Assembly (NCBI RefSeq): GCF_018780075.1
Contig: NZ_JADMKB010000037.1
Location: 1 to 64,000, forward strand
Length of the DNA: 64,000 nt
Reading direction: 5' to 3'
From: Hydrogenophaga sp.
Lineage (GTDB): Bacteria; Pseudomonadota; Gammaproteobacteria; Burkholderiales; Burkholderiaceae_C
Part shown: positions 1 through 64,000 of the stretch, one piece after another
Position numbering within the stretch: position 1 is the stretch's first letter
Layout of the letters: every line of letters starts with the position of its first letter
Program-made: the position numbers and the translations under genes
The notes under the pieces: generated by a model
Told to the model about the DNA's origin: nothing
Database searches by the model: none
Seen by the model: the letters and a program-made list of their open reading frames with translations, nothing else

Positions 1-836
1 CGCAGGTGGTCGTCGATGAAGCTGCTGATGAAGTAGTAGCCGTGGTCGTAGCCGGGTTGGCGGCGCAGCGTGAGTGGTTGACCCGCCTTCGCACAGGCTG
101 CCTCAAACGCCTCGGGGTACAGCTGTTCGGCGAGGAATTTGTCGGCCAGGCCCTGGTCGATCAGGATGCCGCCGGGGTACGGCGCGCTGGTTTGCGCCGT
201 CATCAGCAGGCTGGCGTCGTGTGCGGCCCAGGTGCTCTCGTCCTGCCCCAGGTAACCGGTGAACGCCTTGTGGCCCCAGGGGCATTGCGTGGGCGCACAG
301 ATCGGCGCGAAGGCCGACAGGCTCTGGAACACGCCCGGGTGGCGCAGCGCAAGAGTGAGCGCACCGTGGCCGCCCATGGAGTGGCCGAACAGGCTCTGGC
401 GCTGGTCATCCAGCTTGAACTCGTTGGTCACCGCCGGCAGCAACTCCTTCAGCAGGTAGCTCTCCATGCACCAGTGGCCCGACCAGGGCGCCTGCGTGGC
501 GTCGAGGTAAAAGCCGGCGCCCGCGCCGAAGTCCCAGTGGTGGTCTTCGCTGTCCACGCCGGTGTTGCGCGGGCTGGTGTCGGGCATCAGCAAGGCCAGG
601 CCGAGCTGCGACGCCAGCCGCTGCGCCCCGGCCTTCATGGTGAAGGTCTCTTCGGTGCAGGTCAGGCCCGCGAGGAAGGTGAGCAAAGGCACTTGTTGCC
701 CGGCCAGCGCCTGCGGCGGCAGGTACAGCGCAAAACGCATCGGCAAACCGATTTCGCTCGACGCGTGTTTGTAAAACCGCTGCACGCCGCCGAAGCTGCC
801 GTGCTCACTCACCAATTCAAGACGGTCAAACGCCAT
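1..836 (-). CDS. fghA: S-formylglutathione hydrolase (3' end outside window)
   Basis: Serine hydrolase that splits S-formylglutathione into formate and glutathione, the second step of cytosolic formaldehyde detoxification. The start at 836 gives MAFDRLELVSEHGSFGG; about 278 residues are visible and the last few are cut by the window edge. Seen: nucleophile elbow GHSMGGHGAL, the Asp region LIDQGLADKFL and the catalytic His in YDHGYYF, all typical of the esterase D family. The start codon lies two bases after the frmA stop, so the two genes are surely co-transcribed from the frmA side. Confidence 0.95.
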   Translation of the reverse strand, partial: MAFDRLELVSEHGSFGGVQRFYKHASSEIGLPMRFALYLPPQALAGQQVPLLTFLAGLTCTEETFTMKAGAQRLASQLGLALLMPDTSPRNTGVDSEDHHWDFGAGAGFYLDATQAPWSGHWCMESYLLKELLPAVTNEFKLDDQRQSLFGHSMGGHGALTLALRHPGVFQSLSAFAPICAPTQCPWGHKAFTGYLGQDESTWAAHDASLLMTAQTSAPYPGGILIDQGLADKFLAEQLYPEAFEAACAKAGQPLTLRRQPGYDHGYYFISSFIDDHL

Positions 837-838
837 GG

Positions 839-1945
<1,107 letters not shown>

Positions 1946-2016
1946 GGTCTTGGGGGTGGTGTTGTGACGGCGGCACAGAGGTTACCGCAGAACAACGCCG
2001 CCCCTGAGCACCGAGG

Positions 2017-3213
2017 TCACTCCACCCGTGCGCCGTCCTTGAACCACTTCGCGATGAGGGCACGCTCGGCATCGGTGATGCCGGTGGCGTTGTTCATGGG
2101 CATGAGCTTCATCACCACGACCTGCTGATAGATCATTTGAGCGTGCTGTTTGACGGCAGCGGGCTGGTCCAGCCGCACGCCCTTGGACTGCAGGGCCTCA
2201 CCGTGGCACATGACGCAGCGCTGCTCGATCACCGGCTTGAGCTGCGCATAGCCCACCGTCTCGGGCACGGCCACCGCCGCCACCGGCGCGGGCCTGAGCC
2301 AGACGATCAGCGCCAGCAGCGCCACCACGCCCACCGCCGCGTAAGGCCAGGGGTGCGGATTGCGGCCGAGCTTGAAGCCGTGGCGCATGACGAAGAACTG
2401 GCGGATGGCGGCGCCGGCGAACATCATGCCGATCAGCACCACCCCGTTGTGTTCGTTCGCGTAGGTGAAGCTGTAGTGGTTGCTCAACATGGCAAACAGC
2501 ACCGGCAGCGTGAAGTAGGTGTTGTGCACGCTGCGCTGCTTGCCGCGCTGGCCATGGATCGGGTCCACCGGCCGGCCGGCCTGGATGTCGGCCACCACGG
2601 TGCGCTGGCCGGGGATGATCCAGAAGAACACGTTGGCGCTCATGGTCGTGGCGAGCATGGCCCCCACGATCAGGAAGGCGGCGCGACCCGCGAACATCTG
2701 TGTGGCGGCGTAGGCCGCGATGCAGACCAGCACCAGCACCAGCGCGCCCACCTTGGCGTCGCCGTTCTCGCTCTGACCCAGTGTGCGGCAGATGGCGTCG
2801 TACAGCAGCCAGAACACCACCAGGAACGCCAGCGCGGCGGCAATCGCGCCCGCCGGGCTCCATTCCATGATGCGCGGGTCGATCAGGTAGACGCTGGGGC
2901 TCCAGAGGTAGGAGATGAGGAACAGCGCGAACCCCGAGAGCCAGGTGGAGTAACTCTCCCAGTAGAACCAGTGCAGGTGCTCGGGCAGCTTGGGTGGCGC
3001 GCCCGCGAACTTGACCGGGTGATAGAAGCCGCCGCCGTGCACAGCCCACAGCTCGCCGCTGACACCGTCTTTTTTGAGCTGCTCGTCTTCGGGCGGCGTG
3101 AGGCTGCTGTCGAGAAAGACGAAATAGAAGGAAGAGCCGATCCAGGCGATGGCGACGATCACGTGCAGCCAGCGCACCAGCAGGTTGGCCCAATCGAGCA
3201 GGTAGGTTTCCAT
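2017..3213 (-). CDS. puuD: Membrane urate hydroxylase with C-terminal cytochrome c domain (PuuD)
   Basis: Oxidises urate to 5-hydroxyisourate at the inner membrane and passes electrons to a c-type haem rather than making peroxide as soluble uricase does. It has 398 residues: about eight hydrophobic segments (roughly residues 10-310, with conserved WLHVIVAIAWIGSSFYF at the N-terminus) followed by a cytochrome domain with haem motif CVMCH near residue 335 and a likely axial Met in MKLMPMNN. The 188 bp upstream carry a perfect TGTATACA-centred operator, placing it under the purine regulator. uraH, two genes away, uses its product. Confidence 0.93.
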   Translation of the reverse strand: METYLLDWANLLVRWLHVIVAIAWIGSSFYFVFLDSSLTPPEDEQLKKDGVSGELWAVHGGGFYHPVKFAGAPPKLPEHLHWFYWESYSTWLSGFALFLISYLWSPSVYLIDPRIMEWSPAGAIAAALAFLVVFWLLYDAICRTLGQSENGDAKVGALVLVLVCIAAYAATQMFAGRAAFLIVGAMLATTMSANVFFWIIPGQRTVVADIQAGRPVDPIHGQRGKQRSVHNTYFTLPVLFAMLSNHYSFTYANEHNGVVLIGMMFAGAAIRQFFVMRHGFKLGRNPHPWPYAAVGVVALLALIVWLRPAPVAAVAVPETVGYAQLKPVIEQRCVMCHGEALQSKGVRLDQPAAVKQHAQMIYQQVVVMKLMPMNNATGITDAERALIAKWFKDGARVE

Positions 3214-3271
3214 GGCACCTCAACATGACGGACCCGGCCGTCAGGGTTTGCAACTCACCACCGCGGGCGCT

Positions 3272-3285
3272 CTGAGTCGACTGAG
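3272..3285. promoter_or_regulatory. AGTCGACT-centred near-palindrome upstream of puuD
   Basis: CTGAGTCGACTGAG has an 8-bp perfect palindromic core (AGTCGACT). A related perfect 14-bp version lies in the uraH/gntR intergenic region at 5550-5563. Recurrence beside both strong TGTATACA operators suggests a second protein-binding element, but no regulator can be named. Confidence 0.35.
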
Positions 3286-3342
3286 GGCCGCGATGGCGTG
3301 CCTTCATCAGAAAGACACCCAGCTCCGCTGCGACCAGACCTC

Positions 3343-3358
3343 AAAGTGTATACACTTT
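3343..3358. promoter_or_regulatory. Purine-regulon operator, site 1 (upstream of puuD)
   Basis: The perfect 16-bp palindrome AAAGTGTATACACTTT lies about 130 bp upstream of the puuD start. The identical 16-mer occurs at 5562-5577 beside the GntR regulator gene. Both share TGTATACA with sites at 12820 and 15624. An AT-rich perfect palindrome in this GC-rich DNA is unlikely by chance. Assignment to the GntR protein is inference. Confidence 0.75.
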
Positions 3359-3401
3359 TTGAAGACAGACGGGCCCGTGAAAACCCCCAGACGACCGCGG
3401 C

Positions 3402-4217
3402 TCAGGCCGGGGCGGCGGTGTCACGAACTAGCAACAACTGCGCCACGACCGCGGCCGCGATGACGGCCGGGGCTTTGTCCACGATGCCCGGCAGCCCGAT
3501 GGGGCAGGTAATGTGGTCCAGCTCGCTGTCCGCGAAACCGCGTTCCGACAAGCGCCGCCGGAACGTCGCCCATTTGGTGCGGCTGCCGATCAGGCCCACG
3601 AACGGCAGGTCGGCCTGCGCGCGCTGGCGCTCCAGGCAGGCGGCCACGATGTCGAGGTCTTCGGCGTGGGAGAAACTCATGATCAGCACCATCGCGCCAC
3701 CGGGCAGCTCGCGCACCGCCGCCTGCACCGGGTCGGAGTGTTCGGTATGCACCCCTGCGAGCGGAGGCTCGGGAAACACGCCATCGCGGCTGTCCACCCA
3801 GCTCACGGCATACGGCAGCGGCGCGAGTGCCTGGACGATGGCCCGCCCCACATGGCCCCCGCCAAACAGCGCCAGCGGCGTCAGCGCCGGCGCCAGCCGC
3901 GCCCGCAGCGCCTCCACCTGCGCAGGTCCCACGGGTTCGAAACGCAGCCGCAGCGCGCCGCCGCAGCATTGCCCGAGGCTGGGACCGAGCGTGACGCTGT
4001 GCTCCCAGGCGCCGCCTTCGCCCGAGGCCAGGCGCTCCCGCGCGCGGCGCAGGGCGTCCCACTCCAGGTGACCACCACCAATGGTGCCCAGCTGCCCCTG
4101 GGGCCAGACCGCCATCCAGGCACCGACCTCGCGCGGCACCGAGCCGCGCGCCTGCACCACCGTCACCAGGACGGCGGCCTCGATGGCCAGACGCTGCAAA
4201 AATAGGGCCAGTTCCAT
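3402..4217 (-). CDS. xdhC: Xanthine dehydrogenase accessory protein XdhC
   Basis: Chaperone that binds molybdenum cofactor and inserts its sulfurated form into xanthine dehydrogenase, the enzyme making the urate consumed here. It has 271 residues. Seen: N-terminal XdhC/CoxI motif GSVPREVGAWM, GTIGGGHLEW, the conserved Cys pair in GQCCGG near residue 105, and a Rossmann-like C-terminal half beginning LFGGGHVG. xdhA and xdhB are not in the window; they may lie elsewhere or the cluster may be split. It is transcribed toward puuD, and 188 bp including the purine operator separate them. Confidence 0.94.
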   Translation of the reverse strand: MELALFLQRLAIEAAVLVTVVQARGSVPREVGAWMAVWPQGQLGTIGGGHLEWDALRRARERLASGEGGAWEHSVTLGPSLGQCCGGALRLRFEPVGPAQVEALRARLAPALTPLALFGGGHVGRAIVQALAPLPYAVSWVDSRDGVFPEPPLAGVHTEHSDPVQAAVRELPGGAMVLIMSFSHAEDLDIVAACLERQRAQADLPFVGLIGSRTKWATFRRRLSERGFADSELDHITCPIGLPGIVDKAPAVIAAAVVAQLLLVRDTAAPA

Positions 4218-4232
4218 GGGTGTGTGTGGCGT

Positions 4233-4247
4233 GATTGCCGAACAATC
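4233..4247. promoter_or_regulatory. LysR-box-like dyad in the xdhC / lipoprotein divergent gap
   Basis: GATTG-N5-CAATC is a perfect 5+5 inverted repeat containing ATTG-N5-CAAT, the shape of a LysR-family box. It starts 16 bp upstream of xdhC (minus strand). The rest of the 205-bp gap to 4423 shows nothing else recognisable, and no LysR gene is in the window. Confidence 0.3.
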
Positions 4248-4422
4248 GGTAAGGAAACGTCAACTTGAACGCGAGCGCGCAGTATCCACCGGCACCCCCC
4301 TTGGGAGGATGGGCAAAGCCCCATACACTGCATCTCTCTGCCCGTATGGCTCCGGGTCGGGACGGCCCGGCGCGACCCTCCCGCGGTGCCGTGCCGCCAG
4401 GAAGACCCACCGAAAGACCGCC

Positions 4423-4971
4423 ATGAGCACATCACCGACCACTCCCTCGTTCTCAGCAGACTGGGCCGCGACCCTCCGGCGCACGGCGGGCCTGCTGGGG
4501 GTCTGCACCGCCCTGCTGCTGGTGGCCTGCGCCGCGCCCAAGCCCCCAGCACCGGACGTGTTGCCAGACCTGCCGCCGGTGATCGAAGCCCCGATCGCGG
4601 ACACCCTCCCACCGCCCACCCTGGTATCGGAGGCGATCACGCCCCGCGAATACCGTCAGGACGGCGCCCGCCACCTCTATGGCAAGAACGCCCACCGCAT
4701 CTTCAAAGGCAAGATGCCACCCCTGATGCACGCGGTCGGCGTGCTGCAGGTCGAACTCGACAACCGGGGCCTGGTGCGGCGCCTCAACTGGATGCGGGCA
4801 CCCAGCCACGCGCCCGACGTGGTGCAGGAAATCGAACGCACGGTGCATGAGGCCGCCCCCTTCCCCGCCCCGGTTCGGCTGGGCGGCGTGACCTACACCG
4901 AGGTGTGGCTCTGGGACAAGAGCGGCAACTTCCAGCTCGACACGCTGACCGAAGGACAAAGAAGCAAGTAA
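4423..4971 (+). CDS. Putative lipoprotein with TonB-C-like C-terminal domain
   Basis: 182 residues from ATG 4423. A type II signal peptide ends in lipobox LVAC near residue 34, followed by a Pro-rich linker (residues 36-65) and a compact C-terminal domain in which VLQVELDNRGLVRRLNWMRA resembles the strand-turn-strand core of TonB C-terminal domains. Likely an envelope-anchored periplasmic protein. Function unknown. It is divergent from xdhC and convergent with uraH; two inverted repeat copies between its stop and that of uraH could terminate both transcripts. Confidence 0.75.
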   Translation: MSTSPTTPSFSADWAATLRRTAGLLGVCTALLLVACAAPKPPAPDVLPDLPPVIEAPIADTLPPPTLVSEAITPREYRQDGARHLYGKNAHRIFKGKMPPLMHAVGVLQVELDNRGLVRRLNWMRAPSHAPDVVQEIERTVHEAAPFPAPVRLGGVTYTEVWLWDKSGNFQLDTLTEGQRSK

Positions 4972-4973
4972 CA

Positions 4974-5050
4974 CCCCCCGCGCCGCCTGCGGCGTCACCC
5001 CCCAAGGGGGGCGGCACTGGCCGTCCGGCAAAGCCGGCCCGGCGGTGCCC
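4974..5050 (+). repeat. GC-rich 3'-end palindromic repeat, copy 1
   Basis: Starts two bases after the lipoprotein stop. Three foldable parts: GCCGCCTGCGGC, then CCCCCC-AA-GGGGGG, then a stem with CCGGC-AAA-GCCGG inside GGCACTGG...GGCGGTGCC. Same sense as the preceding gene. Confidence 0.85.
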
Positions 5051-5090
5051 TGAAACAAACTCCCCCTCCGGCGCGACATGCCTTCACCCA

Positions 5091-5169
5091 GGATGCGGTG
5101 GAACCGGCTTTGCCGGGCCACTCGCATCGCCCCCCTTTGGGGGGTGACGCGAAGCGGCGCGGGGGGGGT
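5091..5169 (-). repeat. GC-rich 3'-end palindromic repeat, copy 2 (inverted)
   Basis: Reverse-orientation copy starting six bases past the uraH stop on the minus strand. It forms a tail-to-tail pair with copy 1, so the convergent genes each carry a sense-oriented element after their stop. Confidence 0.85.
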
Positions 5170-5175
5170 GCAGCG

Positions 5176-5529
5176 TCAGCTGCCCCTATACGTGGAATAA
5201 CTCCAAGGGCTCACCAGCAGCGGCACGTGGTAGTGCTGGTCGGTGTGGGCCACGCCGAAGTCCAGCGCCACGCGGTTGAGGAAATTCGGCTCGGGCAAGA
5301 CCACGCCCTGGGCCGCGAAGTAGCCCTTCACGTCAAACACCAATCGGTAGGTGCCTTTTTTCAGGCTCGCGTTGTCGTAGAGCGGCCCGTCCGGGTTGCG
5401 GCCATCGGCGTTGAGGGCAAACCGCCTGACCAGCGTGGCCGCGTCGCCCTCGGTGGTGTAGAGCTCGACCGTCATGCCAGCCGCGGGGCAGCCGTTCATC
5501 GTGTCCAGAACATGTGTGCTGAGGCCCAT
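5176..5529 (-). CDS. uraH: 5-hydroxyisourate hydrolase (transthyretin-like)
   Basis: Hydrolyses 5-hydroxyisourate, the PuuD product, to OHCU. It has 117 residues, the family length. Seen: N-terminal LSTHVLDTMNGCPA with the active-site His, the central R-R-F and GRNPDGPL segment, DQHYHVPLLVSPWSYSTY, and the diagnostic C-terminal YRGS. It is divergent from the GntR regulator across a 73-bp gap that holds two adjacent palindromes, so the regulator probably controls both directions. It acts between puuD and the UraD half of the bifunctional gene. Confidence 0.96.
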   Translation of the reverse strand: MGLSTHVLDTMNGCPAAGMTVELYTTEGDAATLVRRFALNADGRNPDGPLYDNASLKKGTYRLVFDVKGYFAAQGVVLPEPNFLNRVALDFGVAHTDQHYHVPLLVSPWSYSTYRGS

Positions 5530-5549
5530 CGCTTTTTTCCCAGGTTGAA

Positions 5550-5563
5550 TTCAGTCGACTGAA
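5550..5563. promoter_or_regulatory. Perfect 14-bp palindrome TTCAGTCGACTGAA
   Basis: Abuts, and shares two bases with, the GTGTATACAC operator in the uraH-gntR gap. A related element lies upstream of puuD at 3272-3285. It may be a second binding site or a half of a composite operator. Confidence 0.45.
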
Positions 5564-5577
5564 AGTGTATACACTTT
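5562..5577. promoter_or_regulatory. Purine-regulon operator, site 2 (uraH/gntR divergent promoter)
   Basis: Perfect palindrome AAAGTGTATACACTTT, identical over 16 bp to the site upstream of puuD. It lies 25 bp before the GntR start codon and 32 bp before uraH, positioned to control both promoters and to give autoregulation. Confidence 0.8.
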
Positions 5578-5602
5578 TTGTTTTTCTGACTATGATGACC
5601 GC

Positions 5603-6271
5603 ATGGAAACCTCCAGCACCCGCCAGATTGTCGAGTCGCTCACCAAGGCCATCGTGGAGCACCGGTTGCACCCGGGCACCAAGCTGGCCGAGCAGAAGCT
5701 CGCTGACCACTTCGGCGTTTCGCGCACCCTGGTGCGCCAAGCCCTGTTCCAGCTCTCGCAGAACCGACTGATACGGCTGGAGCCCGCGCGCGGCGCCTTT
5801 GTCGCGGCGCCGTCGGTGGACGAAGCCAAACAGGTGTTTGCCGTGCGCCGCATGCTCGAAGCCGAGATGACCCGCGCTTTCGTGCGCCAGGTGACCCCTA
5901 GCAAGATCAAGGCCCTGCGCGAGCACGTGGCGCAGGAGAAGCAGGCCGTGGACAACCAGGACGTGCCCGGCCGCACCGAGTTGCTGGGCGACTTTCACGT
6001 GCACATGGCCGAGCTCATGGGCAACCAGGTGCTGGCCGAACTCTTGCGTGAACTGATCTCGCGCTGCGCCCTCATCACGCTGATGTACCAGAGCACGAAC
6101 GCGGCCGAGCACTCCAACGAGGAGCACGCCGCCATCGTCAAGGCCCTGGCGGCGAAAGACGAAGCCACCGCCGTGCGCCTGATGGACCAACACCTGATGC
6201 ACGTGGAAGAAGGCCTGACCTTCGACCGCAAGCTGCCGACCAACGACATTTCCATGGCCCTGTCCCCATGA
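5603..6271 (+). CDS. GntR-family (FCD) regulator of purine catabolism
   Basis: 222 residues. N-terminal winged helix (about 10-78) with KLADHFGVSRTLVRQALFQL as the recognition helix, then an all-helical FCD ligand domain with the usual metal/ligand histidines in DFHVHMAELMG and NEEHAAIVKAL. It is placed between uraH and puuE and overlaps puuE by four bases (ATGA). Likely it senses a purine-pathway intermediate and binds the TGTATACA palindromes at 3347, 5566, 12820 and 15624; the ligand is not deducible. Repressor is the more common mode for this subfamily, but activation cannot be excluded. Confidence 0.88.
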   Translation: METSSTRQIVESLTKAIVEHRLHPGTKLAEQKLADHFGVSRTLVRQALFQLSQNRLIRLEPARGAFVAAPSVDEAKQVFAVRRMLEAEMTRAFVRQVTPSKIKALREHVAQEKQAVDNQDVPGRTELLGDFHVHMAELMGNQVLAELLRELISRCALITLMYQSTNAAEHSNEEHAAIVKALAAKDEATAVRLMDQHLMHVEEGLTFDRKLPTNDISMALSP

Positions 6272-7218
6272 TCTACGACGCCACCGCCCCCTACCCCCGC
6301 GACCTGATTGGCTACGGCCGCGACGTGCCGCACGCGCGCTGGCCGAATGGCGCCCGCATCGCGGTGCAGTTTGTGCTGAACTACGAAGAAGGCGGCGAGA
6401 ACTCGGTGCTGCATGGCGATGCGGGTTCGGAGCAGTTCCTCTCGGAAATGTTCAACCCGGCGTCGTTCCCCGAACGCCACATCAGCATGGAAGGCATCTA
6501 CGAGTACGGCTCGCGGGCCGGGGTCTGGCGCATCCTGCGCGAGTTCGAACAGCGCGGCCTGCCGCTCACCGTGTTCGGCGTCGCCACCGCGCTGCAGAAG
6601 CACCCCGAGCTGACCGCGGCGTTCAAGGAACTCGGGTACGACATCGCCTGCCACGGCCTGAAGTGGATCCACTACCAGGCCATCGACGAAGCGACCGAAC
6701 GCGCCCACATGGCCGAGGCGATGGCGATCATTCAGCGCCTGACGGGCGAACGCCCGCTGGGCTGGTACACCGGCCGCGACAGCCCCCGCACACGCCGCCT
6801 GGTGGCCGACTTTGGCGGCTTCGAATACGACAGCGACTACTACGGCGAAGACCTGCCGTTCTGGATGAAGGTGCGCAAGACCGACGGCAGCGACGCGCAC
6901 CAGCTCATCGTGCCCTACACGTTGGACTGCAACGACATGCGCTTCGCGCTGCCCCAGGGCTATTCGCACGCCGACCCGTTCTTCCAGTACATGAAGGACA
7001 CGTTCGATGCGCTGTACGCCGAAGGCGACCCGGACGGTCTGGACCGCCCCAAGATGATGAGCATCGGCATGCACTGCCGCCTGCTCGGACGACCGGGCCG
7101 CATCACCGCGCTGCAGCGTTTCCTCGACCACATCCAGTCGCACGACAAGGTGTGGGTGGCACGCCGACTGGACATCGCGCGGCACTGGACCGCCACGCAC
7201 CCCCTGAACGCTGCCTGA
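6268..7218 (+). CDS. puuE: Cofactor-independent allantoinase PuuE
   Basis: Polysaccharide-deacetylase-fold enzyme converting allantoin to allantoate. 316 residues, matching the PuuE family rather than the metal-dependent AllB amidohydrolases. Seen: YPRDLIGYGRDVPHARWPNGARIAVQ split over the N-terminus, NYEEGGENSVLHGD, ISMEGIYEYGSRAG, ACHGLKWI and GWYTGRDSP. Translation is coupled to the regulator (ATGA overlap) and ten bases separate it from the next gene, so gntR-puuE-uraD/allC form one transcript. Confidence 0.95.
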   Translation: MIYDATAPYPRDLIGYGRDVPHARWPNGARIAVQFVLNYEEGGENSVLHGDAGSEQFLSEMFNPASFPERHISMEGIYEYGSRAGVWRILREFEQRGLPLTVFGVATALQKHPELTAAFKELGYDIACHGLKWIHYQAIDEATERAHMAEAMAIIQRLTGERPLGWYTGRDSPRTRRLVADFGGFEYDSDYYGEDLPFWMKVRKTDGSDAHQLIVPYTLDCNDMRFALPQGYSHADPFFQYMKDTFDALYAEGDPDGLDRPKMMSIGMHCRLLGRPGRITALQRFLDHIQSHDKVWVARRLDIARHWTATHPLNAA

Positions 7219-7228
7219 GATCGCCGCC

Positions 7229-9007
7229 ATGCCCCTCACCCTGGACCAACTCAACGCCGCGCCACTGGCCGAAGCCGTGATGCTGCTCGACGGCCTGTAC
7301 GAGCATTCGCCCTGGATCGCCGAGGCCGCGCTGCAGCAGCGGCCGTTCGCGTCGCTGGCCGCGCTGAAACACGCCATGGTGCGCGTGCTGGACGGCGCCG
7401 GCGTGGAGCCGCAGCTCGCCCTGATCCGCGCCCACCCCGAGCTCGCGGGCAAGGCCATGGTGAGCCAGTCGCTCACCGCCGAGTCCACGAACGAGCAGAC
7501 CAAGGCCGGCTTGACCCATTGCACGCCCGAGGAGTTCGCGCTCATCCAGCGGCTCAACGCCGACTACAACGCGAAGTTCGGCTTCCCGTTCATCCTCGCG
7601 GTGCGTGGACCCCGCGGCACGGGACTCGCCAAGGCACAGATCATCGCCACCTTCGAGCGCCGCCTGCACCACCCGGTGGACTTCGAGCGCGCCGAGTGCC
7701 TGCGCAACATCCACCGCATCGCCGAGATCCGGCTCAACGACAAGTTCGGCTTCGAGCCCACGCTGGGCAACGCGGTGTGGGACTGGCACGAAGACCTGGC
7801 CCGCCACACCGACCCGGGTTACGCCGAGCTCGGCCAGCTCACCGTGACCTACCTGACCGACGCGCACCGCGCCTGTGCGGCGCAGCTGCAGCGGCAGATG
7901 CTGGCGCTGGGGTTTGACGAGGCGCACATCGACGCGGTGGGCAACGTGGTGGGCCGCTACCACGGCAACACGCCCGATGCGCCCGCCTTGCTCACCGGCA
8001 GCCACTACGACACCGTGCGCAACGGCGGCCAGTACGACGGGCGCCTCGGCATCTTCGTGCCCATGGCCTGCGTGCAGCAGCTGAAGCAGGCCGGCCGGCG
8101 CCTGCCCTTTGCCATCGAGGTGGTGGGCTTTGCCGAAGAAGAAGGCCAGCGCTACAAAGCCACCTTCCTGGGCTCGGGCGCGCTCACCGGCCACTTCAAC
8201 CCGGCCTGGCTGGACCAGCAGGACGCCGACGGCATCACCATGCGCGCGGCCATGCAGCACGCCGGCCTGCCCGCGACGCTGGACGCCATTGCCGCGCTGC
8301 AGCGCGACCCCTCGAAATACCTCGGCTTTGTCGAAGTGCACATCGAGCAGGGGCCGGTGCTCAACGAGCTCGACCTGCCGCTGGGCGTCGTCACCTCCAT
8401 CAACGCCAGCGTGCGTTACCTGGGCGAAGTGATCGGCATGGCCAGCCACGCCGGCACCACGCCCATGGACCGCCGCCGCGACGCGGCCTGCGCCGTGGCC
8501 GAGCTGGCGCTTTTCGCGGAACAGCGCGCCGCGGCCGACGGCGACTCGGTCGCCACCATCGGCATGCTGCAGGTGCCCAACGGCTCCATCAACGTGGTGC
8601 CCGGCGCCTGCCGGTTTTCGATCGACCTGCGTGCGCCGAACGATGCGCAGCGCGACGCACTGGCGCGCGACATCCTCGCGCGGCTGCAGGCCATCTGCGA
8701 ACGCCGCGGCGTGCGCCACCTGCTGGAAGAAACCATGCGCGCCGCCGCCGCGCCCAGCGCCCCCGCCTGGCAGGCGCGCTGGGAAGCCGCCGTGGCCTCG
8801 CTCGGCGTGCCGCTGCACCGCCTGCCCAGCGGCGCCGGCCACGACGCCATGAAGCTGCACGAGGTGATGCCGCAGGCCATGCTGTTCGTGCGGGGTCTCA
8901 ACAGCGGCATCAGCCACAACCCGCTCGAATCCACCACCAGCGACGACATGGACCTCTGCGTGCGCGCGTTCGCGCACCTGATCGACCAGCTCGCCGCCGG
9001 CCACTGA
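7229..9007 (+). CDS. Fused OHCU decarboxylase (UraD) - allantoate amidohydrolase (AllC)
   Basis: 592-residue bifunctional protein. Residues about 1-170 are UraD, which decarboxylates OHCU to S-allantoin: HPELAGK, the EQTKAGL helix and LNADYNAKFGFPFI are present. Residues about 185-592 are an M20/AllC hydrolase that splits allantoate: TGSHYDTVRNGGQYDG and GFAEEEGQRY carry metal ligands, and FVEVHIEQGPVL and SHAGTTPMDRRRDA are typical. The two activities are not consecutive; PuuE acts between them. It is in an operon with puuE, and the next gene starts after 57 bp. No internal stop or frameshift is seen, so the fusion looks genuine. Confidence 0.94.
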   Translation: MPLTLDQLNAAPLAEAVMLLDGLYEHSPWIAEAALQQRPFASLAALKHAMVRVLDGAGVEPQLALIRAHPELAGKAMVSQSLTAESTNEQTKAGLTHCTPEEFALIQRLNADYNAKFGFPFILAVRGPRGTGLAKAQIIATFERRLHHPVDFERAECLRNIHRIAEIRLNDKFGFEPTLGNAVWDWHEDLARHTDPGYAELGQLTVTYLTDAHRACAAQLQRQMLALGFDEAHIDAVGNVVGRYHGNTPDAPALLTGSHYDTVRNGGQYDGRLGIFVPMACVQQLKQAGRRLPFAIEVVGFAEEEGQRYKATFLGSGALTGHFNPAWLDQQDADGITMRAAMQHAGLPATLDAIAALQRDPSKYLGFVEVHIEQGPVLNELDLPLGVVTSINASVRYLGEVIGMASHAGTTPMDRRRDAACAVAELALFAEQRAAADGDSVATIGMLQVPNGSINVVPGACRFSIDLRAPNDAQRDALARDILARLQAICERRGVRHLLEETMRAAAAPSAPAWQARWEAAVASLGVPLHRLPSGAGHDAMKLHEVMPQAMLFVRGLNSGISHNPLESTTSDDMDLCVRAFAHLIDQLAAGH

Positions 9008-9064
9008 ACCCTTCTTTCACCGTTCGGGCGAGCCTGCCCAAGCCCCCACCCACCGCAACACCCT

Positions 9065-10318
9065 ATGACCACCGCCTACCAACAACTCGACCAATGGATC
9101 GACGCCCACTTTGACGAGCAGGTGAGCTTCCTGCAGGCGCTCGTGCGCGTGCCCACCGACACGCCGCCCGGCAACAACGCGCCGCACGCCGAACGCACCG
9201 CCGAGCTGCTGGCCGCCATGGGCCTGACCGCCGAAAAACACGCTGTGCCCGACGCCGAGGTGAAGGCCGCCGGCCTGGAGACCATCACCAACCTGATCGT
9301 GCGCCGCCGCTACGGCGACGGCGGCCGGACCATCGCGCTCAATGCGCACGGTGACGTGGTGCCGCCCGGCGAAGGCTGGACGCACGCCCCCTATGGCGGC
9401 GAGATCGTGGACGGCAGGATCTACGGCCGCGCCACGGCCGTGAGCAAGTGCGACATCACCACCTTCACCCACGCCATCCGGGCCGTGGAATCGCTGGGCG
9501 CCCCACTCCAGGGCGGCGTGGAACTGCACGTGACCTACGACGAGGAATACGGCGGCGAGGTCGGCCCGGACTGGCTGCTGAAGAAGGGCCTGACGAAACC
9601 CGACCTGATGATCGCGGCCGGCTTCAGCTACCAGGTGGTGGTGGCGCACAACGGCTGCCTGCAGCTGGAGGTGACGGTGCACGGCGACATGGCGCACGCC
9701 GCCATCCCCGACAGCGGCACCGACGCGCTGCAGGGCGCGGTGCACATCCTCAACGCGCTGTACGCGCTCAATGCCGACTACCTGAAGGTCACCTCCAGCG
9801 TCGAGGGCATCACCCACCCCTACCTCAACGTGGGCCAGATCATCGGCGGCACCAACACCAACGTGATCCCCGGCAAGGTGGTGCTCAAGGTGGACCGCCG
9901 CATGATCCCCGAGGAAGACCCGACCGAGGTCGAGGCCGCCCTGCGACGCACCATCGCCGAGGCCGCCGCCAGCTTCAACCCGCCACGCGGGGGGCGCGCC
10001 ATCAGCGTGGACGTGAAGCGCATCCTGCTGGCGCGGGCGCTCAAGCCCCTGCCCGGCAACCAGCCGCTGGTCAGCGCGATCCAGAAACACGGCCAGGAAC
10101 TGTTTGGCGAAACCATCCCGGCGGTGGGCACACCGCTCTACACCGACGTGCGCCTCTATGGCGAACACGGCATCCCGGGCGTGATCTACGGCGCCGGCCC
10201 GCACACCGTGCGCGAGTCGAACGCCAAACGCGCCGACGAAAACCTGGTGCTGGAAGACCTGAGGCGGGCCACCAAGGTGGTCGCGCGCACGCTGCTGGAC
10301 CTGCTGAAAACCGACTGA
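9065..10318 (+). CDS. M20-family metallohydrolase (ArgE/DapE-like)
   Basis: 417 residues. Di-zinc peptidase fold with LNAHGDVVPPGEGWTH, the DEEYGGEVG metal-ligand region and an inserted dimerisation domain containing HGDMAHAAIPDSG. The canonical GRGxxDxKG box reads GRATAVSKCD, so the usual bridging Asp position is shifted or replaced. It sits 57 bp after the AllC fusion and before malic enzyme, so a substrate such as a ureido or carbamoyl compound of the purine route is plausible but unproven. Amino-acid deacylase is the alternative. Confidence 0.85.
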   Translation: MTTAYQQLDQWIDAHFDEQVSFLQALVRVPTDTPPGNNAPHAERTAELLAAMGLTAEKHAVPDAEVKAAGLETITNLIVRRRYGDGGRTIALNAHGDVVPPGEGWTHAPYGGEIVDGRIYGRATAVSKCDITTFTHAIRAVESLGAPLQGGVELHVTYDEEYGGEVGPDWLLKKGLTKPDLMIAAGFSYQVVVAHNGCLQLEVTVHGDMAHAAIPDSGTDALQGAVHILNALYALNADYLKVTSSVEGITHPYLNVGQIIGGTNTNVIPGKVVLKVDRRMIPEEDPTEVEAALRRTIAEAAASFNPPRGGRAISVDVKRILLARALKPLPGNQPLVSAIQKHGQELFGETIPAVGTPLYTDVRLYGEHGIPGVIYGAGPHTVRESNAKRADENLVLEDLRRATKVVARTLLDLLKTD

Positions 10319-10409
10319 CCCTCCTGTGGAATGTCCCAGCAGATCGCTGGTCGACCGCGTGCCACAATGACCGCCCGCCCACGCCGGGCGGCCCGATTCT
10401 GGAGACACC

Positions 10410-12710
10410 ATGACCCCCGCCGAACAAGCCCTGCGCGACGCCGCGTTTGAATACCACCGCTCGCCCAACCGCGGCAAGATTTCCGTCAACCCCACCAAGC
10501 CGCTCTCCAACCAGCGCGACCTGTCGCTGGCGTACTCGCCCGGCGTGGCCTACCCCTGCCTGGCCATTGAAGCCGACCCTTCGCTGGCGGCCGAGTACAC
10601 CTCGCGCGGCAACCTGGTGGGCGTGATCACCAACGGCACCGCCGTGCTGGGCCTGGGCGACATCGGCCCGCTGGCGAGCAAGCCGGTGATGGAGGGCAAG
10701 GGCTGCCTGTTCAAGAAGTTCGCCGGCATCGACGTGTTCGACATCGAACTCGCCGAACGCGACCCGGACAAGCTGGTCGACATCATCGCCGCGCTGGAGC
10801 CCACGCTGGGCGGCGTGAACCTCGAAGACATCAAGGCGCCCGAGTGCTTCTACATCGAGAAGAAGCTGCGCGAGCGCATGAAGATCCCGGTCTTCCACGA
10901 CGACCAGCACGGCACGGCCATCATCTCCAGCTCGGCCCTCATCAACGGGCTGGAGCTGGTGGGCAAGGACATCGGCCAGATCAAGATGGCGGTGTCGGGC
11001 GCGGGCGCCGCGGCCATCGCCTGTCTGGACCTGATGGTCAACCTGGGCGTGAACATCGAGAACATCCTGGTCTGCGATTCGAAGGGCGTGATCCACACCG
11101 AGCGCGCCGACGCCGTGGGCGGCAAGCTCGACGAATCCAAGCAGCGCTACTGCCGCACCACCACCGCGCGCACGCTGGCTGACGCCATGAACGGCGCCGA
11201 CGTGTTCCTGGGCTGCTCCGCCGCCGGTGTGGTGGACGCCGACATGGTGAAAAGCATGGGCACGCAGCCCATCATCCTGGCGCTGGCCAACCCCGAGCCG
11301 GAGATCCGGCCCGAAGTGGCCAAGGCCGCGCGGCCCGACTGCATCATCGCCACCGGCCGTTCGGACTACCCGAACCAGGTCAACAACGTGCTGTGTTTCC
11401 CCTACATCTTCCGCGGCGCGCTCGATTGCGGCGCCACCAAGATCACGGAAGAAATGAAGATGGCCTGCGTGCGCCAGATCGCGGACCTGACCAAGAGCGA
11501 GATCAGCGACGAGGTGGCCGCCGCCTACGCCGGCCAGGAGCTGGTGTTCGGCCCCGACTACATCATCCCCAAGGCCTTTGACACCCGCCTGATCCTGAAG
11601 ATCGCGCCGGCCGTGGCGCAGGCCGCCGCCGACTCGGGCGTGGCCACGCGCCCGATCGCCGACATGCAGGCCTACAAGGAAAGCCTGGGCCGTTTCGTCA
11701 CGCAGACCGGCATCCTCATGCGGCCGATCTTCAACGCCGCCAAGGCCCTGCCCGAAAACCGCAAGCGCGTCGCCTACGCCGACGGCGAAGACGAGCGCGC
11801 CCTGCGCGCCGCGCAGATGGCGATCGACGACAACCTGGCCAAGCCCATCCTGATCGGCCGCCCGGCCGTGATCGCCGCGCGCATCGAAAAAGCCGGCCTG
11901 CGCATCCGCCTGGGGGTGGATGTGGAGAACGTCAACCCCGAAGGCGACCCGCGCTTCCGCCAGTACTGGGAGCAGTACCACAAGCTCATGGCCCGCAACG
12001 GCGCCTCACCCGAGGTGGCCAAGGCCGCCGTGCGCCGCTCCAACACCATCATCGGTTCGCTGATGGTCTCGCTGGGTGACGCGGACGCGCTGATCTGCGG
12101 CCTGGTCGGCACCTATTCGACGCACCTGGAGCGCATCGACGCGATCCTGGGCAAGCAGCCCGGCGTGACCAACTACGCCGCCGTCAACGCGCTCATGACC
12201 GACCGCGGCCCGCTGTTCATCGCCGACACCTACGTGAACGAAGACCCGAGCGCCGAACAGCTGGCCGAGATCGCCTGGATGGCGGCGCAGCAGGTGCAGC
12301 GCTTCGGCATCCCGCCCAAGGTGGCCTTCCTCTCGCATTCCAGCTTCGGCTCCAGCAAGCGCCCGTCGGCCAAGAAGATGCGGGCCGCGCGCGACCTCTT
12401 CGTGGCCCAGCACCCGGGCATCGAATGCGACGGCGAGCTGCACGGCGACGCGGCGCTGAACCCGGAGATCCGCAACGCCTACATGGCCGACTCCACGCTC
12501 AGCGGTTCGGCCAACCTGCTGATCTGCCCGAACCTGGACGCCGCCAACATCCTCTACAACGTGCTCAAGACCACCACCAGCGGTGGCGTGACCGTGGGCC
12601 CGGTGCTGATGGGTGTGGCCCGCACGGCCTACATCCTCACGCCCGCGGCCACGGTGCGCCGGGTGCTCAACATGACGGCGCTCGCCGCGGCCGCCAGCCC
12701 GCGCGGCTGA
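10410..12710 (+). CDS. maeB: NADP-dependent malic enzyme with phosphotransacetylase-like C-terminus
   Basis: Decarboxylates malate to pyruvate with NADPH formation. It has 766 residues, the length of the MaeB hybrid type. Residues about 1-430 are the malic enzyme ([32 protein letters not shown] for [17 protein letters not shown]). About 430-766 are a regulatory phosphotransacetylase-like domain, usually the binding site for acetyl-CoA. In this setting it could drain malate formed from the glyoxylate released by allantoate breakdown. A strong intrinsic terminator follows. Confidence 0.95.
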
Positions 12711-12732
12711 GCGTTTTTCGCCGGTGCACAAG

Positions 12733-12757
12733 AGGACGCTGCGGCGTCCTTTTTTTT
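12733..12757 (+). terminator. Rho-independent terminator after maeB
   Basis: Stem GGACGC-TGCG-GCGTCC followed by a run of eight T. It begins about 20 bp past the maeB stop and closes the puuE-maeB transcription unit. Confidence 0.9.
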
Positions 12758-12815
12758 GCCCTCCATCGGTCGAGCCGGGGTTTTCCCTATCGACCCATCA
12801 CCTGATCGTACACAT

Positions 12816-12831
12816 AATTTGTATACAGTTT
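12816..12831. promoter_or_regulatory. Purine-regulon operator, site 3 (upstream of NCS2 permease)
   Basis: AATTTGTATACAGTTT shares the TGTATACA core (12820-12827) with sites 1, 2 and 4; the right arm matches the perfect operator at all but one base. It lies 58 bp upstream of the permease ATG. Confidence 0.65.
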
Positions 12832-12888
12832 TACATACCATCCAGGCTGTGCGCCGTCGCAAACAGCCCACCCAATGAGGAGACCTCC

Positions 12889-14376
12889 ATGACCACAACG
12901 GTTCATCCAGTGGATGAAGTCCTGCCCGCCGGCAAGCTCACGGCCCTGGGCCTGCAGCACGTGCTGGTGATGTACGCCGGCGCGGTGGCGGTGCCGCTGA
13001 TCGTGGGCCGCGCGCTCAAGCTCAGCCCCGAGCAGGTGGCAATGCTGATCTCGGCCGACCTGTTCTGCTGCGGCCTGATCACACTGATCCAGTCGCTCGG
13101 TGCCACGCAGTGGTTCGGCATCAAGCTGCCGGTGATGATGGGCGTGACCTTCGCCTCCGTCGCGCCCATGGTCGCCATGGCCAACAGCAACCCCGGCACC
13201 GAAGGCGCGGGCCTGATCTTTGGCGCCATCATCGGCGCGGGCGTGATCTCGATCGTGATCGCGCCGCTGGTCAGCCGCATGCTGCGTTTCTTCCCGCCGG
13301 TGGTCACCGGTTCGATCATCCTGGTGATCGGCATCAGCCTCATGCGTGTGGGCATCAACTGGATCTTCGGCAACCCGGTCGGCCCGACCGCGCCGAGCAT
13401 CGTCAGCCCCGAACACGCCCAGTGGCTGGCCCAGGTGAGCGCCTCGGCCGGCGCCCCGGGCTCGGTGCTTCCGGCCATCCCGAAGGACCTGGCCCTGGTG
13501 CCCAAGCTGCCCAACCCCAAGTACGCCGACCTCACCGGTGTGGGCATCGCGGCGCTGGTGCTGGTGTCGATCATGCTGATCGCGCGCTACGCCAGGGGCT
13601 TCCTGGCCAACATCTCGGTGCTGCTGGGCATCGTCATCGGTGGCATCGCCGCTGCGGCCATGGGCCTGATGAACTTTGACAAGGTGGCCCAGGCGAACTG
13701 GATCGACATCGTGCTGCCCTTCGAGATCGCCACCCCGGTGTTCAACCCCATCCTGATCCTCACCATGACGCTGGTGATGATCGTGGTGATGATCGAGTCG
13801 ACCGGCATGTTCCTCGCGCTGGGCGAAATGACCGACCGCCAGGTGGACGGCGCCGCCCTCACGCGCGGCCTGCGCACCGATGGCCTGGGCACCCTCATCG
13901 GCGGCATCTTCAACACCTTTCCCTACACCAGCTTCTCGCAGAACGTGGGTCTGGTCGCGGTCACCGGCGTCAAAAGCCGCTTCGTCTGCGTGGCGGGCGG
14001 TGTGATCCTGATCGTGCTGGGCCTGCTGCCCAAGATGGCGGCCTTGGTCGAGTCGCTGCCCACGGTGGTGCTGGGCGGCGCGGGGCTGGTGATGTTTGGC
14101 ATGGTCGCCGCCACCGGCATCCGCATCCTGGCGGGCGTGGACTTCAAGAGCAACCGCTTCAACGCCATGATCGTGGCCATCGCCATCGGCGTGGGCATGA
14201 TTCCGCTGATCGCCCCCAACTTCAAGCAGTGGATGCCGCACGGCATCCACCCGCTGATCGAATCGGGCATCCTGCTTGCTTCCATCGCGGCGGTGTTGCT
14301 GAACCTCTTCTTCAACGGTGGCCAAGCGGACGAGGCGGCGGCGATCCGGGCCGCACAACAGGCCGAGGCACACTGA
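12889..14376 (+). CDS. NCS2-family nucleobase (uracil-xanthine type) permease
   Basis: Proton-driven purine/urate importer of the NAT/NCS2 family. 495 residues from ATG 12889, chosen because AGGAG lies at the right spacing and the conserved LQHVLVMYAGAVAVPLIV follows. About 12-14 membrane segments. The NAT signature appears as QNVGLVAVTG and the TM1 QH motif is present. The TGTATACA operator upstream and the island context favour xanthine, urate or uracil as substrate; sequence alone does not separate these. Confidence 0.92.
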   Translation: MTTTVHPVDEVLPAGKLTALGLQHVLVMYAGAVAVPLIVGRALKLSPEQVAMLISADLFCCGLITLIQSLGATQWFGIKLPVMMGVTFASVAPMVAMANSNPGTEGAGLIFGAIIGAGVISIVIAPLVSRMLRFFPPVVTGSIILVIGISLMRVGINWIFGNPVGPTAPSIVSPEHAQWLAQVSASAGAPGSVLPAIPKDLALVPKLPNPKYADLTGVGIAALVLVSIMLIARYARGFLANISVLLGIVIGGIAAAAMGLMNFDKVAQANWIDIVLPFEIATPVFNPILILTMTLVMIVVMIESTGMFLALGEMTDRQVDGAALTRGLRTDGLGTLIGGIFNTFPYTSFSQNVGLVAVTGVKSRFVCVAGGVILIVLGLLPKMAALVESLPTVVLGGAGLVMFGMVAATGIRILAGVDFKSNRFNAMIVAIAIGVGMIPLIAPNFKQWMPHGIHPLIESGILLASIAAVLLNLFFNGGQADEAAAIRAAQQAEAH

Positions 14377-14427
14377 ACGGCAAGCGTCCAGGCCACCCCG
14401 CCACTCCCACCATCCCTCCCTGTGCGA

Positions 14428-15471
14428 ATGACCAGCATAATCAAGTTCCCTGCTTCCACATCCACCCGCCGGCGTTTTGTCCTGGGCGCGGCCGGCCTGG
14501 GCGCCCTGCCCGTCATCACGGCTTGCGCCGGCCCCGCGAAAGCCGCACCCGACTTCAAGGTCGGCGCCCTGCTGGCCGGTCGCATCAACGACCGGGGCTT
14601 CATGGAAGCGGGATGGTCGGGGCTTGAGCGCGCGCGCACCGAACTGCGCGTGCAGACGCGCCACATCGACAACATCCCGCCGAAAAAGGAGCAGCTGATG
14701 GCGGCACTCACCGAGCTGGCCGGCTCGGAGGTCGATCTGGTGGTGGCCCATGGCGGGCAGAACAACGAGGCCTGCGCAGAGGTGGCCGCGAAGTTTCCCG
14801 GCGTGCGCTTTGCCGTCACCCAGGGCGCGGTCCAGTCCGCCAACCTGTGCAGCTACGACGTGCTCCAGGAAGAATCGGCCTACCTGGGCGGCGTGCTCGC
14901 GGCCCTGACCAGCCGCACCGGCGTCATCGGTCACATGTCCGGCATCCGCGTGCGGCCAGGCCTCAAGGGCCGCGCCGCCTACGTGGCGGGTGCCAAGGCC
15001 GCCCGGCCAGACATCCGCGTCCTGACCAATTTCTCTGGCAATCAGGACGACAACGCCTTGTCACAGCGCATCGCGTCGGCCCAGATCGCGGCGGGCGCGG
15101 ACGTGATCTTCACCATGCTCAACGCCGGTCGCGATGGCGTGACCCAGGCCTGCCGCGCCAGTGGCGCGCGCCAGATCGGCAACGTGATCGACTGGGTGGC
15201 CGTCGACCCGAAGGTGTTTGTCGCCTCGGCCATCGCCGACGTCAGCATCGGCATGTACGAAGCCATCAAGGACGCGCAGGCGGGTCACTTCCCCGCGGGT
15301 CAGGTCCAGCACATCGGCATCGCGAACGAACGCGCCGTCCGGCTGTCGATGGCGCCGGACGTGCCCGCGCCGGTGCGCGAGCGGGTGGCGGCCACGGCGC
15401 GTGGCATCGCAGCTGGCCAGATCAAGGTGCCGGTCGACTACAACGGCCCCGAATTCGCCATGCCCGCCTGA
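14428..15471 (+). CDS. BMP-family (purine-nucleoside-type) binding protein, exported
   Basis: About 347 residues, starting at ATG 14428 (a GTG six bases earlier is possible). A twin-arginine-like leader STRRRFVLGAAGLGALPVITAC also contains a possible lipobox. The rest is a BMP/PnrA-type periplasmic binding fold (VGALLAGRINDRGFMEAGW, VAHGGQNNEAC, YLGGVLAALTSRTGVIGHMSG). BMP receptors bind nucleosides or purines. No BMP-type ATPase or permease genes follow, so it is an orphan here. It lies 51 bp after the permease and is closed by its own terminator. Confidence 0.88.
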   Translation: MTSIIKFPASTSTRRRFVLGAAGLGALPVITACAGPAKAAPDFKVGALLAGRINDRGFMEAGWSGLERARTELRVQTRHIDNIPPKKEQLMAALTELAGSEVDLVVAHGGQNNEACAEVAAKFPGVRFAVTQGAVQSANLCSYDVLQEESAYLGGVLAALTSRTGVIGHMSGIRVRPGLKGRAAYVAGAKAARPDIRVLTNFSGNQDDNALSQRIASAQIAAGADVIFTMLNAGRDGVTQACRASGARQIGNVIDWVAVDPKVFVASAIADVSIGMYEAIKDAQAGHFPAGQVQHIGIANERAVRLSMAPDVPAPVRERVAATARGIAAGQIKVPVDYNGPEFAMPA

Positions 15472-15494
15472 AGGCCGCGCGAACCGAGCACATG

Positions 15495-15520
15495 AAAAGG
15501 GCCCTTCAGGGCTCTTTTTT
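15495..15520 (+). terminator. Rho-independent terminator after the BMP gene
   Basis: AAAGGGCCC-TTCA-GGGCTCTTT with a T6 run forms a nine-pair stem with one G-U pair, 24 bp past the stop codon. Confidence 0.85.
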
Positions 15521-15619
15521 CATGGCCGACCCTCGGGATGCCCCCGATTGGTGCCGCACGGGAAGTCGTGCACCATCCTGAGCCGCAATGGAACTATCGG
15601 TGGGCAGACATGCGCGCAA

Positions 15620-15635
15620 ACGCTGTATACAAATA
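15620..15635. promoter_or_regulatory. Purine-regulon operator, site 4 (upstream of NMT1 ABC operon)
   Basis: TGTATACA at 15624-15631 within ACGCTGTATACAAATA, 113 bp upstream of the binding-protein ATG. Arms are weaker than at sites 1 and 2. The remaining leader to 15743 shows no clear hairpin. Confidence 0.6.
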
Positions 15636-15743
15636 GTGTGTTCAGTTTCCGGATCGTGTCGTCCGCTGGTATCCAACTTGCTAACAGATCCCCCAACCCC
15701 GCCTGTGGCCCGCCGACCCATCCATCCCTTGAACGGAACCGTC

Positions 15744-16775
15744 ATGAACAAGCGCTTCTTCCTCCAGACCACCGCCGCCCTGGCCGCCGTTGCCGCCTTC
15801 GGCTCCGCCCACGCACAGACCGCCATCAAGTTCCAGCTCGACTGGCGCTTCGAAGGCCCGGCCGCGCTGTTCCTGCAATCGGCCGCCAAGGGCTACTACA
15901 AGGCCGCCGGCCTGGACGTGACCATCGACTCCGGCAACGGCTCGGGTGGCACCGTGACGCGGGTGGCCTCGGGCACCTACGACATGGGTTTTGCCGACAT
16001 GGCCGCGCTGATGGAATTCCACGCCAACAACCCGGACGCGCCCAACAAGCCCGTGGCCGTGATGATGGTCTACAACAACACGCCCGCAGCGGTGCTGGCC
16101 CTGAAGAAAACGGGCATCACCAAACCGTCCGACCTGAACGGCAAGAAGCTCGGTGCCCCGGTGTTCGACGCCGGCCGCAAGGCCTTCCCGATCTTCCAGA
16201 AGGCGAACGCGGTCACCAACGTGGCCTGGACCTCGATGGACCCGCCGCTGCGCGAGACCATGCTGGTGCGTGGTGACATCGACGCCATCACCGGCTTCTC
16301 GTTCACCTCGCTGCTCAACCTGGAAGCACGCGGCGTGAAGGCCGAAGACGTGGTGATCCTGCCCTACGCGGATTACGGCGTGAAGCTCTACGGCAACGTG
16401 GTGATCGCCAGCCCCAAGCTGATCAAGGAGAACCCCGCCGCCGTCAAGGCCTTCCTCGCCGCGTTCGCCAAGGGCGCCAAGGAGGTCATGGCCAATCCGG
16501 CCGCCGGCATCGAGACCGTGAAGGCCCGCGACGGCATCATCAACGTGGCGCTGGAAACGCGCCGCCTGCAGCTCGCCGTGGACTCGGTGGTCGCCAGCCC
16601 CGACGCGCGCAAGGAAGGCTTCGGCCAGGTCAACCCGGGCCGCATGAGCCTAATGGCCTCGCAGGTGTCGGACGCCTACGGCACCAAGAACCGCGTGGAC
16701 CCCAAGGCGGTCTGGGACGGCTCCATGCTGCCCACCGCCGCCGAGCTCAACGTGCTGCCGCCCGCGAAGAAATAA
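15744..16775 (+). CDS. NMT1/THI5-like ABC substrate-binding protein (copy 1)
   Basis: 343 residues with a Sec signal peptide cleaved after AFGSAHA. NMT1/THI5-like periplasmic binding fold: KFQLDWRFEGPAALFLQ, the GYYKAAGLDV motif and a GSGGTVTRVASGTYDMGFADM binding region. The start at 15744 follows GAACGG. It heads an SBP-ATPase-permease operon. Family members import pyrimidine precursors, riboflavin or purines; the purine operator upstream argues for a purine or its breakdown product. It is homologous to the protein at 20639. Confidence 0.9.
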   Translation: MNKRFFLQTTAALAAVAAFGSAHAQTAIKFQLDWRFEGPAALFLQSAAKGYYKAAGLDVTIDSGNGSGGTVTRVASGTYDMGFADMAALMEFHANNPDAPNKPVAVMMVYNNTPAAVLALKKTGITKPSDLNGKKLGAPVFDAGRKAFPIFQKANAVTNVAWTSMDPPLRETMLVRGDIDAITGFSFTSLLNLEARGVKAEDVVILPYADYGVKLYGNVVIASPKLIKENPAAVKAFLAAFAKGAKEVMANPAAGIETVKARDGIINVALETRRLQLAVDSVVASPDARKEGFGQVNPGRMSLMASQVSDAYGTKNRVDPKAVWDGSMLPTAAELNVLPPAKK

Positions 16776-16805
16776 GCGCGGTTCGCGCCCACCGTTTTTG
16801 GCCTG

Positions 16806-16838
16806 GGCCAGCCGCACACCTGTGGCTGGCCTTTTTTT
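16806..16838 (+). terminator. Hairpin terminator between binding protein and ATPase
   Basis: GGCCAGCC...GGCTGGCC with inner CACA-CC-TGTG, then T7. It lies inside the ABC operon, so it probably attenuates downstream genes and keeps the binding protein in excess. Confidence 0.85.
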
Positions 16839-16850
16839 CAGGACCGCCCC

Positions 16851-17690
16851 ATGACCGACGCCCCGACCCCTTCCAGCACCGAAAAACCCTTCGTCGATTT
16901 TGACCAGGTCTGGCTCGCCTACAACGACGACCTGCTGGCCAAGAACCTCTTCGCCGTCGAGGACATCAACCTCAAGGTCAAGAAGGGCGAGTTCATCGCC
17001 ATCGTCGGCCCCTCCGGCTGCGGCAAGTCCACCTTCATGAAGCTCACCACCGGCCTGAAGATGCCGAGCATGGGCAAGATCACCATCGACGGCCAGCCGG
17101 TCACCGGCCCGCTGAAGATCTCGGGCATGGCCTTCCAGGCGCCCTCGCTGCTGCCCTGGCGCACCACGCTGGACAACGTGCTGCTGCCGCTGGAGATCGT
17201 GGAGCCCTTCCGCAGCCAGTTCAAGGACCGCCGCAAAGAATTCGAAGAGAGAGCCAGCAAGCTGCTCACCAGCGTGGGCCTGGGCGGCATGGAGAAGAAG
17301 TATCCCTGGGAGCTCTCGGGCGGCATGCAGCAGCGCGCCAGCATCTGCCGCGCGCTGATCCACGAGCCCAAGATGCTGCTGCTCGACGAGCCCTTTGGCG
17401 CGCTCGATGCGTTCACGCGCGAAGAACTCTGGTGCACGCTGCGCGACCTCTGGGAGGCGCAGCGCTTCAACGTCATCCTGGTCACGCACGACCTGCGCGA
17501 GAGCGTGTTCCTGGCCGACACGGTGTATTGCATGAGCAAGAGCCCGGGTCGCTTCGTGGTGAAGCGCGAGATCGAGATCCCGCGCACGCGCGACCTGGAG
17601 GTGACGTACACGCCGCAGTTCACGGACATCGTGCATGAACTCAGGGGCCACATCGGGGCGATGAGAGGGGCTCCCCCCGCGCCGGCCTGA
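16851..17690 (+). CDS. ABC transporter ATP-binding protein (nitrate/sulfonate/taurine type)
   Basis: 279 residues. Walker A GPSGCGKST near residue 50, Q-loop FQAPSLLPW, signature LSGGMQQR, Walker B MLLLDEPFGALD and the switch His in VTHDLRES. It energises uptake with the NMT1 binding protein and the permease at 17808. The last codons (APPAPA) are encoded by the start of a dispersed repeat that overlaps the stop codon, so the natural C-terminus may have been altered by the repeat. Confidence 0.93.
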   Translation: MTDAPTPSSTEKPFVDFDQVWLAYNDDLLAKNLFAVEDINLKVKKGEFIAIVGPSGCGKSTFMKLTTGLKMPSMGKITIDGQPVTGPLKISGMAFQAPSLLPWRTTLDNVLLPLEIVEPFRSQFKDRRKEFEERASKLLTSVGLGGMEKKYPWELSGGMQQRASICRALIHEPKMLLLDEPFGALDAFTREELWCTLRDLWEAQRFNVILVTHDLRESVFLADTVYCMSKSPGRFVVKREIEIPRTRDLEVTYTPQFTDIVHELRGHIGAMRGAPPAPA

Positions 17691-17750
17691 CGGCCGTCAC
17701 CCCCCAGGGGGCAACACCAGCGGCCTGGCAAAGCCAGTTCCGCGGTGTTC
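17671..17750 (+). repeat. GC-rich 3'-end palindromic repeat, copy 3
   Basis: Overlaps the last six codons and stop of the ATPase gene. CCCCCCAGGGGG hairpin then CCTGGC-AAA-GCCAG within AACACCAGC...GCGGTGTT, with compensatory changes that keep the stem. Confidence 0.8.
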
Positions 17751-17807
17751 TGGCTCGAAGACATCTCGCTCGCCGCTTTTTCTCTCTTCCGCTTTGGAGT
17801 TCTCACC

Positions 17808-18572
17808 ATGAACAAAAAACAAGTCGAAACCTGGTCGCCCTTTCTGCTGCTGCTGGCCATCGTCGTCATCTGGGAGGTGATCTGCAGCGGCTTCGGCGTC
17901 AGCGAGTTCATCTTCCCCAGCCCGTCGCGCATCTGGGAGCAGACGATGGAGCACAAGGTCACCATCCTCGGCCACGCCTGGCGCACCTTCTGGGTGACGA
18001 TGGCCGGCTTTGGCATCGCCATCGTGGTGGGCGTGCTGGGGGGCTTTCTCATCGGCAGCTCGCGCCTGGCCTACGCCGCGATCTACCCGCTGATGACGGC
18101 GTTCAACGCCCTGCCCAAGGCGGCCTTCGTGCCCATCCTCGTGGTGTGGTTCGGCATCGGCGTCGGCCCGGCCATCCTGACCGCGTTTCTCATCAGCTTC
18201 TTCCCCATCATGGTGAACATCGCCACGGGTCTCGCCACGCTGGAGCCCGAGCTGGAAGACGTGTTGCGCGTGCTTGGCGCCAAGCGCTGGGACGTGCTCA
18301 CCAAGGTCGGCCTGCCGCGCTCCATGCCCTACTTCTTCGGCTCGCTCAAGGTCGCGATCACGCTGGCCTTCGTGGGCACCACGGTGTCGGAGATGACGGC
18401 CTCGAACGAAGGCATCGGCTACCTGCTGATCTCGGCCGGCAGCTCCATGCAGATGGGCCTAGCCTTCAGCGGCCTGCTGGTGGTGGGCGCGATGGCGATG
18501 GCGATGTACGAGCTGTTCAGCTTCATTGAGAAACACACCACCGGCTGGGCGCACCGAGGCAGCCAGGGATGA
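17808..18572 (+). CDS. ABC transporter permease (SsuC/TauC type)
   Basis: 254 residues from ATG 17808. About six membrane segments; the EAA loop is visible around LEDVLRVLGAKRWDVLTKVGLP. It partners with the ATPase at 16851 and the NMT1 binding protein(s). The 117-bp gap to the ATPase is mostly repeat copy 3. The substrate is inferred from context as a purine or pyrimidine derivative. Confidence 0.93.
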   Translation: MNKKQVETWSPFLLLLAIVVIWEVICSGFGVSEFIFPSPSRIWEQTMEHKVTILGHAWRTFWVTMAGFGIAIVVGVLGGFLIGSSRLAYAAIYPLMTAFNALPKAAFVPILVVWFGIGVGPAILTAFLISFFPIMVNIATGLATLEPELEDVLRVLGAKRWDVLTKVGLPRSMPYFFGSLKVAITLAFVGTTVSEMTASNEGIGYLLISAGSSMQMGLAFSGLLVVGAMAMAMYELFSFIEKHTTGWAHRGSQG

Positions 18573-18581
18573 TGCTTGAAC

Positions 18582-18660
18582 GCCCCCCGCGTCGCCTGCG
18601 GCGTCACCCCCCACTGGGGGGCGACACTGGCGGCCCGGCGGAGCCGGTTCCGCGGTGCCC
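18582..18660 (+). repeat. GC-rich 3'-end palindromic repeat, copy 4
   Basis: Begins nine bases after the permease stop. With copy 5 it brackets the deaminase gene in inverted orientation. Confidence 0.85.
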
Positions 18661-18714
18661 CCGAATGAACGCCCTCTCGCTCCGGCCACCTTGTCTCCGT
18701 CTCGTCTTCTCGCC

Positions 18715-19194
18715 ATGAACCCCGATCAGACCCTTCGCCACCTGCGCCGCGCCAACGCCGTGGCGCAGCGCGCCGCCAGCATGGGCCGCCACCCGTTCGG
18801 CGCCTTGCTGGTCGCGCCCGATGGCGAGACGGTGCTGGCCGAGCAGGGCAACATCGACACGGTGAACCACGCCGAGTCCACGCTGGCGCGCACGGCGGCG
18901 GACAACTGGCCCGGCGCCTACCTCGCGCAGTGCACCCTGGTCACCACCTTCGAGCCCTGCGCCATGTGCACCGGCACGGTCTACTGGGCCAACATCGGCC
19001 GCATCGTCTACGGCGCGAGCGAAGAAGCCCTGCTCGCGCTCACCGGCAGCCACGCAGAAAACCCCACGCTGTCCCTGCCCTGCCGCGAGGTCATCGCGCG
19101 CGGGCAGAAAGCCATCGAAGTCATCGGCCCGGTGGCCGAGGTCGAAGCCGAGATGGTCGCCACACACCAGGGCTTCTGGTCGAAGCGCGGATAG
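18715..19194 (+). CDS. CDA-fold nucleobase deaminase (guanine deaminase-like), copy A
   Basis: 159 residues from ATG 18715. Zinc-dependent cytidine-deaminase fold: HAE in VNHAESTLAR gives the zinc His and proton-shuttle Glu, and PCAMC gives the two zinc Cys. The C-terminus HQGFWSK resembles bacterial guanine deaminases of this fold. Probable role: guanine to xanthine, feeding the pathway. tRNA-adenosine deaminase (TadA) is the alternative but is less fitting by context. It is flanked on both sides by dispersed repeat copies. Confidence 0.85.
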   Translation: MNPDQTLRHLRRANAVAQRAASMGRHPFGALLVAPDGETVLAEQGNIDTVNHAESTLARTAADNWPGAYLAQCTLVTTFEPCAMCTGTVYWANIGRIVYGASEEALLALTGSHAENPTLSLPCREVIARGQKAIEVIGPVAEVEAEMVATHQGFWSKRG

Positions 19195-19220
19195 GCAACG
19201 AGGACAGCGATGTCCTCACC

Positions 19221-19302
19221 CAGGGCACCGCGGAACGGGCTCTGCCCGGCCGCCAGTGCCGCCACCCAGTGGGGGGTGACGCCGAAGGCGGCGCGGGGGG
19301 CG
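19221..19302 (-). repeat. GC-rich 3'-end palindromic repeat, copy 5 (inverted)
   Basis: Reverse copy that begins at the base next to the oxygenase stop on the minus strand and points in that gene's sense direction. Confidence 0.85.
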
Positions 19303-20292
19303 TCAATACCTTTTGTTGAAGTTCGCCCGAATGCGCTCGGCCAGGTAGTCGCCGGCCGTGATCGGCGGGTACTTGCCCGAGGGCGACGTGATCAGCGCGT
19401 CGGTGTTGGCCTGGCAGAAGAAGGCCAGGCTGTAGCGCGGTCCCATGGACTCGCCGGGCACCGGGTTCTTCACGCGGTGGAAGTTGCTGGGCAGCTGGTC
19501 GTCGCTCCAGCGCATGAGCATGTCGCCGATGTTGCAGGTGATGGTGTCCTCGTTCGGCGGGATCGAGGTCCACTCCTGCGCTTCGTATTCCTTGCCCGGG
19601 CACACCTGCAGGCCGCCCTGGCCCTCGCGCTGGTAGAGCATGGTCAGACAGTCGAAGTCGGTGTGCGCGCCGGCGCGCCACAGTTCCAGCGAGTCCTGCG
19701 CCTCGGGCGGGATGGCGTAGTAGTGCAGCAGGCGCAGCGTGCTCTGGTAGGTCTCGCTGGCCGGGTCGTGCGCGCGGGTGAAGAACTCGCGGTCGAAGCC
19801 CAGCTTGTCGGCAAAACACGAGAGCACCTTCATGCCCACGCTCCAGCTCGCGGCTTCGAACGCCAGCATCGTGGCCTTGAAATCCGCCAGCTCTTCTTCG
19901 CTCGGGTAGAGACCGTCCATGCGCGGGCGCGTGATCTGGTAGCTCTCTTTCTGGTCGGGCGTGCCGGTCGAGGGGCGCACCTGCGAACGGCTTTCCCAGC
20001 CGGCGTTGCGTGACAGCGGGTACTGGGCCTTCACGCTGTCGGGCAGCGCGAAGAAGCGCTCGCTCATGGCGAAGGCGTGGCGGATCTGGTCGAGCGGCAC
20101 ACCGTGGTGAGCCAGCTGGAAGAAACCGACATCGACCGCGGCGCTCCAGAGCTGGTCGGCGATCTCGGCGCGGCGGGCCTCGAAGTCGGAGAGGTCGATC
20201 ACGCGGATCTCGCGTGCATGCGTTTCCGAACCCATCGCGCCCATGCGCGATTCCTTTTGCAGTTCGGTGAATTCATAGAGAGCGTTGGTCAT
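19303..20292 (-). CDS. Isopenicillin-N-synthase-like Fe(II)/2-oxoglutarate oxygenase
   Basis: 329 residues from ATG 20292, preceded by AGGAG. Double-stranded beta-helix oxygenase: N-terminal DIOX_N (VIDLSDFEARRAEI, GFFQLAHHGV), iron ligands in AHTDFDCLT and NFHRVKNP, and RYSLAFF whose R-x-S normally binds the 2-oxoglutarate carboxylate. The true substrate is unknown. It lies between two nucleobase deaminases, divergent from an NMT1 binding protein, inside a purine island, so oxidation of a purine or a related heterocycle is a reasonable inference. The annotation isopenicillin N synthase should not be read as antibiotic synthesis. Confidence 0.85.
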   Translation of the reverse strand: MTNALYEFTELQKESRMGAMGSETHAREIRVIDLSDFEARRAEIADQLWSAAVDVGFFQLAHHGVPLDQIRHAFAMSERFFALPDSVKAQYPLSRNAGWESRSQVRPSTGTPDQKESYQITRPRMDGLYPSEEELADFKATMLAFEAASWSVGMKVLSCFADKLGFDREFFTRAHDPASETYQSTLRLLHYYAIPPEAQDSLELWRAGAHTDFDCLTMLYQREGQGGLQVCPGKEYEAQEWTSIPPNEDTITCNIGDMLMRWSDDQLPSNFHRVKNPVPGESMGPRYSLAFFCQANTDALITSPSGKYPPITAGDYLAERIRANFNKRY

Positions 20293-20308
20293 TGGAGACT
20301 CCTGAAAG

Positions 20309-20321
20309 TTGAACACTTCAA
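20309..20321. promoter_or_regulatory. Dyad TTGAA-CAC-TTCAA before the oxygenase gene
   Basis: Perfect 5+5 inverted repeat 17 bp upstream of the oxygenase start codon. The shorter GAA-N3-TTC form recurs inside both AGAGTAGAAGCGTTCA motifs, which suggests one repeated recognition sequence. Confidence 0.45.
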
Positions 20322-20334
20322 GAGCAATTTCCGG
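20319..20334 (-). repeat. Mirrored element 2, oxygenase-side copy
   Basis: CAAGAGCAATTTCCGG is an exact reverse complement of 20561-20576. It lies about 27 bp upstream of the oxygenase start. Confidence 0.8.
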
Positions 20335-20383
20335 CCAGCCTGAAGAGGCGGGGTGCCTGCGCGCGCGGTGTGCACAAGGCTGG

Positions 20384-20399
20384 TGAACGCTTCTACTCT
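20384..20399 (-). repeat. Mirrored element 1, oxygenase-side copy
   Basis: TGAACGCTTCTACTCT is an exact reverse complement of 20521-20536. Confidence 0.8.
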
Positions 20400-20471
20400 C
20401 GCCACAAATCATGCAAATCCTGGGCCAGCCAGCCCAGCGACATCGGTTCACCGGTCGGCCCGGGCCGCACC

Positions 20472-20485
20472 TTGACGCAGATCAA
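20472..20485. promoter_or_regulatory. FNR/CRP-family-like box
   Basis: TTGAC-GCAG-ATCAA matches the FNR/Anr consensus TTGAT-N4-ATCAA at nine of ten specified positions. It lies in the centre of the divergent region. An oxygen-sensing input would suit an oxygenase gene, but this is inference. Confidence 0.45.
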
Positions 20486-20489
20486 ACGC

Positions 20490-20505
20490 TGGCACAGCTT
20501 GTGCA
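20490..20505 (+). promoter_or_regulatory. Possible sigma-54 promoter
   Basis: TGGCACAGCTTGTGCA has GG and GC separated by exactly ten bases and TGGCAC at the -24 element; the -12 element is GTGCA instead of TTGCA. It would fire toward the binding-protein gene with a leader of about 120 bases. Weak single-sequence evidence. Confidence 0.3.
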
Positions 20506-20520
20506 TGCACCGGTCGCTGA

Positions 20521-20536
20521 AGAGTAGAAGCGTTCA
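20521..20536 (+). repeat. Mirrored element 1, transporter-side copy
   Basis: AGAGTAGAAGCGTTCA, an exact inverted match to 20384-20399. Confidence 0.8.
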
Positions 20537-20560
20537 GCGTGGTGCACCCGCCGCACCCGC

Positions 20561-20576
20561 CCGGAAATTGCTCTTG
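20561..20576 (+). repeat. Mirrored element 2, transporter-side copy
   Basis: CCGGAAATTGCTCTTG, an exact inverted match to 20319-20334. It is followed by a two-part hairpin at 20582-20608 (CCCTGG/CCAGGG with inner GCG/CGC). Confidence 0.8.
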
Positions 20577-20638
20577 TGTGTCCCTGGTGGCGGTCCCGCT
20601 TGCCAGGGGTTTCAACAAGCCCATTCCGGAGCACCACC

Positions 20639-21670
20639 ATGCAACGCCGCCATTTCCTCGCCTCTTCCGCCGCCGCCGTGTCGGCCCTTGCGGCCCCCGC
20701 CGTCTGGAGCCAGTCGGCCCCCAAACTCACCCCGATCAAGTTCACGCTGGACTTCCGCATCACCGGCCAGACCTCGCCGTTTTTCCTCGCGCAACAGCGC
20801 GGCTACTACAAGGACGAAGGCCTGGACGTCAGCATCGACGTGGGCGCCGGCTCGGTCGCTTCCATCACCCGCATCGCCAGCGGCGTCTACCAGATGGGCC
20901 TGGGAGACATCAGCTCGCTGATCGAGTTCCAGGCCAACACCCCGGGCACACCGATGGTGCAGGCGGTCTACCAGTACTACAACCGCGCACCGTTTGTGAT
21001 CGTCGGCCGCAAGGACCGCGGCATCACCACCGACTTCCGCAGCCTCGAAGGCAAGAAGATCGCCGCCGCGGCCGTCGAGTCCACGCGCAGGGCCTGGCCC
21101 ATGGTGGCGCGCAAGCTGCGCGTGAAGAACGACCTGTTCACCTGGTCCACCACCGACTTCGCCTCGCGCGACAACGTGGTGGTGCGCGGTGACGTGGACG
21201 GCGCCACCTACTTCCACGACTCCGCGGTCTCGCTGTTCGCGCGCATGAAACAGGAAGAACTCTCGGTGCTGCCCTACACACAGGCCGGCGTGAACCTGTA
21301 CGGCAACGCCATCCTCGCGAGCAGCGCGCTCACCACGCAGAACCCGGCCGTGGTGGCCGCCTTTCTGCGCGCCACCAACCGCGCCATCCTGGAGAGCATG
21401 GCCGACCCGACCGCCGCCATCGCCGCCACCAAGCTGCGCGAACCCATCCTCAACGAAGCCGTGGAACTGGAGCGCTGGCGCATCACGCAGCAGTACATCG
21501 CCGCGGCCGACACGCGTGGCCACGGCCTGGGCGACGTCCTCAAGCGCACGCTGGAGCAGCAGGTGGACGACGTGGTCGACGTGTTCGGCCTCAAGTCCCG
21601 CCCGGGCACCGAGAGCGTGTTCAACCGCGCGATGCTGCCCGCCGCCAGCACCCGCACAGTGAAGGCATGA
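20639..21670 (+). CDS. NMT1/THI5-like ABC substrate-binding protein (copy 2)
   Basis: 343 residues with Sec leader MQRRHFLASSAAAVSALAAPAVWSQ. Same fold and many shared motifs with the 15744 protein (KFTLDFRITG, GYYKDEGLDV, INLYG-like VNLYGNAILAS). No ATPase or permease of its own follows, so it may share the transporter at 16851-18572. It overlaps the second deaminase by four bases (ATGA), which links uptake to deamination of the same compound. Confidence 0.88.
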   Translation: MQRRHFLASSAAAVSALAAPAVWSQSAPKLTPIKFTLDFRITGQTSPFFLAQQRGYYKDEGLDVSIDVGAGSVASITRIASGVYQMGLGDISSLIEFQANTPGTPMVQAVYQYYNRAPFVIVGRKDRGITTDFRSLEGKKIAAAAVESTRRAWPMVARKLRVKNDLFTWSTTDFASRDNVVVRGDVDGATYFHDSAVSLFARMKQEELSVLPYTQAGVNLYGNAILASSALTTQNPAVVAAFLRATNRAILESMADPTAAIAATKLREPILNEAVELERWRITQQYIAAADTRGHGLGDVLKRTLEQQVDDVVDVFGLKSRPGTESVFNRAMLPAASTRTVKA

Positions 21671-22164
21671 CACGGCCCGAAAGCCCGCTGGACGAGCGCG
21701 ACGGCCGCTACCTGCGTCAGGCCATCGCCTGGTCGCGCGTGGCGCGCGAGCGCGGCAACCGGCCCTTCGGCGCGGTGGTCGTGGCCGACGACGGCCGCGT
21801 GCTCGCCGAGGCCTGGTGCAACACCAGCGAAACCGGTGACTGCACCGGCCACGCCGAGACCAACGCGGTGCGCCAGCTCGGCGCGTCGGTGGACCGCGAG
21901 ACGCTCTCGCGCGCCACGCTGTACTCGTCGGCCGAACCCTGCGTGATGTGCGCGGGCGCGATCTTCTGGAGCGCCATCGGCCGCGTGGTGTTCGGCATCG
22001 ACGCGGTGCGCCTGCGCGTGTTTCGCGGGGAACGCGGCGAGCAGCGCGACGCCGAGCTGTCGTGCCGTGACGTGTTCAACGCCTCGCCCCACGCCATCGA
22101 GTGCATCGGCCCGGCGCTGATCGACGAGGCGAGCGGGCCGCACCAGGGCTTCTGGAAGGCCTGA
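21667..22164 (+). CDS. CDA-fold nucleobase deaminase, copy B
   Basis: 165 residues. Zinc His/Glu in GHAETNAVRQL and the Cys pair in EPCVMCAGAIFWS. About as long as copy A and ends in the same HQGFWK motif. It is translationally coupled to the binding protein upstream. It probably deaminates a purine or pyrimidine base brought in by that system; guanine or cytosine-type bases are the main candidates. Two paralogues in 3 kb suggest different substrates. Confidence 0.86.
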   Translation: MTRPESPLDERDGRYLRQAIAWSRVARERGNRPFGAVVVADDGRVLAEAWCNTSETGDCTGHAETNAVRQLGASVDRETLSRATLYSSAEPCVMCAGAIFWSAIGRVVFGIDAVRLRVFRGERGEQRDAELSCRDVFNASPHAIECIGPALIDEASGPHQGFWKA

Positions 22165-22204
22165 GCCCTCCGGCGTGCGCAAACACGCCCCTTAAACTCG
22201 CCCG

Positions 22205-23035
22205 ATGCCCTGGCACGCCCACCTGAATCTCGACTACCGCCTCGACGCCCAGCGCACCGTGCTGCGCCACGACCACAACGGCCCGCTGCGCATCTTCAAG
22301 AGCCTCTACCCCGAGGGCGATGCGATCTGCCACAACGTGATCATCCACCCGCCCGGCGGGCTGGTGGGTGGCGACGTGCTGGACGTGAAGGTGCGGGTGG
22401 GCAGCGGGGCTCACGGCCTCATCAGCACCCCGGGGGCCACGCGCTTCTATGCCAGCGATGGCCTGCCCACCACGCAGCAGGTGGCGCTGACGCTGGACGC
22501 GGGGGCGCGCCTGGAGTGGTTGCCGCTCGAAGCCATCGCCTACCCCGGCTGCCAGGCCCACAACACGCTCACCGCGACGCTCGCCGAAGGCGCCGAACTG
22601 CTCGCCTGGGACGTCACCGCGCTGGGCCTGCCCACCGCCGGCCAGCCGTTCAGCGAAGGCCGCTTCAGCCAGCGGCTGGAGCTGCCCGGCCTCTGGCTGG
22701 AGCAGGCGCGCATCGACGCCGCCGACATCCGCCTGCTCGACTCCCCGCTGGGCCTGGGCGGCCAGCGCTGCATGGGCACGCTGCTGCTGGCCTGCGGCCA
22801 CCCGCTCGGGCGCGCGCGGCAGGAACAGCTGCTGGAGACGGTGCGCACGGCCATCGCCGACGGACCGGCGGGGGTGCAGGCCGCCGCCACCTGCCCGAAC
22901 CCGCAGATGCTGGTGCTGCGCGCCATGGCGCCACTGGTGGAGCCGCTGATGTCCGGCCTGCAGCAGGCCTGGGCGGCCCTGCGCACGGCCGCCTGGGGCC
23001 TGCCGGCCACCCCGCCCCGCATCTGGCGGGTGTGA
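22205..23035 (+). CDS. ureD: Urease accessory protein UreD
   Basis: 276 residues. UreD/UreH scaffold that, with UreF and UreG, delivers nickel to apo-urease. Seen: LRIFKSLYPEGDAICHNVIIHPPGGLVGGD, split here as LRIFKSLYPEG and HPPGGLVGGDVL, then TPGATRFYAS and EWLPLEAIAYPG. It lies 40 bp after deaminase B. The structural genes ureA, ureB and ureC begin 37.5 kb away at 60532, an unusual separation because ureD normally directly precedes ureA in related bacteria. Confidence 0.94.
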   Translation: MPWHAHLNLDYRLDAQRTVLRHDHNGPLRIFKSLYPEGDAICHNVIIHPPGGLVGGDVLDVKVRVGSGAHGLISTPGATRFYASDGLPTTQQVALTLDAGARLEWLPLEAIAYPGCQAHNTLTATLAEGAELLAWDVTALGLPTAGQPFSEGRFSQRLELPGLWLEQARIDAADIRLLDSPLGLGGQRCMGTLLLACGHPLGRARQEQLLETVRTAIADGPAGVQAAATCPNPQMLVLRAMAPLVEPLMSGLQQAWAALRTAAWGLPATPPRIWRV

Positions 23036-23190
23036 GCGGCGTGGCGCCCCGGCGCCGGAACAAGGCGGCTTTTGCGGCCCTGTTCGGCCGATAGCGCCCG
23101 AGGCGGGCGTCCCACAATGGTGGCAGGACACCGAGCGTTCCGCGCTCCCGTTGCACCGCCATCCTCCGAACCGCCCCACCCGACCTGCCC

Positions 23191-24882
23191 ATGGACCCCG
23201 TCGCGACCGATCTCTACGACGCCCGCGCGCTCGTCATCGACGGCCATCCGCAATCGCGTTCCATCATCGTGAACCAGTTGCGCGAGGCCGGCGTGGGCTT
23301 CATCGTGCAGTGCTCGCGGCTGGTCGACGCGCGCAACAAACTGGAGATGGGCACCTACGACGTGGTGATCTCCGAACAGTATTTCGAACGCGAAAACACC
23401 ACCGGGCAAGACCTGCTGGACGACCTGCGCCGCAACCAGCTGCTGCCGTTCTTCACGGTGTTCGTGATGGTGACCTCCGAGGCCTCGTACAGCAAGGTGG
23501 CCGAGGCGGCCGAATCGGCGCTCGACGCCTACCTGCTCAAGCCCCACACGGCGGCCGGCCTGGTCGAACGCATCCGCCAGGCGCGGGACCGCAAGCAGGT
23601 GCTCCGGGAGATCTTCACCGCCATCGAGGCCGAGCAGTTCAACGAAGCCGGCGAGCTGTGCAAACAGCACTTTGAGGCCCGAAAACCCTACTGGCTGTAC
23701 GCCGCGCGCATCGGCGCCGAGCTGATGCTGCGCAACGGCCACATGGCCGACGCCGAGAAGCTCTACGAAGCGGTGGTCCAGGCCAAGACCCTGCCCTGGG
23801 CCAAACTCGGCGTGGCGCGCGCGCAGCTCGAAGGCGGCTACCCCCAGCGCGCGACCACCACGCTGGCGGGCCTGATCGAAACCGAGCCCGGCTACACCGA
23901 CGCCTACGACATCATGGGCCGGGCGCAGTTCGAGCTGGGCAATTTCAAGAACGCGCTGTCCACCTTCAAGATGGCCACCCAGCTCACGCCCTCGTCGGTC
24001 AACCGCCTGCTCAAGCACGGCATGATGGCCTGGTACGCGGGCGAGCGCGACGAAGGCGTGGAGATGCTCGACCGCGCCACCCGCATCGGCCTGGACTCCA
24101 AGCTCTACGACGCCCAGGCGCTGGTGCTGCTCGCTTTCGCGAGGCTGGACAGCAACGACCAGCGGGGGTTGCAACGATGCCGGGAGCAGCTCGAACACCT
24201 GCGGGAAAAGAACCCCACCAGCGAGCGCAACCAGCGCCTGCAGGACGTGATCGAGGCCCTGCTGGCGATCCAGGAATACCAGACCGCGCGCGCCCTCGAC
24301 GAGGTGCGCCGCATGGCCAAGACCATCTCACAACCCACGTTCGATTTTGAGTCGGCGAGCAACCTGCTGGCGCTGATGACGCGGCTCGCGGCCCGTTCCA
24401 TCCAGCTCTACGAAGTGGACGCGGCGGTGGACACCATGGCGGTGCGCTTCTGCACCAGCCGCGCGCTCACCGAGTTGCTGGCCTGCGCGGCCGTGGGTCG
24501 CAGCGACTTCATCAACCGTGTGCACGCCGGCCATGCGCAGATCCTCAAGCTCACCGAAGAGGCCATGACCCTGAGCCTCAAGGGCGACCCGCAGGCGGCG
24601 GTGCTCCGGCTGCTCGAACACGGCGAACTGACGCTCAACGCCAAGTTGATCGAATCGGCCCACCTGGTGCTGCACCGCCACGAGGAGCGCATTCCCGATC
24701 ACGCGGCCCTCAGCCTGCAGGCGCAAACGCTGCGCGAGCGCTACCGCACCACCGACATCCACGCCGGGCTGGGCGAACAGAGCCACACCGGTCGCGCGGC
24801 GGGCGGCATGTCGCTGCCGGCGGGCTACAAGCCACCGGCGCGGAACGAAGGCTTGCTGGCGCAGGTCAACGCTGTAGGGTAG
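23191..24882 (+). CDS. TPR protein with degenerate receiver domain
   Basis: 563 residues. Residues about 8-130 fold like a response-regulator receiver but read VIDGHPQSR where the acidic pair is expected and VVISEQYF where the phosphorylated Asp should be, while the Lys in LLKPH is kept. Residues about 135-330 are tetratricopeptide-like repeats (A-x7-G-x2-A patterns), followed by a helical C-terminal part. No output DNA-binding domain. Likely a protein-interaction scaffold that does not need phosphorylation. The role is unknown; the position between ureD and urtE may be coincidental. Confidence 0.8.
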   Translation: MDPVATDLYDARALVIDGHPQSRSIIVNQLREAGVGFIVQCSRLVDARNKLEMGTYDVVISEQYFERENTTGQDLLDDLRRNQLLPFFTVFVMVTSEASYSKVAEAAESALDAYLLKPHTAAGLVERIRQARDRKQVLREIFTAIEAEQFNEAGELCKQHFEARKPYWLYAARIGAELMLRNGHMADAEKLYEAVVQAKTLPWAKLGVARAQLEGGYPQRATTTLAGLIETEPGYTDAYDIMGRAQFELGNFKNALSTFKMATQLTPSSVNRLLKHGMMAWYAGERDEGVEMLDRATRIGLDSKLYDAQALVLLAFARLDSNDQRGLQRCREQLEHLREKNPTSERNQRLQDVIEALLAIQEYQTARALDEVRRMAKTISQPTFDFESASNLLALMTRLAARSIQLYEVDAAVDTMAVRFCTSRALTELLACAAVGRSDFINRVHAGHAQILKLTEEAMTLSLKGDPQAAVLRLLEHGELTLNAKLIESAHLVLHRHEERIPDHAALSLQAQTLRERYRTTDIHAGLGEQSHTGRAAGGMSLPAGYKPPARNEGLLAQVNAVG

Positions 24883-24886
24883 GAGC

Positions 24887-24960
24887 ACCCCCGCGCCGCC
24901 TGCGGCGTCACCCCCTCAAGGGGGCAACAGCTGCGGCCCGGCAAAGCCGGTAGCCAGGCC
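24887..24960 (+). repeat. GC-rich 3'-end palindromic repeat, copy 6
   Basis: Starts four bases after the TPR gene stop. CCCCCTCAAGGGGG hairpin and CCGGC-AAA-GCCGG stem. Confidence 0.85.
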
Positions 24961-24993
24961 CACCCCCATCGCGGCTCACTGCGTGTGGCCGCT

Positions 24994-25050
24994 CCGCCCC
25001 TCAAGGGGCAACCCGATGCGGCCCGGCAAAGCCGGTTCCGCCGGGTTCCC
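24994..25050 (+). repeat. GC-rich palindromic repeat, partial copy 7
   Basis: Tandem partial copy lacking the first hairpin: CCCCTCAAGGGG, then GGCCCGGCAAAGCCGGTTCC and a GGGTT closing arm. The rest of the 221-bp gap to urtE shows nothing else. Confidence 0.7.
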
Positions 25051-25103
25051 GGCTGGGGCACGTGCTCCGGCAAGGCTCGTGTCCATCTTCAGGTTGCCTT
25101 TCG

Positions 25104-25802
25104 TCAGATCGCCACGAGCTGGCGGATGCCTTTGCTCTGCATCTCGCTGCCCGGGCCGCTGGCGATCACTTCGCCGCGCTCCATCACCACGTACCGGTCG
25201 GCCAGCTCTTCGGCGAAGTCGTAGTACTGCTCCACCAGCACGATGCCCATGTTGCCGCGGTCGGCCAGCATGCGGATCACCTTGCCGATGTCCTTGATGA
25301 TGTTGGGCTGGATGCCTTCGGTGGGTTCGTCGAGGATCAACAGCTTGGGGCCGGCGGCCAGCGCCCGCGCGATCGCCAGCTGCTGCTGCTGACCGCCCGA
25401 GAGGTCGCCACCGCGGCGGCCGAGCATCTGCTTCAGCACCGGGAACAGCTCGAACAGCTCGGCCGGAATCGGCGTGCTGCCCTTCTTGTAGGCCAGGCCC
25501 ATCAGCAGGTTTTCCTGCACCGTGAGGCGGCCAAAAATCTCGCGCCCCTGCGGCACGAAGCCCACGCCCATGCGGGCGCGTTCGTAGGGCGTGGCTTTGT
25601 CGATGGCCACGCCGTCGAGCGTGATGCTGCCGCTCTTGATGGGCACCAGGCCCATGAGCGACTTGAGCAGCGTGGTCTTGCCCACGCCGTTGCGGCCCAG
25701 CACCACGGTCACCTGGCCCAGCTCGGCGGTGAGGTTCACGTTGCGCAGGATGTGGCTGCCGCCGTAGTACTGGTTGACGTCTTTGACTTCGAGCAGGCTC
25801 AT
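25104..25802 (-). CDS. urtE: Urea ABC transporter ATP-binding subunit UrtE
   Basis: 232 residues, LivF-type. Walker A GRNGVGKTT, signature LSGGQQQQLA, Walker B LLILDEPTEGIQ, switch His replaced by Gln in LVEQYYDF as is usual for LivF-like proteins. N-terminal MSLLEVKDVNQYYGGSHIL is typical of UrtE. Last gene of the urtABCDE operon, 19 bp after urtD. Confidence 0.96.
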   Translation of the reverse strand: MSLLEVKDVNQYYGGSHILRNVNLTAELGQVTVVLGRNGVGKTTLLKSLMGLVPIKSGSITLDGVAIDKATPYERARMGVGFVPQGREIFGRLTVQENLLMGLAYKKGSTPIPAELFELFPVLKQMLGRRGGDLSGGQQQQLAIARALAAGPKLLILDEPTEGIQPNIIKDIGKVIRMLADRGNMGIVLVEQYYDFAEELADRYVVMERGEVIASGPGSEMQSKGIRQLVAI

Positions 25803-25821
25803 GGTGTTCTCCGTGTGCGGC

Positions 25822-26693
<872 letters not shown>

Positions 26694-26697
<4 letters not shown>

Positions 26698-27833
26698 GCC
26701 TTGGCTCCTTTGCCCATGCGCAGTTTCTTGACCAGCCCCACCACACCCTGCGGCATCCACAAGGTGACGGCGATGAACAGCGCGCCCAGGAAGTACAGCC
26801 AGTACTCGGGAAAGCTCACGGTGAGCCAGCTCTTGGCGCCGTTGACGATGAAGGCGCCGATGATGGGGCCGACCAGCGTGGCGCGGCCACCCACCGCGGC
26901 CCAGACCGCGATCTCGATGCTGGCGGCGGTGCTCATCTCGCCGGGGTTGATGATGCCGACCTGGGGCACGTACAGCGCGCCGGCGATGCCGCACATCACG
27001 GCCGAGATCGTCCAGATGGTGAGCTTGTAGGGCAGCGGGTTGTAGCCGCAGAACATGACGCGGCTTTCGGCGTCGCGCACCGCCTGCAGCACGCGGCCGA
27101 ACTTGCTGTTGACCAGCCAGCGCGCCCAGAGGAAGAAGCCCAGCAGCACCAGGCCGGTGATGACGAACAGCGTCATGCGCATCTGCTGCGTGGCCAGCGG
27201 CATGCCCAGGATGCGCTTGAAATCGGTGAAGCCGTTGTTGCCGCCCATGCCGGTCTCGTTGCGGAAGAACAGCAGCAGCGCGGCGAAGGTGAGCGCCTGC
27301 GTGATGATGGAGAAATACACGCCCTTGATGCGCGAGCGGAAGGCGAAGTAGCCGAACACGAAGGCCACCACGCCCGGCACCAGCACGATCAGCGCCAGCG
27401 TGGCGATGAAGCTGTCCGACAGCGCCCAGTGCCAGGGCAGTTCCTTCCAGTCCAGGAACACCATGAAGTCGGGCAGCTCGCTCTTGTAGTTGCCGTCGGT
27501 GCCGATCTGGCGCATGAGGTACATGCCCATCACGTAGCCGCCGAGCGCGAAGAACAGGCCGTGGCCCAGGCTCAGGATGCCGGTGTAGCCCCAGATCAGG
27601 TCCATGGCCAGCGCGCAGATGGCGTAGCACATGATCTTGCCCAGCAGGCCGACCATGTAGTCGGAGAGATGGAACACGCTGCCTTCGGGCACCAGCAGGT
27701 TGAGCGCCGGCGCCACGGCGCAGACCATCAGAAGCGCGACCAGCGCACCGCTCCAGCCGGTGCGGGTGAGCAAGGGGCCGGCTTGCGGCAGGGTGACAGA
27801 AGGGGAAATGGCTTGTGTCGTCATGGTGTTCAT
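26694..27833 (-). CDS. urtC: Urea ABC transporter permease UrtC
   Basis: 379 residues, LivM-type permease with about ten membrane segments; DLIWGYTGILSLGHGLFFALGGY contains the family's LSLGHG motif. It contains the soluble loop around NYKSELPDFMVFLDW usual for UrtC. It overlaps urtB and urtD by four bases on either side, indicating tight translational coupling. Confidence 0.96.
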
Positions 27834-29422
27834 GCCTCTGCGCTGCGGCCCTTCATCGCGAAGATGCCCTGTGGGCGCTTCTGGATGAAGACGATGATGA
27901 AGACCAGCACCGCGATCTTGGCCAGCACTGCGCCGGCCCAGCCTTCGAGCAGCTTGTTGAGGATGCCCAGGCCCAGCGCGGCGTAGACCGTGCCGGCGAG
28001 CTGGCCCACGCCGCCGAGCACCACCACCATGAACGAGTCCACGATGTAGTTCTGGCCGAGGTCGGGGCCCACGTTGCCGATCTGGCTCAGTGCACAGCCC
28101 GCCAGGCCGGCGATGCCGGAGCCGAGCGCGAAGGCGTAGGTGTCGATGCGCGCGGTGTTCACGCCCATGCAGCTGGCAATCGGCCGGTTCTGCGTCACGC
28201 CGCGCACGAAGAGGCCGAGGCGCGTGCGGGTGATCAGCAGCGTGACGCCGATCAGCACGGTGGCCGCGAACGCGACGATGATGATGCGGTTCCAGGGCAG
28301 CGTGAGGTTGCCCAGCAGCGTGACGCTGCCGCTCATCCAGCTCGGGTTTTCCACGCCCACGTTCTGTGCGCCGAACAGCGTGCGCACGCCCTGCATCAGC
28401 ACCAGCGAAATGCCCCAGGTGGCGAGCAGCGTCTCCAGCGGCCGGCCGTAGAGAAAGCGGATCACGGTGCGCTCCATGGCCGCGCCCACCAGCGCCGAGG
28501 CCATGAAGGCCACGGGCAGGGCCGCGAGCAAATACCAGTCGAAGAGGCCGGGCAGCGCTTCCTTGAAGAAGGCCTGCACCAGCCAGGTGGCGTAGGCGCC
28601 GATCATGATCAGCTCGCCGTGGGCCATGTTGATCACACCCATCAGGCCGTAGGTGATGGCGAGGCCGAGCGCGGCAAGCAGCAGGATGGAGCCGAGGCTG
28701 ATGCCGGTGAAGGCCTGCGAGAGCGCGCTGCTCACGGCCAGGCTGCGGTCGAGCGAGGCCAAGGCGGCGCTGAGCGCGGCCTTCACGGCGGCGCTGGATT
28801 CGGCCTCCAGCTGTTTGGCGAGCAGGGGGCGCAGCGCAGGCTGGCCCATCTCGGCGAAGGTCTGTGCGGCGGCGAGGCGCTGCGCCTCGTCTTCGCTGGC
28901 GAGCTGCATGGCGGCGCGCGTCAGCTCCAGGCTGTCTCGGGCGGCGGGGTCGAGCTCACCCGCCAGGGCTTTTTCCACCAGCGGCAACTGGCTGGCGTCG
29001 GGTTCGTCAAAGGCGCTGCGTTGCAGCAGGGCGGCCGCTTCGCGCTGCGGGCCGGGATCGGGGCGGAACAGGTCGCGCACGGCGAGGGCCGTTTCCAGCG
29101 CGCCGCGGATGCGGTTGTTGACGATGGCGTCTTCGGCATCGTCTGCCGGGTTGACGGCCGCGCCGGTCACGGCGTCGGTGCCACTGCCGTCGTCGGCCAG
29201 GATGAGCACCTGCTCACCCTGCACCTTCACGGCACCGTTGGCCAGCGCCTGCATCAGCGCCACGGCCTTCTCATCGGGGGCCGCCGCGAGGCGGTTGAGG
29301 GTGGCGATGCGGGCATCGCTCTCACCCGCCGCCAGCGCGAGCGCGTCGGCGGGGGTCAGGGCTTGCACACTGGCTGCGCCACACAGGCACAGCAACACCA
29401 GGCAGGAACGCAGCCAGCGCAT
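27830..29422 (-). CDS. urtB: Urea ABC transporter permease UrtB with long N-terminal domain
   Basis: 530 residues. A signal-like N-terminus (MRWLRSCLVLLCLCGAASVQA) leads into a helical, probably periplasmic domain of about 200 residues. From about residue 230 there is a LivH-type permease (GSILLLAALGLAITYGLMGVINMAHGELIMIGAY). The extended form is known for UrtB. The N-terminal domain resembles HEAT-like helical repeats; its role in transport is not established. Four-base overlap with urtC. Confidence 0.95.
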   Translation of the reverse strand: MRWLRSCLVLLCLCGAASVQALTPADALALAAGESDARIATLNRLAAAPDEKAVALMQALANGAVKVQGEQVLILADDGSGTDAVTGAAVNPADDAEDAIVNNRIRGALETALAVRDLFRPDPGPQREAAALLQRSAFDEPDASQLPLVEKALAGELDPAARDSLELTRAAMQLASEDEAQRLAAAQTFAEMGQPALRPLLAKQLEAESSAAVKAALSAALASLDRSLAVSSALSQAFTGISLGSILLLAALGLAITYGLMGVINMAHGELIMIGAYATWLVQAFFKEALPGLFDWYLLAALPVAFMASALVGAAMERTVIRFLYGRPLETLLATWGISLVLMQGVRTLFGAQNVGVENPSWMSGSVTLLGNLTLPWNRIIIVAFAATVLIGVTLLITRTRLGLFVRGVTQNRPIASCMGVNTARIDTYAFALGSGIAGLAGCALSQIGNVGPDLGQNYIVDSFMVVVLGGVGQLAGTVYAALGLGILNKLLEGWAGAVLAKIAVLVFIIVFIQKRPQGIFAMKGRSAEA

Positions 29423-29432
29423 CGTCAGACCC

Positions 29433-30698
29433 TCACTTCTTCACGGGCATGTTGGCCTTGCCTTTGTTCTCGGCGATGTAGTCGCTCCAGGGATCGGCCA
29501 CCACCGGCCCCGGCGTCTTCCACACCACGTTGAACTGGCCGTCGGCCTTCACTTCGCCGATGAACACTGGCTTGTGCAGGTGGTGGTTTTCCTTGTCCAT
29601 CGTGGACGTGAAACCACCCGGGGCCTTGAAGGTCTGGCCGGCCATGGCGGCGATGACCTTGTCGGTGTCGGTGGACTTGGCCTTGGCGACCGCTTGCGCC
29701 CACATGTTGATGCCGATGTAGGTGGCTTCCATCGGGTCGTTGGTCAGCGGCTTGTCCTTGTGGCCGGCGATGCCCTTGGCCTTGGCGTAGGCGGCCCACT
29801 TCTTGGTGAACTCGGCGTTGGTCGGGCTCTTCACGCTCATGAAGTAGTTCCAGGCGGCCAGGTGGCCCACCAGCGGCTTGGTGTCCACGCCGCGCAGCTC
29901 TTCCTCACCCACCGAGAAGGCGACCACAGGCACGTCCTTGGCCGAGAGGCCGGCGTTGCCCAGTTCCTTGTAGAACGGCACGTTGGAGTCGCCGTTGATG
30001 GTGGAGACCACGGCCGTCTTCTTGCCGGCGGCCGCGAACTTCTTGATGTTGGCGATGATGGTCTGGTAGTCCGAGTGACCGAAGGGGGTGTACTCCTCCA
30101 TGATGTCCTCGTCCTTCACGCCCTTGGCCTTCAGGAAGGCGCGCAGGATCTTGTTGGTCGTGCGCGGGTAGACGTAGTCGGTGCCCAGCAGCACCCAGCG
30201 CTTGGCCGAGCCGCCGTCCTTGCTCATCAGGTATTCCACCGCGGGAATGGCCTGCTGGTTGGGCGCGGCGCCGGTGTAGAACACGTTCTTGGACAGCTCT
30301 TCGCCTTCGTACTGCACCGGGTAGAACAGCAGGTTGTTCTTCTCTTCGAACACCGGCAGCACCGACTTGCGCGAGACCGAGGTCCAGCAGCCGAACACGG
30401 CGGCGACCTTGTCCTGGTCGATCAGCTGCTTGGCCTTTTCGGCGAACAGCGGCCAGTTGGACGCCGGGTCCACCACCACGGGCTCGAGCTTCTTGCCGAG
30501 CACGCCGCCCTTGGCGTTGATCTCGTCGATGGCCATCAGGGCCACGTCCTTCAGCACGGTTTCCGAAATGGCCATCGTGCCCGACAGGCTGTGCAGCACA
30601 CCGACCTTGATCGTGTCGGCCGCGTGGGCCGAGAGGCCGAAGGCGCCCAGGGCGGTGGCGACCGTCAGGGCTTTGAGGGTGAATCGACGTTGCATCAT
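29433..30698 (-). CDS. urtA: Urea ABC transporter substrate-binding protein UrtA
   Basis: 421 residues with Sec leader ending AFGLSAHA. Type I periplasmic binding protein: TIKVGVLHSLSGTMAISE, FGCWTSVSRKSVLPVFE, LFYPVQYEGEE and WNYFMSV are hallmark UrtA sequences. Captures urea for UrtBCDE. First gene of a five-gene operon. Urea uptake complements the urea released internally from allantoate and feeds the urease encoded at 60.5-64 kb. Two adjacent ATG codons (30698, 30695) are possible starts. Confidence 0.97.
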   Translation of the reverse strand: MMQRRFTLKALTVATALGAFGLSAHAADTIKVGVLHSLSGTMAISETVLKDVALMAIDEINAKGGVLGKKLEPVVVDPASNWPLFAEKAKQLIDQDKVAAVFGCWTSVSRKSVLPVFEEKNNLLFYPVQYEGEELSKNVFYTGAAPNQQAIPAVEYLMSKDGGSAKRWVLLGTDYVYPRTTNKILRAFLKAKGVKDEDIMEEYTPFGHSDYQTIIANIKKFAAAGKKTAVVSTINGDSNVPFYKELGNAGLSAKDVPVVAFSVGEEELRGVDTKPLVGHLAAWNYFMSVKSPTNAEFTKKWAAYAKAKGIAGHKDKPLTNDPMEATYIGINMWAQAVAKAKSTDTDKVIAAMAGQTFKAPGGFTSTMDKENHHLHKPVFIGEVKADGQFNVVWKTPGPVVADPWSDYIAENKGKANMPVKK

Positions 30699-30821
30699 GG
30701 CGCTTCTCCAGGGGTTCTAAAAAACATCCGTTGGTGGGGTGACTCTGGCCGCCGGACCGCCCTCGCAAGAGGGATTCACAGCGGACACCGGGGATGCTAG
30801 GGAGAACCCTGAAGGGCGTAT

Positions 30822-30839
30822 GTACGCCGGGTGGCGTAC
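30822..30839. promoter_or_regulatory. Inverted repeat GTACGCC-GGGT-GGCGTAC upstream of urtA
   Basis: Perfect 7+7 inverted repeat with a 4-bp centre, 124 bp before urtA; a further partial GGCGTA lies just upstream at 30815. Candidate operator for a nitrogen regulator, not matched to a known consensus. Nothing else is recognised in the 243-bp gap apart from the terminator at 30884. Confidence 0.4.
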
Positions 30840-30883
30840 GCGGGGTGCGAGGTGTCTGGCAACCGGGCACCTGTGGTCGCCCC

Positions 30884-30916
30884 AAAAAAAAGGGCCATGC
30901 GTCGCCGCATGGCCCC
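30884..30916 (-). terminator. Rho-independent terminator for the ferritin-like/BON unit
   Basis: On the minus strand GGGCCATGCG-GCGA-CGCATGGCCC is followed by T8. It starts 26 bp past the ferritin-like stop and insulates urtA from the upstream unit. Confidence 0.9.
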
Positions 30917-30942
30917 AAGGAGGTTTGCGTCATCCCGAAAAA

Positions 30943-31500
30943 TCAGCCCTCGCCCGCCGGCATGCCTTCCAGCAAATCGGCCAGCTCGTCCGCGTGTTCC
31001 TCTTCCACCGCCAGGATCTGCTTGAGCAGGTCGCTGGTGGTCGGGTCCTGGTCGCCGAGGTAGCGCACCATGTCGCGGTAGCTGTCGATGGCGATGCGCT
31101 CGGCCACGAGGTTCTCGCGGATCATGTCGGGCAGCGTCTTGGCGGGCACGTATTCGGCGTGGCTGCGTTCGCTCAGGCTGTCGGGCGAGAAGTCGGGCTC
31201 GCCGCCGAGCTGCACGATGCGCGCGGCCAGCTGGTCGGCGTGGCCCTGCTCTTCGTTGGAGTGCACGAGGAACTCGGCGCCCACGCCCTGGCCGTGGATG
31301 CCGCGCGCCATGAAGTGGTGGCGCCGGTAGCGCAGCACGCAGACGATCTCGGTGGCCAGCGCCTCGTTGAGCATCTTCAGCACCTTGCTGCGGTCGGCGG
31401 TGTAGCCGGCGGTGACGGCGCCGCGTTCAATGTGTTTGCGCGCCTGGCTGCGCAGGTCTTCGACCGAGGTGAGTTTGTGGGAGGTATTCATGGTGGTCAT
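30943..31500 (-). CDS. Ferritin-like diiron protein
   Basis: About 185 residues; start ambiguous among GTG 31509, ATG 31500 and ATG 31491. Four-helix ferritin-like fold with four carboxylate/His-bearing helices: EALATEIVCVLRYRRHH, HSNEEQGHADQL, ENLVAERIAIDSYRDM, AVEEEHADELADLL. The two ExxH pairs and single Glu residues can form a diiron site. Related to the bacterioferritin/Dps-like group; likely iron storage or oxidative-stress protection. It overlaps the BON gene upstream by four bases if the GTG start is used. Confidence 0.85.
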   Translation of the reverse strand: MTTMNTSHKLTSVEDLRSQARKHIERGAVTAGYTADRSKVLKMLNEALATEIVCVLRYRRHHFMARGIHGQGVGAEFLVHSNEEQGHADQLAARIVQLGGEPDFSPDSLSERSHAEYVPAKTLPDMIRENLVAERIAIDSYRDMVRYLGDQDPTTSDLLKQILAVEEEHADELADLLEGMPAGEG

Positions 31501-31505
31501 GGTGT

Positions 31506-32090
31506 TCACTGCTTGATCATGAGTTCGTTTTTCACGCCCGTCGCGCCCTCGGCGGCGCTGGCGAGCTTGCCGGCCTGTTCGATCTGGTCCTGGCTGTTGA
31601 CGAAGCCGGTGAGCTGCACCTCGCCCTTGAAGGTGACCACGCTGATGTCGAAGCTCTTGATGGCCGGATCGGCCAGCAGCGCGGTCTTGACGCGGCCGGT
31701 CACGGAGGCGTCGTCGATCTTGGTGCCGACGGTGGTCGTGCCGCCCTTCAGGGTCACGCCGTTCTCGACGTCAGTCACGCCGGCCACGGCGCGGGTGAGG
31801 GACACGGCCTGGTCGATCTGGGCCTGGCTGTCCACGAAGCCGCTGAGCTGCACGACGCCTTTGCGGGTCTCGACCTGCAGGTCAAAGGACTTCACGAGCT
31901 CGTCGGCCAGCAGCAGCGACTTGACGCTGGAGGTGATCACGGTGTCGTCCACCTGGGTGCCCAGGGTGATGGGCGGCGCGGGCGTGGCCACGACCTCGGG
32001 TTCGGCGGGTTTGCTGCAGGCGCCGAGCAGGGCCAGGGCGCTCAGGCTGGTCACCAGGACGGCGGTTCGGATGGGGTGGCGAAGGGTCAT
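31506..32090 (-). CDS. BON-domain lipoprotein (OsmY-like)
   Basis: 194 residues. Signal peptide with lipobox LLGAC near residue 25, then two BON domains (about 45-115 and 120-190), each with a GVVQLSGFVDSQ or GEVQLTGFVNSQ turn. Probably an envelope-associated, stress-related phospholipid-binding protein. Co-transcribed with the ferritin-like gene, which supports a stress role. Confidence 0.88.
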   Translation of the reverse strand: MTLRHPIRTAVLVTSLSALALLGACSKPAEPEVVATPAPPITLGTQVDDTVITSSVKSLLLADELVKSFDLQVETRKGVVQLSGFVDSQAQIDQAVSLTRAVAGVTDVENGVTLKGGTTTVGTKIDDASVTGRVKTALLADPAIKSFDISVVTFKGEVQLTGFVNSQDQIEQAGKLASAAEGATGVKNELMIKQ

Positions 32091-32117
32091 GAGGGTGCTC
32101 CTGAAAAAGGCAGAGGT

Positions 32118-32867
32118 TCAGCGGGCGAGGTAGCCGCCATCGACCGGGTGGTAAGAGCCGGTCACGAAGGACGCCCGCGTGGAGGCGAGCCACACCACCA
32201 GCTCGGCCACCTCTTCGGGCAGGCCGAGGCGGCCGATGGGGTGTGCGGCGATCAGCGCGGCCCGGGCGACGGGGTCGTCTTCGAGCGCGTGGACCATGGG
32301 GGTGTGGATGAAGCCGGGGCCGACCGCGTTGACGCGCACGCCCTGGCCGCTGTAGGCGATGGCGGCGGCCTGCGTGAGGCCGAGCACGCCGTGTTTGGCG
32401 GCGGTGTAGGCGGGCGCGGTGGCCATGCCCACCGCACCGAGGATGGACGCGGTGTTGACGATGGCGCCGCCGCCGTTGAGCAGCATGGCGGGGATCTGGT
32501 GTTTCATGCCGTAGAACACGCCCGAGAGGTTGACCCTGATCACCTCGGCCCAGGCGTCGAGCGGGTAGTCGGCCAGCAGCGCGGTGGCGCCGCCGATGCC
32601 GGCGTTGTTGCAGGCCACATCGAGGCGGCCGAAGTGCGCCATGGTCTGGTCCACCAGCGCCTGCGCGTCGTCGGGTTTGCCGGCGTCGGAGGCCGCAAAC
32701 AGGCCCTCGGCGCCGAGCTCGCGCGCCTGATTCAGGGTCTCGTTGCCCCCGTGGGCGTCCACGTCGGCCAGCACCAGGTGCGCGCCTTCGCGGGCGGCCA
32801 CGAGGGCGATCGCGCGGCCGATGCCGGAGGCGGCACCGGTGACGATCACCACTTTGTTTTTCAGCAT
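32118..32867 (-). CDS. SDR-family oxidoreductase
   Basis: 249 residues. Classical short-chain dehydrogenase: TGAASGIG for NAD(P), Asp in VLADVD favouring NAD, NNAG, catalytic Ser in NTASILG and YTAAK. Glucose dehydrogenase/3-oxoacyl reductase-like; substrate unknown. The neighbouring sugar-acid island suggests a sugar or uronate derivative. A perfect 12-bp inverted repeat lies directly before its start codon. Confidence 0.9.
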   Translation of the reverse strand: MLKNKVVIVTGAASGIGRAIALVAAREGAHLVLADVDAHGGNETLNQARELGAEGLFAASDAGKPDDAQALVDQTMAHFGRLDVACNNAGIGGATALLADYPLDAWAEVIRVNLSGVFYGMKHQIPAMLLNGGGAIVNTASILGAVGMATAPAYTAAKHGVLGLTQAAAIAYSGQGVRVNAVGPGFIHTPMVHALEDDPVARAALIAAHPIGRLGLPEEVAELVVWLASTRASFVTGSYHPVDGGYLAR

Positions 32868-32870
32868 GGG

Positions 32871-32899
32871 GGTCCATCCATCAATGAGATGGATGGACC
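32871..32899 (-). promoter_or_regulatory. Perfect 12-bp inverted repeat abutting the SDR start
   Basis: GGTCCATCCATC and GATGGATGGACC separated by five bases, ending three bases before the SDR ATG (minus strand). In RNA it would fold into a strong hairpin over the ribosome-binding region; in DNA it would be a classic dimer operator. No normal Shine-Dalgarno sequence is seen between it and the ATG. Confidence 0.6.
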
Positions 32900-32949
32900 T
32901 TAGGCGCCAGCGCGCGGTGCGTCTGTGCGCTGGCAGACCGAGCGCTGCG

Positions 32950-33918
32950 TCAGCCGGCCGGTGCGGGTGTGGCCGCGGCTTCGGTGGTCACGAGCCAGAT
33001 GCCCCCGCACACCATCGCCAGCGCGATCAGGTTGCGCCACTCGAACACCGCCTCGCCGAGAAACAGGGCCGAGAGCAGCGCGCCGAACACCGGGATCAGG
33101 AAGTTGAACACCGTGACCTGCCCCACCCGGTGGTGCTTGAGCAGCGCGGCCCAGAGCGCGAACGCCGCCGCCGACAGCACCGCCATGTAGCCCAGCAGGG
33201 CCAGCGACCCGGCGCCCCAGCCGGCGATGGCGCCGCCACCGCCCAGCCCGCCCAGCAGCAGCACCAGGCCGCCGATGGCCAGTTGCCAGGCGGTCATGAC
33301 CATCGGGTCCAGCCGCTGGGAGACGCGCTTGCCGTAGATGCTCGCGGCCGAGAGCACGAAGGCCGCAATGACGATGAAGCCTTCGCCCAGCAGGGTGAAG
33401 CTGGCGTCCAGCCCCTGCGCGCCGCGCAGGTTCACCACCATCACGCCCACGAAGCCGACCGCACAGCCCAGCGCCTTGCGCCGGCTCAGCCGGTCGTTGG
33501 CGTAGATGAAGTGCGCCATCAACACGGAAAAGAAGGTGCCGGTGGCGTTGAGGATGGAGCCTTTCACGCCGGTGGTGTGGGCCAGGCCGACGTAGAAGAA
33601 CACGTACTGCAGCGAGGTCTGCGCCAGCCCGAGCAGGGTCACCTGGCGCCACTGCGCGGGCGCCAGCGCCGTCACCGGTTTGCCCATCAGGCGCGCGATC
33701 ACCAGCAGCAGGCCGCCCGCGAGCAGGAAGCGCCAGCCCGCGAACACCAGCTGCGCGGCCGTGTCGCCGCGGGCGATGTCCAGCAGCGCGTAGCCGCCCT
33801 TGATCGCCGGGTAGGCACTGCCCCAGAGCAGGCAGCAGAGCGTGGCGATCCAGACCACGTGGCGTGGTCGGCTGAAGAATCGGGTGCCGTGGGCGTCGGG
33901 GGGGTGGCCGCTCAGCAC
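32950..33918 (-). CDS. EamA/DMT-family transporter
   Basis: About 322 residues with a GTG start at 33918 that overlaps the end of the aldehyde dehydrogenase gene. Ten hydrophobic segments in two EamA repeats (WIATLCCLLWGSAYPAIKGGY near the start; GSILNATGTFFSVLMA; FNFLIPVFGALLSALFLGE in the second half). Drug/metabolite transporter superfamily; likely exporter, substrate unknown. The start is uncertain because no good ATG lies near. Confidence 0.85.
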   Translation of the reverse strand: MLSGHPPDAHGTRFFSRPRHVVWIATLCCLLWGSAYPAIKGGYALLDIARGDTAAQLVFAGWRFLLAGGLLLVIARLMGKPVTALAPAQWRQVTLLGLAQTSLQYVFFYVGLAHTTGVKGSILNATGTFFSVLMAHFIYANDRLSRRKALGCAVGFVGVMVVNLRGAQGLDASFTLLGEGFIVIAAFVLSAASIYGKRVSQRLDPMVMTAWQLAIGGLVLLLGGLGGGGAIAGWGAGSLALLGYMAVLSAAAFALWAALLKHHRVGQVTVFNFLIPVFGALLSALFLGEAVFEWRNLIALAMVCGGIWLVTTEAAATPAPAG

Positions 33919-35384
33919 GGCACGCCGCCGCGCGCGAGCAGCCACGCCGGCGCGTCCTGCAGGCACACCGGCCGCAGGAATCGCTCCAGCGCGGCGTCGC
34001 CCACCGAGGTGGTCATGGGCGAGGTGCTCGCGGGCCAGGGGCCGCCGTGTTGCTGCGCCGCCGTGACGGCCACGCCGGTGGGCACGCCGGCGAACAGCAC
34101 ACGCCCGGCGATCTCGGTGGCGCTGCGCACGATGGCGCGGTGCGCGGCCGTGTCCTCGTCGGCGCCCCAGACGGTGACGGTGAGGCTGCCGCCCACGGCG
34201 GCCAGCACCTGCGGCACCTCGGCCGCGCTGGCGCAACGCACGATCAGGCTGCTCGGGCCGAACACCTCCTCGCGCAGTTCGGCGTGCTCGATGAAGCGCT
34301 GGGCGCTGACCTGCAGCAACTGCGGGCCGGGCGCGGGGCCCACGCCCTCGCCCTGCAGCAGGGGCGACGCGCCCGCGTCCAACAGCGCCTTGACGCCGGT
34401 GTCGAAGGCCTTGCGCATGCCGGCGGTCAGCATCGGGTGCGGCTTCTGCAGGGCGAGCGAGGGGGTCAGCTGCCCGATGAAGGCATCGGTCTCGGGGCCA
34501 TCCACCAGCACCAGCAGGCCGGGGTTGGTGCAGAACTGGCCGCAGCCCAGCGCGATGGACCCGGCCAGCGTCGCCGCCAGCTCGGCGCCCTTGGCGGCAA
34601 GCGCGGCGGGCAGCGCGACCAGCGGGTTGATGGAGCCCAGCTCGCCGTAGAACGGGATCGGGCGCGGGCGCGCGTTGGCCTCGGCCTGCAGCGCGGCGCC
34701 GCCGCGGGTGGAGCCCGTGAAGGCACCGGCGGCGATCAGCGGGTGGCGGATCAGGCCGACACCGACCTCGATGCCGGCGCCCTGCACGAAACCGATCAGG
34801 CCCGCGGGCAGGCCCTGCGCCTGCAGCACGCGCTGGATCATGGCGAACACCGCCTGCGACAGGCCGGGGTGGCCGGGGTGGGCCTTGACCACGACCGGGC
34901 AGCCGGCGGCCAGCGCCGAGGCGGTGTCGCCACCGAGCACGGAAAAGGCGAACGGGAAGTTGCTGGCCGCGAACATCGCGACCGGGCCCAGCGGCATGCG
35001 CTGGCGCACCATGGCCGGGTGGCCGGCGGGCGGGCCCCCGGCGACGGCCGGATCGTTCAGCACGGCAAAGGGCTCGCCGCGCAAGGCGATGTCGGCGAAG
35101 CGGCGCAGCTGGAAGGTGGTGCGGTCGAGTTCACCGTTGAGGCGCACCGGGCCGAGCGCCGTTTCAAGGTCGGCCAGGGGAACCAGCGTCTCGCGCTCGG
35201 CTTCCAGTCCGTCGGCCAGGGCGCGCAGCAGGGCCGCACGCTGTTCACCGCTGCTGCGGCCCCAGGCGTCGAAGGCGGCGTGCGCGGCGGTGGCGGCGCG
35301 GTCGATGTCCTGCGCGGTGGACGGGGTCAGGGGGGTGCCGTGGGCTTCGCCGGTGCGGGCGTTGATGGATTGCAGGGTGTTCAT
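33912..35384 (-). CDS. 2-oxoglutarate semialdehyde (2,5-dioxovalerate) dehydrogenase
   Basis: 490 residues. Aldehyde dehydrogenase oxidising 2-oxoglutarate semialdehyde to 2-oxoglutarate, the last step of glucarate/galactarate breakdown. Seen: cofactor motif FTGSTRGG, catalytic Glu in GELGSINP, catalytic Cys in GCGQFCTNPG, and MFAASNFPFAFSVLGGDTA, diagnostic of the type III enzyme. It receives the product of KdgD encoded at 42517. Divergent, via the regulator, from the udh operon. Confidence 0.9.
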   Translation of the reverse strand: MNTLQSINARTGEAHGTPLTPSTAQDIDRAATAAHAAFDAWGRSSGEQRAALLRALADGLEAERETLVPLADLETALGPVRLNGELDRTTFQLRRFADIALRGEPFAVLNDPAVAGGPPAGHPAMVRQRMPLGPVAMFAASNFPFAFSVLGGDTASALAAGCPVVVKAHPGHPGLSQAVFAMIQRVLQAQGLPAGLIGFVQGAGIEVGVGLIRHPLIAAGAFTGSTRGGAALQAEANARPRPIPFYGELGSINPLVALPAALAAKGAELAATLAGSIALGCGQFCTNPGLLVLVDGPETDAFIGQLTPSLALQKPHPMLTAGMRKAFDTGVKALLDAGASPLLQGEGVGPAPGPQLLQVSAQRFIEHAELREEVFGPSSLIVRCASAAEVPQVLAAVGGSLTVTVWGADEDTAAHRAIVRSATEIAGRVLFAGVPTGVAVTAAQQHGGPWPASTSPMTTSVGDAALERFLRPVCLQDAPAWLLARGGVPC

Positions 35385-35432
35385 GTTCCGGTGTCTGTTG
35401 GCAGAAAAGAAAAAAGGGAATGGTGGGAAGGA

Positions 35433-36215
35433 TCAGTTGTTCACGGCATCGTCGGCGGGCTGGGCCCGGCGCAGGCGCTCGCGGCTGTTGGAGAGGTGGG
35501 TGCGCATGGCCGCGCGCGCGGCCTCGGGGTCGTGGCGCCGGATGGCGTCGAGGATGCTCTCGTGTTCGTGGTGCACGCGCTCCAGGTAGGGCAGCCGCCC
35601 CTCGGGCGCGCTGGCGGCGGTCTTGAGCCGGGTGCGCGGAATGATCATGGTGCCCAGGTAGGTCATCAGGTCGGCGAAGTGGCGGTTGCCGGTGGCGCGC
35701 GCGACCTCCACGTGGAACTGGAAGTCCGAGGGCACGGCGTCGGAGTCGGCGTGGATCGCGACCTTGAACGCGGCCAGCGCCGCGGCCATCGCCGACAGGC
35801 TCTCGGGCGAGCGCCGCAGCGCCGCCAGCGCGGCCGCCTCGCTCTCCAGGCTGATCCGCAGCTCCAGCAGCTCGATCACGTCGGCCGCGGTGGCCACGTC
35901 CTCGGGCGCGATGCGGAAGGTGGCCTGCATGGCGCGCGGGGTCATGACGAAGGTGCCGATGCCGTGGCGCGTCTCGACCAGGCCCGAGGCCTGCAGGCGC
36001 GAGATCGCCTCGCGCACCACCGTGCGGCTCACGTCGAAGCGCCCCACCAGCTCGGACTCGGTGGGCAGCTTGTGCCCGGGCAGCAGCCGGCCCTCGCGGA
36101 TGTCGGCCCCCAGCGAGACCACGATTTCGGACACCAGGCCGCGCGCCCGGCGGGGGCGGTCCGGCACAGCGACCGTGACAGCGGTCTCCTCACCTAGGGT
36201 TTTCACGGGGTCCAT
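35433..36215 (-). CDS. FadR-subfamily GntR regulator of the sugar-acid island
   Basis: 260 residues from ATG 36215. Winged helix (about 27-95) with LPTESELVGRFDVSRTVVREA, then FCD domain with DFQFHVEVARATGN and HEHESILDAIRR supplying metal/ligand residues. Family members of this kind (UxuR/ExuR/DgoR-like) respond to uronates or aldonates. It faces udh across a 143-bp gap holding GTTGTCTGACAAC, a typical FadR-family operator; a second TTGTCTGACAA lies within udh. Likely a repressor relieved by a sugar acid. Confidence 0.88.
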   Translation of the reverse strand: MDPVKTLGEETAVTVAVPDRPRRARGLVSEIVVSLGADIREGRLLPGHKLPTESELVGRFDVSRTVVREAISRLQASGLVETRHGIGTFVMTPRAMQATFRIAPEDVATAADVIELLELRISLESEAAALAALRRSPESLSAMAAALAAFKVAIHADSDAVPSDFQFHVEVARATGNRHFADLMTYLGTMIIPRTRLKTAASAPEGRLPYLERVHHEHESILDAIRRHDPEAARAAMRTHLSNSRERLRRAQPADDAVNN

Positions 36216-36261
36216 GTTTTTTTCCTTGACAGCCGGCGTGCGGGTTTTCACAATCCGCCCA

Positions 36262-36274
36262 GTTGTCTGACAAC
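36262..36274. promoter_or_regulatory. FadR/GntR operator 1 of the sugar-acid island
   Basis: GTTGTC-T-GACAAC, a perfect 13-bp palindrome in the regulator-udh gap. Close to the TTGTnnnACAA pattern used by UxuR/ExuR-type regulators. Confidence 0.75.
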
Positions 36275-36358
36275 ACACAACAGACGTCGGCGGGATGAAC
36301 GAACTGTAGCAAAGCCCCAGACCTCTGTGCAACCCCTCTCAAAAAAGCCTTCATTGTC

Positions 36359-37171
36359 ATGGTAAACCCTATGAAAACGCACCACAGACTGCTGTTGACC
36401 GGCGCCGCCGGCGGCCTCGGTGCCGCCCTGCGCCCCCGGTTGGCCGCCAACTGCGATGTGCTCAGGTTGTCTGACAAGTCGCCGATTGGCGAAGCCCAAG
36501 CCGGCGAAGAGGTGGTGCTGGCCGACCTGGCCAACGCGGCCGAGGTCGACGCCATAGTGGCCGGCTGCGACGCCATCGTGCACCTGGGCGGCATCTCGGT
36601 CGAGGCGCCGTTCGAGGCCATCCTGCAGGCCAACATCCTGGGCGTGTACCACCTCTACGAAGCGGCGCGCCAGCACGGTGTCAAGCGCGTGGTGTTCGCC
36701 AGCTCCAACCACGTGACCGGTTTCTACAAGCAGAGCGAGACCATCACTGCCGACCACCCGGCCCGGCCCGACAGCTTCTATGGCCTGAGCAAGGCCTATG
36801 GCGAAGACCTCTCGCGCTTCTACTTCGACCGCTACGGCATCGAGACCGCCTGCGTGCGCATCGGCTCGTCCTTCCCCGAGCCGCGCGACCGCCGCATGCT
36901 CGCCACCTGGCTGAGCTTCGACGACCTGCACCGCCTGATCGGCGCCTGCCTCTCGACCCCGGTGCTGGGCCACAGCATCGTGTTCGGCATGTCGGACAAC
37001 GCCGTGACCTGGTGGGACAACAGCCGCGCCAAACACATCGGCTACGTGCCGCAGGACAGCTCGGACGTGTTCCGCGACGCGGTGTTCGCGCGCACCTCGG
37101 CACCCGATCTGAACGACCCGGCGGCCATCTACCAGGGCGGCGGCTTCGTCAAGGCCGACCCGAACAAATGA
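36359..37171 (+). CDS. udh: Uronate dehydrogenase
   Basis: 270 residues. NAD-dependent extended SDR that oxidises galacturonate or glucuronate to the aldaro-lactone. Seen: TGAAGGLG, the Asp-rich NAD site, HLGGISVEAPFE, ASSNHVTGFY, YGLSKAYGEDL with the catalytic Tyr-Lys, and WWDNS, all shared with characterised uronate dehydrogenases. The start is either ATG 36359 or ATG 36371. First gene of a long + strand operon of sugar-acid genes. Confidence 0.92.
   Translation: MVNPMKTHHRLLLTGAAGGLGAALRPRLAANCDVLRLSDKSPIGEAQAGEEVVLADLANAAEVDAIVAGCDAIVHLGGISVEAPFEAILQANILGVYHLYEAARQHGVKRVVFASSNHVTGFYKQSETITADHPARPDSFYGLSKAYGEDLSRFYFDRYGIETACVRIGSSFPEPRDRRMLATWLSFDDLHRLIGACLSTPVLGHSIVFGMSDNAVTWWDNSRAKHIGYVPQDSSDVFRDAVFARTSAPDLNDPAAIYQGGGFVKADPNK
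36467..36477. promoter_or_regulatory. FadR/GntR operator 2, inside udh
   Basis: TTGTCTGACAA at about 108 bp into the udh coding sequence, identical over 11 bp to the core of the intergenic site, 204 bp centre to centre. Two sites in phase with about 19-20 helical turns could support looping. Confidence 0.55.
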
Positions 37172-37172
37172 A

Positions 37173-37253
37173 CACCCCCCTGCGCCGCTTCGCGTCTTCC
37201 CCCCGGGGGGACCACACCTACGGCCTGGCAAAGCCAGTTCCGTGGTGTGTGCT
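37173..37253 (+). repeat. GC-rich 3'-end palindromic repeat, copy 8
   Basis: Starts one base after the udh stop. Variant sequence GCCGCTTCGCG, CCCCCCGGGGGG and CCTGGCAAAGCCAG, with the outer stem ACCACAC/GTGGTGT conserved by compensation. Confidence 0.85.
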
Positions 37254-37282
37254 GGAACAAACCCTTCTCCATCGTCATTGAC

Positions 37283-38188
37283 ATGAGCACCCCACAGGCC
37301 GAACTGCTGCTGGACGCGCGCAACGGCGTGGGCGAGAGCCCCGTCTGGGACAGCGTGCGCCAGAGCCTGTGGTGGGTGGACATCCCGGGCCGGGCGCTGT
37401 GGTGCTGGCACAGCGCCAGCGGCCAGGCCCGCCACTGGCCCACGCCCGAACAGACCGGCTGCATCGCCCTGGCCGCGGGCAGCGACGCCCTGCCCCACGG
37501 CCAGTGGATCGCGGCCATGGAGACCGGCATCGCGCGCCTGACGCCGCAGGCCGACGGCACGGTGGACTGCGCGTGGATCACGCGCATCGAACAGCCCGAG
37601 CCGGGCATGCGCTTCAACGACGGCCGCTGCGACCGCCAGGGCCGGCTGCTCGCCGGCACCATGGTGATGGACATGTCGCTGGCGCGTGCCTCGGGCACCC
37701 TGTACGCGCTGGATGGCGCGGAGCTGCGCGCGCTGCAGGGCGGCTTCATCACGCCCAACGGCATGGCCTTCAGCCCCGACGGCAAGACCATGTACCTCTC
37801 GGACTCGCACCCCAACGTGCAGACCGTCTGGGCCTACGACCACGACACCGACACCGGCACGCCCCACAACCGCCGCGTGCTCATCGACTTCAAGCCCCTG
37901 CCCGGCCGCCCCGACGGCGCCGCGGTGGACGCCGACGGGTGCTACTGGATCTGCGGCAACGACGCGGGCCTGGTGCACCGCTTCACGCCCGACGGAACGC
38001 TCGACCGCTCGCTGGCCGTGCCGGTCAAGAAGCCGGCCATGTGCGCCTTCGGCGGCGCCGGGCTCGACATCCTGTTCGTCACGTCTATCCGGCCCGGCGG
38101 CGATCTCACCGATCAGCCGCTGGCCGGCGGCGTTTTTGCACTGCGTCCCGGCGTGAGGGGCCTGGACGAGCCACGCTGCGTCGCCTGA
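37283..38188 (+). CDS. SMP-30/gluconolactonase-family lactonase (cytosolic)
   Basis: 301 residues from ATG 37283. Six-bladed beta-propeller lactonase: metal/catalytic segments NGVGESPVWD, RFNDGRCDRQGR, TPNGMAFSPDGKTMY and PDGAAVDADG. No signal peptide. Expected to open the aldaro-1,4- or 1,5-lactone made by Udh to the free aldarate. It lies directly after udh and before the TRAP transporter. Confidence 0.9.
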   Translation: MSTPQAELLLDARNGVGESPVWDSVRQSLWWVDIPGRALWCWHSASGQARHWPTPEQTGCIALAAGSDALPHGQWIAAMETGIARLTPQADGTVDCAWITRIEQPEPGMRFNDGRCDRQGRLLAGTMVMDMSLARASGTLYALDGAELRALQGGFITPNGMAFSPDGKTMYLSDSHPNVQTVWAYDHDTDTGTPHNRRVLIDFKPLPGRPDGAAVDADGCYWICGNDAGLVHRFTPDGTLDRSLAVPVKKPAMCAFGGAGLDILFVTSIRPGGDLTDQPLAGGVFALRPGVRGLDEPRCVA

Positions 38189-38239
38189 CGCGGCGGCACG
38201 GTTTTTTTCACCTCAACCCAACCACCAACGGAGACATCA

Positions 38240-39214
38240 ATGAAACTGCAACGCCGACTCATTGCCAGCATGGTCCTGGCCACCCTGCTGCCCCTGACCG
38301 CCCACGCACAGACCGTGCTGAAGTCGCACGACACGCACCCCGCCGGCTACCCGACCGTGGCCGCCGTGGAGAGCATGGGCAAGAAGCTCGATGCCGCCAC
38401 GCAAGGCCGCATCAAGGTCCAGACCTTCCCGGGCGCGGTGCTGGGCCAGGAGAAGGAAGCCGTCGAACAGGTGCAGCTGGGCGCGATCCAGATGGCCCGC
38501 ATCTCGCTGGGCGTGATCGGCCCGGTGGTGCCTGAGGTGGACGTGTTCAACATGCCCTTCGTGTTCCGCGACATCAAGCACATGCGCGCCGTGATCGACG
38601 GCCCCGTGGGCGACGAACTGCTGGCCAAGGTCACGGCCAGCCCGGCCCGCCTGGTGGCCCTGGGCTGGATGGACGGTGGCGCGCGCAGCCTCTACACCAA
38701 GAAGCCGGTGCGCACCCCCGCCGACCTCAAGGGCCAGAAGGTTCGCATGATGGGCAACCCGCTGTTCGTGGACACCATGAACGCCATGGGCGGCAACGGC
38801 ATCGCCATGGCCTACGGCGAGGTGTTCACCTCGTTGCAGACCGGCGTGATCGACGGCGCGGAAAACAACCCGCCGAGCTACTTCACCGCCAACCACTACA
38901 CCACCCCGGCCAAGTACTACAGCCAGACCAACCACCTGATCATTCCCGAGATCCTGGTGATGTCCAAGGTCACCTGGGACAAGCTGACCCCGGCCGACCA
39001 GACGCTGGTGAAAAAGCTGGCCCGCGAAGCGCAGATGGAGCAGCGCGTGCTGTGGGACAAGAGCGTGGAGGAGTACTCCGCCAAGCTCAAGGCCGCCGGT
39101 GTCGAGTTCATCGCCATCGACAACAAGCCCTTCTTTGACGCCACCGCCCCGGTGCGCGCCAAGTACGGCGCCAAGCACGTGGACCTGATGAACCGCATCG
39201 CGGCGGTGAAGTAA
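38240..39214 (+). CDS. TRAP transporter substrate-binding protein (DctP family)
   Basis: 324 residues with Sec leader ending LTAHA. DctP fold: KSHDTHPAGYPTV, the QVQLGAIQMARI helix, PADLKGQKVRMMGNP with the conserved Arg that ion-pairs with the ligand carboxylate, GEVFTSLQTGVIDGAENN. The context strongly suggests hexuronate or aldarate as ligand. Followed by the small and large membrane subunits. Confidence 0.92.
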   Translation: MKLQRRLIASMVLATLLPLTAHAQTVLKSHDTHPAGYPTVAAVESMGKKLDAATQGRIKVQTFPGAVLGQEKEAVEQVQLGAIQMARISLGVIGPVVPEVDVFNMPFVFRDIKHMRAVIDGPVGDELLAKVTASPARLVALGWMDGGARSLYTKKPVRTPADLKGQKVRMMGNPLFVDTMNAMGGNGIAMAYGEVFTSLQTGVIDGAENNPPSYFTANHYTTPAKYYSQTNHLIIPEILVMSKVTWDKLTPADQTLVKKLAREAQMEQRVLWDKSVEEYSAKLKAAGVEFIAIDNKPFFDATAPVRAKYGAKHVDLMNRIAAVK

Positions 39215-39300
39215 CCCCCCCTGCGCCGCTTCGCGGCTTCCCCCCGGTGGGGGGACCACACCAGAGGCCCGGCGAAGCCGGTTCCTCGGTGTGTGCTGGG
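39214..39300 (+). repeat. GC-rich 3'-end palindromic repeat, copy 9
   Basis: Begins at the last base of the dctP-type gene. Hairpin CCCCCGGTGGGGG and CCGGC-GAA-GCCGG. Confidence 0.85.
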
Positions 39301-39351
39301 TGTTTCGCTCCACCGCTCCTTCTGCTTCTTCTTTCTCTTCTGGATTCGTTT

Positions 39352-39897
39352 ATGAGTCACCACCAACCGGGCGGACACCCCGTCTCACGCGCGCTTGACG
39401 CGGTCTACCTGGCCTGCATCTGGGTCGCGGGGGCGTGCATCGTTTCGATGTCGCTCTTCATCCCCTGGGGCATTTTTTCGCGCTACGTGCTGGGCACCGG
39501 CTCGCAGTGGCCCGAGCCCATCTCCATCCTGCTCATGGTGGTGTTCACCTTCCTGGGCGCTGCGGTGAGTTACCGCGCGGGCGGCCACATCGCCGTCGCC
39601 ATGGTCACCGACCGCCTGCCCGAGCACCTGCGCCACCCGCTGCGCGGTGTGGTGCACGCGCTGATGCTGACCATCAGCCTCTTCACCCTCTGGTACGGCG
39701 TGAAGCTGTGCATGGGCACCTGGGGCCAGTCGATTCCCGAGCTGCCCTGGATGCCGGTGGGCTTCAGCTACCTGCCGGTGCCGATCGGCGGCACCGTGAC
39801 CGCCCTCTTCGTGCTGGAACACATGTTCCTGGGTGACCAGAGCCAGCGCGCCGTGGTCACGTTCGACCACGAATCCGCAGAAACAGGAGCCCTGTGA
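39352..39897 (+). CDS. TRAP transporter small permease (DctQ family)
   Basis: 181 residues from ATG 39352. Four hydrophobic segments (LDAVYLACIWVAGACIVSMS; SILLMVVFTFLGAAVSYRAG; ALMLTISLFTLWYGV; GTVTALFVLEHMFLG). DctQ subunits assist the large permease. It overlaps that gene by one base. Confidence 0.9.
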   Translation: MSHHQPGGHPVSRALDAVYLACIWVAGACIVSMSLFIPWGIFSRYVLGTGSQWPEPISILLMVVFTFLGAAVSYRAGGHIAVAMVTDRLPEHLRHPLRGVVHALMLTISLFTLWYGVKLCMGTWGQSIPELPWMPVGFSYLPVPIGGTVTALFVLEHMFLGDQSQRAVVTFDHESAETGAL

Positions 39898-41180
39898 TGG
39901 AACCCTACGTCCTGCTCGGCAGTTTCTTCGTGCTGATCCTGATCGGCACCCCCGTGGCCTACGCCATGGGCATGGCGGCGCTGATCGGCGCCTGGTACAT
40001 CGACATCCCGCTCGACGCGGTGATGATCGCCATCGCCAACGGCGTCAACAAGTTTTCGCTGCTCGCGATTCCCTTCTTCGTGCTGGCCGGCGCCATCATG
40101 GCCGAAGGCGGCATGGCGCGGCGCCTGGTGGCGTTCGCCAACGTGCTGGTCGGCTTCATCCAGGGCGGCCTGTCGCTGGTGAACATCCTGGCCTCCACCT
40201 TCTTCGGTGCGATCTCCGGCTCGTCCATGGCCGACACCGCCTCGGTGGGCACGGTGCTGATCCCCGAGATGGAGAGGAAGGGTTACCCGCGCGACTTCGC
40301 CACCGCCGTCACGGTGAGCGGCTCGGTGCAGGCCATCCTGATCCCGCCCAGCCACAACGCGGTGATCTACTCGCTGGCCGCGGGCGGCACGGTGTCCATC
40401 GCGTCGCTGTTCATCGCCGGGGTGTTGCCCGGCCTGCTGCTGGGGCTGACGCTGGCCGTCATGTGCCTCTACATGGCGCGCAAGCGCAACTACCCCAAGG
40501 GTGACGTGATCCCGATGAAGCAGGCGCTGAAGATCTGCGCCGACGCGCTGTGGGGCCTGATGACCATGGTGATCATCCTGGGCGGCATCCTCTCCGGCGT
40601 GTTCACGGCCACCGAGTCGGCCTCCATCGCGGTGGTCTGGGCCTTCTTCGTCACGATGTTCATCTACCGCGACTACCGGTGGAGCGAGCTGCCCAAGCTG
40701 GTGCACCGCACGGTGAAGACGCTGTCCATCGTGATGATCCTGATCGCGTTCGCCGCGAGCTTCGGCTACATCATGACGCTGATGCAGATCCCGCTGCAGA
40801 TCACCACCGCGCTGACCGCGCTGTCGGACAACCGCTACGTGATCCTCGCGCTCATCAACGTGCTGCTGCTCGTGCTAGGCACGCTGATGGACATGGCGCC
40901 GCTGATCCTGATCCTCACGCCCATCCTGCTGCCGGTGATCACCAGCATCGGCGTGGACCCGGTGCACTTCGGGATGATCATGATGGTCAACCTCGGCATC
41001 GGCCTGCTGACCCCGCCCGTGGGTGGTGTGCTGTTCGTGGGCGCGGCCGTGGCCAAGCTGCCGATGGAGCAGGTCGTGAAGGCGCTCATGCCCTTCTTCG
41101 GCGCCCTGCTGCTGGTGCTGGTCGCGGTCACCTACATCCCGGCGCTGTCGCTCTGGCTCCCAGGGCTGCTGCTGAAATGA
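39897..41180 (+). CDS. TRAP transporter large permease (DctM family)
   Basis: 427 residues from ATG 39897, which shares a base with the small-permease stop (TGATG) and has AGGAG upstream. About twelve membrane segments; family motifs LLAIPFFVLAGAIM, SGSSMADTASVGT, PPSHNAVIYS and NLGIGLLTPPVGGVL. Sodium-driven secondary transport of a carboxylated sugar is expected. ATGA overlap with the next enolase-family gene. Confidence 0.93.
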   Translation: MEPYVLLGSFFVLILIGTPVAYAMGMAALIGAWYIDIPLDAVMIAIANGVNKFSLLAIPFFVLAGAIMAEGGMARRLVAFANVLVGFIQGGLSLVNILASTFFGAISGSSMADTASVGTVLIPEMERKGYPRDFATAVTVSGSVQAILIPPSHNAVIYSLAAGGTVSIASLFIAGVLPGLLLGLTLAVMCLYMARKRNYPKGDVIPMKQALKICADALWGLMTMVIILGGILSGVFTATESASIAVVWAFFVTMFIYRDYRWSELPKLVHRTVKTLSIVMILIAFAASFGYIMTLMQIPLQITTALTALSDNRYVILALINVLLLVLGTLMDMAPLILILTPILLPVITSIGVDPVHFGMIMMVNLGIGLLTPPVGGVLFVGAAVAKLPMEQVVKALMPFFGALLLVLVAVTYIPALSLWLPGLLLK

Positions 41181-42466
41181 CCTCCCACGCCATCCGCCAT
41201 GTGCGCGTGACGCCGATCGCGTTCCGCGACCCGCCGCTGCTGAATGCCGCGGGCATCCACGAGCCCTGGGCCCTGCGCTCGATCATTCAGATCGAGACCG
41301 ACTCGGGCCTGGTCGGCATCAACGAAAGCTACGGCGACCTGCCCATGCTCGACGCGCTGGCCCAGGCCGCGCCCGCGCTCACCGGGCTCTCGCCCTGGGC
41401 GTTGAATCAGATGGAGACCCGCGTCGCCGCGCTGGTGACACCGAAGCAGACCGCCTCGGAGTTCCTGGGCCAGCAGGTCTCGCTGGCGCCCGGCACGCAC
41501 GTCTCCAAGACCGTGGCCAAGGTGATCAGCGCGTTTGAAGTGGCGATGATGGACCTGCAGGGCCAGCTGGCCAACGCACCGGTGGTGGACCTGCTGGGCG
41601 GCGCGGCGCGCCCCGCCGTGCCGTTCAGCGCCTACCTGTTCTTCAAGTACGCCGAGCACATCGACAAGCCCTACGCACCCGACCCGTTTGGCGAGGGCAT
41701 CACGCCCGAGCAGCTGGTAGCCCAGGCGCGCCGCATGATTCACCAGTACGGCTTCAAGAGCATCAAGCTCAAGGCCGGCGCATTGCCACCGGATCAGGAA
41801 GTGGCGGGCCTGCTGGCCCTGGCCAAGGCCTTCCCGGGTGCGCCGCTGCGCATCGACCCCAACGGCAACTGGACCGTGCCCACCAGCCTGAAGGTGGTGG
41901 AGCAGCTGCGCGGCGTGCTGGAGTATTACGAAGACCCGGCCCCGGGCCTGGACGGCATGGCGGCCGTGGCCGCTGCGTGTGACGTGCCGCTGGCGACCAA
42001 CATGGTGGTCACCGACCTCAAGGAATTCCGCCGCAACGCGGAGATGGGCTGCCCGGTGAAGATCGTGCTCTCCGACCACCACTACTGGGGCGGCCTGCGC
42101 GCCACGCAGCGCCTGGCGCTGATGTGCGAGACCTTCGGCCTGGGCCTGTCCATGCACTCGAACTCGCACCTGGGCATCAGCCTCACCGCGATGACCCACC
42201 TGGCCGCTTCGGTGCCGTTGCTGTCCTACGCCTGCGACACGCACTACCCCTGGCAGGACGACGAGGTGGTGCAGGGCGGGCGCCTGAAGTTTGAAGACGG
42301 CAGCCTGCGCGTGCCCACCACGCCCGGCCTGGGCGTGAGCATCGACCGCGAAGCCCTGGCCCGCCTGCACGACAACTACCTGAACACCCCCATCCGCAAC
42401 CGGGACGACCTGGCGCAGATGCGCAAGTACGACCCGTCGTTCACCGGCCATCAACCGCGGTTCTGA
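41177..42466 (+). CDS. Glucarate dehydratase-like enolase (paralogue A)
   Basis: 429 residues, coupled to dctM by ATGA. Enolase superfamily, mandelate racemase group: K-x-K in SIKLKAG, metal ligands in [13 protein letters not shown] and [19 protein letters not shown], and general-base His/Asn in [11 protein letters not shown]. The active-site set matches glucarate dehydratase, but the overall sequence differs from the second copy at 45514. It may use galactarate, idarate or act as a GudX-like partner; true GudD is the alternative. Confidence 0.85.
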
Positions 42467-42516
42467 GCCCTCTTCTGACCGCTTCCTTTTCCCTCTTTCT
42501 CACACGAAAGCCCACC

Positions 42517-43434
42517 ATGCAATACACCCCCCAAGACCTCAAGCAAGTCATGTCCTCCGGCCTGCTGTCCTTCCCCGTGACGGACTTCGACGCCCAGGGC
42601 GACTTCAACGCCAAGTCCTATGCCGCCCGCCTGGAGTGGCTGGCGCCCTACGGCGCGACCGCGCTGTTCGCGGCCGGCGGCACGGGCGAGTACTTCTCGC
42701 TGTACGGCGAGGAGTACGGCCAGGTCATCAAGACCGCGGTGGACACCTGCCGCGGCAAGGTGCCGATCATCGCGGGCGCCGGCGGCCCCACCCGAACGGC
42801 CATCGCCCACGCCCAGGAAGCCGAGCGCCTGGGCGCCCACGGCATCCTGCTGCTGCCGCACTACCTGACCGAAGCCGGCCAGGACGGCCTGATCGCCCAC
42901 GTGGAAGCGGTCTGCAAGAGCGTGCAGTTCGGCGTCATCGTCTACAACCGCGACCGCACCAAGCTCACACCCGAATCCCTGGCCATCCTGGCCGACCGCT
43001 GCCCCAACCTGATCGGGTTCAAGGACGGCATGGGCAACATCGAAGTGATGTCCTCCATCTACATGAAGATGGGCGACCGTTTCGCCTACCTGGGCGGCCT
43101 GCCCACGGCCGAGGTCTACGCCGCCGCCTACAAGGCGCTGGGCACGCCGGTGTATTCGTCCGCCGTCTTCAACTTCATCCCCAAGACCGCGATGCAGTTC
43201 TACGAAGCCGTGCGCACCGACGACATGGCCACACAACACCAGCTGCTCAGGCAGTTCTTCATGCCCTACCTGAAGATCCGCAACCGCGTCGAAGGCTACG
43301 GCGTGAGCATCATCAAGGCCGGCGCCAAGCTGGTCGGCCACGACGCCGGCCCGGTGCGCGCCCCGCTGTCGGACCTCAAGCCGTCCGAGATGGACGAACT
43401 CAAGGCGCTGATCGACGCACTCGGCCCGCAATAG
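42517..43434 (+). CDS. kdgD: 5-dehydro-4-deoxyglucarate dehydratase
   Basis: 305 residues. Class I aldolase-like (DapA superfamily) enzyme that decarboxylates and dehydrates 5-keto-4-deoxyglucarate to 2-oxoglutarate semialdehyde. Seen: [30 protein letters not shown], Tyr in IVYNRD and Schiff-base Lys in IGFKDGMGN. It links the glucarate/galactarate dehydratases of this operon to the semialdehyde dehydrogenase at 33912. Confidence 0.94.
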
Positions 43435-43437
43435 AAG

Positions 43438-43516
43438 CGCCCCCCGCGCCGCCTGCGGCGTCACCCCCCAGGGGGCGGCGCTGGTGGCCCGGCGGAGCCG
43501 GTTCCACGGCGCCCTG
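43438..43516 (+). repeat. GC-rich 3'-end palindromic repeat, copy 10
   Basis: Starts three bases after the kdgD stop. CCGGC-GGA-GCCGG stem within GGCGCTGG...CGGCGCC. Confidence 0.85.
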
Positions 43517-43557
43517 GGCTGGCTCCCCCTCTTTCACCACCATCAAGTAGAGACACC

Positions 43558-44529
43558 ATGAACAAACGACATTTCCTGCTGGCCGCTGCGGCCGCCACCC
43601 TCGCCCTAGGCAGCACCGCCGCCCTGGCCCAGGCCTACCCGAACAAACCCATCCGCATCGTCGTGCCCTTCCCGGCCGGTGGCACCTCCGACGTGCTGGC
43701 GCGCCTGATCGGCCTGAAAATGACCGAGAAGCTGGGCCAGCCGGTGGTGGTGGAGAACAAGGCCGGCAACGCGGGCAACCTGGGCGCCGATCTGGTGGCC
43801 AAGTCGCCCGCCGACGGCTACACCTTCGTGCTGATGGACGTGGGCAACCTGACCATCAGCCCGGCGCTGTACAAGCTGCCGTTCGACGTGCAGAAAGATT
43901 TCGTGCCGGTGGCCATGGTGGGCTACTCGCCGCACCTGCTGGTGGCCAGCACCAAGGTGCCGGCCAACAACCTCGCCGAGTTCGTCAAGTACGCCAAGGC
44001 CAACCCCGGCAAGCTGAACTTCGCGGCCGCCGCCGGCATGGGCAGCGCCACCCACATGGCCGGTGTGCAGTTCGCCCGCCGCAACGGCATCCAGTGGAAC
44101 TACGTGCCCTACAAGGGCGGTTCTCAGGCCATGACCGACCTGGTCGGCGGCCACATGGACGTGACCTTCAACGGCATGGTCGCCACCTACCCGCACGTCA
44201 AGGCCGGCAAGCTCAAGCTGCTGGCGGTGTCTTCGGCCAAGCGTTGGGACGAGCTGCCCGACACGCCCGCCGTGGCCGAGACCACACCCAGCTTCCTGAC
44301 CGGCAGCTGGCAGGGCCTGCTGGCCCCCGCCGGCACACCCAAGGCCGTGGTGGACCTGATCCACGCCGAGGTGCAACGCATCACCGCCCTGCCCGACGTG
44401 AAGGAAAAACTGCAGACCCTGGGCGCCGAGCCCTCGAAGATGAGCAGCGCCGAATTCGCCGCCTGGATCAAGGCCGAACTGCCCGAGATGGCGCAGGTCG
44501 TGCGCGAAGAAAAAATCACCATCGAATGA
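43558..44529 (+). CDS. Bug-family (TctC-like) periplasmic binding protein 1
   Basis: 323 residues with Sec leader ending TAALAQA. Tripartite tricarboxylate family binding protein: YPNKPIRIVVPFPAGGTSDVLAR, VVENKAGNAGNLGADLVAKS, WNYVPYKGGSQAM. No TctA/TctB membrane genes are in the window, a usual state for betaproteobacterial Bug proteins. Ligand likely an aldarate or related dicarboxylate by context. Confidence 0.9.
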   Translation: MNKRHFLLAAAAATLALGSTAALAQAYPNKPIRIVVPFPAGGTSDVLARLIGLKMTEKLGQPVVVENKAGNAGNLGADLVAKSPADGYTFVLMDVGNLTISPALYKLPFDVQKDFVPVAMVGYSPHLLVASTKVPANNLAEFVKYAKANPGKLNFAAAAGMGSATHMAGVQFARRNGIQWNYVPYKGGSQAMTDLVGGHMDVTFNGMVATYPHVKAGKLKLLAVSSAKRWDELPDTPAVAETTPSFLTGSWQGLLAPAGTPKAVVDLIHAEVQRITALPDVKEKLQTLGAEPSKMSSAEFAAWIKAELPEMAQVVREEKITIE

Positions 44530-44549
44530 CCAAAGGGAAGACCCTCACC

Positions 44550-45506
44550 ATGAAAAAACCTCTGATTGCCCTGGCCCTGGCGGCCGCCAGCCTCAGCGCC
44601 TTCGCCTGGCCCGACAAACCCATCACCCTGGTCGTGCCGTTCCCGCCCGGCGGTTCCACCGACCTGATCGCGCGCACGCTCTCGGCCAAGATGGGCGAGA
44701 AGCTCGGCGGCGGCGCCACCGTGATCGTGGAAAACAAGGCCGGCGCCACCGGCACCATCGGCGCCACCCATGTGGCCCGCGCGCCGGCCGATGGCCACAC
44801 CCTGTTTGTGTCCTCGCTCGGCCCCTTCGTGATCGCCCCGCACCTGTTCAAGGTGCAGTACGACGCGCTCAAGGACCTGGACCCCATCACCGTGGTGGTG
44901 CAGGCGCCCAACGTGCTGGTCGTGCCCGCCGCCTCGGCGCGCAAGTCGGTCGCCGAAGTGATCGCTTACCAGAAGGCCAACCCCGGCAAGATGACCTTCG
45001 CCTCCTCCGGCAACGGCAGCAGCGACCACCTCACCGCCGAACTCTTCTGGCAACAGACCGGCACCAGCGGCGTGCACGTGCCCTACAAGGGCGGTGGCCC
45101 GGTGATGAGCGACCTGCTGGGCAACCAGGTGGAGTCGTCGTTCATGAACATCAACACCGCCATGCCGCAGATCAAGGCCGGCAAGCTGCGCGCCCTGGCC
45201 ATCACCAGCGCCAAACGCTCGCCCCTGCTGCCCGACGTGCCCACGCTGGACGAGAGCGGCGTGAAAGACGCGGGCGTGCAGTCCTGGCAGGCCGTGGCCG
45301 CGCCCAAGGGCCTGCCCGCCGACGTGAAGAAGCGCGTGTACGACGCCGTGGTGGCGACCATCAACGACCCGTCGGTCACGCCCAAGCTGCTGGAGCTGGG
45401 CTTCGAGGTGGTGCTCAACACGCCCGAGCAGTTCGCGGCCTTTCAGGCCAGCGAATTTGCGCGCTGGCAAAAACTGATCACGTCCAGAAACATCAAGGCA
45501 GATTGA
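44550..45506 (+). CDS. Bug-family periplasmic binding protein 2
   Basis: 318 residues from ATG 44550, chosen because AAGGGAAG precedes it and a clean Sec leader follows ([19 protein letters not shown]); an upstream ATG at 44526 overlaps the previous stop. Same fold as the preceding protein ([35 protein letters not shown]). It lies seven bases before gudD, so it is likely induced with glucarate use. Confidence 0.9.
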
Positions 45507-45513
45507 GTCCCCC

Positions 45514-46839
45514 ATGACCGCACCGATCGTCCAATCGATGCGTGTCATCCCGGTCGCTGGCCGGGACGGCATGCTGCTCAACCTCTCGGGCGCGCACGCA
45601 CCCTTCTTCACGCGCAACATCGTCATCGTCACCGACAACGCGGGCCACACCGGCCTGGGCGAGGTGCCGGGCGGCGAGAAGATCCGCCAGACGCTGGAGG
45701 ACGCACGACCACTGGTCGAAGGCCAGACCGTCGGCAACTTGCAGGCGATCCTGAACGCCATGCGCACGAAGTTCGCCGACCGCGACAGCGGCGGGCGCGG
45801 CCTGCAGACCTTCGACCTGCGCACCACCATCCACGCCGTCACCGCCGTGGAATCGGCGCTGCTCGACCTGCAAGGCCAGCACATGGGCGTGCCGGTCGCG
45901 GCCCTGCTCGGCGAAGGCCAGCAGCGCGACGCGGTGCAGATGCTGGGCTATCTGTTCTTCGTGGGCGACCGTCTGAAAACGGACCTGCCCTACGCCAGCG
46001 AGCCGGACCAGGCCGACGACTGGTGCCGACTGCGCCACGAGAAAGCCATGACGCCCGAGGCCGTGGTGCGCCTGGCCGAGGCGGCGCAAAAGCGCTACGG
46101 CTTCCAGGACTTCAAGCTCAAGGGCGGCGTGCTCAGCGGCGACGAAGAGGTCGAGGCCGTGACCGCGCTGCACCAGCGCTTTCCCGACGCGCGGGTGACG
46201 CTGGACCCGAACGGCGGCTGGCTGCTGAAAGACGCGATCCGCCTGGGCGAGAAGATGCGCGGCGTGGTGGCCTACGCCGAAGACCCGTGCGGCGCCGAAG
46301 ACGGTTTCAGCGGCCGCGAGGTGATGGCCGAGTTCCGCCGCGCCACCGGCCTGCCCACCGCGACCAACATGGTCGCCACCGACTGGCGGCAGCTGGCGCA
46401 TTCGCTGGCGCTGCAAAGCGTGGACATTCCGCTCGCCGACCCGCACTTCTGGACCATGGCCGGCAGCGTGCGCGTGGCGCAGACCTGCCGCGACTGGGGT
46501 CTGACCTGGGGCTCGCACAGCAACAACCACTTCGACATCTCGCTCGCCATGTTCACCCACGTGGGCGCGGCCGCACCGGGCAAGGTGACCGCCATCGACA
46601 CCCACTGGATCTGGCAGGACGGCCAGCGCCTGACGAAAGAGCCGATGACGATCGAAGGCGGCTACGTGCAGGTGCCCAAGAAGCCCGGCCTGGGCATCCA
46701 GATCGACATGGCCGAGGTCGAGAAGGCCCACCAGCTCTACCTGCAGCACGGCCTGGGCGCGCGCGACGACGCCACCGCCATGCAGTACCTGATCCCGGGC
46801 TGGAAGTTCGACAACAAGAAACCTTGCCTGGTCAGATGA
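45514..46839 (+). CDS. gudD: Glucarate dehydratase
   Basis: 441 residues, family length. Dehydrates D-glucarate (and usually L-idarate) to 5-keto-4-deoxyglucarate. Seen: [17 protein letters not shown] with the Lys-x-Lys base, metal ligands in LDPNGGW, YAEDPCG and TATNMVATD, and HSNNHFDIS with the His base. Nearly all residues known for GudD are in place, making this the more canonical of the two glucarate-dehydratase-type genes. It directly follows a Bug binding protein. Confidence 0.95.
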
Positions 46840-46841
46840 AG

Positions 46842-46917
46842 TACCCCCCGCGCCGCTTCGCGTCACCCCCCGGGGGGCGATGCCTGCCGACGGGCGAAGC
46901 CCGATCGGCGGCATCCT
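46842..46917 (+). repeat. GC-rich 3'-end palindromic repeat, copy 11
   Basis: Starts two bases after the gudD stop. Divergent arms: CGGGC-GAA-GCCCG within GATGCCTGCC...GGCGGCATC. Confidence 0.8.
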
Positions 46918-46980
46918 GGACGCGATCGCTGCGGGTGGGTCATCGATAGCCGAAGTGATGAACAACAAGAGGAGACAAAC

Positions 46981-48093
46981 ATGAACAACGCCCATCCCGA
47001 CACCCGCCGCCAGTTCCTCATGGCCGCTGGCGCGGCCGGTCTGGCCGCCACCGGTGCACCTGCTTTCGCGCAGGCCTTCGCCTTCACGCCCAACCAGCGC
47101 TACCCCGACCCGTCGGTGCAGATCCTCGACCCGTCGTTCGCCAAGTACCGCATCTACAGCAGCACCATCGAGCAGGTGGCCACCGGCATGCGCTGGGCCG
47201 AGGGACCGGCCTACTTCCCCGGCGCCAACGGCGCCCCGGGCCACCTGCTGGTCAGCGACATCCCGAACAACCGCATCATGAAGTTCGACGAGAAGACCGG
47301 CGCCTTCAGCGTCTTCCGCGACAAGGCCAACTGGGCCAACGGCAACACCCGCGACCGCCAGGGCCGCCTGATCACCTGCGAACACTCGGTCACGCGCCGC
47401 GTCACCCGCACCGAGACCAACGGCAAGATCACCGTGCTGGCCGACAGCTTCGAAGGCAAGCGCCTGAACGCGCCCAACGACGTGGTGGTGAAGTCCGACG
47501 ACAGCATCTGGTTCACCGACCCGCTGTTCGGCATCAACGGCGAGTGGGAAGGCAGCCGGGCCAAACCCGAGCAGGCCACCACCAACGTCTACCGCATCGC
47601 CGCCGACGGCAAGCTCAGCGCCGTCATCACCGACCTCGTCAACCCCAACGGCCTGGCTTTCAGCCCCGACGAGAAGAAACTCTACGTGGTGGAGTGGAAG
47701 GGCACACCCAACCGCAGCATCTGGGCCTACGACGTCAACGCCGACGGCACGTTGGCCAACAAGAGCAAGCTCATCGACGCGGCCGACTTCGGTGCGCTCG
47801 ACGGTTTCAAGGTGGACCGCGACGGCAACCTCTGGTGCGGCTGGGGCAGCAACGGCGCCCTGAACGCCGAGCCCAGCGACGTGGGCGGCCGCAAGGTCTA
47901 CCAGCTCAAGGGCAAGCCCGAAGACCTGGACGGCGTGATGGTGTTCAGCCCCGCCGGCAAGCCGCTGGCCCACATCCGCCTGCCCGAGCGCTGCGCCAAC
48001 CTCTGCTTCGGCGGCCCAAAGAACAACCGCCTCTACATGGCCAGCTGCCATTCGCTGTACGCGCTCTACGTCGAATCGCACGGCGCCGTCTGA
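46981..48093 (+). CDS. SMP-30/gluconolactonase-family protein, exported
   Basis: 370 residues with a twin-arginine-like leader (TRRQFLMAAGAAGLAATGAPA). Beta-propeller lactonase with RWAEGPAYFPG, NGNTRDRQGRLITCEHS, LNAPNDVVVKSDDSIWFTD and NPNGLAFSPDEK. Probably periplasmic, so it would open lactones of aldonic or aldaric acids before uptake, complementing the cytosolic paralogue at 37283. Confidence 0.9.
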   Translation: MNNAHPDTRRQFLMAAGAAGLAATGAPAFAQAFAFTPNQRYPDPSVQILDPSFAKYRIYSSTIEQVATGMRWAEGPAYFPGANGAPGHLLVSDIPNNRIMKFDEKTGAFSVFRDKANWANGNTRDRQGRLITCEHSVTRRVTRTETNGKITVLADSFEGKRLNAPNDVVVKSDDSIWFTDPLFGINGEWEGSRAKPEQATTNVYRIAADGKLSAVITDLVNPNGLAFSPDEKKLYVVEWKGTPNRSIWAYDVNADGTLANKSKLIDAADFGALDGFKVDRDGNLWCGWGSNGALNAEPSDVGGRKVYQLKGKPEDLDGVMVFSPAGKPLAHIRLPERCANLCFGGPKNNRLYMASCHSLYALYVESHGAV

Positions 48094-48118
48094 CCCTTCT
48101 GTCTGCTTTCACCACCGC

Positions 48119-49078
48119 ATGACCGCCCCCGCTGCTCCCCGCGCCGTGATCCTGCAGATCGGCCCCCTGATGCCCGCGCTGGACGCCACGCTGCGCGAAC
48201 ACCACGAGGTGTTGCCCGCGCAGGCCCTGAACGCCGGCGCCCCCCTGGCGAACGCCGCCGACGCGGCGCGCGCGACGGCGGTGGTGACCTCGGCGCCGGT
48301 GGGCGTGCCGGCCGCGTGGCTGCCGCAGCTGTCCGCCTTGAAAGTGGTCTCGTCCTTCGGCGTGGGCCTGGACCAGCTGCCGCTGGCCGACTGTCGCGCG
48401 CGCGGCCTCCCGGTGGGCTACACGCCCGACGTGCTCAACGATTGTGTGGCCGACCTGGCCATGGGCCTGCTGCTCGACGGTGCGCGCCGCATCGCCGCGG
48501 CCGACCGCTTCGTGCGCCGGGGCGACTGGCTGCAGGGCCGCTTCCCGCTCGCCACCAAGGTGAGCGGCAAGCGGCTGGGCATCGTGGGCCTGGGCCGCAT
48601 CGGCCAGGCCGTGGCGCGGCGCGCGGCCGGCTTCGACATGGACATCGCCTACACCAAGCGCAGCCCGGCCGAGGGCGTGAACTGGCGCCACGAGCCCTCG
48701 CTGCTGGCGCTCGCGCAGTGGGCCGATTTTCTGGTGCTCACCGTGGCCGGCGGCGCCGACACCCGCCACCTGATCGACGCCGGGGTGCTGCGCGCGCTGG
48801 GCCCCCACGGCCTGCTGGTCAACGTGGCACGCGGCAGCGTGGTGGACCAGTCCGCGCTGATCGCCTGCCTACACAGCGGTGAGCTGGGCGGTGCCGCGCT
48901 GGACGTGTTCGACGACGAACCGCGCGTGCCCCAGGCCCTGATCGACATGGAACAGGTGGTGCTGGCCCCGCACATGGCGAGCGGCACGCGCGACACACGC
49001 CAGGCCATGGCCGACCTCACCCTCGCCAACCTGCGCGCCGGCCTGGCCGGTGAACCGCTGCCCTCGCCAACCCCCTGA
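48119..49078 (+). CDS. D-2-hydroxyacid dehydrogenase family protein
   Basis: 319 residues. NAD(P)-binding [10 protein letters not shown], catalytic Arg in [13 protein letters not shown], Glu in DVFDDEP and His in LAPHMASGT. GhrB/hydroxypyruvate-reductase-like. A role in reducing glyoxylate, hydroxypyruvate or a 2-keto sugar acid would fit the island; the exact substrate is not deducible. It lies between the exported lactonase and galactarate dehydratase with short gaps. Confidence 0.9.
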
Positions 49079-49101
49079 CCTTTCAACCCGACGCACCCGC
49101 C

Positions 49102-50649
49102 ATGGACACCCCCGCCCCCCGCACCATCCGCATCCACCCAGCCGACAACGTGGCGGTGGTCGTCAACCAGGGCGGCCTGCCGCCAGGCACGCAGCTGGCC
49201 GACGGGCCGGTGCTGGTGCACGCCGTGCCGCAGGGCCACAAGGTCGCGCTGACCGACCTGCCCGCCGGCAGCGAAGTGCGCCGCTACAACGTGGTGATCG
49301 GCCACACGGCGGTGGACATTCCCGCCGGCGGCTGGGTCAACGAGCAGCGGCTGGTGATGCCCGCCGCGGTGTCGCTGCAGGGCCTGCCCGCGCCCACCCC
49401 GCCGGCCGATCTGCCGCCGCTGGACGGCTACACCTTTGAGGGCTACCGCAACGCCGACGGCAGCGTGGGCACGCGCAACCTGCTGGCCATCACCACCACC
49501 GTGCAGTGCGTGGCCGGCGTGCTGGACGTGGCGGTGGAGCGCATCAAGGCCGAGCTGCTGCCGCTGTACCCCAACGTGGACGGCGTGGTGGGCCTGGAAC
49601 ACACCTACGGCTGCGGCGTCGCCATCGACGCGCCCGACGCCATCATCCCCATCCGCACCCTGCGCAACATCGCGAGCAACCCCAACTTCGGCGGCGAGGT
49701 CATGGTGCTGAGCCTGGGCTGCGAGAAGCTGCAGCCCGAGCGCCTGCTGCCTCCGGGGGCCATCCCGATCAGCGACCAGCGCGGCAGCGAGCTCGACGTG
49801 GTCGTGCTGCAGGACGAGGCCCACGTGGGTTTCATGTCCATGATCGACAGCATCCTCCGGCAGGCGCGCGTGCACCTGGAGCGCCTGAACCGCCGCCAGC
49901 GCGAAACCTGCCCGGCGTCCGATCTGGTGGTGGGCGTGCAGTGCGGCGGCAGCGACGCGTTTTCCGGCGTCACGGCCAACCCGGCGGTGGGCCACGCCAC
50001 CGACCTGCTGGTGCGCGCCGGCGCGACCGTGATGTTCAGCGAGAACACCGAGGTGCGCGACGCGGTGGACCAGCTCACGCGCCGCGCGGCGACGCAGGAC
50101 GTCGCCGACACGATCGTGCGCGAGCTCGGCTGGTACGACGCCTACCTCGCGCGCGGCCAGGCCGACCGCAGCGCCAACACCACGCCCGGCAACAAGAAGG
50201 GTGGTCTCTCGAACATCGTCGAGAAGGCCATGGGCTCCATCGTCAAGAGCGGCAACGGGCCCATCCACGGCGTGATCGCCCCGGGCGAGAAGGTGACACA
50301 GAAGGGCCTGGTCTTCGCCGCCACGCCCGCGAGCGACTTCATCTGCGGCACGCTGCAGCTCGCCGCCGGCATGAACCTGCACATCTTCACCACCGGCCGG
50401 GGCACGCCCTACGGTCTGGCCGAGTGCCCGGTGATCAAGGTCGCCACGCGCGACGACCTGGCGCGTCGCTGGCACGACCTGATGGACCTGAACGCCGGGC
50501 AGATCGCCAGCGGCGATGCCACGATTGAAAGCGTGGGCCAGGAGCTGTTTGAGCTGATGCTCGCGGTGGCCAGCGGCCAGAGGACCTGGGCCGAGCGCTG
50601 GAAGCTGCACAACGCGCTGGTGCTGTTCAACCCTGCGCCGATCACATGA
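49102..50649 (+). CDS. garD: Galactarate dehydratase
   Basis: 515 residues. Iron-dependent UxaA/GarD-family enzyme converting galactarate to 5-keto-4-deoxyglucarate, the same product as GudD. Seen: SAF-like N-terminal part ([24 protein letters not shown]), [71 protein letters not shown] and [11 protein letters not shown], closely following E. coli GarD throughout. Confidence 0.96.
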
Positions 50650-50726
50650 CCCCCCCCCGCGCCGCTTCGCGTCACCCCCAAGGGGGCGGCACTGGCCGTC
50701 CGGCGGAGCCGGCCCGGCGGTGCCCT
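50650..50726 (+). repeat. GC-rich 3'-end palindromic repeat, copy 12
   Basis: Starts at the base following the garD stop. CCCCCAAGGGGG and CCGGC-GGA-GCCGG within GGCACTGG...GCGGTGCC. Confidence 0.85.
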
Positions 50727-50808
50727 GGGTGGCGCCGCTCCGATCCTGTTTTCCCCTGAAGCCGGCGACACGACCGGCGACTCTTTCCATCCACCACGGA
50801 GACACACC

Positions 50809-51789
50809 ATGAACCACCGCCGACAACTGATCGCCGCATCCGCACTGGCCGCTCTGGGCACCGCCCTGCCCCAAATCGCCCTGGCGCAGAGCGACTACCC
50901 GAACAAACCCATCAAGATCATCGTGGCCTTCCCGCCCGGCGGCACCAGCGACGTGATGGGCCGCATGGTGGCCGAGCCGCTGGCCAAGGCGCTGGGCCAG
51001 CCGGTGGTGGTCGAGAACGTGGGCGGCGCCGGGGGCGTGATCGGCACCGAGCGCGGCGCCAAGGCGCCCGCCGACGGCTACACCCTGATCCAGACCGGCG
51101 TGGGCCAGAACGCCGTGGCGCACGGCCTGGACCCCAACCTCAAGTACGACTCGATCAAGGACTTCATTCACATCAGCCACGTGCACAGCGGCCCCAACGT
51201 GCTGGTGGTCAACGCCAGCCAGCCCTACAAGACCCTGGCCGACCTGGTGAAGGCCGCCAAGGCCAACCCCGGCAAGCTCGACTACGGCTACACCCACGCG
51301 GCCTCGGGCCACATGGCGATGGAGCTGTTCAAGCAGACCGCGGGCATCTTCATGACCGGCATCCCCTACCGCGGCGGCGGCCCGATGATGACCGCGCTGC
51401 TGGGCAACGAGATCCCGATGATGTTCATCAACCAGGACGTGGCACTGCCCCACATCAAGGCCGGCAAGCTGCGTCCGCTGGCGGTCTCCAGCCTGCAGCG
51501 CAATTCGCTCTACCCCGACGTGCCCACCGTCGCCGAGTCCGGCTACCCGGGCTTCGAGGCGCTGAGCTGGTCGGGCATGTCGGTGCCCAAGGGAACGCCC
51601 GCGCCCATCGTCGCCAAGCTCGAAGCCGCGTTCAAGGAGGTGATGGCCTCGCCCGCGATCAAGCAGAAGATGGAAGGCAACGGTTTCGTGGTGCCGGTGC
51701 AAGGCGCCAAGCCCTACACGGACTTCGTCGCCAGCGAACTGCCGCGCTGGACCAAGGTGATCAAAACCGCCGGCATCAAGCCGCAGTAA
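50809..51789 (+). CDS. Bug-family periplasmic binding protein 3
   Basis: 326 residues, Sec leader ending IALAQS. DYPNKPIKIIVAFPPGGTSDVMGR, VVENVGGAGGVIGTERGAK, MTGIPYRGGGPMMTALLG are typical. The third Bug protein of the sugar-acid operon, placed directly before the talarate/galactarate dehydratase-like gene. Each Bug gene precedes a different dehydratase or pairs with one, suggesting different ligands. Confidence 0.9.
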   Translation: MNHRRQLIAASALAALGTALPQIALAQSDYPNKPIKIIVAFPPGGTSDVMGRMVAEPLAKALGQPVVVENVGGAGGVIGTERGAKAPADGYTLIQTGVGQNAVAHGLDPNLKYDSIKDFIHISHVHSGPNVLVVNASQPYKTLADLVKAAKANPGKLDYGYTHAASGHMAMELFKQTAGIFMTGIPYRGGGPMMTALLGNEIPMMFINQDVALPHIKAGKLRPLAVSSLQRNSLYPDVPTVAESGYPGFEALSWSGMSVPKGTPAPIVAKLEAAFKEVMASPAIKQKMEGNGFVVPVQGAKPYTDFVASELPRWTKVIKTAGIKPQ

Positions 51790-51808
51790 GCCCGGAGCGC
51801 TGCCCCAC

Positions 51809-52945
51809 ATGAGCACGCCCGCCGACCGCATCGCCTGGATGCGTATCTCGTCCTGTTACCTGCCCCTGGCCACCCCGATCAGCGACGCCAAGGTGCTGAC
51901 CGGGCGCCAGAAGCCCATGACCGAAATCGCGATGCTGTTCGTCGAACTGCAGACCGAGCAGGGCCACGAGGGCCTGGGCCTGAGCTACAGCAAACGCGCC
52001 GGCGGGCCGGGCCAGTTCGCGCACGCGCAGGAGATCGCGCCCGCCCTGGTCGGCGAAGACCCGAACGACATCGCGCGCCTGTGGGACAAGCTGTGCTGGG
52101 CCGGTGCGTCGGCGGGGCGCAGTGGCCTGTCGACACAGGCCATCGGCGCCTTCGACGTGGCGCTGTGGGACCTGAAGGCGCGGCGCGCCAACCTGTCGCT
52201 GGCCAAGCTGCTGGGCGCGCACCGCGAGTCGGTGCGCTGCTACAACACCTCGGGCGGCTTCCTGCACACACCGATCGACCAGCTCAAGGTGAACGCCGCC
52301 GCCTCGGTGGCGCGCGGCATCGGCGGCATCAAGCTCAAGGTGGGCCAACCCGACGGCCGCATCGACATGCAGCGCGTGCAGGCGGTGCGCGAACACCTGG
52401 GCGACGCCGTACCGCTGATGGTGGACGCCAACCAGCAGTGGGACCGGCCGACCGCGCAGCGCATGTGCCGCGCGCTCGAAGGCTTCAACCTGGTGTGGAT
52501 CGAGGAACCGCTGGACGCCTACGACCACGAAGGCCACGCGGCGCTGGCGCTGCAGTTTGACACCCCGATCGCCACCGGCGAGATGCTGACCAGCGCGGGC
52601 GAGCACTGGGACCTGATCCGCCACCGCGCGGCCGACTACCTGATGCCCGACGGCCCGCGCGTGGGCGGCATCACACCCTTTCTCAAGGTGGCCGGGCTGG
52701 CGCATCACGCGGGGCTGATGCTGGCGCCACACTTCGCGATGGAGCTGCACGTGCACCTGGCCGCGGCCTACCCGACCGAGCCCTGGGTCGAACACTTCGA
52801 GTGGCTGGAGCCGCTGTTCAACGAGCGCATCGAAATCGCCAACGGCCGCATGCGGGTGCCGACGCGCCCCGGCCTGGGGCTGTCGCTGAGCGAGCAGGCG
52901 CGGGCATGGACGCGCGAGCGCGCTGAAGTCGGTGGCCGGGTCTGA
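51809..52945 (+). CDS. L-talarate/galactarate dehydratase-like enolase
   Basis: 378 residues. Mandelate-racemase subgroup: KLKVGQPDGRIDM with the Lys base, LMVDANQQWDRPTA, IEEPLDAYDHEGHAAL, TPIATGEMLTS and APHFAMELHVHLAAAYP with the His base. These stretches closely resemble Salmonella L-talarate/galactarate dehydratase. It gives the island a second route to the same keto-deoxy acid. Other acid-sugar dehydratases of this subgroup remain possible. Confidence 0.88.
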   Translation: MSTPADRIAWMRISSCYLPLATPISDAKVLTGRQKPMTEIAMLFVELQTEQGHEGLGLSYSKRAGGPGQFAHAQEIAPALVGEDPNDIARLWDKLCWAGASAGRSGLSTQAIGAFDVALWDLKARRANLSLAKLLGAHRESVRCYNTSGGFLHTPIDQLKVNAAASVARGIGGIKLKVGQPDGRIDMQRVQAVREHLGDAVPLMVDANQQWDRPTAQRMCRALEGFNLVWIEEPLDAYDHEGHAALALQFDTPIATGEMLTSAGEHWDLIRHRAADYLMPDGPRVGGITPFLKVAGLAHHAGLMLAPHFAMELHVHLAAAYPTEPWVEHFEWLEPLFNERIEIANGRMRVPTRPGLGLSLSEQARAWTRERAEVGGRV

Positions 52946-52955
52946 GCCATCTGCG

Positions 52956-54038
52956 ATGGATCTGCGCCTGGACCCACAGCGCTTCTTTGGTGAGATCGGC
53001 GGCGAGCCCGTCGCGCTCTTTCGCCTGCGCCATGCAAACGGCATGGAGGTCGCCGTCTGCAACCTGGGCGCCAAGGTGCTGCAGATCCTCGTGCCCGACC
53101 GTGACGGCGTGCTGGGCGATGTGGCGCTGGGCCATGACAGCCTGGCCGCGCTGCAGGCGGGCGCGCCTTCCATGGGCGCGTTCATCGGGCGCTACGCCGG
53201 GCGCATCGCGCAGGCGCGCTACACGCTGGACGGCACCACCTACCCGCTGGACGCCAACGCCGGCCCGCACACCCTCCACGGTGGACCGAACGGTTCGCGC
53301 CACCGCGTGTTCTCGGCCCACCAGGACGCGCCCGACCAGCTCACGCTGCGGCTGCGCTTCGAGCCGTCGAACGATGGCCACCCGGGCATCCTGGACCTGA
53401 CACTCACCTACCGCCTCACCGACGACCACGCGCTGGTGGTGGAGCACGAAGCGGTGGCGGTCTGCAACGCCAGCCCGCCGTCGCCGGCCAGCTTCACGCC
53501 GCACATCTTCTTCAACCTCGACGGCCCGGGCCACCGCCCCATCGACGGCCACCGCCTGCAGGTGGACGCGGGCGAGTGCCTGGTGACCGACGCCGACAAC
53601 GTGGCCACGGGTGCCCTCGCGCCGCTCGGCGGTCACCCGCTGGACCTGCGCTCACCGCGCCGGCTGGGTGGCGCGGCGCCCGGCGAGCCCCCGCTGGTGA
53701 TCGACCACGCCTACCGGCTGACCGCCGGCGGCACCGGCGGCGAGCGGTGGTGCGCCACATTGAGCAGCGAGGCCAGCGGCCGCACGCTGCAGGTCTGGAC
53801 CACCGAGCCGGTGCTGCAGGTCTACACCGCCGACCCGCTGGGCACGGGCGCGGTGCCCGACATCGGCAAACAGGGCGTTGTGCACCGCCCGCGCGCCGGC
53901 ATTTGCCTGGAGCCGCAGCAATACCCCAACGCCATGAACTGCCCGGCGTTTCCGCTCAACCGCGTGTCGATCGATCGGCCCTTCTCAGCGCGAACAGTGT
54001 TCCGATTCGGCACCGATCGCTTCAGCCAGGGCAGCTGA
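52956..54038 (+). CDS. Aldose 1-epimerase (galactose mutarotase family)
   Basis: 360 residues from ATG 52956; a GTG at 52932 would overlap the upstream gene. Beta-sandwich epimerase: FIGRYAGRIAQARYTLDG, TLHGGPNGSR, TPHIFFNLDG with the catalytic His, and ICLEPQQYPNAMN with the catalytic Glu. Likely interconverts uronic acid or sugar anomers for Udh, which is anomer-selective. Confidence 0.9.
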   Translation: MDLRLDPQRFFGEIGGEPVALFRLRHANGMEVAVCNLGAKVLQILVPDRDGVLGDVALGHDSLAALQAGAPSMGAFIGRYAGRIAQARYTLDGTTYPLDANAGPHTLHGGPNGSRHRVFSAHQDAPDQLTLRLRFEPSNDGHPGILDLTLTYRLTDDHALVVEHEAVAVCNASPPSPASFTPHIFFNLDGPGHRPIDGHRLQVDAGECLVTDADNVATGALAPLGGHPLDLRSPRRLGGAAPGEPPLVIDHAYRLTAGGTGGERWCATLSSEASGRTLQVWTTEPVLQVYTADPLGTGAVPDIGKQGVVHRPRAGICLEPQQYPNAMNCPAFPLNRVSIDRPFSARTVFRFGTDRFSQGS

Positions 54039-54135
54039 CCTCGGGTGAGCAACAATATGGCCCATCAAAGGCTACTGCGGTCACCCTGGGCGAACGTGTC
54101 ACTCGCAACGCTTCCAGGTGGGACCTGCGTGAAAC

Positions 54136-54690
54136 ATGACATTCTCCAGCTTCCTTCGTGCAACCACCATTGCAGCGACTTGTGTCTCCATCGCCTGGCC
54201 GGCTGCAGTACTGGCTCAGGTTCACAAGGTGATCGGCCCTGACGGCAAGGTCACCTACAGCGACCAGCCTCCCGAGCCGAACCAGGGCGCCAAAGCAAGC
54301 GTTCTGCCGGGCAGGGTGGCCGGTTCATCGGCCTCCAGCGTCGCTCCGAAGTTGCGCCGGGGCTTGTGGGAATTTCGCCGCAGTTTCGTGATCAACGGCG
54401 CGAACAAGGACGTCACCACCCAGAACTGCACCGATCCGGTTTCGACCATGTCGTTCTGGCAGCAGTCCATGACCAAAGTCGGCTGCACCTACGAAGACAC
54501 CCGTCGCAGCGGCAACCGCTACACCCAGGCCTCGACTTGCAAGATCGACGCCCTGGCCATGGACCGGCGTTACATGAAAACGCTCGAAGTCTCTGGCGAG
54601 GACGCCTACGTCTTGGAAGAGTCGGCTTCCGGCGGCAGCCAGCCGCCGATGTCGAGCGTCACGCGGGCTCGGCGCCTGGGCGACTGTTAG
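54136..54690 (+). CDS. Exported DUF4124/DUF3617-type protein
   Basis: 184 residues with a Sec leader ending AAVLAQ. The first 35 mature residues (VHKVIGPDGKVTYSDQPPEP) resemble DUF4124; the remainder with PKLRRGLWEFRRSF, four Cys and a C-terminal Cys resembles DUF3617. Periplasmic, function unknown. Base composition is less GC-rich than neighbours, and the 97 bp before it show no repeat or clear operator. Probably not part of the sugar-acid operon. Confidence 0.75.
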   Translation: MTFSSFLRATTIAATCVSIAWPAAVLAQVHKVIGPDGKVTYSDQPPEPNQGAKASVLPGRVAGSSASSVAPKLRRGLWEFRRSFVINGANKDVTTQNCTDPVSTMSFWQQSMTKVGCTYEDTRRSGNRYTQASTCKIDALAMDRRYMKTLEVSGEDAYVLEESASGGSQPPMSSVTRARRLGDC

Positions 54691-54740
54691 GGCCCTGTTG
54701 CCCTGGAACCGCGCCCAATGAGGGACACACTGCGTGTCGC

Positions 54741-55766
54741 CTAACCACCCCTCGGCTGCAACAACGGCACCCGGTTGATCGCCATCGCCGCCGCCGCCGT
54801 GCGCGTCTCCACCCCCAGCTTGGCGTGGATGCGCTCGAGGTGCTTCTTCACTGTCGCGGGGCTGGAGCCGAGGATGTCGCCGATGTCGCGGTTGATCTTG
54901 CCCTTGACCACCCAGTACAAGACCTCGGCCTCGCGCGCGGTCAGGCCGAAGGACTGCGCCAGGGCTTCGAGCACGGCGGCGTCCGAGGTTTCCTGCATCA
55001 CGATCAGCCAGTCGCCGCCTTCGCCCGGCGCTTCCACCGTCTCGGCGCCGTCCTGGTCGCCCACGCGCTGGTGCAGGCGGAAGGTGAGGCGGCGCGGGCC
55101 CTGTTCCAGCGTGAGCCTGGGCGGTTCACGCTGGGCCTGGGCGTCGCTCAGGTGGCGGCGCAGCCATTGCAGAACTTCGGCTGGCGTGTCGGGCGCCACC
55201 GTGCCGCAGTAGCGCTGCAGCAGGTCGCGCGCCAGCGGGGTCTGCCACATCAGGCGGCCGTCGCGCTCGCGCACGGTGATGGTGGCGTAGCCGAAGGCGT
55301 CGAGCGCGTAACGCGCCTGCCGGCGCTCCACCGCGCCCTGGCGCGCGTGGCGCGCCGAGCGCAGGTGCACACCCATGCGCGCGATCACCTCGCGCGGCTT
55401 GATGGGCTTGGTCACGTAGTCCGCGCCGCCCGCGTCGAGCGCGGCCACCAGGTGCTCGGTCTCGGTCAGGCCGGTCATGAAGATGATGGGGATCTGCGCG
55501 GTGGCCGGGTCGGCCTTGAGGCGGCGCGCGACCTCGAAGCCGTCGATGCCGGGCATGACCGCGTCGAGCAGGATCACATCGGGCAGGGCCTGCGTGGCGC
55601 GGCGGATGGCGGCCTCGCCGTCGAGCGCGACCAGCACGGTGTAGCCGGCTTCGTCGAGCGCGTCGTGCAGCGGGGCGACGTTGTCGGGCACGTCGTCCAC
55701 GATCAGCACCACCAGCGCGTCGCTCAGGTGCTCGCGGGGGGGCTCGGGCAGGGAAAGGCGGTTCAT
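54741..55766 (-). CDS. LuxR-type response regulator paired with the transporter-kinase
   Basis: 341 residues. Receiver (about 18-140) with acidic pair in LIVDDVPDN, phospho-acceptor Asp in VILLDAVMPG, Thr in MTGL and Lys in TKPIKP. A middle part of about 120 residues may be PAS-like. C-terminal LuxR helix-turn-helix (about 270-335) with LTAREAEVLYWVVKGKINRDIGDIL and ATVKKHLERIHAKLGV. It lies 35 bp downstream of the giant sensor gene in the same orientation, so it is the probable cognate regulator. Confidence 0.9.
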   Translation of the reverse strand: MNRLSLPEPPREHLSDALVVLIVDDVPDNVAPLHDALDEAGYTVLVALDGEAAIRRATQALPDVILLDAVMPGIDGFEVARRLKADPATAQIPIIFMTGLTETEHLVAALDAGGADYVTKPIKPREVIARMGVHLRSARHARQGAVERRQARYALDAFGYATITVRERDGRLMWQTPLARDLLQRYCGTVAPDTPAEVLQWLRRHLSDAQAQREPPRLTLEQGPRRLTFRLHQRVGDQDGAETVEAPGEGGDWLIVMQETSDAAVLEALAQSFGLTAREAEVLYWVVKGKINRDIGDILGSSPATVKKHLERIHAKLGVETRTAAAAMAINRVPLLQPRGG

Positions 55767-55801
55767 GCGGGGTTCATGTGTTCAACAGCGGGCGTTCCAG
55801 C

Positions 55802-58800
55802 TCATGGCGAACCGGGCACCGAAGGCGCGGCGCCGTGCGCCAGCAAGCGCTGCTCGATGGCTTCGAACCGGAACTCGCGCGCGAGCGTGCGCAGGCCCTG
55901 AGCAAAGTCGGCCTGCTCGGGGCGCTGGCGCACCCAGTCGTCGAGCCAGTTCACGATGCCCTTGTAGTAACCCAGGCGCACCAGCTCCAGCAGCGGCGCG
56001 AGTTCGGCCTCGCTGCTGGCGGCGGGGGCCTGGGGGGTGTGGGCGGGGGCCGGCGTGGCGGTGTCGCCCCGGGTCCATTGCAGGCCCAGGCGCTGGCCCA
56101 GCCAGGCCAGCAGGTCGTCGCGACGCACGGGTTTGACGAAGAAGTCCTGCGGGCGGTGGCCTTGATCGCCTTCGCCTTCGATCTGCAGGCCCTTGTCAAA
56201 CGCATTGGCCGAGACGATGGCCAGCGGCACGCCGCCCCAGCCGCGCGCGCGCAGGCGGCGCAGGGTTTCCCAGCCGTCGATGCCGGGCATGGCGAGGTCC
56301 ATGAAGACGGCGTGGGGCGCACCCTCGCCCGCCGGGTCCAGTGCGTCGAGCATGGCCAGCGCGTCGTGGCCGCTGGTGGCCAGCAGCACCTCGAAGCCCA
56401 GCGGCTGCAGCCAGCGCGCGATCAGCTCGCGGTCGCTCTCTTCGTTGTCCACCACCAGCACGCGGTGGCGCGGCCCCTCGTAGGCCGTGATCGCGGGTGC
56501 CGCCACGTCGCGCCGCACCACGGCGCCGTGCAGCTCGGGCAGGAACAGGCGCACGCTGAACACCGTGCCCTCGCCCGGCGTGCTGCGCACCGTCATCTCG
56601 CCGCCCATGAGGTCGGTCAGCATCTTGGCGATGGTCAGGCCCAGGCCGGTGCCACCCGAGGCCACGGCGGCCTCGGCCTGGCCGCGCGCGAACGGCTCGA
56701 ACACGCGGTCCAGCTCGGGCGCGCCCATGCCCGGGCCGGTGTCGTGCACCTCGAACAGCGCCATCTCGCGCGCGTGCGTCACGCGCAGCCGCACCCCGCC
56801 TTCGCGCGTGAACTTCACCGCGTTGCCCAGCAGGTTGATGAGGATCTGGCGCAGCCGCTTGTCGTCGGCGCGCACGGCGTCGGGCAGGCGGTTGCCGGTC
56901 TCGAACGCGAAGTGCAGGCCCTTGGCCGCGGCCTGCAGCTCGAACATGCTGGCCACCTCGCGCATGGCGTCGGCGAAGGCCATGGGCTTCACGTCGAGCG
57001 CGAGCTTGCCGGACTCGATGCGCGCGATGTCCAGCGTGCCCTCGATCAGCGAGAGCAGGTGTTCGCCGCCGCGGTTGATCACGCGGATGGCCTGCGCGCG
57101 GTGGGGCGCCATGCCGGTGTCTTCCTGCAAGAGCTGCGCGTAGCCCAGGATGCTGTTGAGCGGTGTGCGCAGCTCGTGGCTGATGGTGCTGATGTAGCGC
57201 GTCTTGGCGTGGTTGGCCTGCTCGGCGGCCAGGCGCGCCTGCTGCAGGGCCTCGTCGGTGAGGCGGTGCGATTCGATCTCCTGCATGAGCAGGCGCGTCT
57301 GCCGGTTCGACTCTTCCTGCGCCACCTCGCGGCTCTTGTGCGCCAGCACCAGCCACCAGGCCACGGTGGCGGCGATCAGCAGCAGCACGGCGTAGACCCG
57401 CAGGAAGCCCGAGCGCAGCGCGGCGTCGAGCAGGCTGGCGTCGGCCACCGCTTCGAGACGCTGCCCCAGGCCCTGCACCTGCTGCCGGTACAGCAGCCCC
57501 AGCACGGCCGCGAGCACCGGCGCCACCACCAGCATGAGCAGCAGGTAGTGCGCGAGGCCCGCTTCGAGGTAAGGCCACATGCGCTGCGGCATCACGGTGC
57601 GCAAAGCGCCCTGCCACTGCTCTGACAGGCGCGCGTGCGGCTTGCACAGGTCGCCACAGCGCGCGTCCAGCGTGCAACACAGCGAGCAGATGTGGCCCTG
57701 GTAAGCCGGGCAGTGCGCCATGTCGGGCGCTTCGTATTCACGCTCACAAATCACGCAGCGGAGGAGTGCACCCCCCGCGCCGCCTGCGGCGTCACCCCCC
57801 TGAAGGGGGGCAACACCAGCGGCCGGGCGAAGCCCGTTCCGCGGTGTTTCTGGGAGGGCTACCCCGCTTCCCGCACAACCATCGCAAGAACCTTTGTCGC
57901 AGGATTGCGAGGTGCGAGCAATGTAATACCGCCCCTGCGTCGCCCACGCGATCAGCGGCGATGCCACCAGCGCCGTCACCATCGCGATCACCGCCGAAAA
58001 CGCCTGCGCCGTGTCGCCCATCAACCCCATGTGCGCCGCGATCGAGAGCGCCGAAGCCAGGCCCATGGCGCCCACGCCCACGGGGTTGATGTCGTAGAGG
58101 TGGGCGCGCTTGAACTCGATGCCCGGCGGGCTCCAGCCCAGGGGTTTGTTGATCACGAGGTCGGCCACCACGGCCATGATCCAGGCGATGGCGAGGTTGC
58201 TGTAGAGCCCCAGCACCTCGCCCAGCGCGCGGAACACGTTCATCTCCATCAGCATGAAGGCGATCAGCGTGTTGAACACCACCCAGACCACGCGGCCCGG
58301 GTGGCTGTGCGTGAGGCGCGAGAAGAAGTTGCTCCAGGCCAGCGAACCGGCGTAGGCGTTGGTGACGTTGATCTTGAGCTGCGACACCACCACGAACAGC
58401 GCCGTGGCCACCACCGCCCAGCCGTAGTTCGGGAACACGTACTCGTAGGCCGCGAGGTACATCTGGTTCGGGTCCACCGCGCGGTCGGGCGGCACCATGT
58501 GGCTGATGGCGAGGTAGGCGAGCAGCGCGCCACCCAGCATCTTGAGCACGCCGAGGATCACCCAACCCGGCCCGCCGGCCAGCACGCCGGCCCACCAGCG
58601 CCAGGCCCGGCCTTTTTCGGGCGCCGGCATGAAGCGCAGGTAGTCGGCCTGCTCGCCCATCTGCGTGATGAGCGCGATGCCGACCGTGAGAGCAGCACCA
58701 AACAGGTGCCAATCGAACGCCACACCCGCACCAGATTCGCCCCCGTAATGCACCACGTTGGAGAACGCACCGGGATCGAGCGTCCACACCGCCACGAACG

Positions 58801-59338
58801 GCACCAGCATCATCACCAGCCAGAGCGGCTGGGTCCAGACCTGGAAGCGGCTGATGACCGACACGCCGTAGGTCACGAGCGGGATCACCACCAGCGCGCA
58901 GATCAGGTAGCCCCAGGCCGGCGGGATGTCCAGCGCCAGCTCCAGCGCGTAGGCCATGACCGCCGCTTCGAGCGCGAAGAAGATGAAGGTGAACGAGGCG
59001 TAAATCAGCGAGGTGATGGTGGAGCCGATGTAGCCGAAGCCCGCGCCACGCGTGAGCAGGTCCATGTCCACGCCGTAGCGCGCGGCGTAGATGCTGATGG
59101 GCAGGCCCGCCAGGAAGATGATCAGCCCCGTGACCAGGATGGCGAGCGCGGCGTTGACGAAGCCGTACTGCACCAGCAGCGTGGCGCCCACGGCCTCCAG
59201 GATCAGGAACGAGGCCGCGCCGAACGCCGTGTTCGCCACGCGCCACTCGGACCACTTGCGAAAGCGCTGCGGCGTGTAACGCAGCGCGTAGTCTTCCATG
59301 GTCTCGCTGCCGACCCAGCTGTTGTAGTCGCGGCGCAC
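55802..59338 (-). CDS. NCS1 transporter - Cys-rich module - hybrid histidine kinase fusion
   Basis: About 1178 residues. Residues 1-490 are an NCS1 nucleobase:cation symporter with about twelve membrane segments (YGVDMDLLTRGAGFGYIGSTITSLIYAS and NVTNAYAGSLAWSNF in parts). Residues 527-566 are a Cys-rich module (CVICE, HICSLCC, CGDLCKPH). One or two more membrane segments follow, then HisKA with SHELRTPLN near 718, HATPase (NLLGNAVKFT, DTGPGMG, GGTGLGL), and a receiver near 958-1075 with Asp in VFMDLAMPG. The frame is open throughout. The start is uncertain: GTG 59338 keeps the family RRDYN segment; GTG 59422 and ATG 59299 are alternatives. Likely senses the transported nucleobase or its flux. 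Confidence 0.85.
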   Translation of the reverse strand: MRRDYNSWVGSETMEDYALRYTPQRFRKWSEWRVANTAFGAASFLILEAVGATLLVQYGFVNAALAILVTGLIIFLAGLPISIYAARYGVDMDLLTRGAGFGYIGSTITSLIYASFTFIFFALEAAVMAYALELALDIPPAWGYLICALVVIPLVTYGVSVISRFQVWTQPLWLVMMLVPFVAVWTLDPGAFSNVVHYGGESGAGVAFDWHLFGAALTVGIALITQMGEQADYLRFMPAPEKGRAWRWWAGVLAGGPGWVILGVLKMLGGALLAYLAISHMVPPDRAVDPNQMYLAAYEYVFPNYGWAVVATALFVVVSQLKINVTNAYAGSLAWSNFFSRLTHSHPGRVVWVVFNTLIAFMLMEMNVFRALGEVLGLYSNLAIAWIMAVVADLVINKPLGWSPPGIEFKRAHLYDINPVGVGAMGLASALSIAAHMGLMGDTAQAFSAVIAMVTALVASPLIAWATQGRYYIARTSQSCDKGSCDGCAGSGVALPETPRNGLRPAAGVAPLQGGDAAGGAGGALLRCVICEREYEAPDMAHCPAYQGHICSLCCTLDARCGDLCKPHARLSEQWQGALRTVMPQRMWPYLEAGLAHYLLLMLVVAPVLAAVLGLLYRQQVQGLGQRLEAVADASLLDAALRSGFLRVYAVLLLIAATVAWWLVLAHKSREVAQEESNRQTRLLMQEIESHRLTDEALQQARLAAEQANHAKTRYISTISHELRTPLNSILGYAQLLQEDTGMAPHRAQAIRVINRGGEHLLSLIEGTLDIARIESGKLALDVKPMAFADAMREVASMFELQAAAKGLHFAFETGNRLPDAVRADDKRLRQILINLLGNAVKFTREGGVRLRVTHAREMALFEVHDTGPGMGAPELDRVFEPFARGQAEAAVASGGTGLGLTIAKMLTDLMGGEMTVRSTPGEGTVFSVRLFLPELHGAVVRRDVAAPAITAYEGPRHRVLVVDNEESDRELIARWLQPLGFEVLLATSGHDALAMLDALDPAGEGAPHAVFMDLAMPGIDGWETLRRLRARGWGGVPLAIVSANAFDKGLQIEGEGDQGHRPQDFFVKPVRRDDLLAWLGQRLGLQWTRGDTATPAPAHTPQAPAASSEAELAPLLELVRLGYYKGIVNWLDDWVRQRPEQADFAQGLRTLAREFRFEAIEQRLLAHGAAPSVPGSP
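57767..57852 (+). repeat. GC-rich palindromic repeat, copy 13, inside the sensor-kinase reading frame
   Basis: Full-length copy (GCCGCCTGCGGC, CCCCCCTGAAGGGGGG, CGGGC-GAA-GCCCG) lying antisense within the transporter-kinase gene and translated in frame as a Gly/Ala-rich linker at about residues 495-524. It is the only copy not placed after a stop codon in the sense direction. Confidence 0.85.
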
Positions 59339-59388
59339 CTTGATGATGCGTTGGGGAGCCGGGTCATGGCCCCCATGCTCCGCCGCTG

Positions 59389-59447
59389 CGCGGGTCGCTG
59401 CCCCCCAAGGGGGCTGATCCACCTTGGGGCGGCCCGGCGGTGGATCG
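59389..59447 (+). repeat. Degenerate fragment of the GC-rich repeat
   Basis: CGCCGCTGCGCG, CCCCCCAAGGGGG and a GGCCCGGCGG remnant. It overlaps the 5' end of the sensor-kinase frame, which obscures where that gene begins. The gap from here to 59560 shows no clear operator. Confidence 0.5.
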
Positions 59448-59560
59448 ATTGCGGTGTGGGGTTCAAGGTTCACCCTAGGCTTTGCGCAGCATTCGTGCCA
59501 AGGCTGATTTTCCAGTGGGGTTCTGCGAAACTGCGAGACCACACACCAGACACCCTCAGC

Positions 59561-60409
59561 ATGCGACAACTCTCCCCCCAGGGTCAGCAGACCCTCAACG
59601 ACATCGCCCAGCGCCACGGCTTCAGCTTCGACGCCACGCTCTCCATGCTCGAATCCGTGATCAACGGCAACGGCAGCATGGCGCAGTTCAACCACCCCGA
59701 ATTCAGCGGCTCGGGCCAGTGGATGCGCGGCGGCATGACCATGGTCTCGGACATGTTCAACAACCACCTGAAGGGCCGGGTCGACAACCTCTGCAGCGAG
59801 CTGTCCAACCTGATCGCCAACCAGCCCGACCTGCTGCGCAGCGGCAGCTTTCAAAGCCAAAGCCAGGGCGGCAGCGGCCACCACCAGATCCAGGCCAACC
59901 ACTCGGGTGGTGGCATGCAAAGCCAGGGCGACAGCGGCTTCGGCGCCAACAGCCTGTTCGTGCCGCCCGCGCCCGGCACCAGTGGCGACTGGTGGCCGGC
60001 CGACCTGCGCTGGCCCAACAGCACGGGCGCGCAGAACAACGTGCGCTACGCGTACTTTGCGCAGGCGCGGCGCCTGGCGATCGAGGTCCACGGATCGGTC
60101 ACGGTCTATGACACGCTGGACCACCAGATCGGCGGCTTTTCGCAGCAGCAATCCGCGGGCGGTACGCTGGGTTTTTCCAGCCAGTACGGTCTGATCGACG
60201 TGGCCAGCCTGCCGGTGGTTTCGCGCGATGGCATGGCGGTGCAGCCACCTGCGCCGCAGCCCAGCGGCATGGCGTACCACCCGGTACCCGAAGCCGGTGC
60301 CACCGACACCTTCGCCGCCATCGAACGCCTGGCGGGCCTGCACGCCAAAGGCATGCTCACCGACGCCGAATACAGCACCAAGAAGGCCGAGCTGCTGGCC
60401 CGACTCTGA
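59561..60409 (+). CDS. SHOCT-domain-containing cytosolic protein
   Basis: 282 residues from ATG 59561. No signal peptide. N-terminal helical part (QGQQTLNDIAQRHGFSFDAT), a Gln/Ser/Gly-rich low-complexity stretch (about 100-140), a beta-rich middle (VRYAYFAQARRLAIEVHG, VTVYDTLDHQIGGF) and a C-terminal SHOCT motif (IERLAGLHAKGMLTDAEYSTKKAELLARL in pieces). SHOCT is an oligomerisation helix pair. Function unknown. It is divergent from the sensor kinase and 122 bp upstream of ureA. Confidence 0.85.
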   Translation: MRQLSPQGQQTLNDIAQRHGFSFDATLSMLESVINGNGSMAQFNHPEFSGSGQWMRGGMTMVSDMFNNHLKGRVDNLCSELSNLIANQPDLLRSGSFQSQSQGGSGHHQIQANHSGGGMQSQGDSGFGANSLFVPPAPGTSGDWWPADLRWPNSTGAQNNVRYAYFAQARRLAIEVHGSVTVYDTLDHQIGGFSQQQSAGGTLGFSSQYGLIDVASLPVVSRDGMAVQPPAPQPSGMAYHPVPEAGATDTFAAIERLAGLHAKGMLTDAEYSTKKAELLARL

Positions 60410-60465
60410 CAGCAAGGGCACGGAATTTGCTCGACAGTCTCACGAATCGAAACCCGAGCCCAGCG

Positions 60466-60483
60466 TGGAACTGACCCCGCGTG
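60466..60483 (+). repeat. Remnant duplicate of the ureA start
   Basis: TGGAACTGACCCCGCGTG matches the ureA start region at 60533-60550 in 17 of 18 bases, 67 bp upstream. Read from GTG 60465 it gives VELTPR, then leaves the ureA sequence. Confidence 0.7.
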
Positions 60484-60531
60484 TTCGGCCTGCAAGTGCG
60501 GCCGCGCGCGCCAATTGAGCGAAGCGAAAAA

Positions 60532-60834
60532 ATGGAACTGACTCCGCGTGAGAAAGACAAGCTGCTGATCTTCACCGCCGCCCTGCTGGCCGAGCGGCGC
60601 ATGGCGCGTGGCCTGAAGCTCAACTACCCCGAAGCGGTGGCCCTGATTTCGGCCGCCGTGATGGAGGGCGCCCGAGACGGCAAGACCGTGGCGCAGCTCA
60701 TGAGCGAAGGCCGCAATGTGCTCACCCGCGCCGATGTGATGGAGGGCATTGCCGAGATGATCCCGGACATCCAGGTGGAGGCCACGTTCCCGGACGGGAC
60801 CAAGCTGGTGACGGTGCACGATCCCATTGTTTAA
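60532..60834 (+). CDS. ureA: Urease gamma subunit
   Basis: 100 residues, the family length. Small structural subunit of the nickel urease that hydrolyses urea to ammonia and carbamate in the cytosol. Seen: [75 protein letters not shown] in pieces. First of the ureA-small protein-ureB set; a repeat copy begins at its stop codon. Confidence 0.97.
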
Positions 60835-60911
60835 CCCCCGCGCCGCGCTGCGCGCGTCACCCCCCAGGGGGCGATGCGAGTGGCCCGGCGGAGCCGGTTC
60901 CACCGCATCCC
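60834..60911 (+). repeat. GC-rich 3'-end palindromic repeat, copy 14
   Basis: Starts at the final base of the ureA stop codon. GCGCTGCGCGC, CCCCCCAGGGGG and CCGGC-GGA-GCCGG within GATGCGAGTGG...CACCGCATC. Confidence 0.85.
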
Positions 60912-60960
60912 CGGACTCAGACACTTCGCGCCGACCGCCTTCTTTTTTTGGAGCCCTGAC

Positions 60961-61122
60961 ATGAAATCGCTGCTCACCCTGTCCGCTGCCTTTGCGTCTC
61001 TGCCCGCCTTCGCCCATGATGGACACGGCCTGTTCGGCAGCCACTGGCACCCCACCGACGCGCTGGGTTTTGTGGCGGTCGCCGGCCTGATCGCGCTGGC
61101 GGTCTGGCTGTCGAAGAAGTGA
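60961..61122 (+). CDS. Small His-rich membrane protein of the urease operon
   Basis: 53 residues. Signal-like N-terminus ending SLPAFA, then a His-rich stretch ([13 protein letters not shown], four His within 13 residues) and one membrane segment ([16 protein letters not shown]) ending SKK. It lies between ureA and ureB, ten bases before ureB. The exported His cluster could bind nickel at the membrane; this is inference. It resembles the small N-terminal region of HupE/UreJ-type proteins but is far too short to be a full UreJ permease. Confidence 0.75.
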
Positions 61123-61132
61123 GGGAGTCGCC

Positions 61133-61441
61133 ATGATCCCCGGTGAATATTTTGTGGACGCAGGGGAACACCCCCTCAACCCCGGCCGCCGCACGCTGAC
61201 GCTGGTGGTGCAGAACACGGCCAACCGGCCGGTGCAGGTGGGCTCGCACTACCACTTTGCCGAAACCAACGCCGCGCTCGGCTTCGACCGCGATGCCGCG
61301 AAAGGCATGCGCCTGAACATCGCGGCGGGCACCGCCGTGCGCTTCGAACCCGGACAACAACGCACCGTGGAGCTGGTGGACTTCGCCGGCGACCGCATCG
61401 TGGTCGGCTTTCGCGGCCTGGTGCAGGGCCCGCTGACCTGA
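61133..61441 (+). CDS. ureB: Urease beta subunit
   Basis: 102 residues. [62 protein letters not shown] and [10 protein letters not shown] are typical UreB motifs (each in pieces). Structural subunit assembled with UreA and UreC. Unusually, ureC does not follow directly: a gene of about 1.1 kb on the opposite strand intervenes. Confidence 0.97.
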
Positions 61442-61469
61442 GCGCCAGCCAGCCCTTGCTGCCGGTGCC

Positions 61470-62606
61470 TCAGTGCGAGAAGGTGGTGCGGGTCACCACC
61501 GGCTGGCCCGGCGCGGCCAGCACGAAGAAACCCGGCAGACCGGCGGTGCCGAAATTCGTGGCCGGGTTGCGCGCGAACACCGAGTCGCTGAGGTTCATGC
61601 GCCCGCTGCGGTCGTTGCTGACGAAGAACACGGCGCTGCCGCCCTCGACCGCCGTGTTGTCGCTGACCGTGCTGCCATAGACCGACAGGGTGAAGAAGTT
61701 GCCGTCGTTGTAAATGGCCCCACCACTGCCACCACCGGGTGTGCCCGCCTGCGCCGGATTGGCGCCATTGCCGAGCGCGGCGTTGTGCGACAGCACGCTG
61801 TTGTAGACGCTGTAGGACACACCGATGCCGCTGAGCGCACCGCCGTTGGAACAGCGGTTGCCCTGACCCGCTGCGCCGCCGAAGGTGCTGCCCACCACAT
61901 AGACCGGCCGGTTCTGGTAGATGCTCAGCACCCGCACAGCGCCACCGCCGATGTCCGGTCCGGTGGTCTCGCACCGGTTGCGGGTGAACTGGCTGTTGAC
62001 GATCTTGAACTGCCCGCCCCGCACAAAGATGGCACCGCCACCGCCCCCATCGGTGAGCTGGCCGATGGAGTTGCCCTGGGTGAAGCCGATGTTCTGCACC
62101 GTCAACCGGGGCGTTTCCTGGTTATTGCACTGCGAACTTGTCCAGACCTGCTCGGGATCGCAGGTGTTCTGATAGAGAATCCGCACCCGGCCGCCGCCGC
62201 TGAGCGTCACCAGCCCGCCTCCATCCAGTGTCACGTCCGGTCGGTTGTTGAACACCTTGGCTGTTTGCGGCAGGGTGATGGTGACCGGGTCTGGCCCGCA
62301 GCTGAACCGGATCTTGCCCCCCTGGGCCACCGCCTGCACCACCGCCTCCCCTGTGCAGCTGGCCACGGTGCCTGTGCCAACGACCTGGTCGGACTGGCTG
62401 GTGTCCACCGCCCGGCCCGCCGCCGGTACCGTCACCCGGCCGCCCGGTGCGCCGGCATTGATCGGAGTGCCGGTGGTCGCATCACTGCCGCCTCCATTTC
62501 CGCCATCGGCGCTACTGTCCCCGTCACCACCTCCGCCGCATGCGGCCAGAAGAAACGGTAGCGCAACGGCCATGACAACGAGAGGAGAAACAGCAGACAA
62601 CCTCAT
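61470..62606 (-). CDS. Beta-helix lipoprotein inserted between ureB and ureC
   Basis: 378 residues from ATG 62606. Lipoprotein leader MRLSAVSPLVVMAVALPFLLAAC then a Gly/Ser/Asp linker. Residues about 110-378 show right-handed parallel beta-helix features: repeated short strands with GGG turns (DVTLDGGGLVTLSGGG, GGGGGAIFVRGG, SQFTRNR, GGGSGGAIYNDG). It resembles choice-of-anchor/polymorphic outer-membrane-type secreted proteins. Probably surface-anchored, function unknown. Convergent with ureB and divergent from ureC, so it interrupts the usual operon. Base composition is slightly lower in GC than urease genes. Confidence 0.78.
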   Translation of the reverse strand: MRLSAVSPLVVMAVALPFLLAACGGGGDGDSSADGGNGGGSDATTGTPINAGAPGGRVTVPAAGRAVDTSQSDQVVGTGTVASCTGEAVVQAVAQGGKIRFSCGPDPVTITLPQTAKVFNNRPDVTLDGGGLVTLSGGGRVRILYQNTCDPEQVWTSSQCNNQETPRLTVQNIGFTQGNSIGQLTDGGGGGAIFVRGGQFKIVNSQFTRNRCETTGPDIGGGAVRVLSIYQNRPVYVVGSTFGGAAGQGNRCSNGGALSGIGVSYSVYNSVLSHNAALGNGANPAQAGTPGGGSGGAIYNDGNFFTLSVYGSTVSDNTAVEGGSAVFFVSNDRSGRMNLSDSVFARNPATNFGTAGLPGFFVLAAPGQPVVTRTTFSH

Positions 62607-62818
62607 AGACACTCGGAAAGGAAAAAAGGGTTGGACTGGTCCGGTGGGTTGTGAGCCTTGGCACGATTCATGCACCAACCGATTCCGAAGACTATAGGCA
62701 CCAAAGGCCCTCGGAAGCAAGCCGACAAACGAAAGGACTGTGTACGGTCGTTACCGTGGCCGCTCCACTGTCACGCGCCGATCTCATTCCAGCGAACAAC
62801 CCAGCCAGAAAAAATACC

Positions 62819-64000
<1,182 letters not shown>

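Follow-up and report, generated by a model that had tools for sequence, protein, structure and literature searches.

An NCS1-fold transporter-histidine kinase fusion associated with urea and formamide genes, a probable receptor kinase

Described transporter-kinase fusions and control of urea and amide genes

The closest described counterpart of the protein analyzed here is CbrA of Pseudomonas, an SLC5-STAC-PAS-kinase transceptor, in which a LeuT-fold transporter, a linker module and a kinase are joined in one chain. CbrB is an NtrC-type regulator. For CbrA, a lysine (K196) in the Na2 site and histidine transport as well as signalling are reported in the excerpts consulted (PMC13022988). The SLC5-STAC kinases of the CrbS/CrbR (MxtR/ErdR) and RpuS/RpuR systems are reported to serve acetate or pyruvate use, and Ks-Amt5 is described as a fusion of an ammonium transporter and a histidine kinase (PMC5764959).

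NCS1 proteins carry purine-, pyrimidine- or hydantoin-type ligands, and the Trp/Phe sandwich holding the base is said to be conserved in NCS1; Mhp1 and CodB are free-standing Na+ symporters. As to amide genes, the consulted excerpts attribute control of the Methylophilus fmdCABDEF operon to a putative positive regulator, and control of AmiC/AmiR-type amidase operons to the AmiC binding protein and the RNA-binding AmiR; these excerpts describe no kinase comparable to the one reported here. The AmiC/AmiR paper also notes a Pseudomonas amiE-fmdAB-urtABCDE cluster without amiC/amiR. A dedicated bacterial urea/amide sensor kinase was not found among titles and abstract openings in an open-access collection.

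NCS1-fold domain, Cys module and kinase in one polypeptide

The window, a stretch of 64,000 nucleotides from Hydrogenophaga sp., contains a single uninterrupted frame on the minus strand (55802..59473, stop TGA 55802-55804). Three GTG codons (59473, 59422 and 59338) are candidate starts; conservation begins at 59335 (RRDYN), and residues are numbered here from GTG 59338. From the N to the C terminus the protein comprises an NCS1-fold transporter domain (residues 1-480, 57899..59338; hhalign, Foldseek), an 8-Cys module (residues 528-565, 57644..57757; sequence conservation), a helical hairpin with two predicted membrane helices (residues ~588-665, 57344..57577; AF2 model and sequence), a histidine kinase core (56540..57208; Pfam) with HisKA (711-777, His721) and HATPase (825-933), and a receiver domain (960-1078, Asp1014, 56105..56461; Pfam), all encoded on the minus strand. 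The features of a hybrid histidine kinase are present, namely HisKA, HATPase_c and a C-terminal REC domain with His and Asp (Pfam); D1014 is invariant in a 30-row alignment, and REC is missing from two homologues, 894 and 899 aa long. The variable linker of the window copy holds a repeat element of the genome.

The first-pass annotation had read transporter, Cys cluster, kinase and receiver as one polypeptide, and the single frame (55802-59338, minus strand) bears this out. The homologues listed are likewise each encoded in one frame, 894 aa or longer, and not as separate adjacent transporter and kinase genes in the relatives, and, with 42 of 42 strong homologues in such frames, the frame is not two proteins with an internal start. 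In a search of 398 genomes of the phylum all 57 matches listed lie within frames no shorter than 894 aa; two of the matches from the search of the window's family contain one stop each. A search for the same architecture across genomes, as the annotation had proposed, showed that the fusion recurs: 109 of the 200 genomes from the window's family contain it (E<=1e-150), far beyond chance, as do 52 of the 398 genomes of the phylum, and 340 Klebsiella plasmid records match the kinase protein at E<=1e-100 (one inspected). Family genomes with the kinase are termed HK+ below; HK- genomes have no match at E<=1e-150 with three candidates scored per genome (four or five in other searches).

Sequence searches with the transporter part against Pfam, NCBIfam and PDB yielded nothing useful, and zero direct matches to PF02133 were obtained at E<=10. 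Profile-profile comparison with hhalign assigned it to NCS1 (98.4%), with motifs aligning over 384 columns, and the best five Foldseek matches of the AF2 model (pLDDT 79.6) were Mhp1/CodB (TMt 0.65-0.75). In addition, a bridge protein links the transporter part to NCS1, matching PF02133 at 3.6e-9 (over the cut-off) and TIGR00800 at 2.5e-16 (below the cut-off). The proposed NCS1 identity is upheld by the profile comparison, the structural match and the bridge protein. An SLC5/SSS identity was dropped, with 0.2% in hhalign (two-row profile) and no match of PF00474 to the kinase protein in its own genome. The plan thus resembles that of CbrA with a different transporter family, NCS1 and not SLC5, joined to the kinase, as had been suggested; where CbrA has STAC and PAS, the protein has the 8-Cys module and the helical hairpin. 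CrbS/CrbR and RpuS/RpuR, as far as the excerpts describe them, share with it a symporter-fused kinase and a separate regulator for nutrient use, but no SLC5 was found here and the ligands differ.

The overall fold is shared with Mhp1 and CodB, but the Na+ ligands and the aromatic sandwich differ. The Na2-site ligands Thr278 and Thr279 of CodB correspond to Lys322 (85 of 85 alignment rows; codon 58373-58375, minus strand) and Ile323 (84 of 85 rows). Since both side-chain Na+ ligands are replaced, Na+ coupling, at least, is unlikely. By alignment, Lys322 lies in the Na2 site like K196 of CbrA in the excerpts of its description. Trp108 of the CodB sandwich corresponds to Phe or Leu at residue 120, and Phe204 to Ile, Val, Met or Leu at residue 224 in 84 of 85 rows, the remaining row not being displayed. 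In each of the 84 other rows the transporter part is the region most identical to the window protein (tied once). The closest free-standing relative is encoded immediately 5' of a carbon-nitrogen hydrolase and a UrtA-like protein.

The Cys-rich cluster noted in the first pass is conserved: C528, C531, C543, C551, C554, C555, C561 and C565 are each kept in 84 or more of the 85 rows, equally at formamidase-type loci, and 42 of 42 strong profile matches of the module (299 genomes) fall in frames of at least 894 aa. Against PDB, the module matched only short zinc-finger-like segments (best E 0.003), and residues 521-661, between transporter and kinase, had no match in the Pfam library used, which may or may not include a STAC model. 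Because the eight cysteines are invariant in both neighbourhood types and absent elsewhere among strong matches, a structural or coupling role may fit as well as the metal or redox switch proposed earlier. The AF2 model has helices at 585-628 and 634-689 in the hairpin region, which is predicted to lie in the membrane.

The frame is followed after 35 bp by a response regulator of 341 aa (RR; 54741..55766, minus strand), with REC, a middle domain and a LuxR/GerE helix-turn-helix (Pfam, AF2 model); REC plus GerE helix-turn-helix places it in the NarL/FixJ (LuxR-type) class, unlike the NtrC-type CbrB. The middle domain appears PAS-like from AF2 topology alone, because matches to REC dominated the fold search. 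Each of the 79 loci has an RR match no more than 9 kb from the kinase, in line with the partnership suggested by the annotation.

Urea and formamide genes and their upstream elements

In the window, urease genes (60532..64000, plus strand; tblastn, PF00449 match 62825-63190) diverge from the kinase gene: ureA at ~60532-60834, ureB at 61133-61441 and ureC from ~62819, running past the window end. The binding protein gene of a urea ABC transporter, urtA (29436..30698, minus strand; Peripla_BP_5), is adjoined by urtB (27833-29422) and urtC (26697-27833; together 26697..29422, minus strand; NCBIfam TIGR03409 and TIGR03408, over cut-offs), the proposed target operon. Allantoate amidohydrolase and xanthine permease are also encoded in the window, 41-48 kb off.

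Of 79 loci, 74 have urease, urt or formamidase genes no more than 9 kb from the kinase, and of 80 named loci 65 have them as neighbours, in agreement with the urea region proposed as its setting. These genes are missing around the kinase in five of the 79 and 15 of the 80; among these 20 loci, five are short stretches or have the kinase at their end. Urea carboxylase/allophanate hydrolase, expected near urease-less loci, was not among ten neighbour proteins from four loci, which were a c-di-GMP enzyme, a TonB receptor, metal efflux pumps and similar proteins, one being matchless. Across the window's family, a strong urease or formamidase match was present in 108 of 109 HK+ and 47 of 91 HK- genomes; these genomes share descent, so that p-values are overstated. 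The sole HK+ genome with neither is 73% complete (G191), and 44 of 45 genomes with a strong formamidase are HK+. Urease was called at E below 1e-20 to PF00449 (151 genomes), excluding four weaker matches, at least three of them over the Pfam cut-off, with which the HK- count would be 50 of 91; formamidase was called at E below 1e-100 to PF03069 (45 genomes), excluding ten weaker genomes (four HK+, six HK-). On a tree of 85 transporter domains (quick method, long branches), labels must switch between urease and formamidase 5 times, and neighbourhood type therefore shows no one clean split.

A palindrome, TACGCCGGGTGGCGTA (30823..30838), is located 125 bp upstream of urtA and is the sole perfect match in the window; we propose it as RR operator. 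Its form, TACG-N8-CGTA, often TACGyCA-NN-TGrCGTA, was the top discriminator between HK+ and HK- genomes among 255,211 dyads; it precedes urtA in 28 of the 29 HK+ genomes sampled and in 3 of 38 HK- genomes, and the genomes are related by descent. A urtA match (E<=1e-80) was obtained in 70 of 80 genomes: 31 of 33 sampled from the 109 HK+ genomes, of which 29 were used (G014 and G033 were left out, with only 44-45% hits), and 39 of the 47 HK- genomes, urease carriers only, of which 38 were used (G037, with the N-terminal part missing, was left out). Four HK- upstream stretches were below 500 bases (135, 341, 462 and 472), the shortest perhaps too short for the palindrome. The three HK- genomes with the palindrome have an RR gene beside ureA, the kinase not being in the fetched stretch; among the 35 palindrome-free HK- genomes, the RR search covered one. 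Of 50 urtA genes that diverge from the kinase gene, 41 have the palindrome upstream and 9 lack it, and it likewise precedes 29 of 36 other urease-type urtA genes. It was found upstream of none of 70 ureA genes, so that urease itself may not be an RR target; masked dyad counting in ureA upstreams reached at best 11 of 52, compared to 6-7 in shuffles.

At urtA, a sigma54-type pattern was detected in 34 of 38 HK- but 1 of 29 HK+ genomes, and in zero genomes together with the palindrome. Upstream of the window kinase, a pattern scan identified a sigma54-type -24/-12 element, TGGCACGAATGCTGC (59486..59500, minus strand), directed at the kinase gene. Of 52 ureA-divergent loci, 33 have such a pattern directed at the kinase, compared with 1 of 49 urtA-type loci, so that control of the sensor by nitrogen is no general rule. 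A relaxed scan found none in 12 of 52 loci; it was limited to 500 bases from the ureA side and therefore misses distant elements, such as the window's own. Taken together, the palindrome co-occurs with kinase and RR, and the RR very probably controls urea uptake through this candidate DNA site; RR would bind it, presumably as an activator.

Proposed mechanism and alternative readings

The kinase protein, with its RR, is in our view probably a receptor kinase derived from a transporter (a transceptor), with urea and short-chain amides as ligands; gene context and palindrome point to a urea/amide response. Nitrogen limitation would turn on the kinase and RR genes via the sigma54-type element. 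Urea would bind the NCS1 domain, or formamide/acetamide at formamidase-type loci, and the ligand-induced change would travel via the 8-Cys module and the membrane hairpin to the kinase. The RR would then be phosphorylated by His721, and RR~P would act on TACG-N8-CGTA upstream of urtABCDE(-fmdA), increasing ligand uptake and breakdown.

If the NCS1 domain transports at all, the protein could be a working urea/amide symporter first, with the kinase reporting flux and not occupancy. The NCS1 fold would suit this, as would CbrA, which in the excerpts seen both transports histidine and signals, but both side-chain Na+ ligands are replaced and a separate urt transporter often accompanies the kinase; we consider this less likely than not. 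The kinase might instead sense nitrogen status, ammonium or a metal (e.g. nickel/zinc at the Cys module), urt being one output. Eight conserved cysteines and the sigma54-type element before the kinase at ureA-type loci are compatible with such a role; however, the Cys module is equally kept at formamidase-type loci, the sigma54-type element, where present, would already supply nitrogen status, and identity to the window protein that is highest (once tied) in the transporter part of all 84 other rows would be unexpected for a mere anchor, which makes this reading improbable.

The least probable reading, to which we give very little weight, is a nucleobase or hydantoin sensor, in which NCS1 binds a purine, pyrimidine or hydantoin and the urea genes respond as downstream in purine breakdown. 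NCS1 proteins do carry such ligands, and allantoate amidohydrolase and xanthine permease are encoded 41-48 kb away, but the recurring partners at the examined loci are urea and formamide genes (other nucleobase genes were uncounted) and the aromatic sandwich, described as conserved across NCS1, is altered. To our knowledge, formamidase is no part of purine breakdown. The purine, hydantoin or pyrimidine ligand suggested by the first-pass annotation is thus unsupported: the genes whose association with the kinase is conserved are urease, urt and formamidase genes.

For the urea/amide receptor kinase, a more specific scenario could equally well prove right or wrong. This NCS1 branch would be an obligate urea/amide receptor, with a lysine closing the Na+ site, a reshaped pocket and a private 8-Cys module for coupling to the kinase. 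On acquisition of the system, urtA would have swapped direct sigma54 control for the RR palindrome, while a sigma54 element arose before the sensor at ureA-type loci, turning a one-input (nitrogen) response into a two-input (nitrogen AND urea) cascade. Like Ks-Amt5, the protein would be a transporter domain converted to a nitrogen-nutrient sensor, but Ks-Amt5 has an Amt/Rh fold, another ligand and no comparable linker module reported.

Urea and formamide are common nitrogen sources. The fusion would bring another symporter family, besides SLC5, into transporter-kinase fusions and would be a natural test of the conversion of a transporter fold into a receptor; the system also offers a candidate operator that can be tested and a clear-cut switch of promoters.

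Frame and domain make-up of the kinase

The kinase gene (55802-59338, minus strand; residue 1 is GTG 59338) lies in a frame of 1545 open codons that ends at a TGA stop (55802-55804), and the gene for the LuxR-type response regulator (RR) starts 35 bp past this stop. Pfam matches in the kinase are HisKA (residues 711-777), HATPase_c (825-933) and REC (960-1078), and an HPt domain was absent by Pfam; the RR matches REC and GerE. The frame and its kinase, receiver and RR matches agree with the first-pass annotation, which had described a transporter, a Cys-rich cluster, a kinase and a receiver in one polypeptide with a LuxR-type gene 35 bp on.

The kinase was matched at E≤1e-20 in 52 of 398 genomes of the phylum, and none of the 57 matches listed from these genomes lies in a frame shorter than 894 aa, showing that transporter and kinase form one chain and are not separate genes. 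A broader profile (E≤0.001, 299 genomes) gave 42 matches in frames no shorter than this and four outside: a free-standing protein in genome G390, a short partial match in G430 and two distant ones. The 8-Cys module (CxxC-11-C-7-CxxCC-5-CxxxC) has no Pfam match; its 42 strong matches (E≤2.8e-19) are confined to frames of at least 894 aa, the next five following at 0.004-0.009. Two homologues (894 and 899 aa) are without REC. Within the window's own family the kinase is present in 109 of 200 genomes, and the closest named homologue among the matches listed is from Hydrogenophaga flava (90% identity), which suggests that the family is Burkholderiaceae of GTDB.

The variable linker of the kinase contains a GC-rich repeat element translated in frame (57755-57880). 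This repeat has 43 matches genome-wide, linker copy included, and ten more matches lie in the window, mostly intergenic by eye.

The transporter part and its site residues

Pfam is blank for the first 480 residues at E≤10, a PF02133 profile search of the whole genome left them unmatched, and a PDB sequence search with their profile returned chance matches only, so the NCS1 label needed independent support. Compared by hhalign with seven aligned NCS1 sequences, E. coli CodB first, a 29-row kinase alignment scored 98.4% over 384 columns at 19% identity; an SSS profile with just two rows served as control and scored 0.2%. An AF2 model of residues 1-690 built with 58 relatives (mean pLDDT 79.6, pTM 0.80) was searched against the PDB with Foldseek: the top five hits are Mhp1 and CodB (TMt 0.65-0.75), SSS, Nramp and APC folds rank below them, and the plant urea transporter DUR3, which has the SSS fold, ranks 40th. 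The 497-aa protein of G390 matches the profile of the kinase transporter domain at 1.9e-47 as well as PF02133 (3.6e-9, over the cut-off) and TIGR00800 (2.5e-16, below the cut-off), which closes the chain from the kinase domain to NCS1; genes for a carbon-nitrogen hydrolase and a UrtA-like binding protein lie directly downstream of it. Modelled fold, remote profile and bridge protein together support the earlier NCS1 assignment, and by these criteria residues 1-480 are an NCS1 domain.

Three MAFFT modes agree with hhalign on the kinase/CodB equivalences Lys322/Thr278, Ile323/Thr279, Gly40/Gly29, Asn324/Asn280, Phe120/Trp108, Ile224/Phe204 and Thr117/Gln105. In CodB, Thr278 and Thr279 bind Na+ and the base is sandwiched by Trp108 and Phe204, a pair described as conserved across NCS1 (PMC9379551). 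All 85 kinase rows share Lys322, Asn324, Thr117, Gln226 and Glu124, and Glu48 is found in all 84 having a residue there; the G390 protein has Arg in place of Lys322. The Na2 site of CbrA also contains a lysine, Lys196 (PMC13022988). Side-chain geometry at these positions is inferred.

Gene neighbourhood

In all 79 fetched loci (19 around close own-family orthologues and 60 others) an RR match lies within 9 kb of the kinase, and in 74 so does urease, urea ABC transporter (urt) genes or formamidase, in overlapping classes (22, 60 and 45 loci, respectively); two of the remaining five are cut by contig ends. Among the best 80 named loci, 77 have RR, the other three all ending at contig edges, and 65 have urea/formamide genes. 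Three of the 15 without them are short or start at the kinase; the rest are mostly from Zoogloea, Denitromonas, Azonexus and similar genera. Next to the two homologues without receiver lies a formamidase gene with about 70% identity; urtA was absent from their fetched stretches.

Plasmid records matching the kinase at E≤1e-100 number 520, of which 340 are from Klebsiella. In six annotated plasmid loci inspected, the neighbours of the kinase are urt and formamidase in Klebsiella, Paraburkholderia, Burkholderia vietnamiensis and Methylobacterium, urt in Thioclava and urease in Mitsuaria; the Klebsiella gene table, itself incomplete, has no RR entry. In the family, counted regardless of relatedness, strong urease (E below 1e-20 to PF00449) or strong formamidase (E below 1e-100 to PF03069) is found in 108 of 109 genomes with the kinase at E≤1e-150 (HK+) compared to 47 of 91 without (HK-), and 44 of 45 strong-formamidase genomes are HK+.

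At the window's kinase locus, ureA, ureB, ureC, ureE, ureF and ureG are divergent from the kinase, ureC crossing the window end; the window also contains urtA, urtB and urtC, at 26.7-30.7 kb. The kinase-ureA gap is below 440 bp in most of 52 compared loci; the window's holds a SHOCT-domain gene (59561-60409, plus strand). A lipoprotein-like frame of opposite direction without a Pfam match (61470-62720, minus strand) splits ureB from ureC, which are close together in most relatives compared. Purine breakdown genes (7229-14373, plus strand) include an allantoate amidohydrolase/OHCU decarboxylase fusion (7229-9004) and an NCS2-family xanthine permease (12724-14373).

Promoter elements and proposed mechanism

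Counting spaced 4+4 dyads in divergent kinase-urtA regions revealed the palindrome TACG-N8-CGTA in 40 of 49 regions, compared to at most nine for the best dyad in three shuffles. In these regions it occurs 2.85 times per kb, against 0.013 times per kb elsewhere in the same loci. It is located upstream of urtA in 41 of 50 kinase-divergent cases and 29 of 36 urease-type cases not divergent from the kinase, of ureC in 1 of 62 and of formamidase in 6 of 48, and was not found upstream of ureA (0/70) or RR (0/124). In sampled family genomes, 28 of 29 HK+ urea-type urtA upstreams (28 genomes plus the window) carry it versus 3 of 38 HK- (Fisher p 2e-14), making it the best discriminator of 255,211 dyads. 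The window's sole perfect copy lies at 30823-30838, 125 bp upstream of urtA.

In the reverse direction, the best discriminator is the sigma54 pattern TGGC-N7-TTGC toward urtA (34/38 HK- versus 1/29 HK+); none of the urtA promoters compared has both elements. The sole HK+ genome without the palindrome (G049) has the sigma54 pattern, a weaker kinase match (3.5e-166) and a UrtA of 67% identity. One HK- genome, G140, has neither element, and both RR and kinase are absent near its urease. In each of the three HK- genomes where the palindrome occurs, an RR gene with 45-46% identity is retained in divergent orientation to ureA, and the fetched stretch shows no kinase; thus, in the genomes checked, the site goes with the RR. 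The palindrome is a candidate target site of the RR with unusually strong support.

Of 52 ureA-divergent loci, 33 have TGGCA-N7-TGC, which we take from the consensus to be a sigma54 promoter, pointing to the kinase and 10 have it pointing to ureA; its density is 3.0 per kb in the kinase direction versus 0.064 per kb elsewhere (both strands together). Of 49 urtA-divergent loci, one has it toward the kinase. The window's element facing the kinase is at 59500-59486. Since the window alone shows no enrichment of the pattern (allowing one mismatch, 85 matches against an expected 116), the case rests on the comparison across loci. Similar elements lie upstream of ureC (62659-62673, plus strand) and, as a perfect match, 72 bp upstream of a frame starting at 20576 (20490-20504, plus strand).

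Because the sigma54 pattern is replaced at urtA, the RR would activate urt instead of repressing it. As Pfam detects no HPt domain, we guess that His721 passes phosphate directly to the RR and that the kinase's REC may act as a modulator, which fits the two homologues without REC. In the literature searched, as far as its text was accessible, no kinase of such architecture is described. A table in the available part of the Dechloromonas aromatica genome paper places, without comment, a 1131-aa histidine kinase and a 308-aa receiver protein beside UrtA, by size and place probably the same system. Taken together, the kinase fusion is real, widespread and conserved, and belongs among the transporter-fused kinases.
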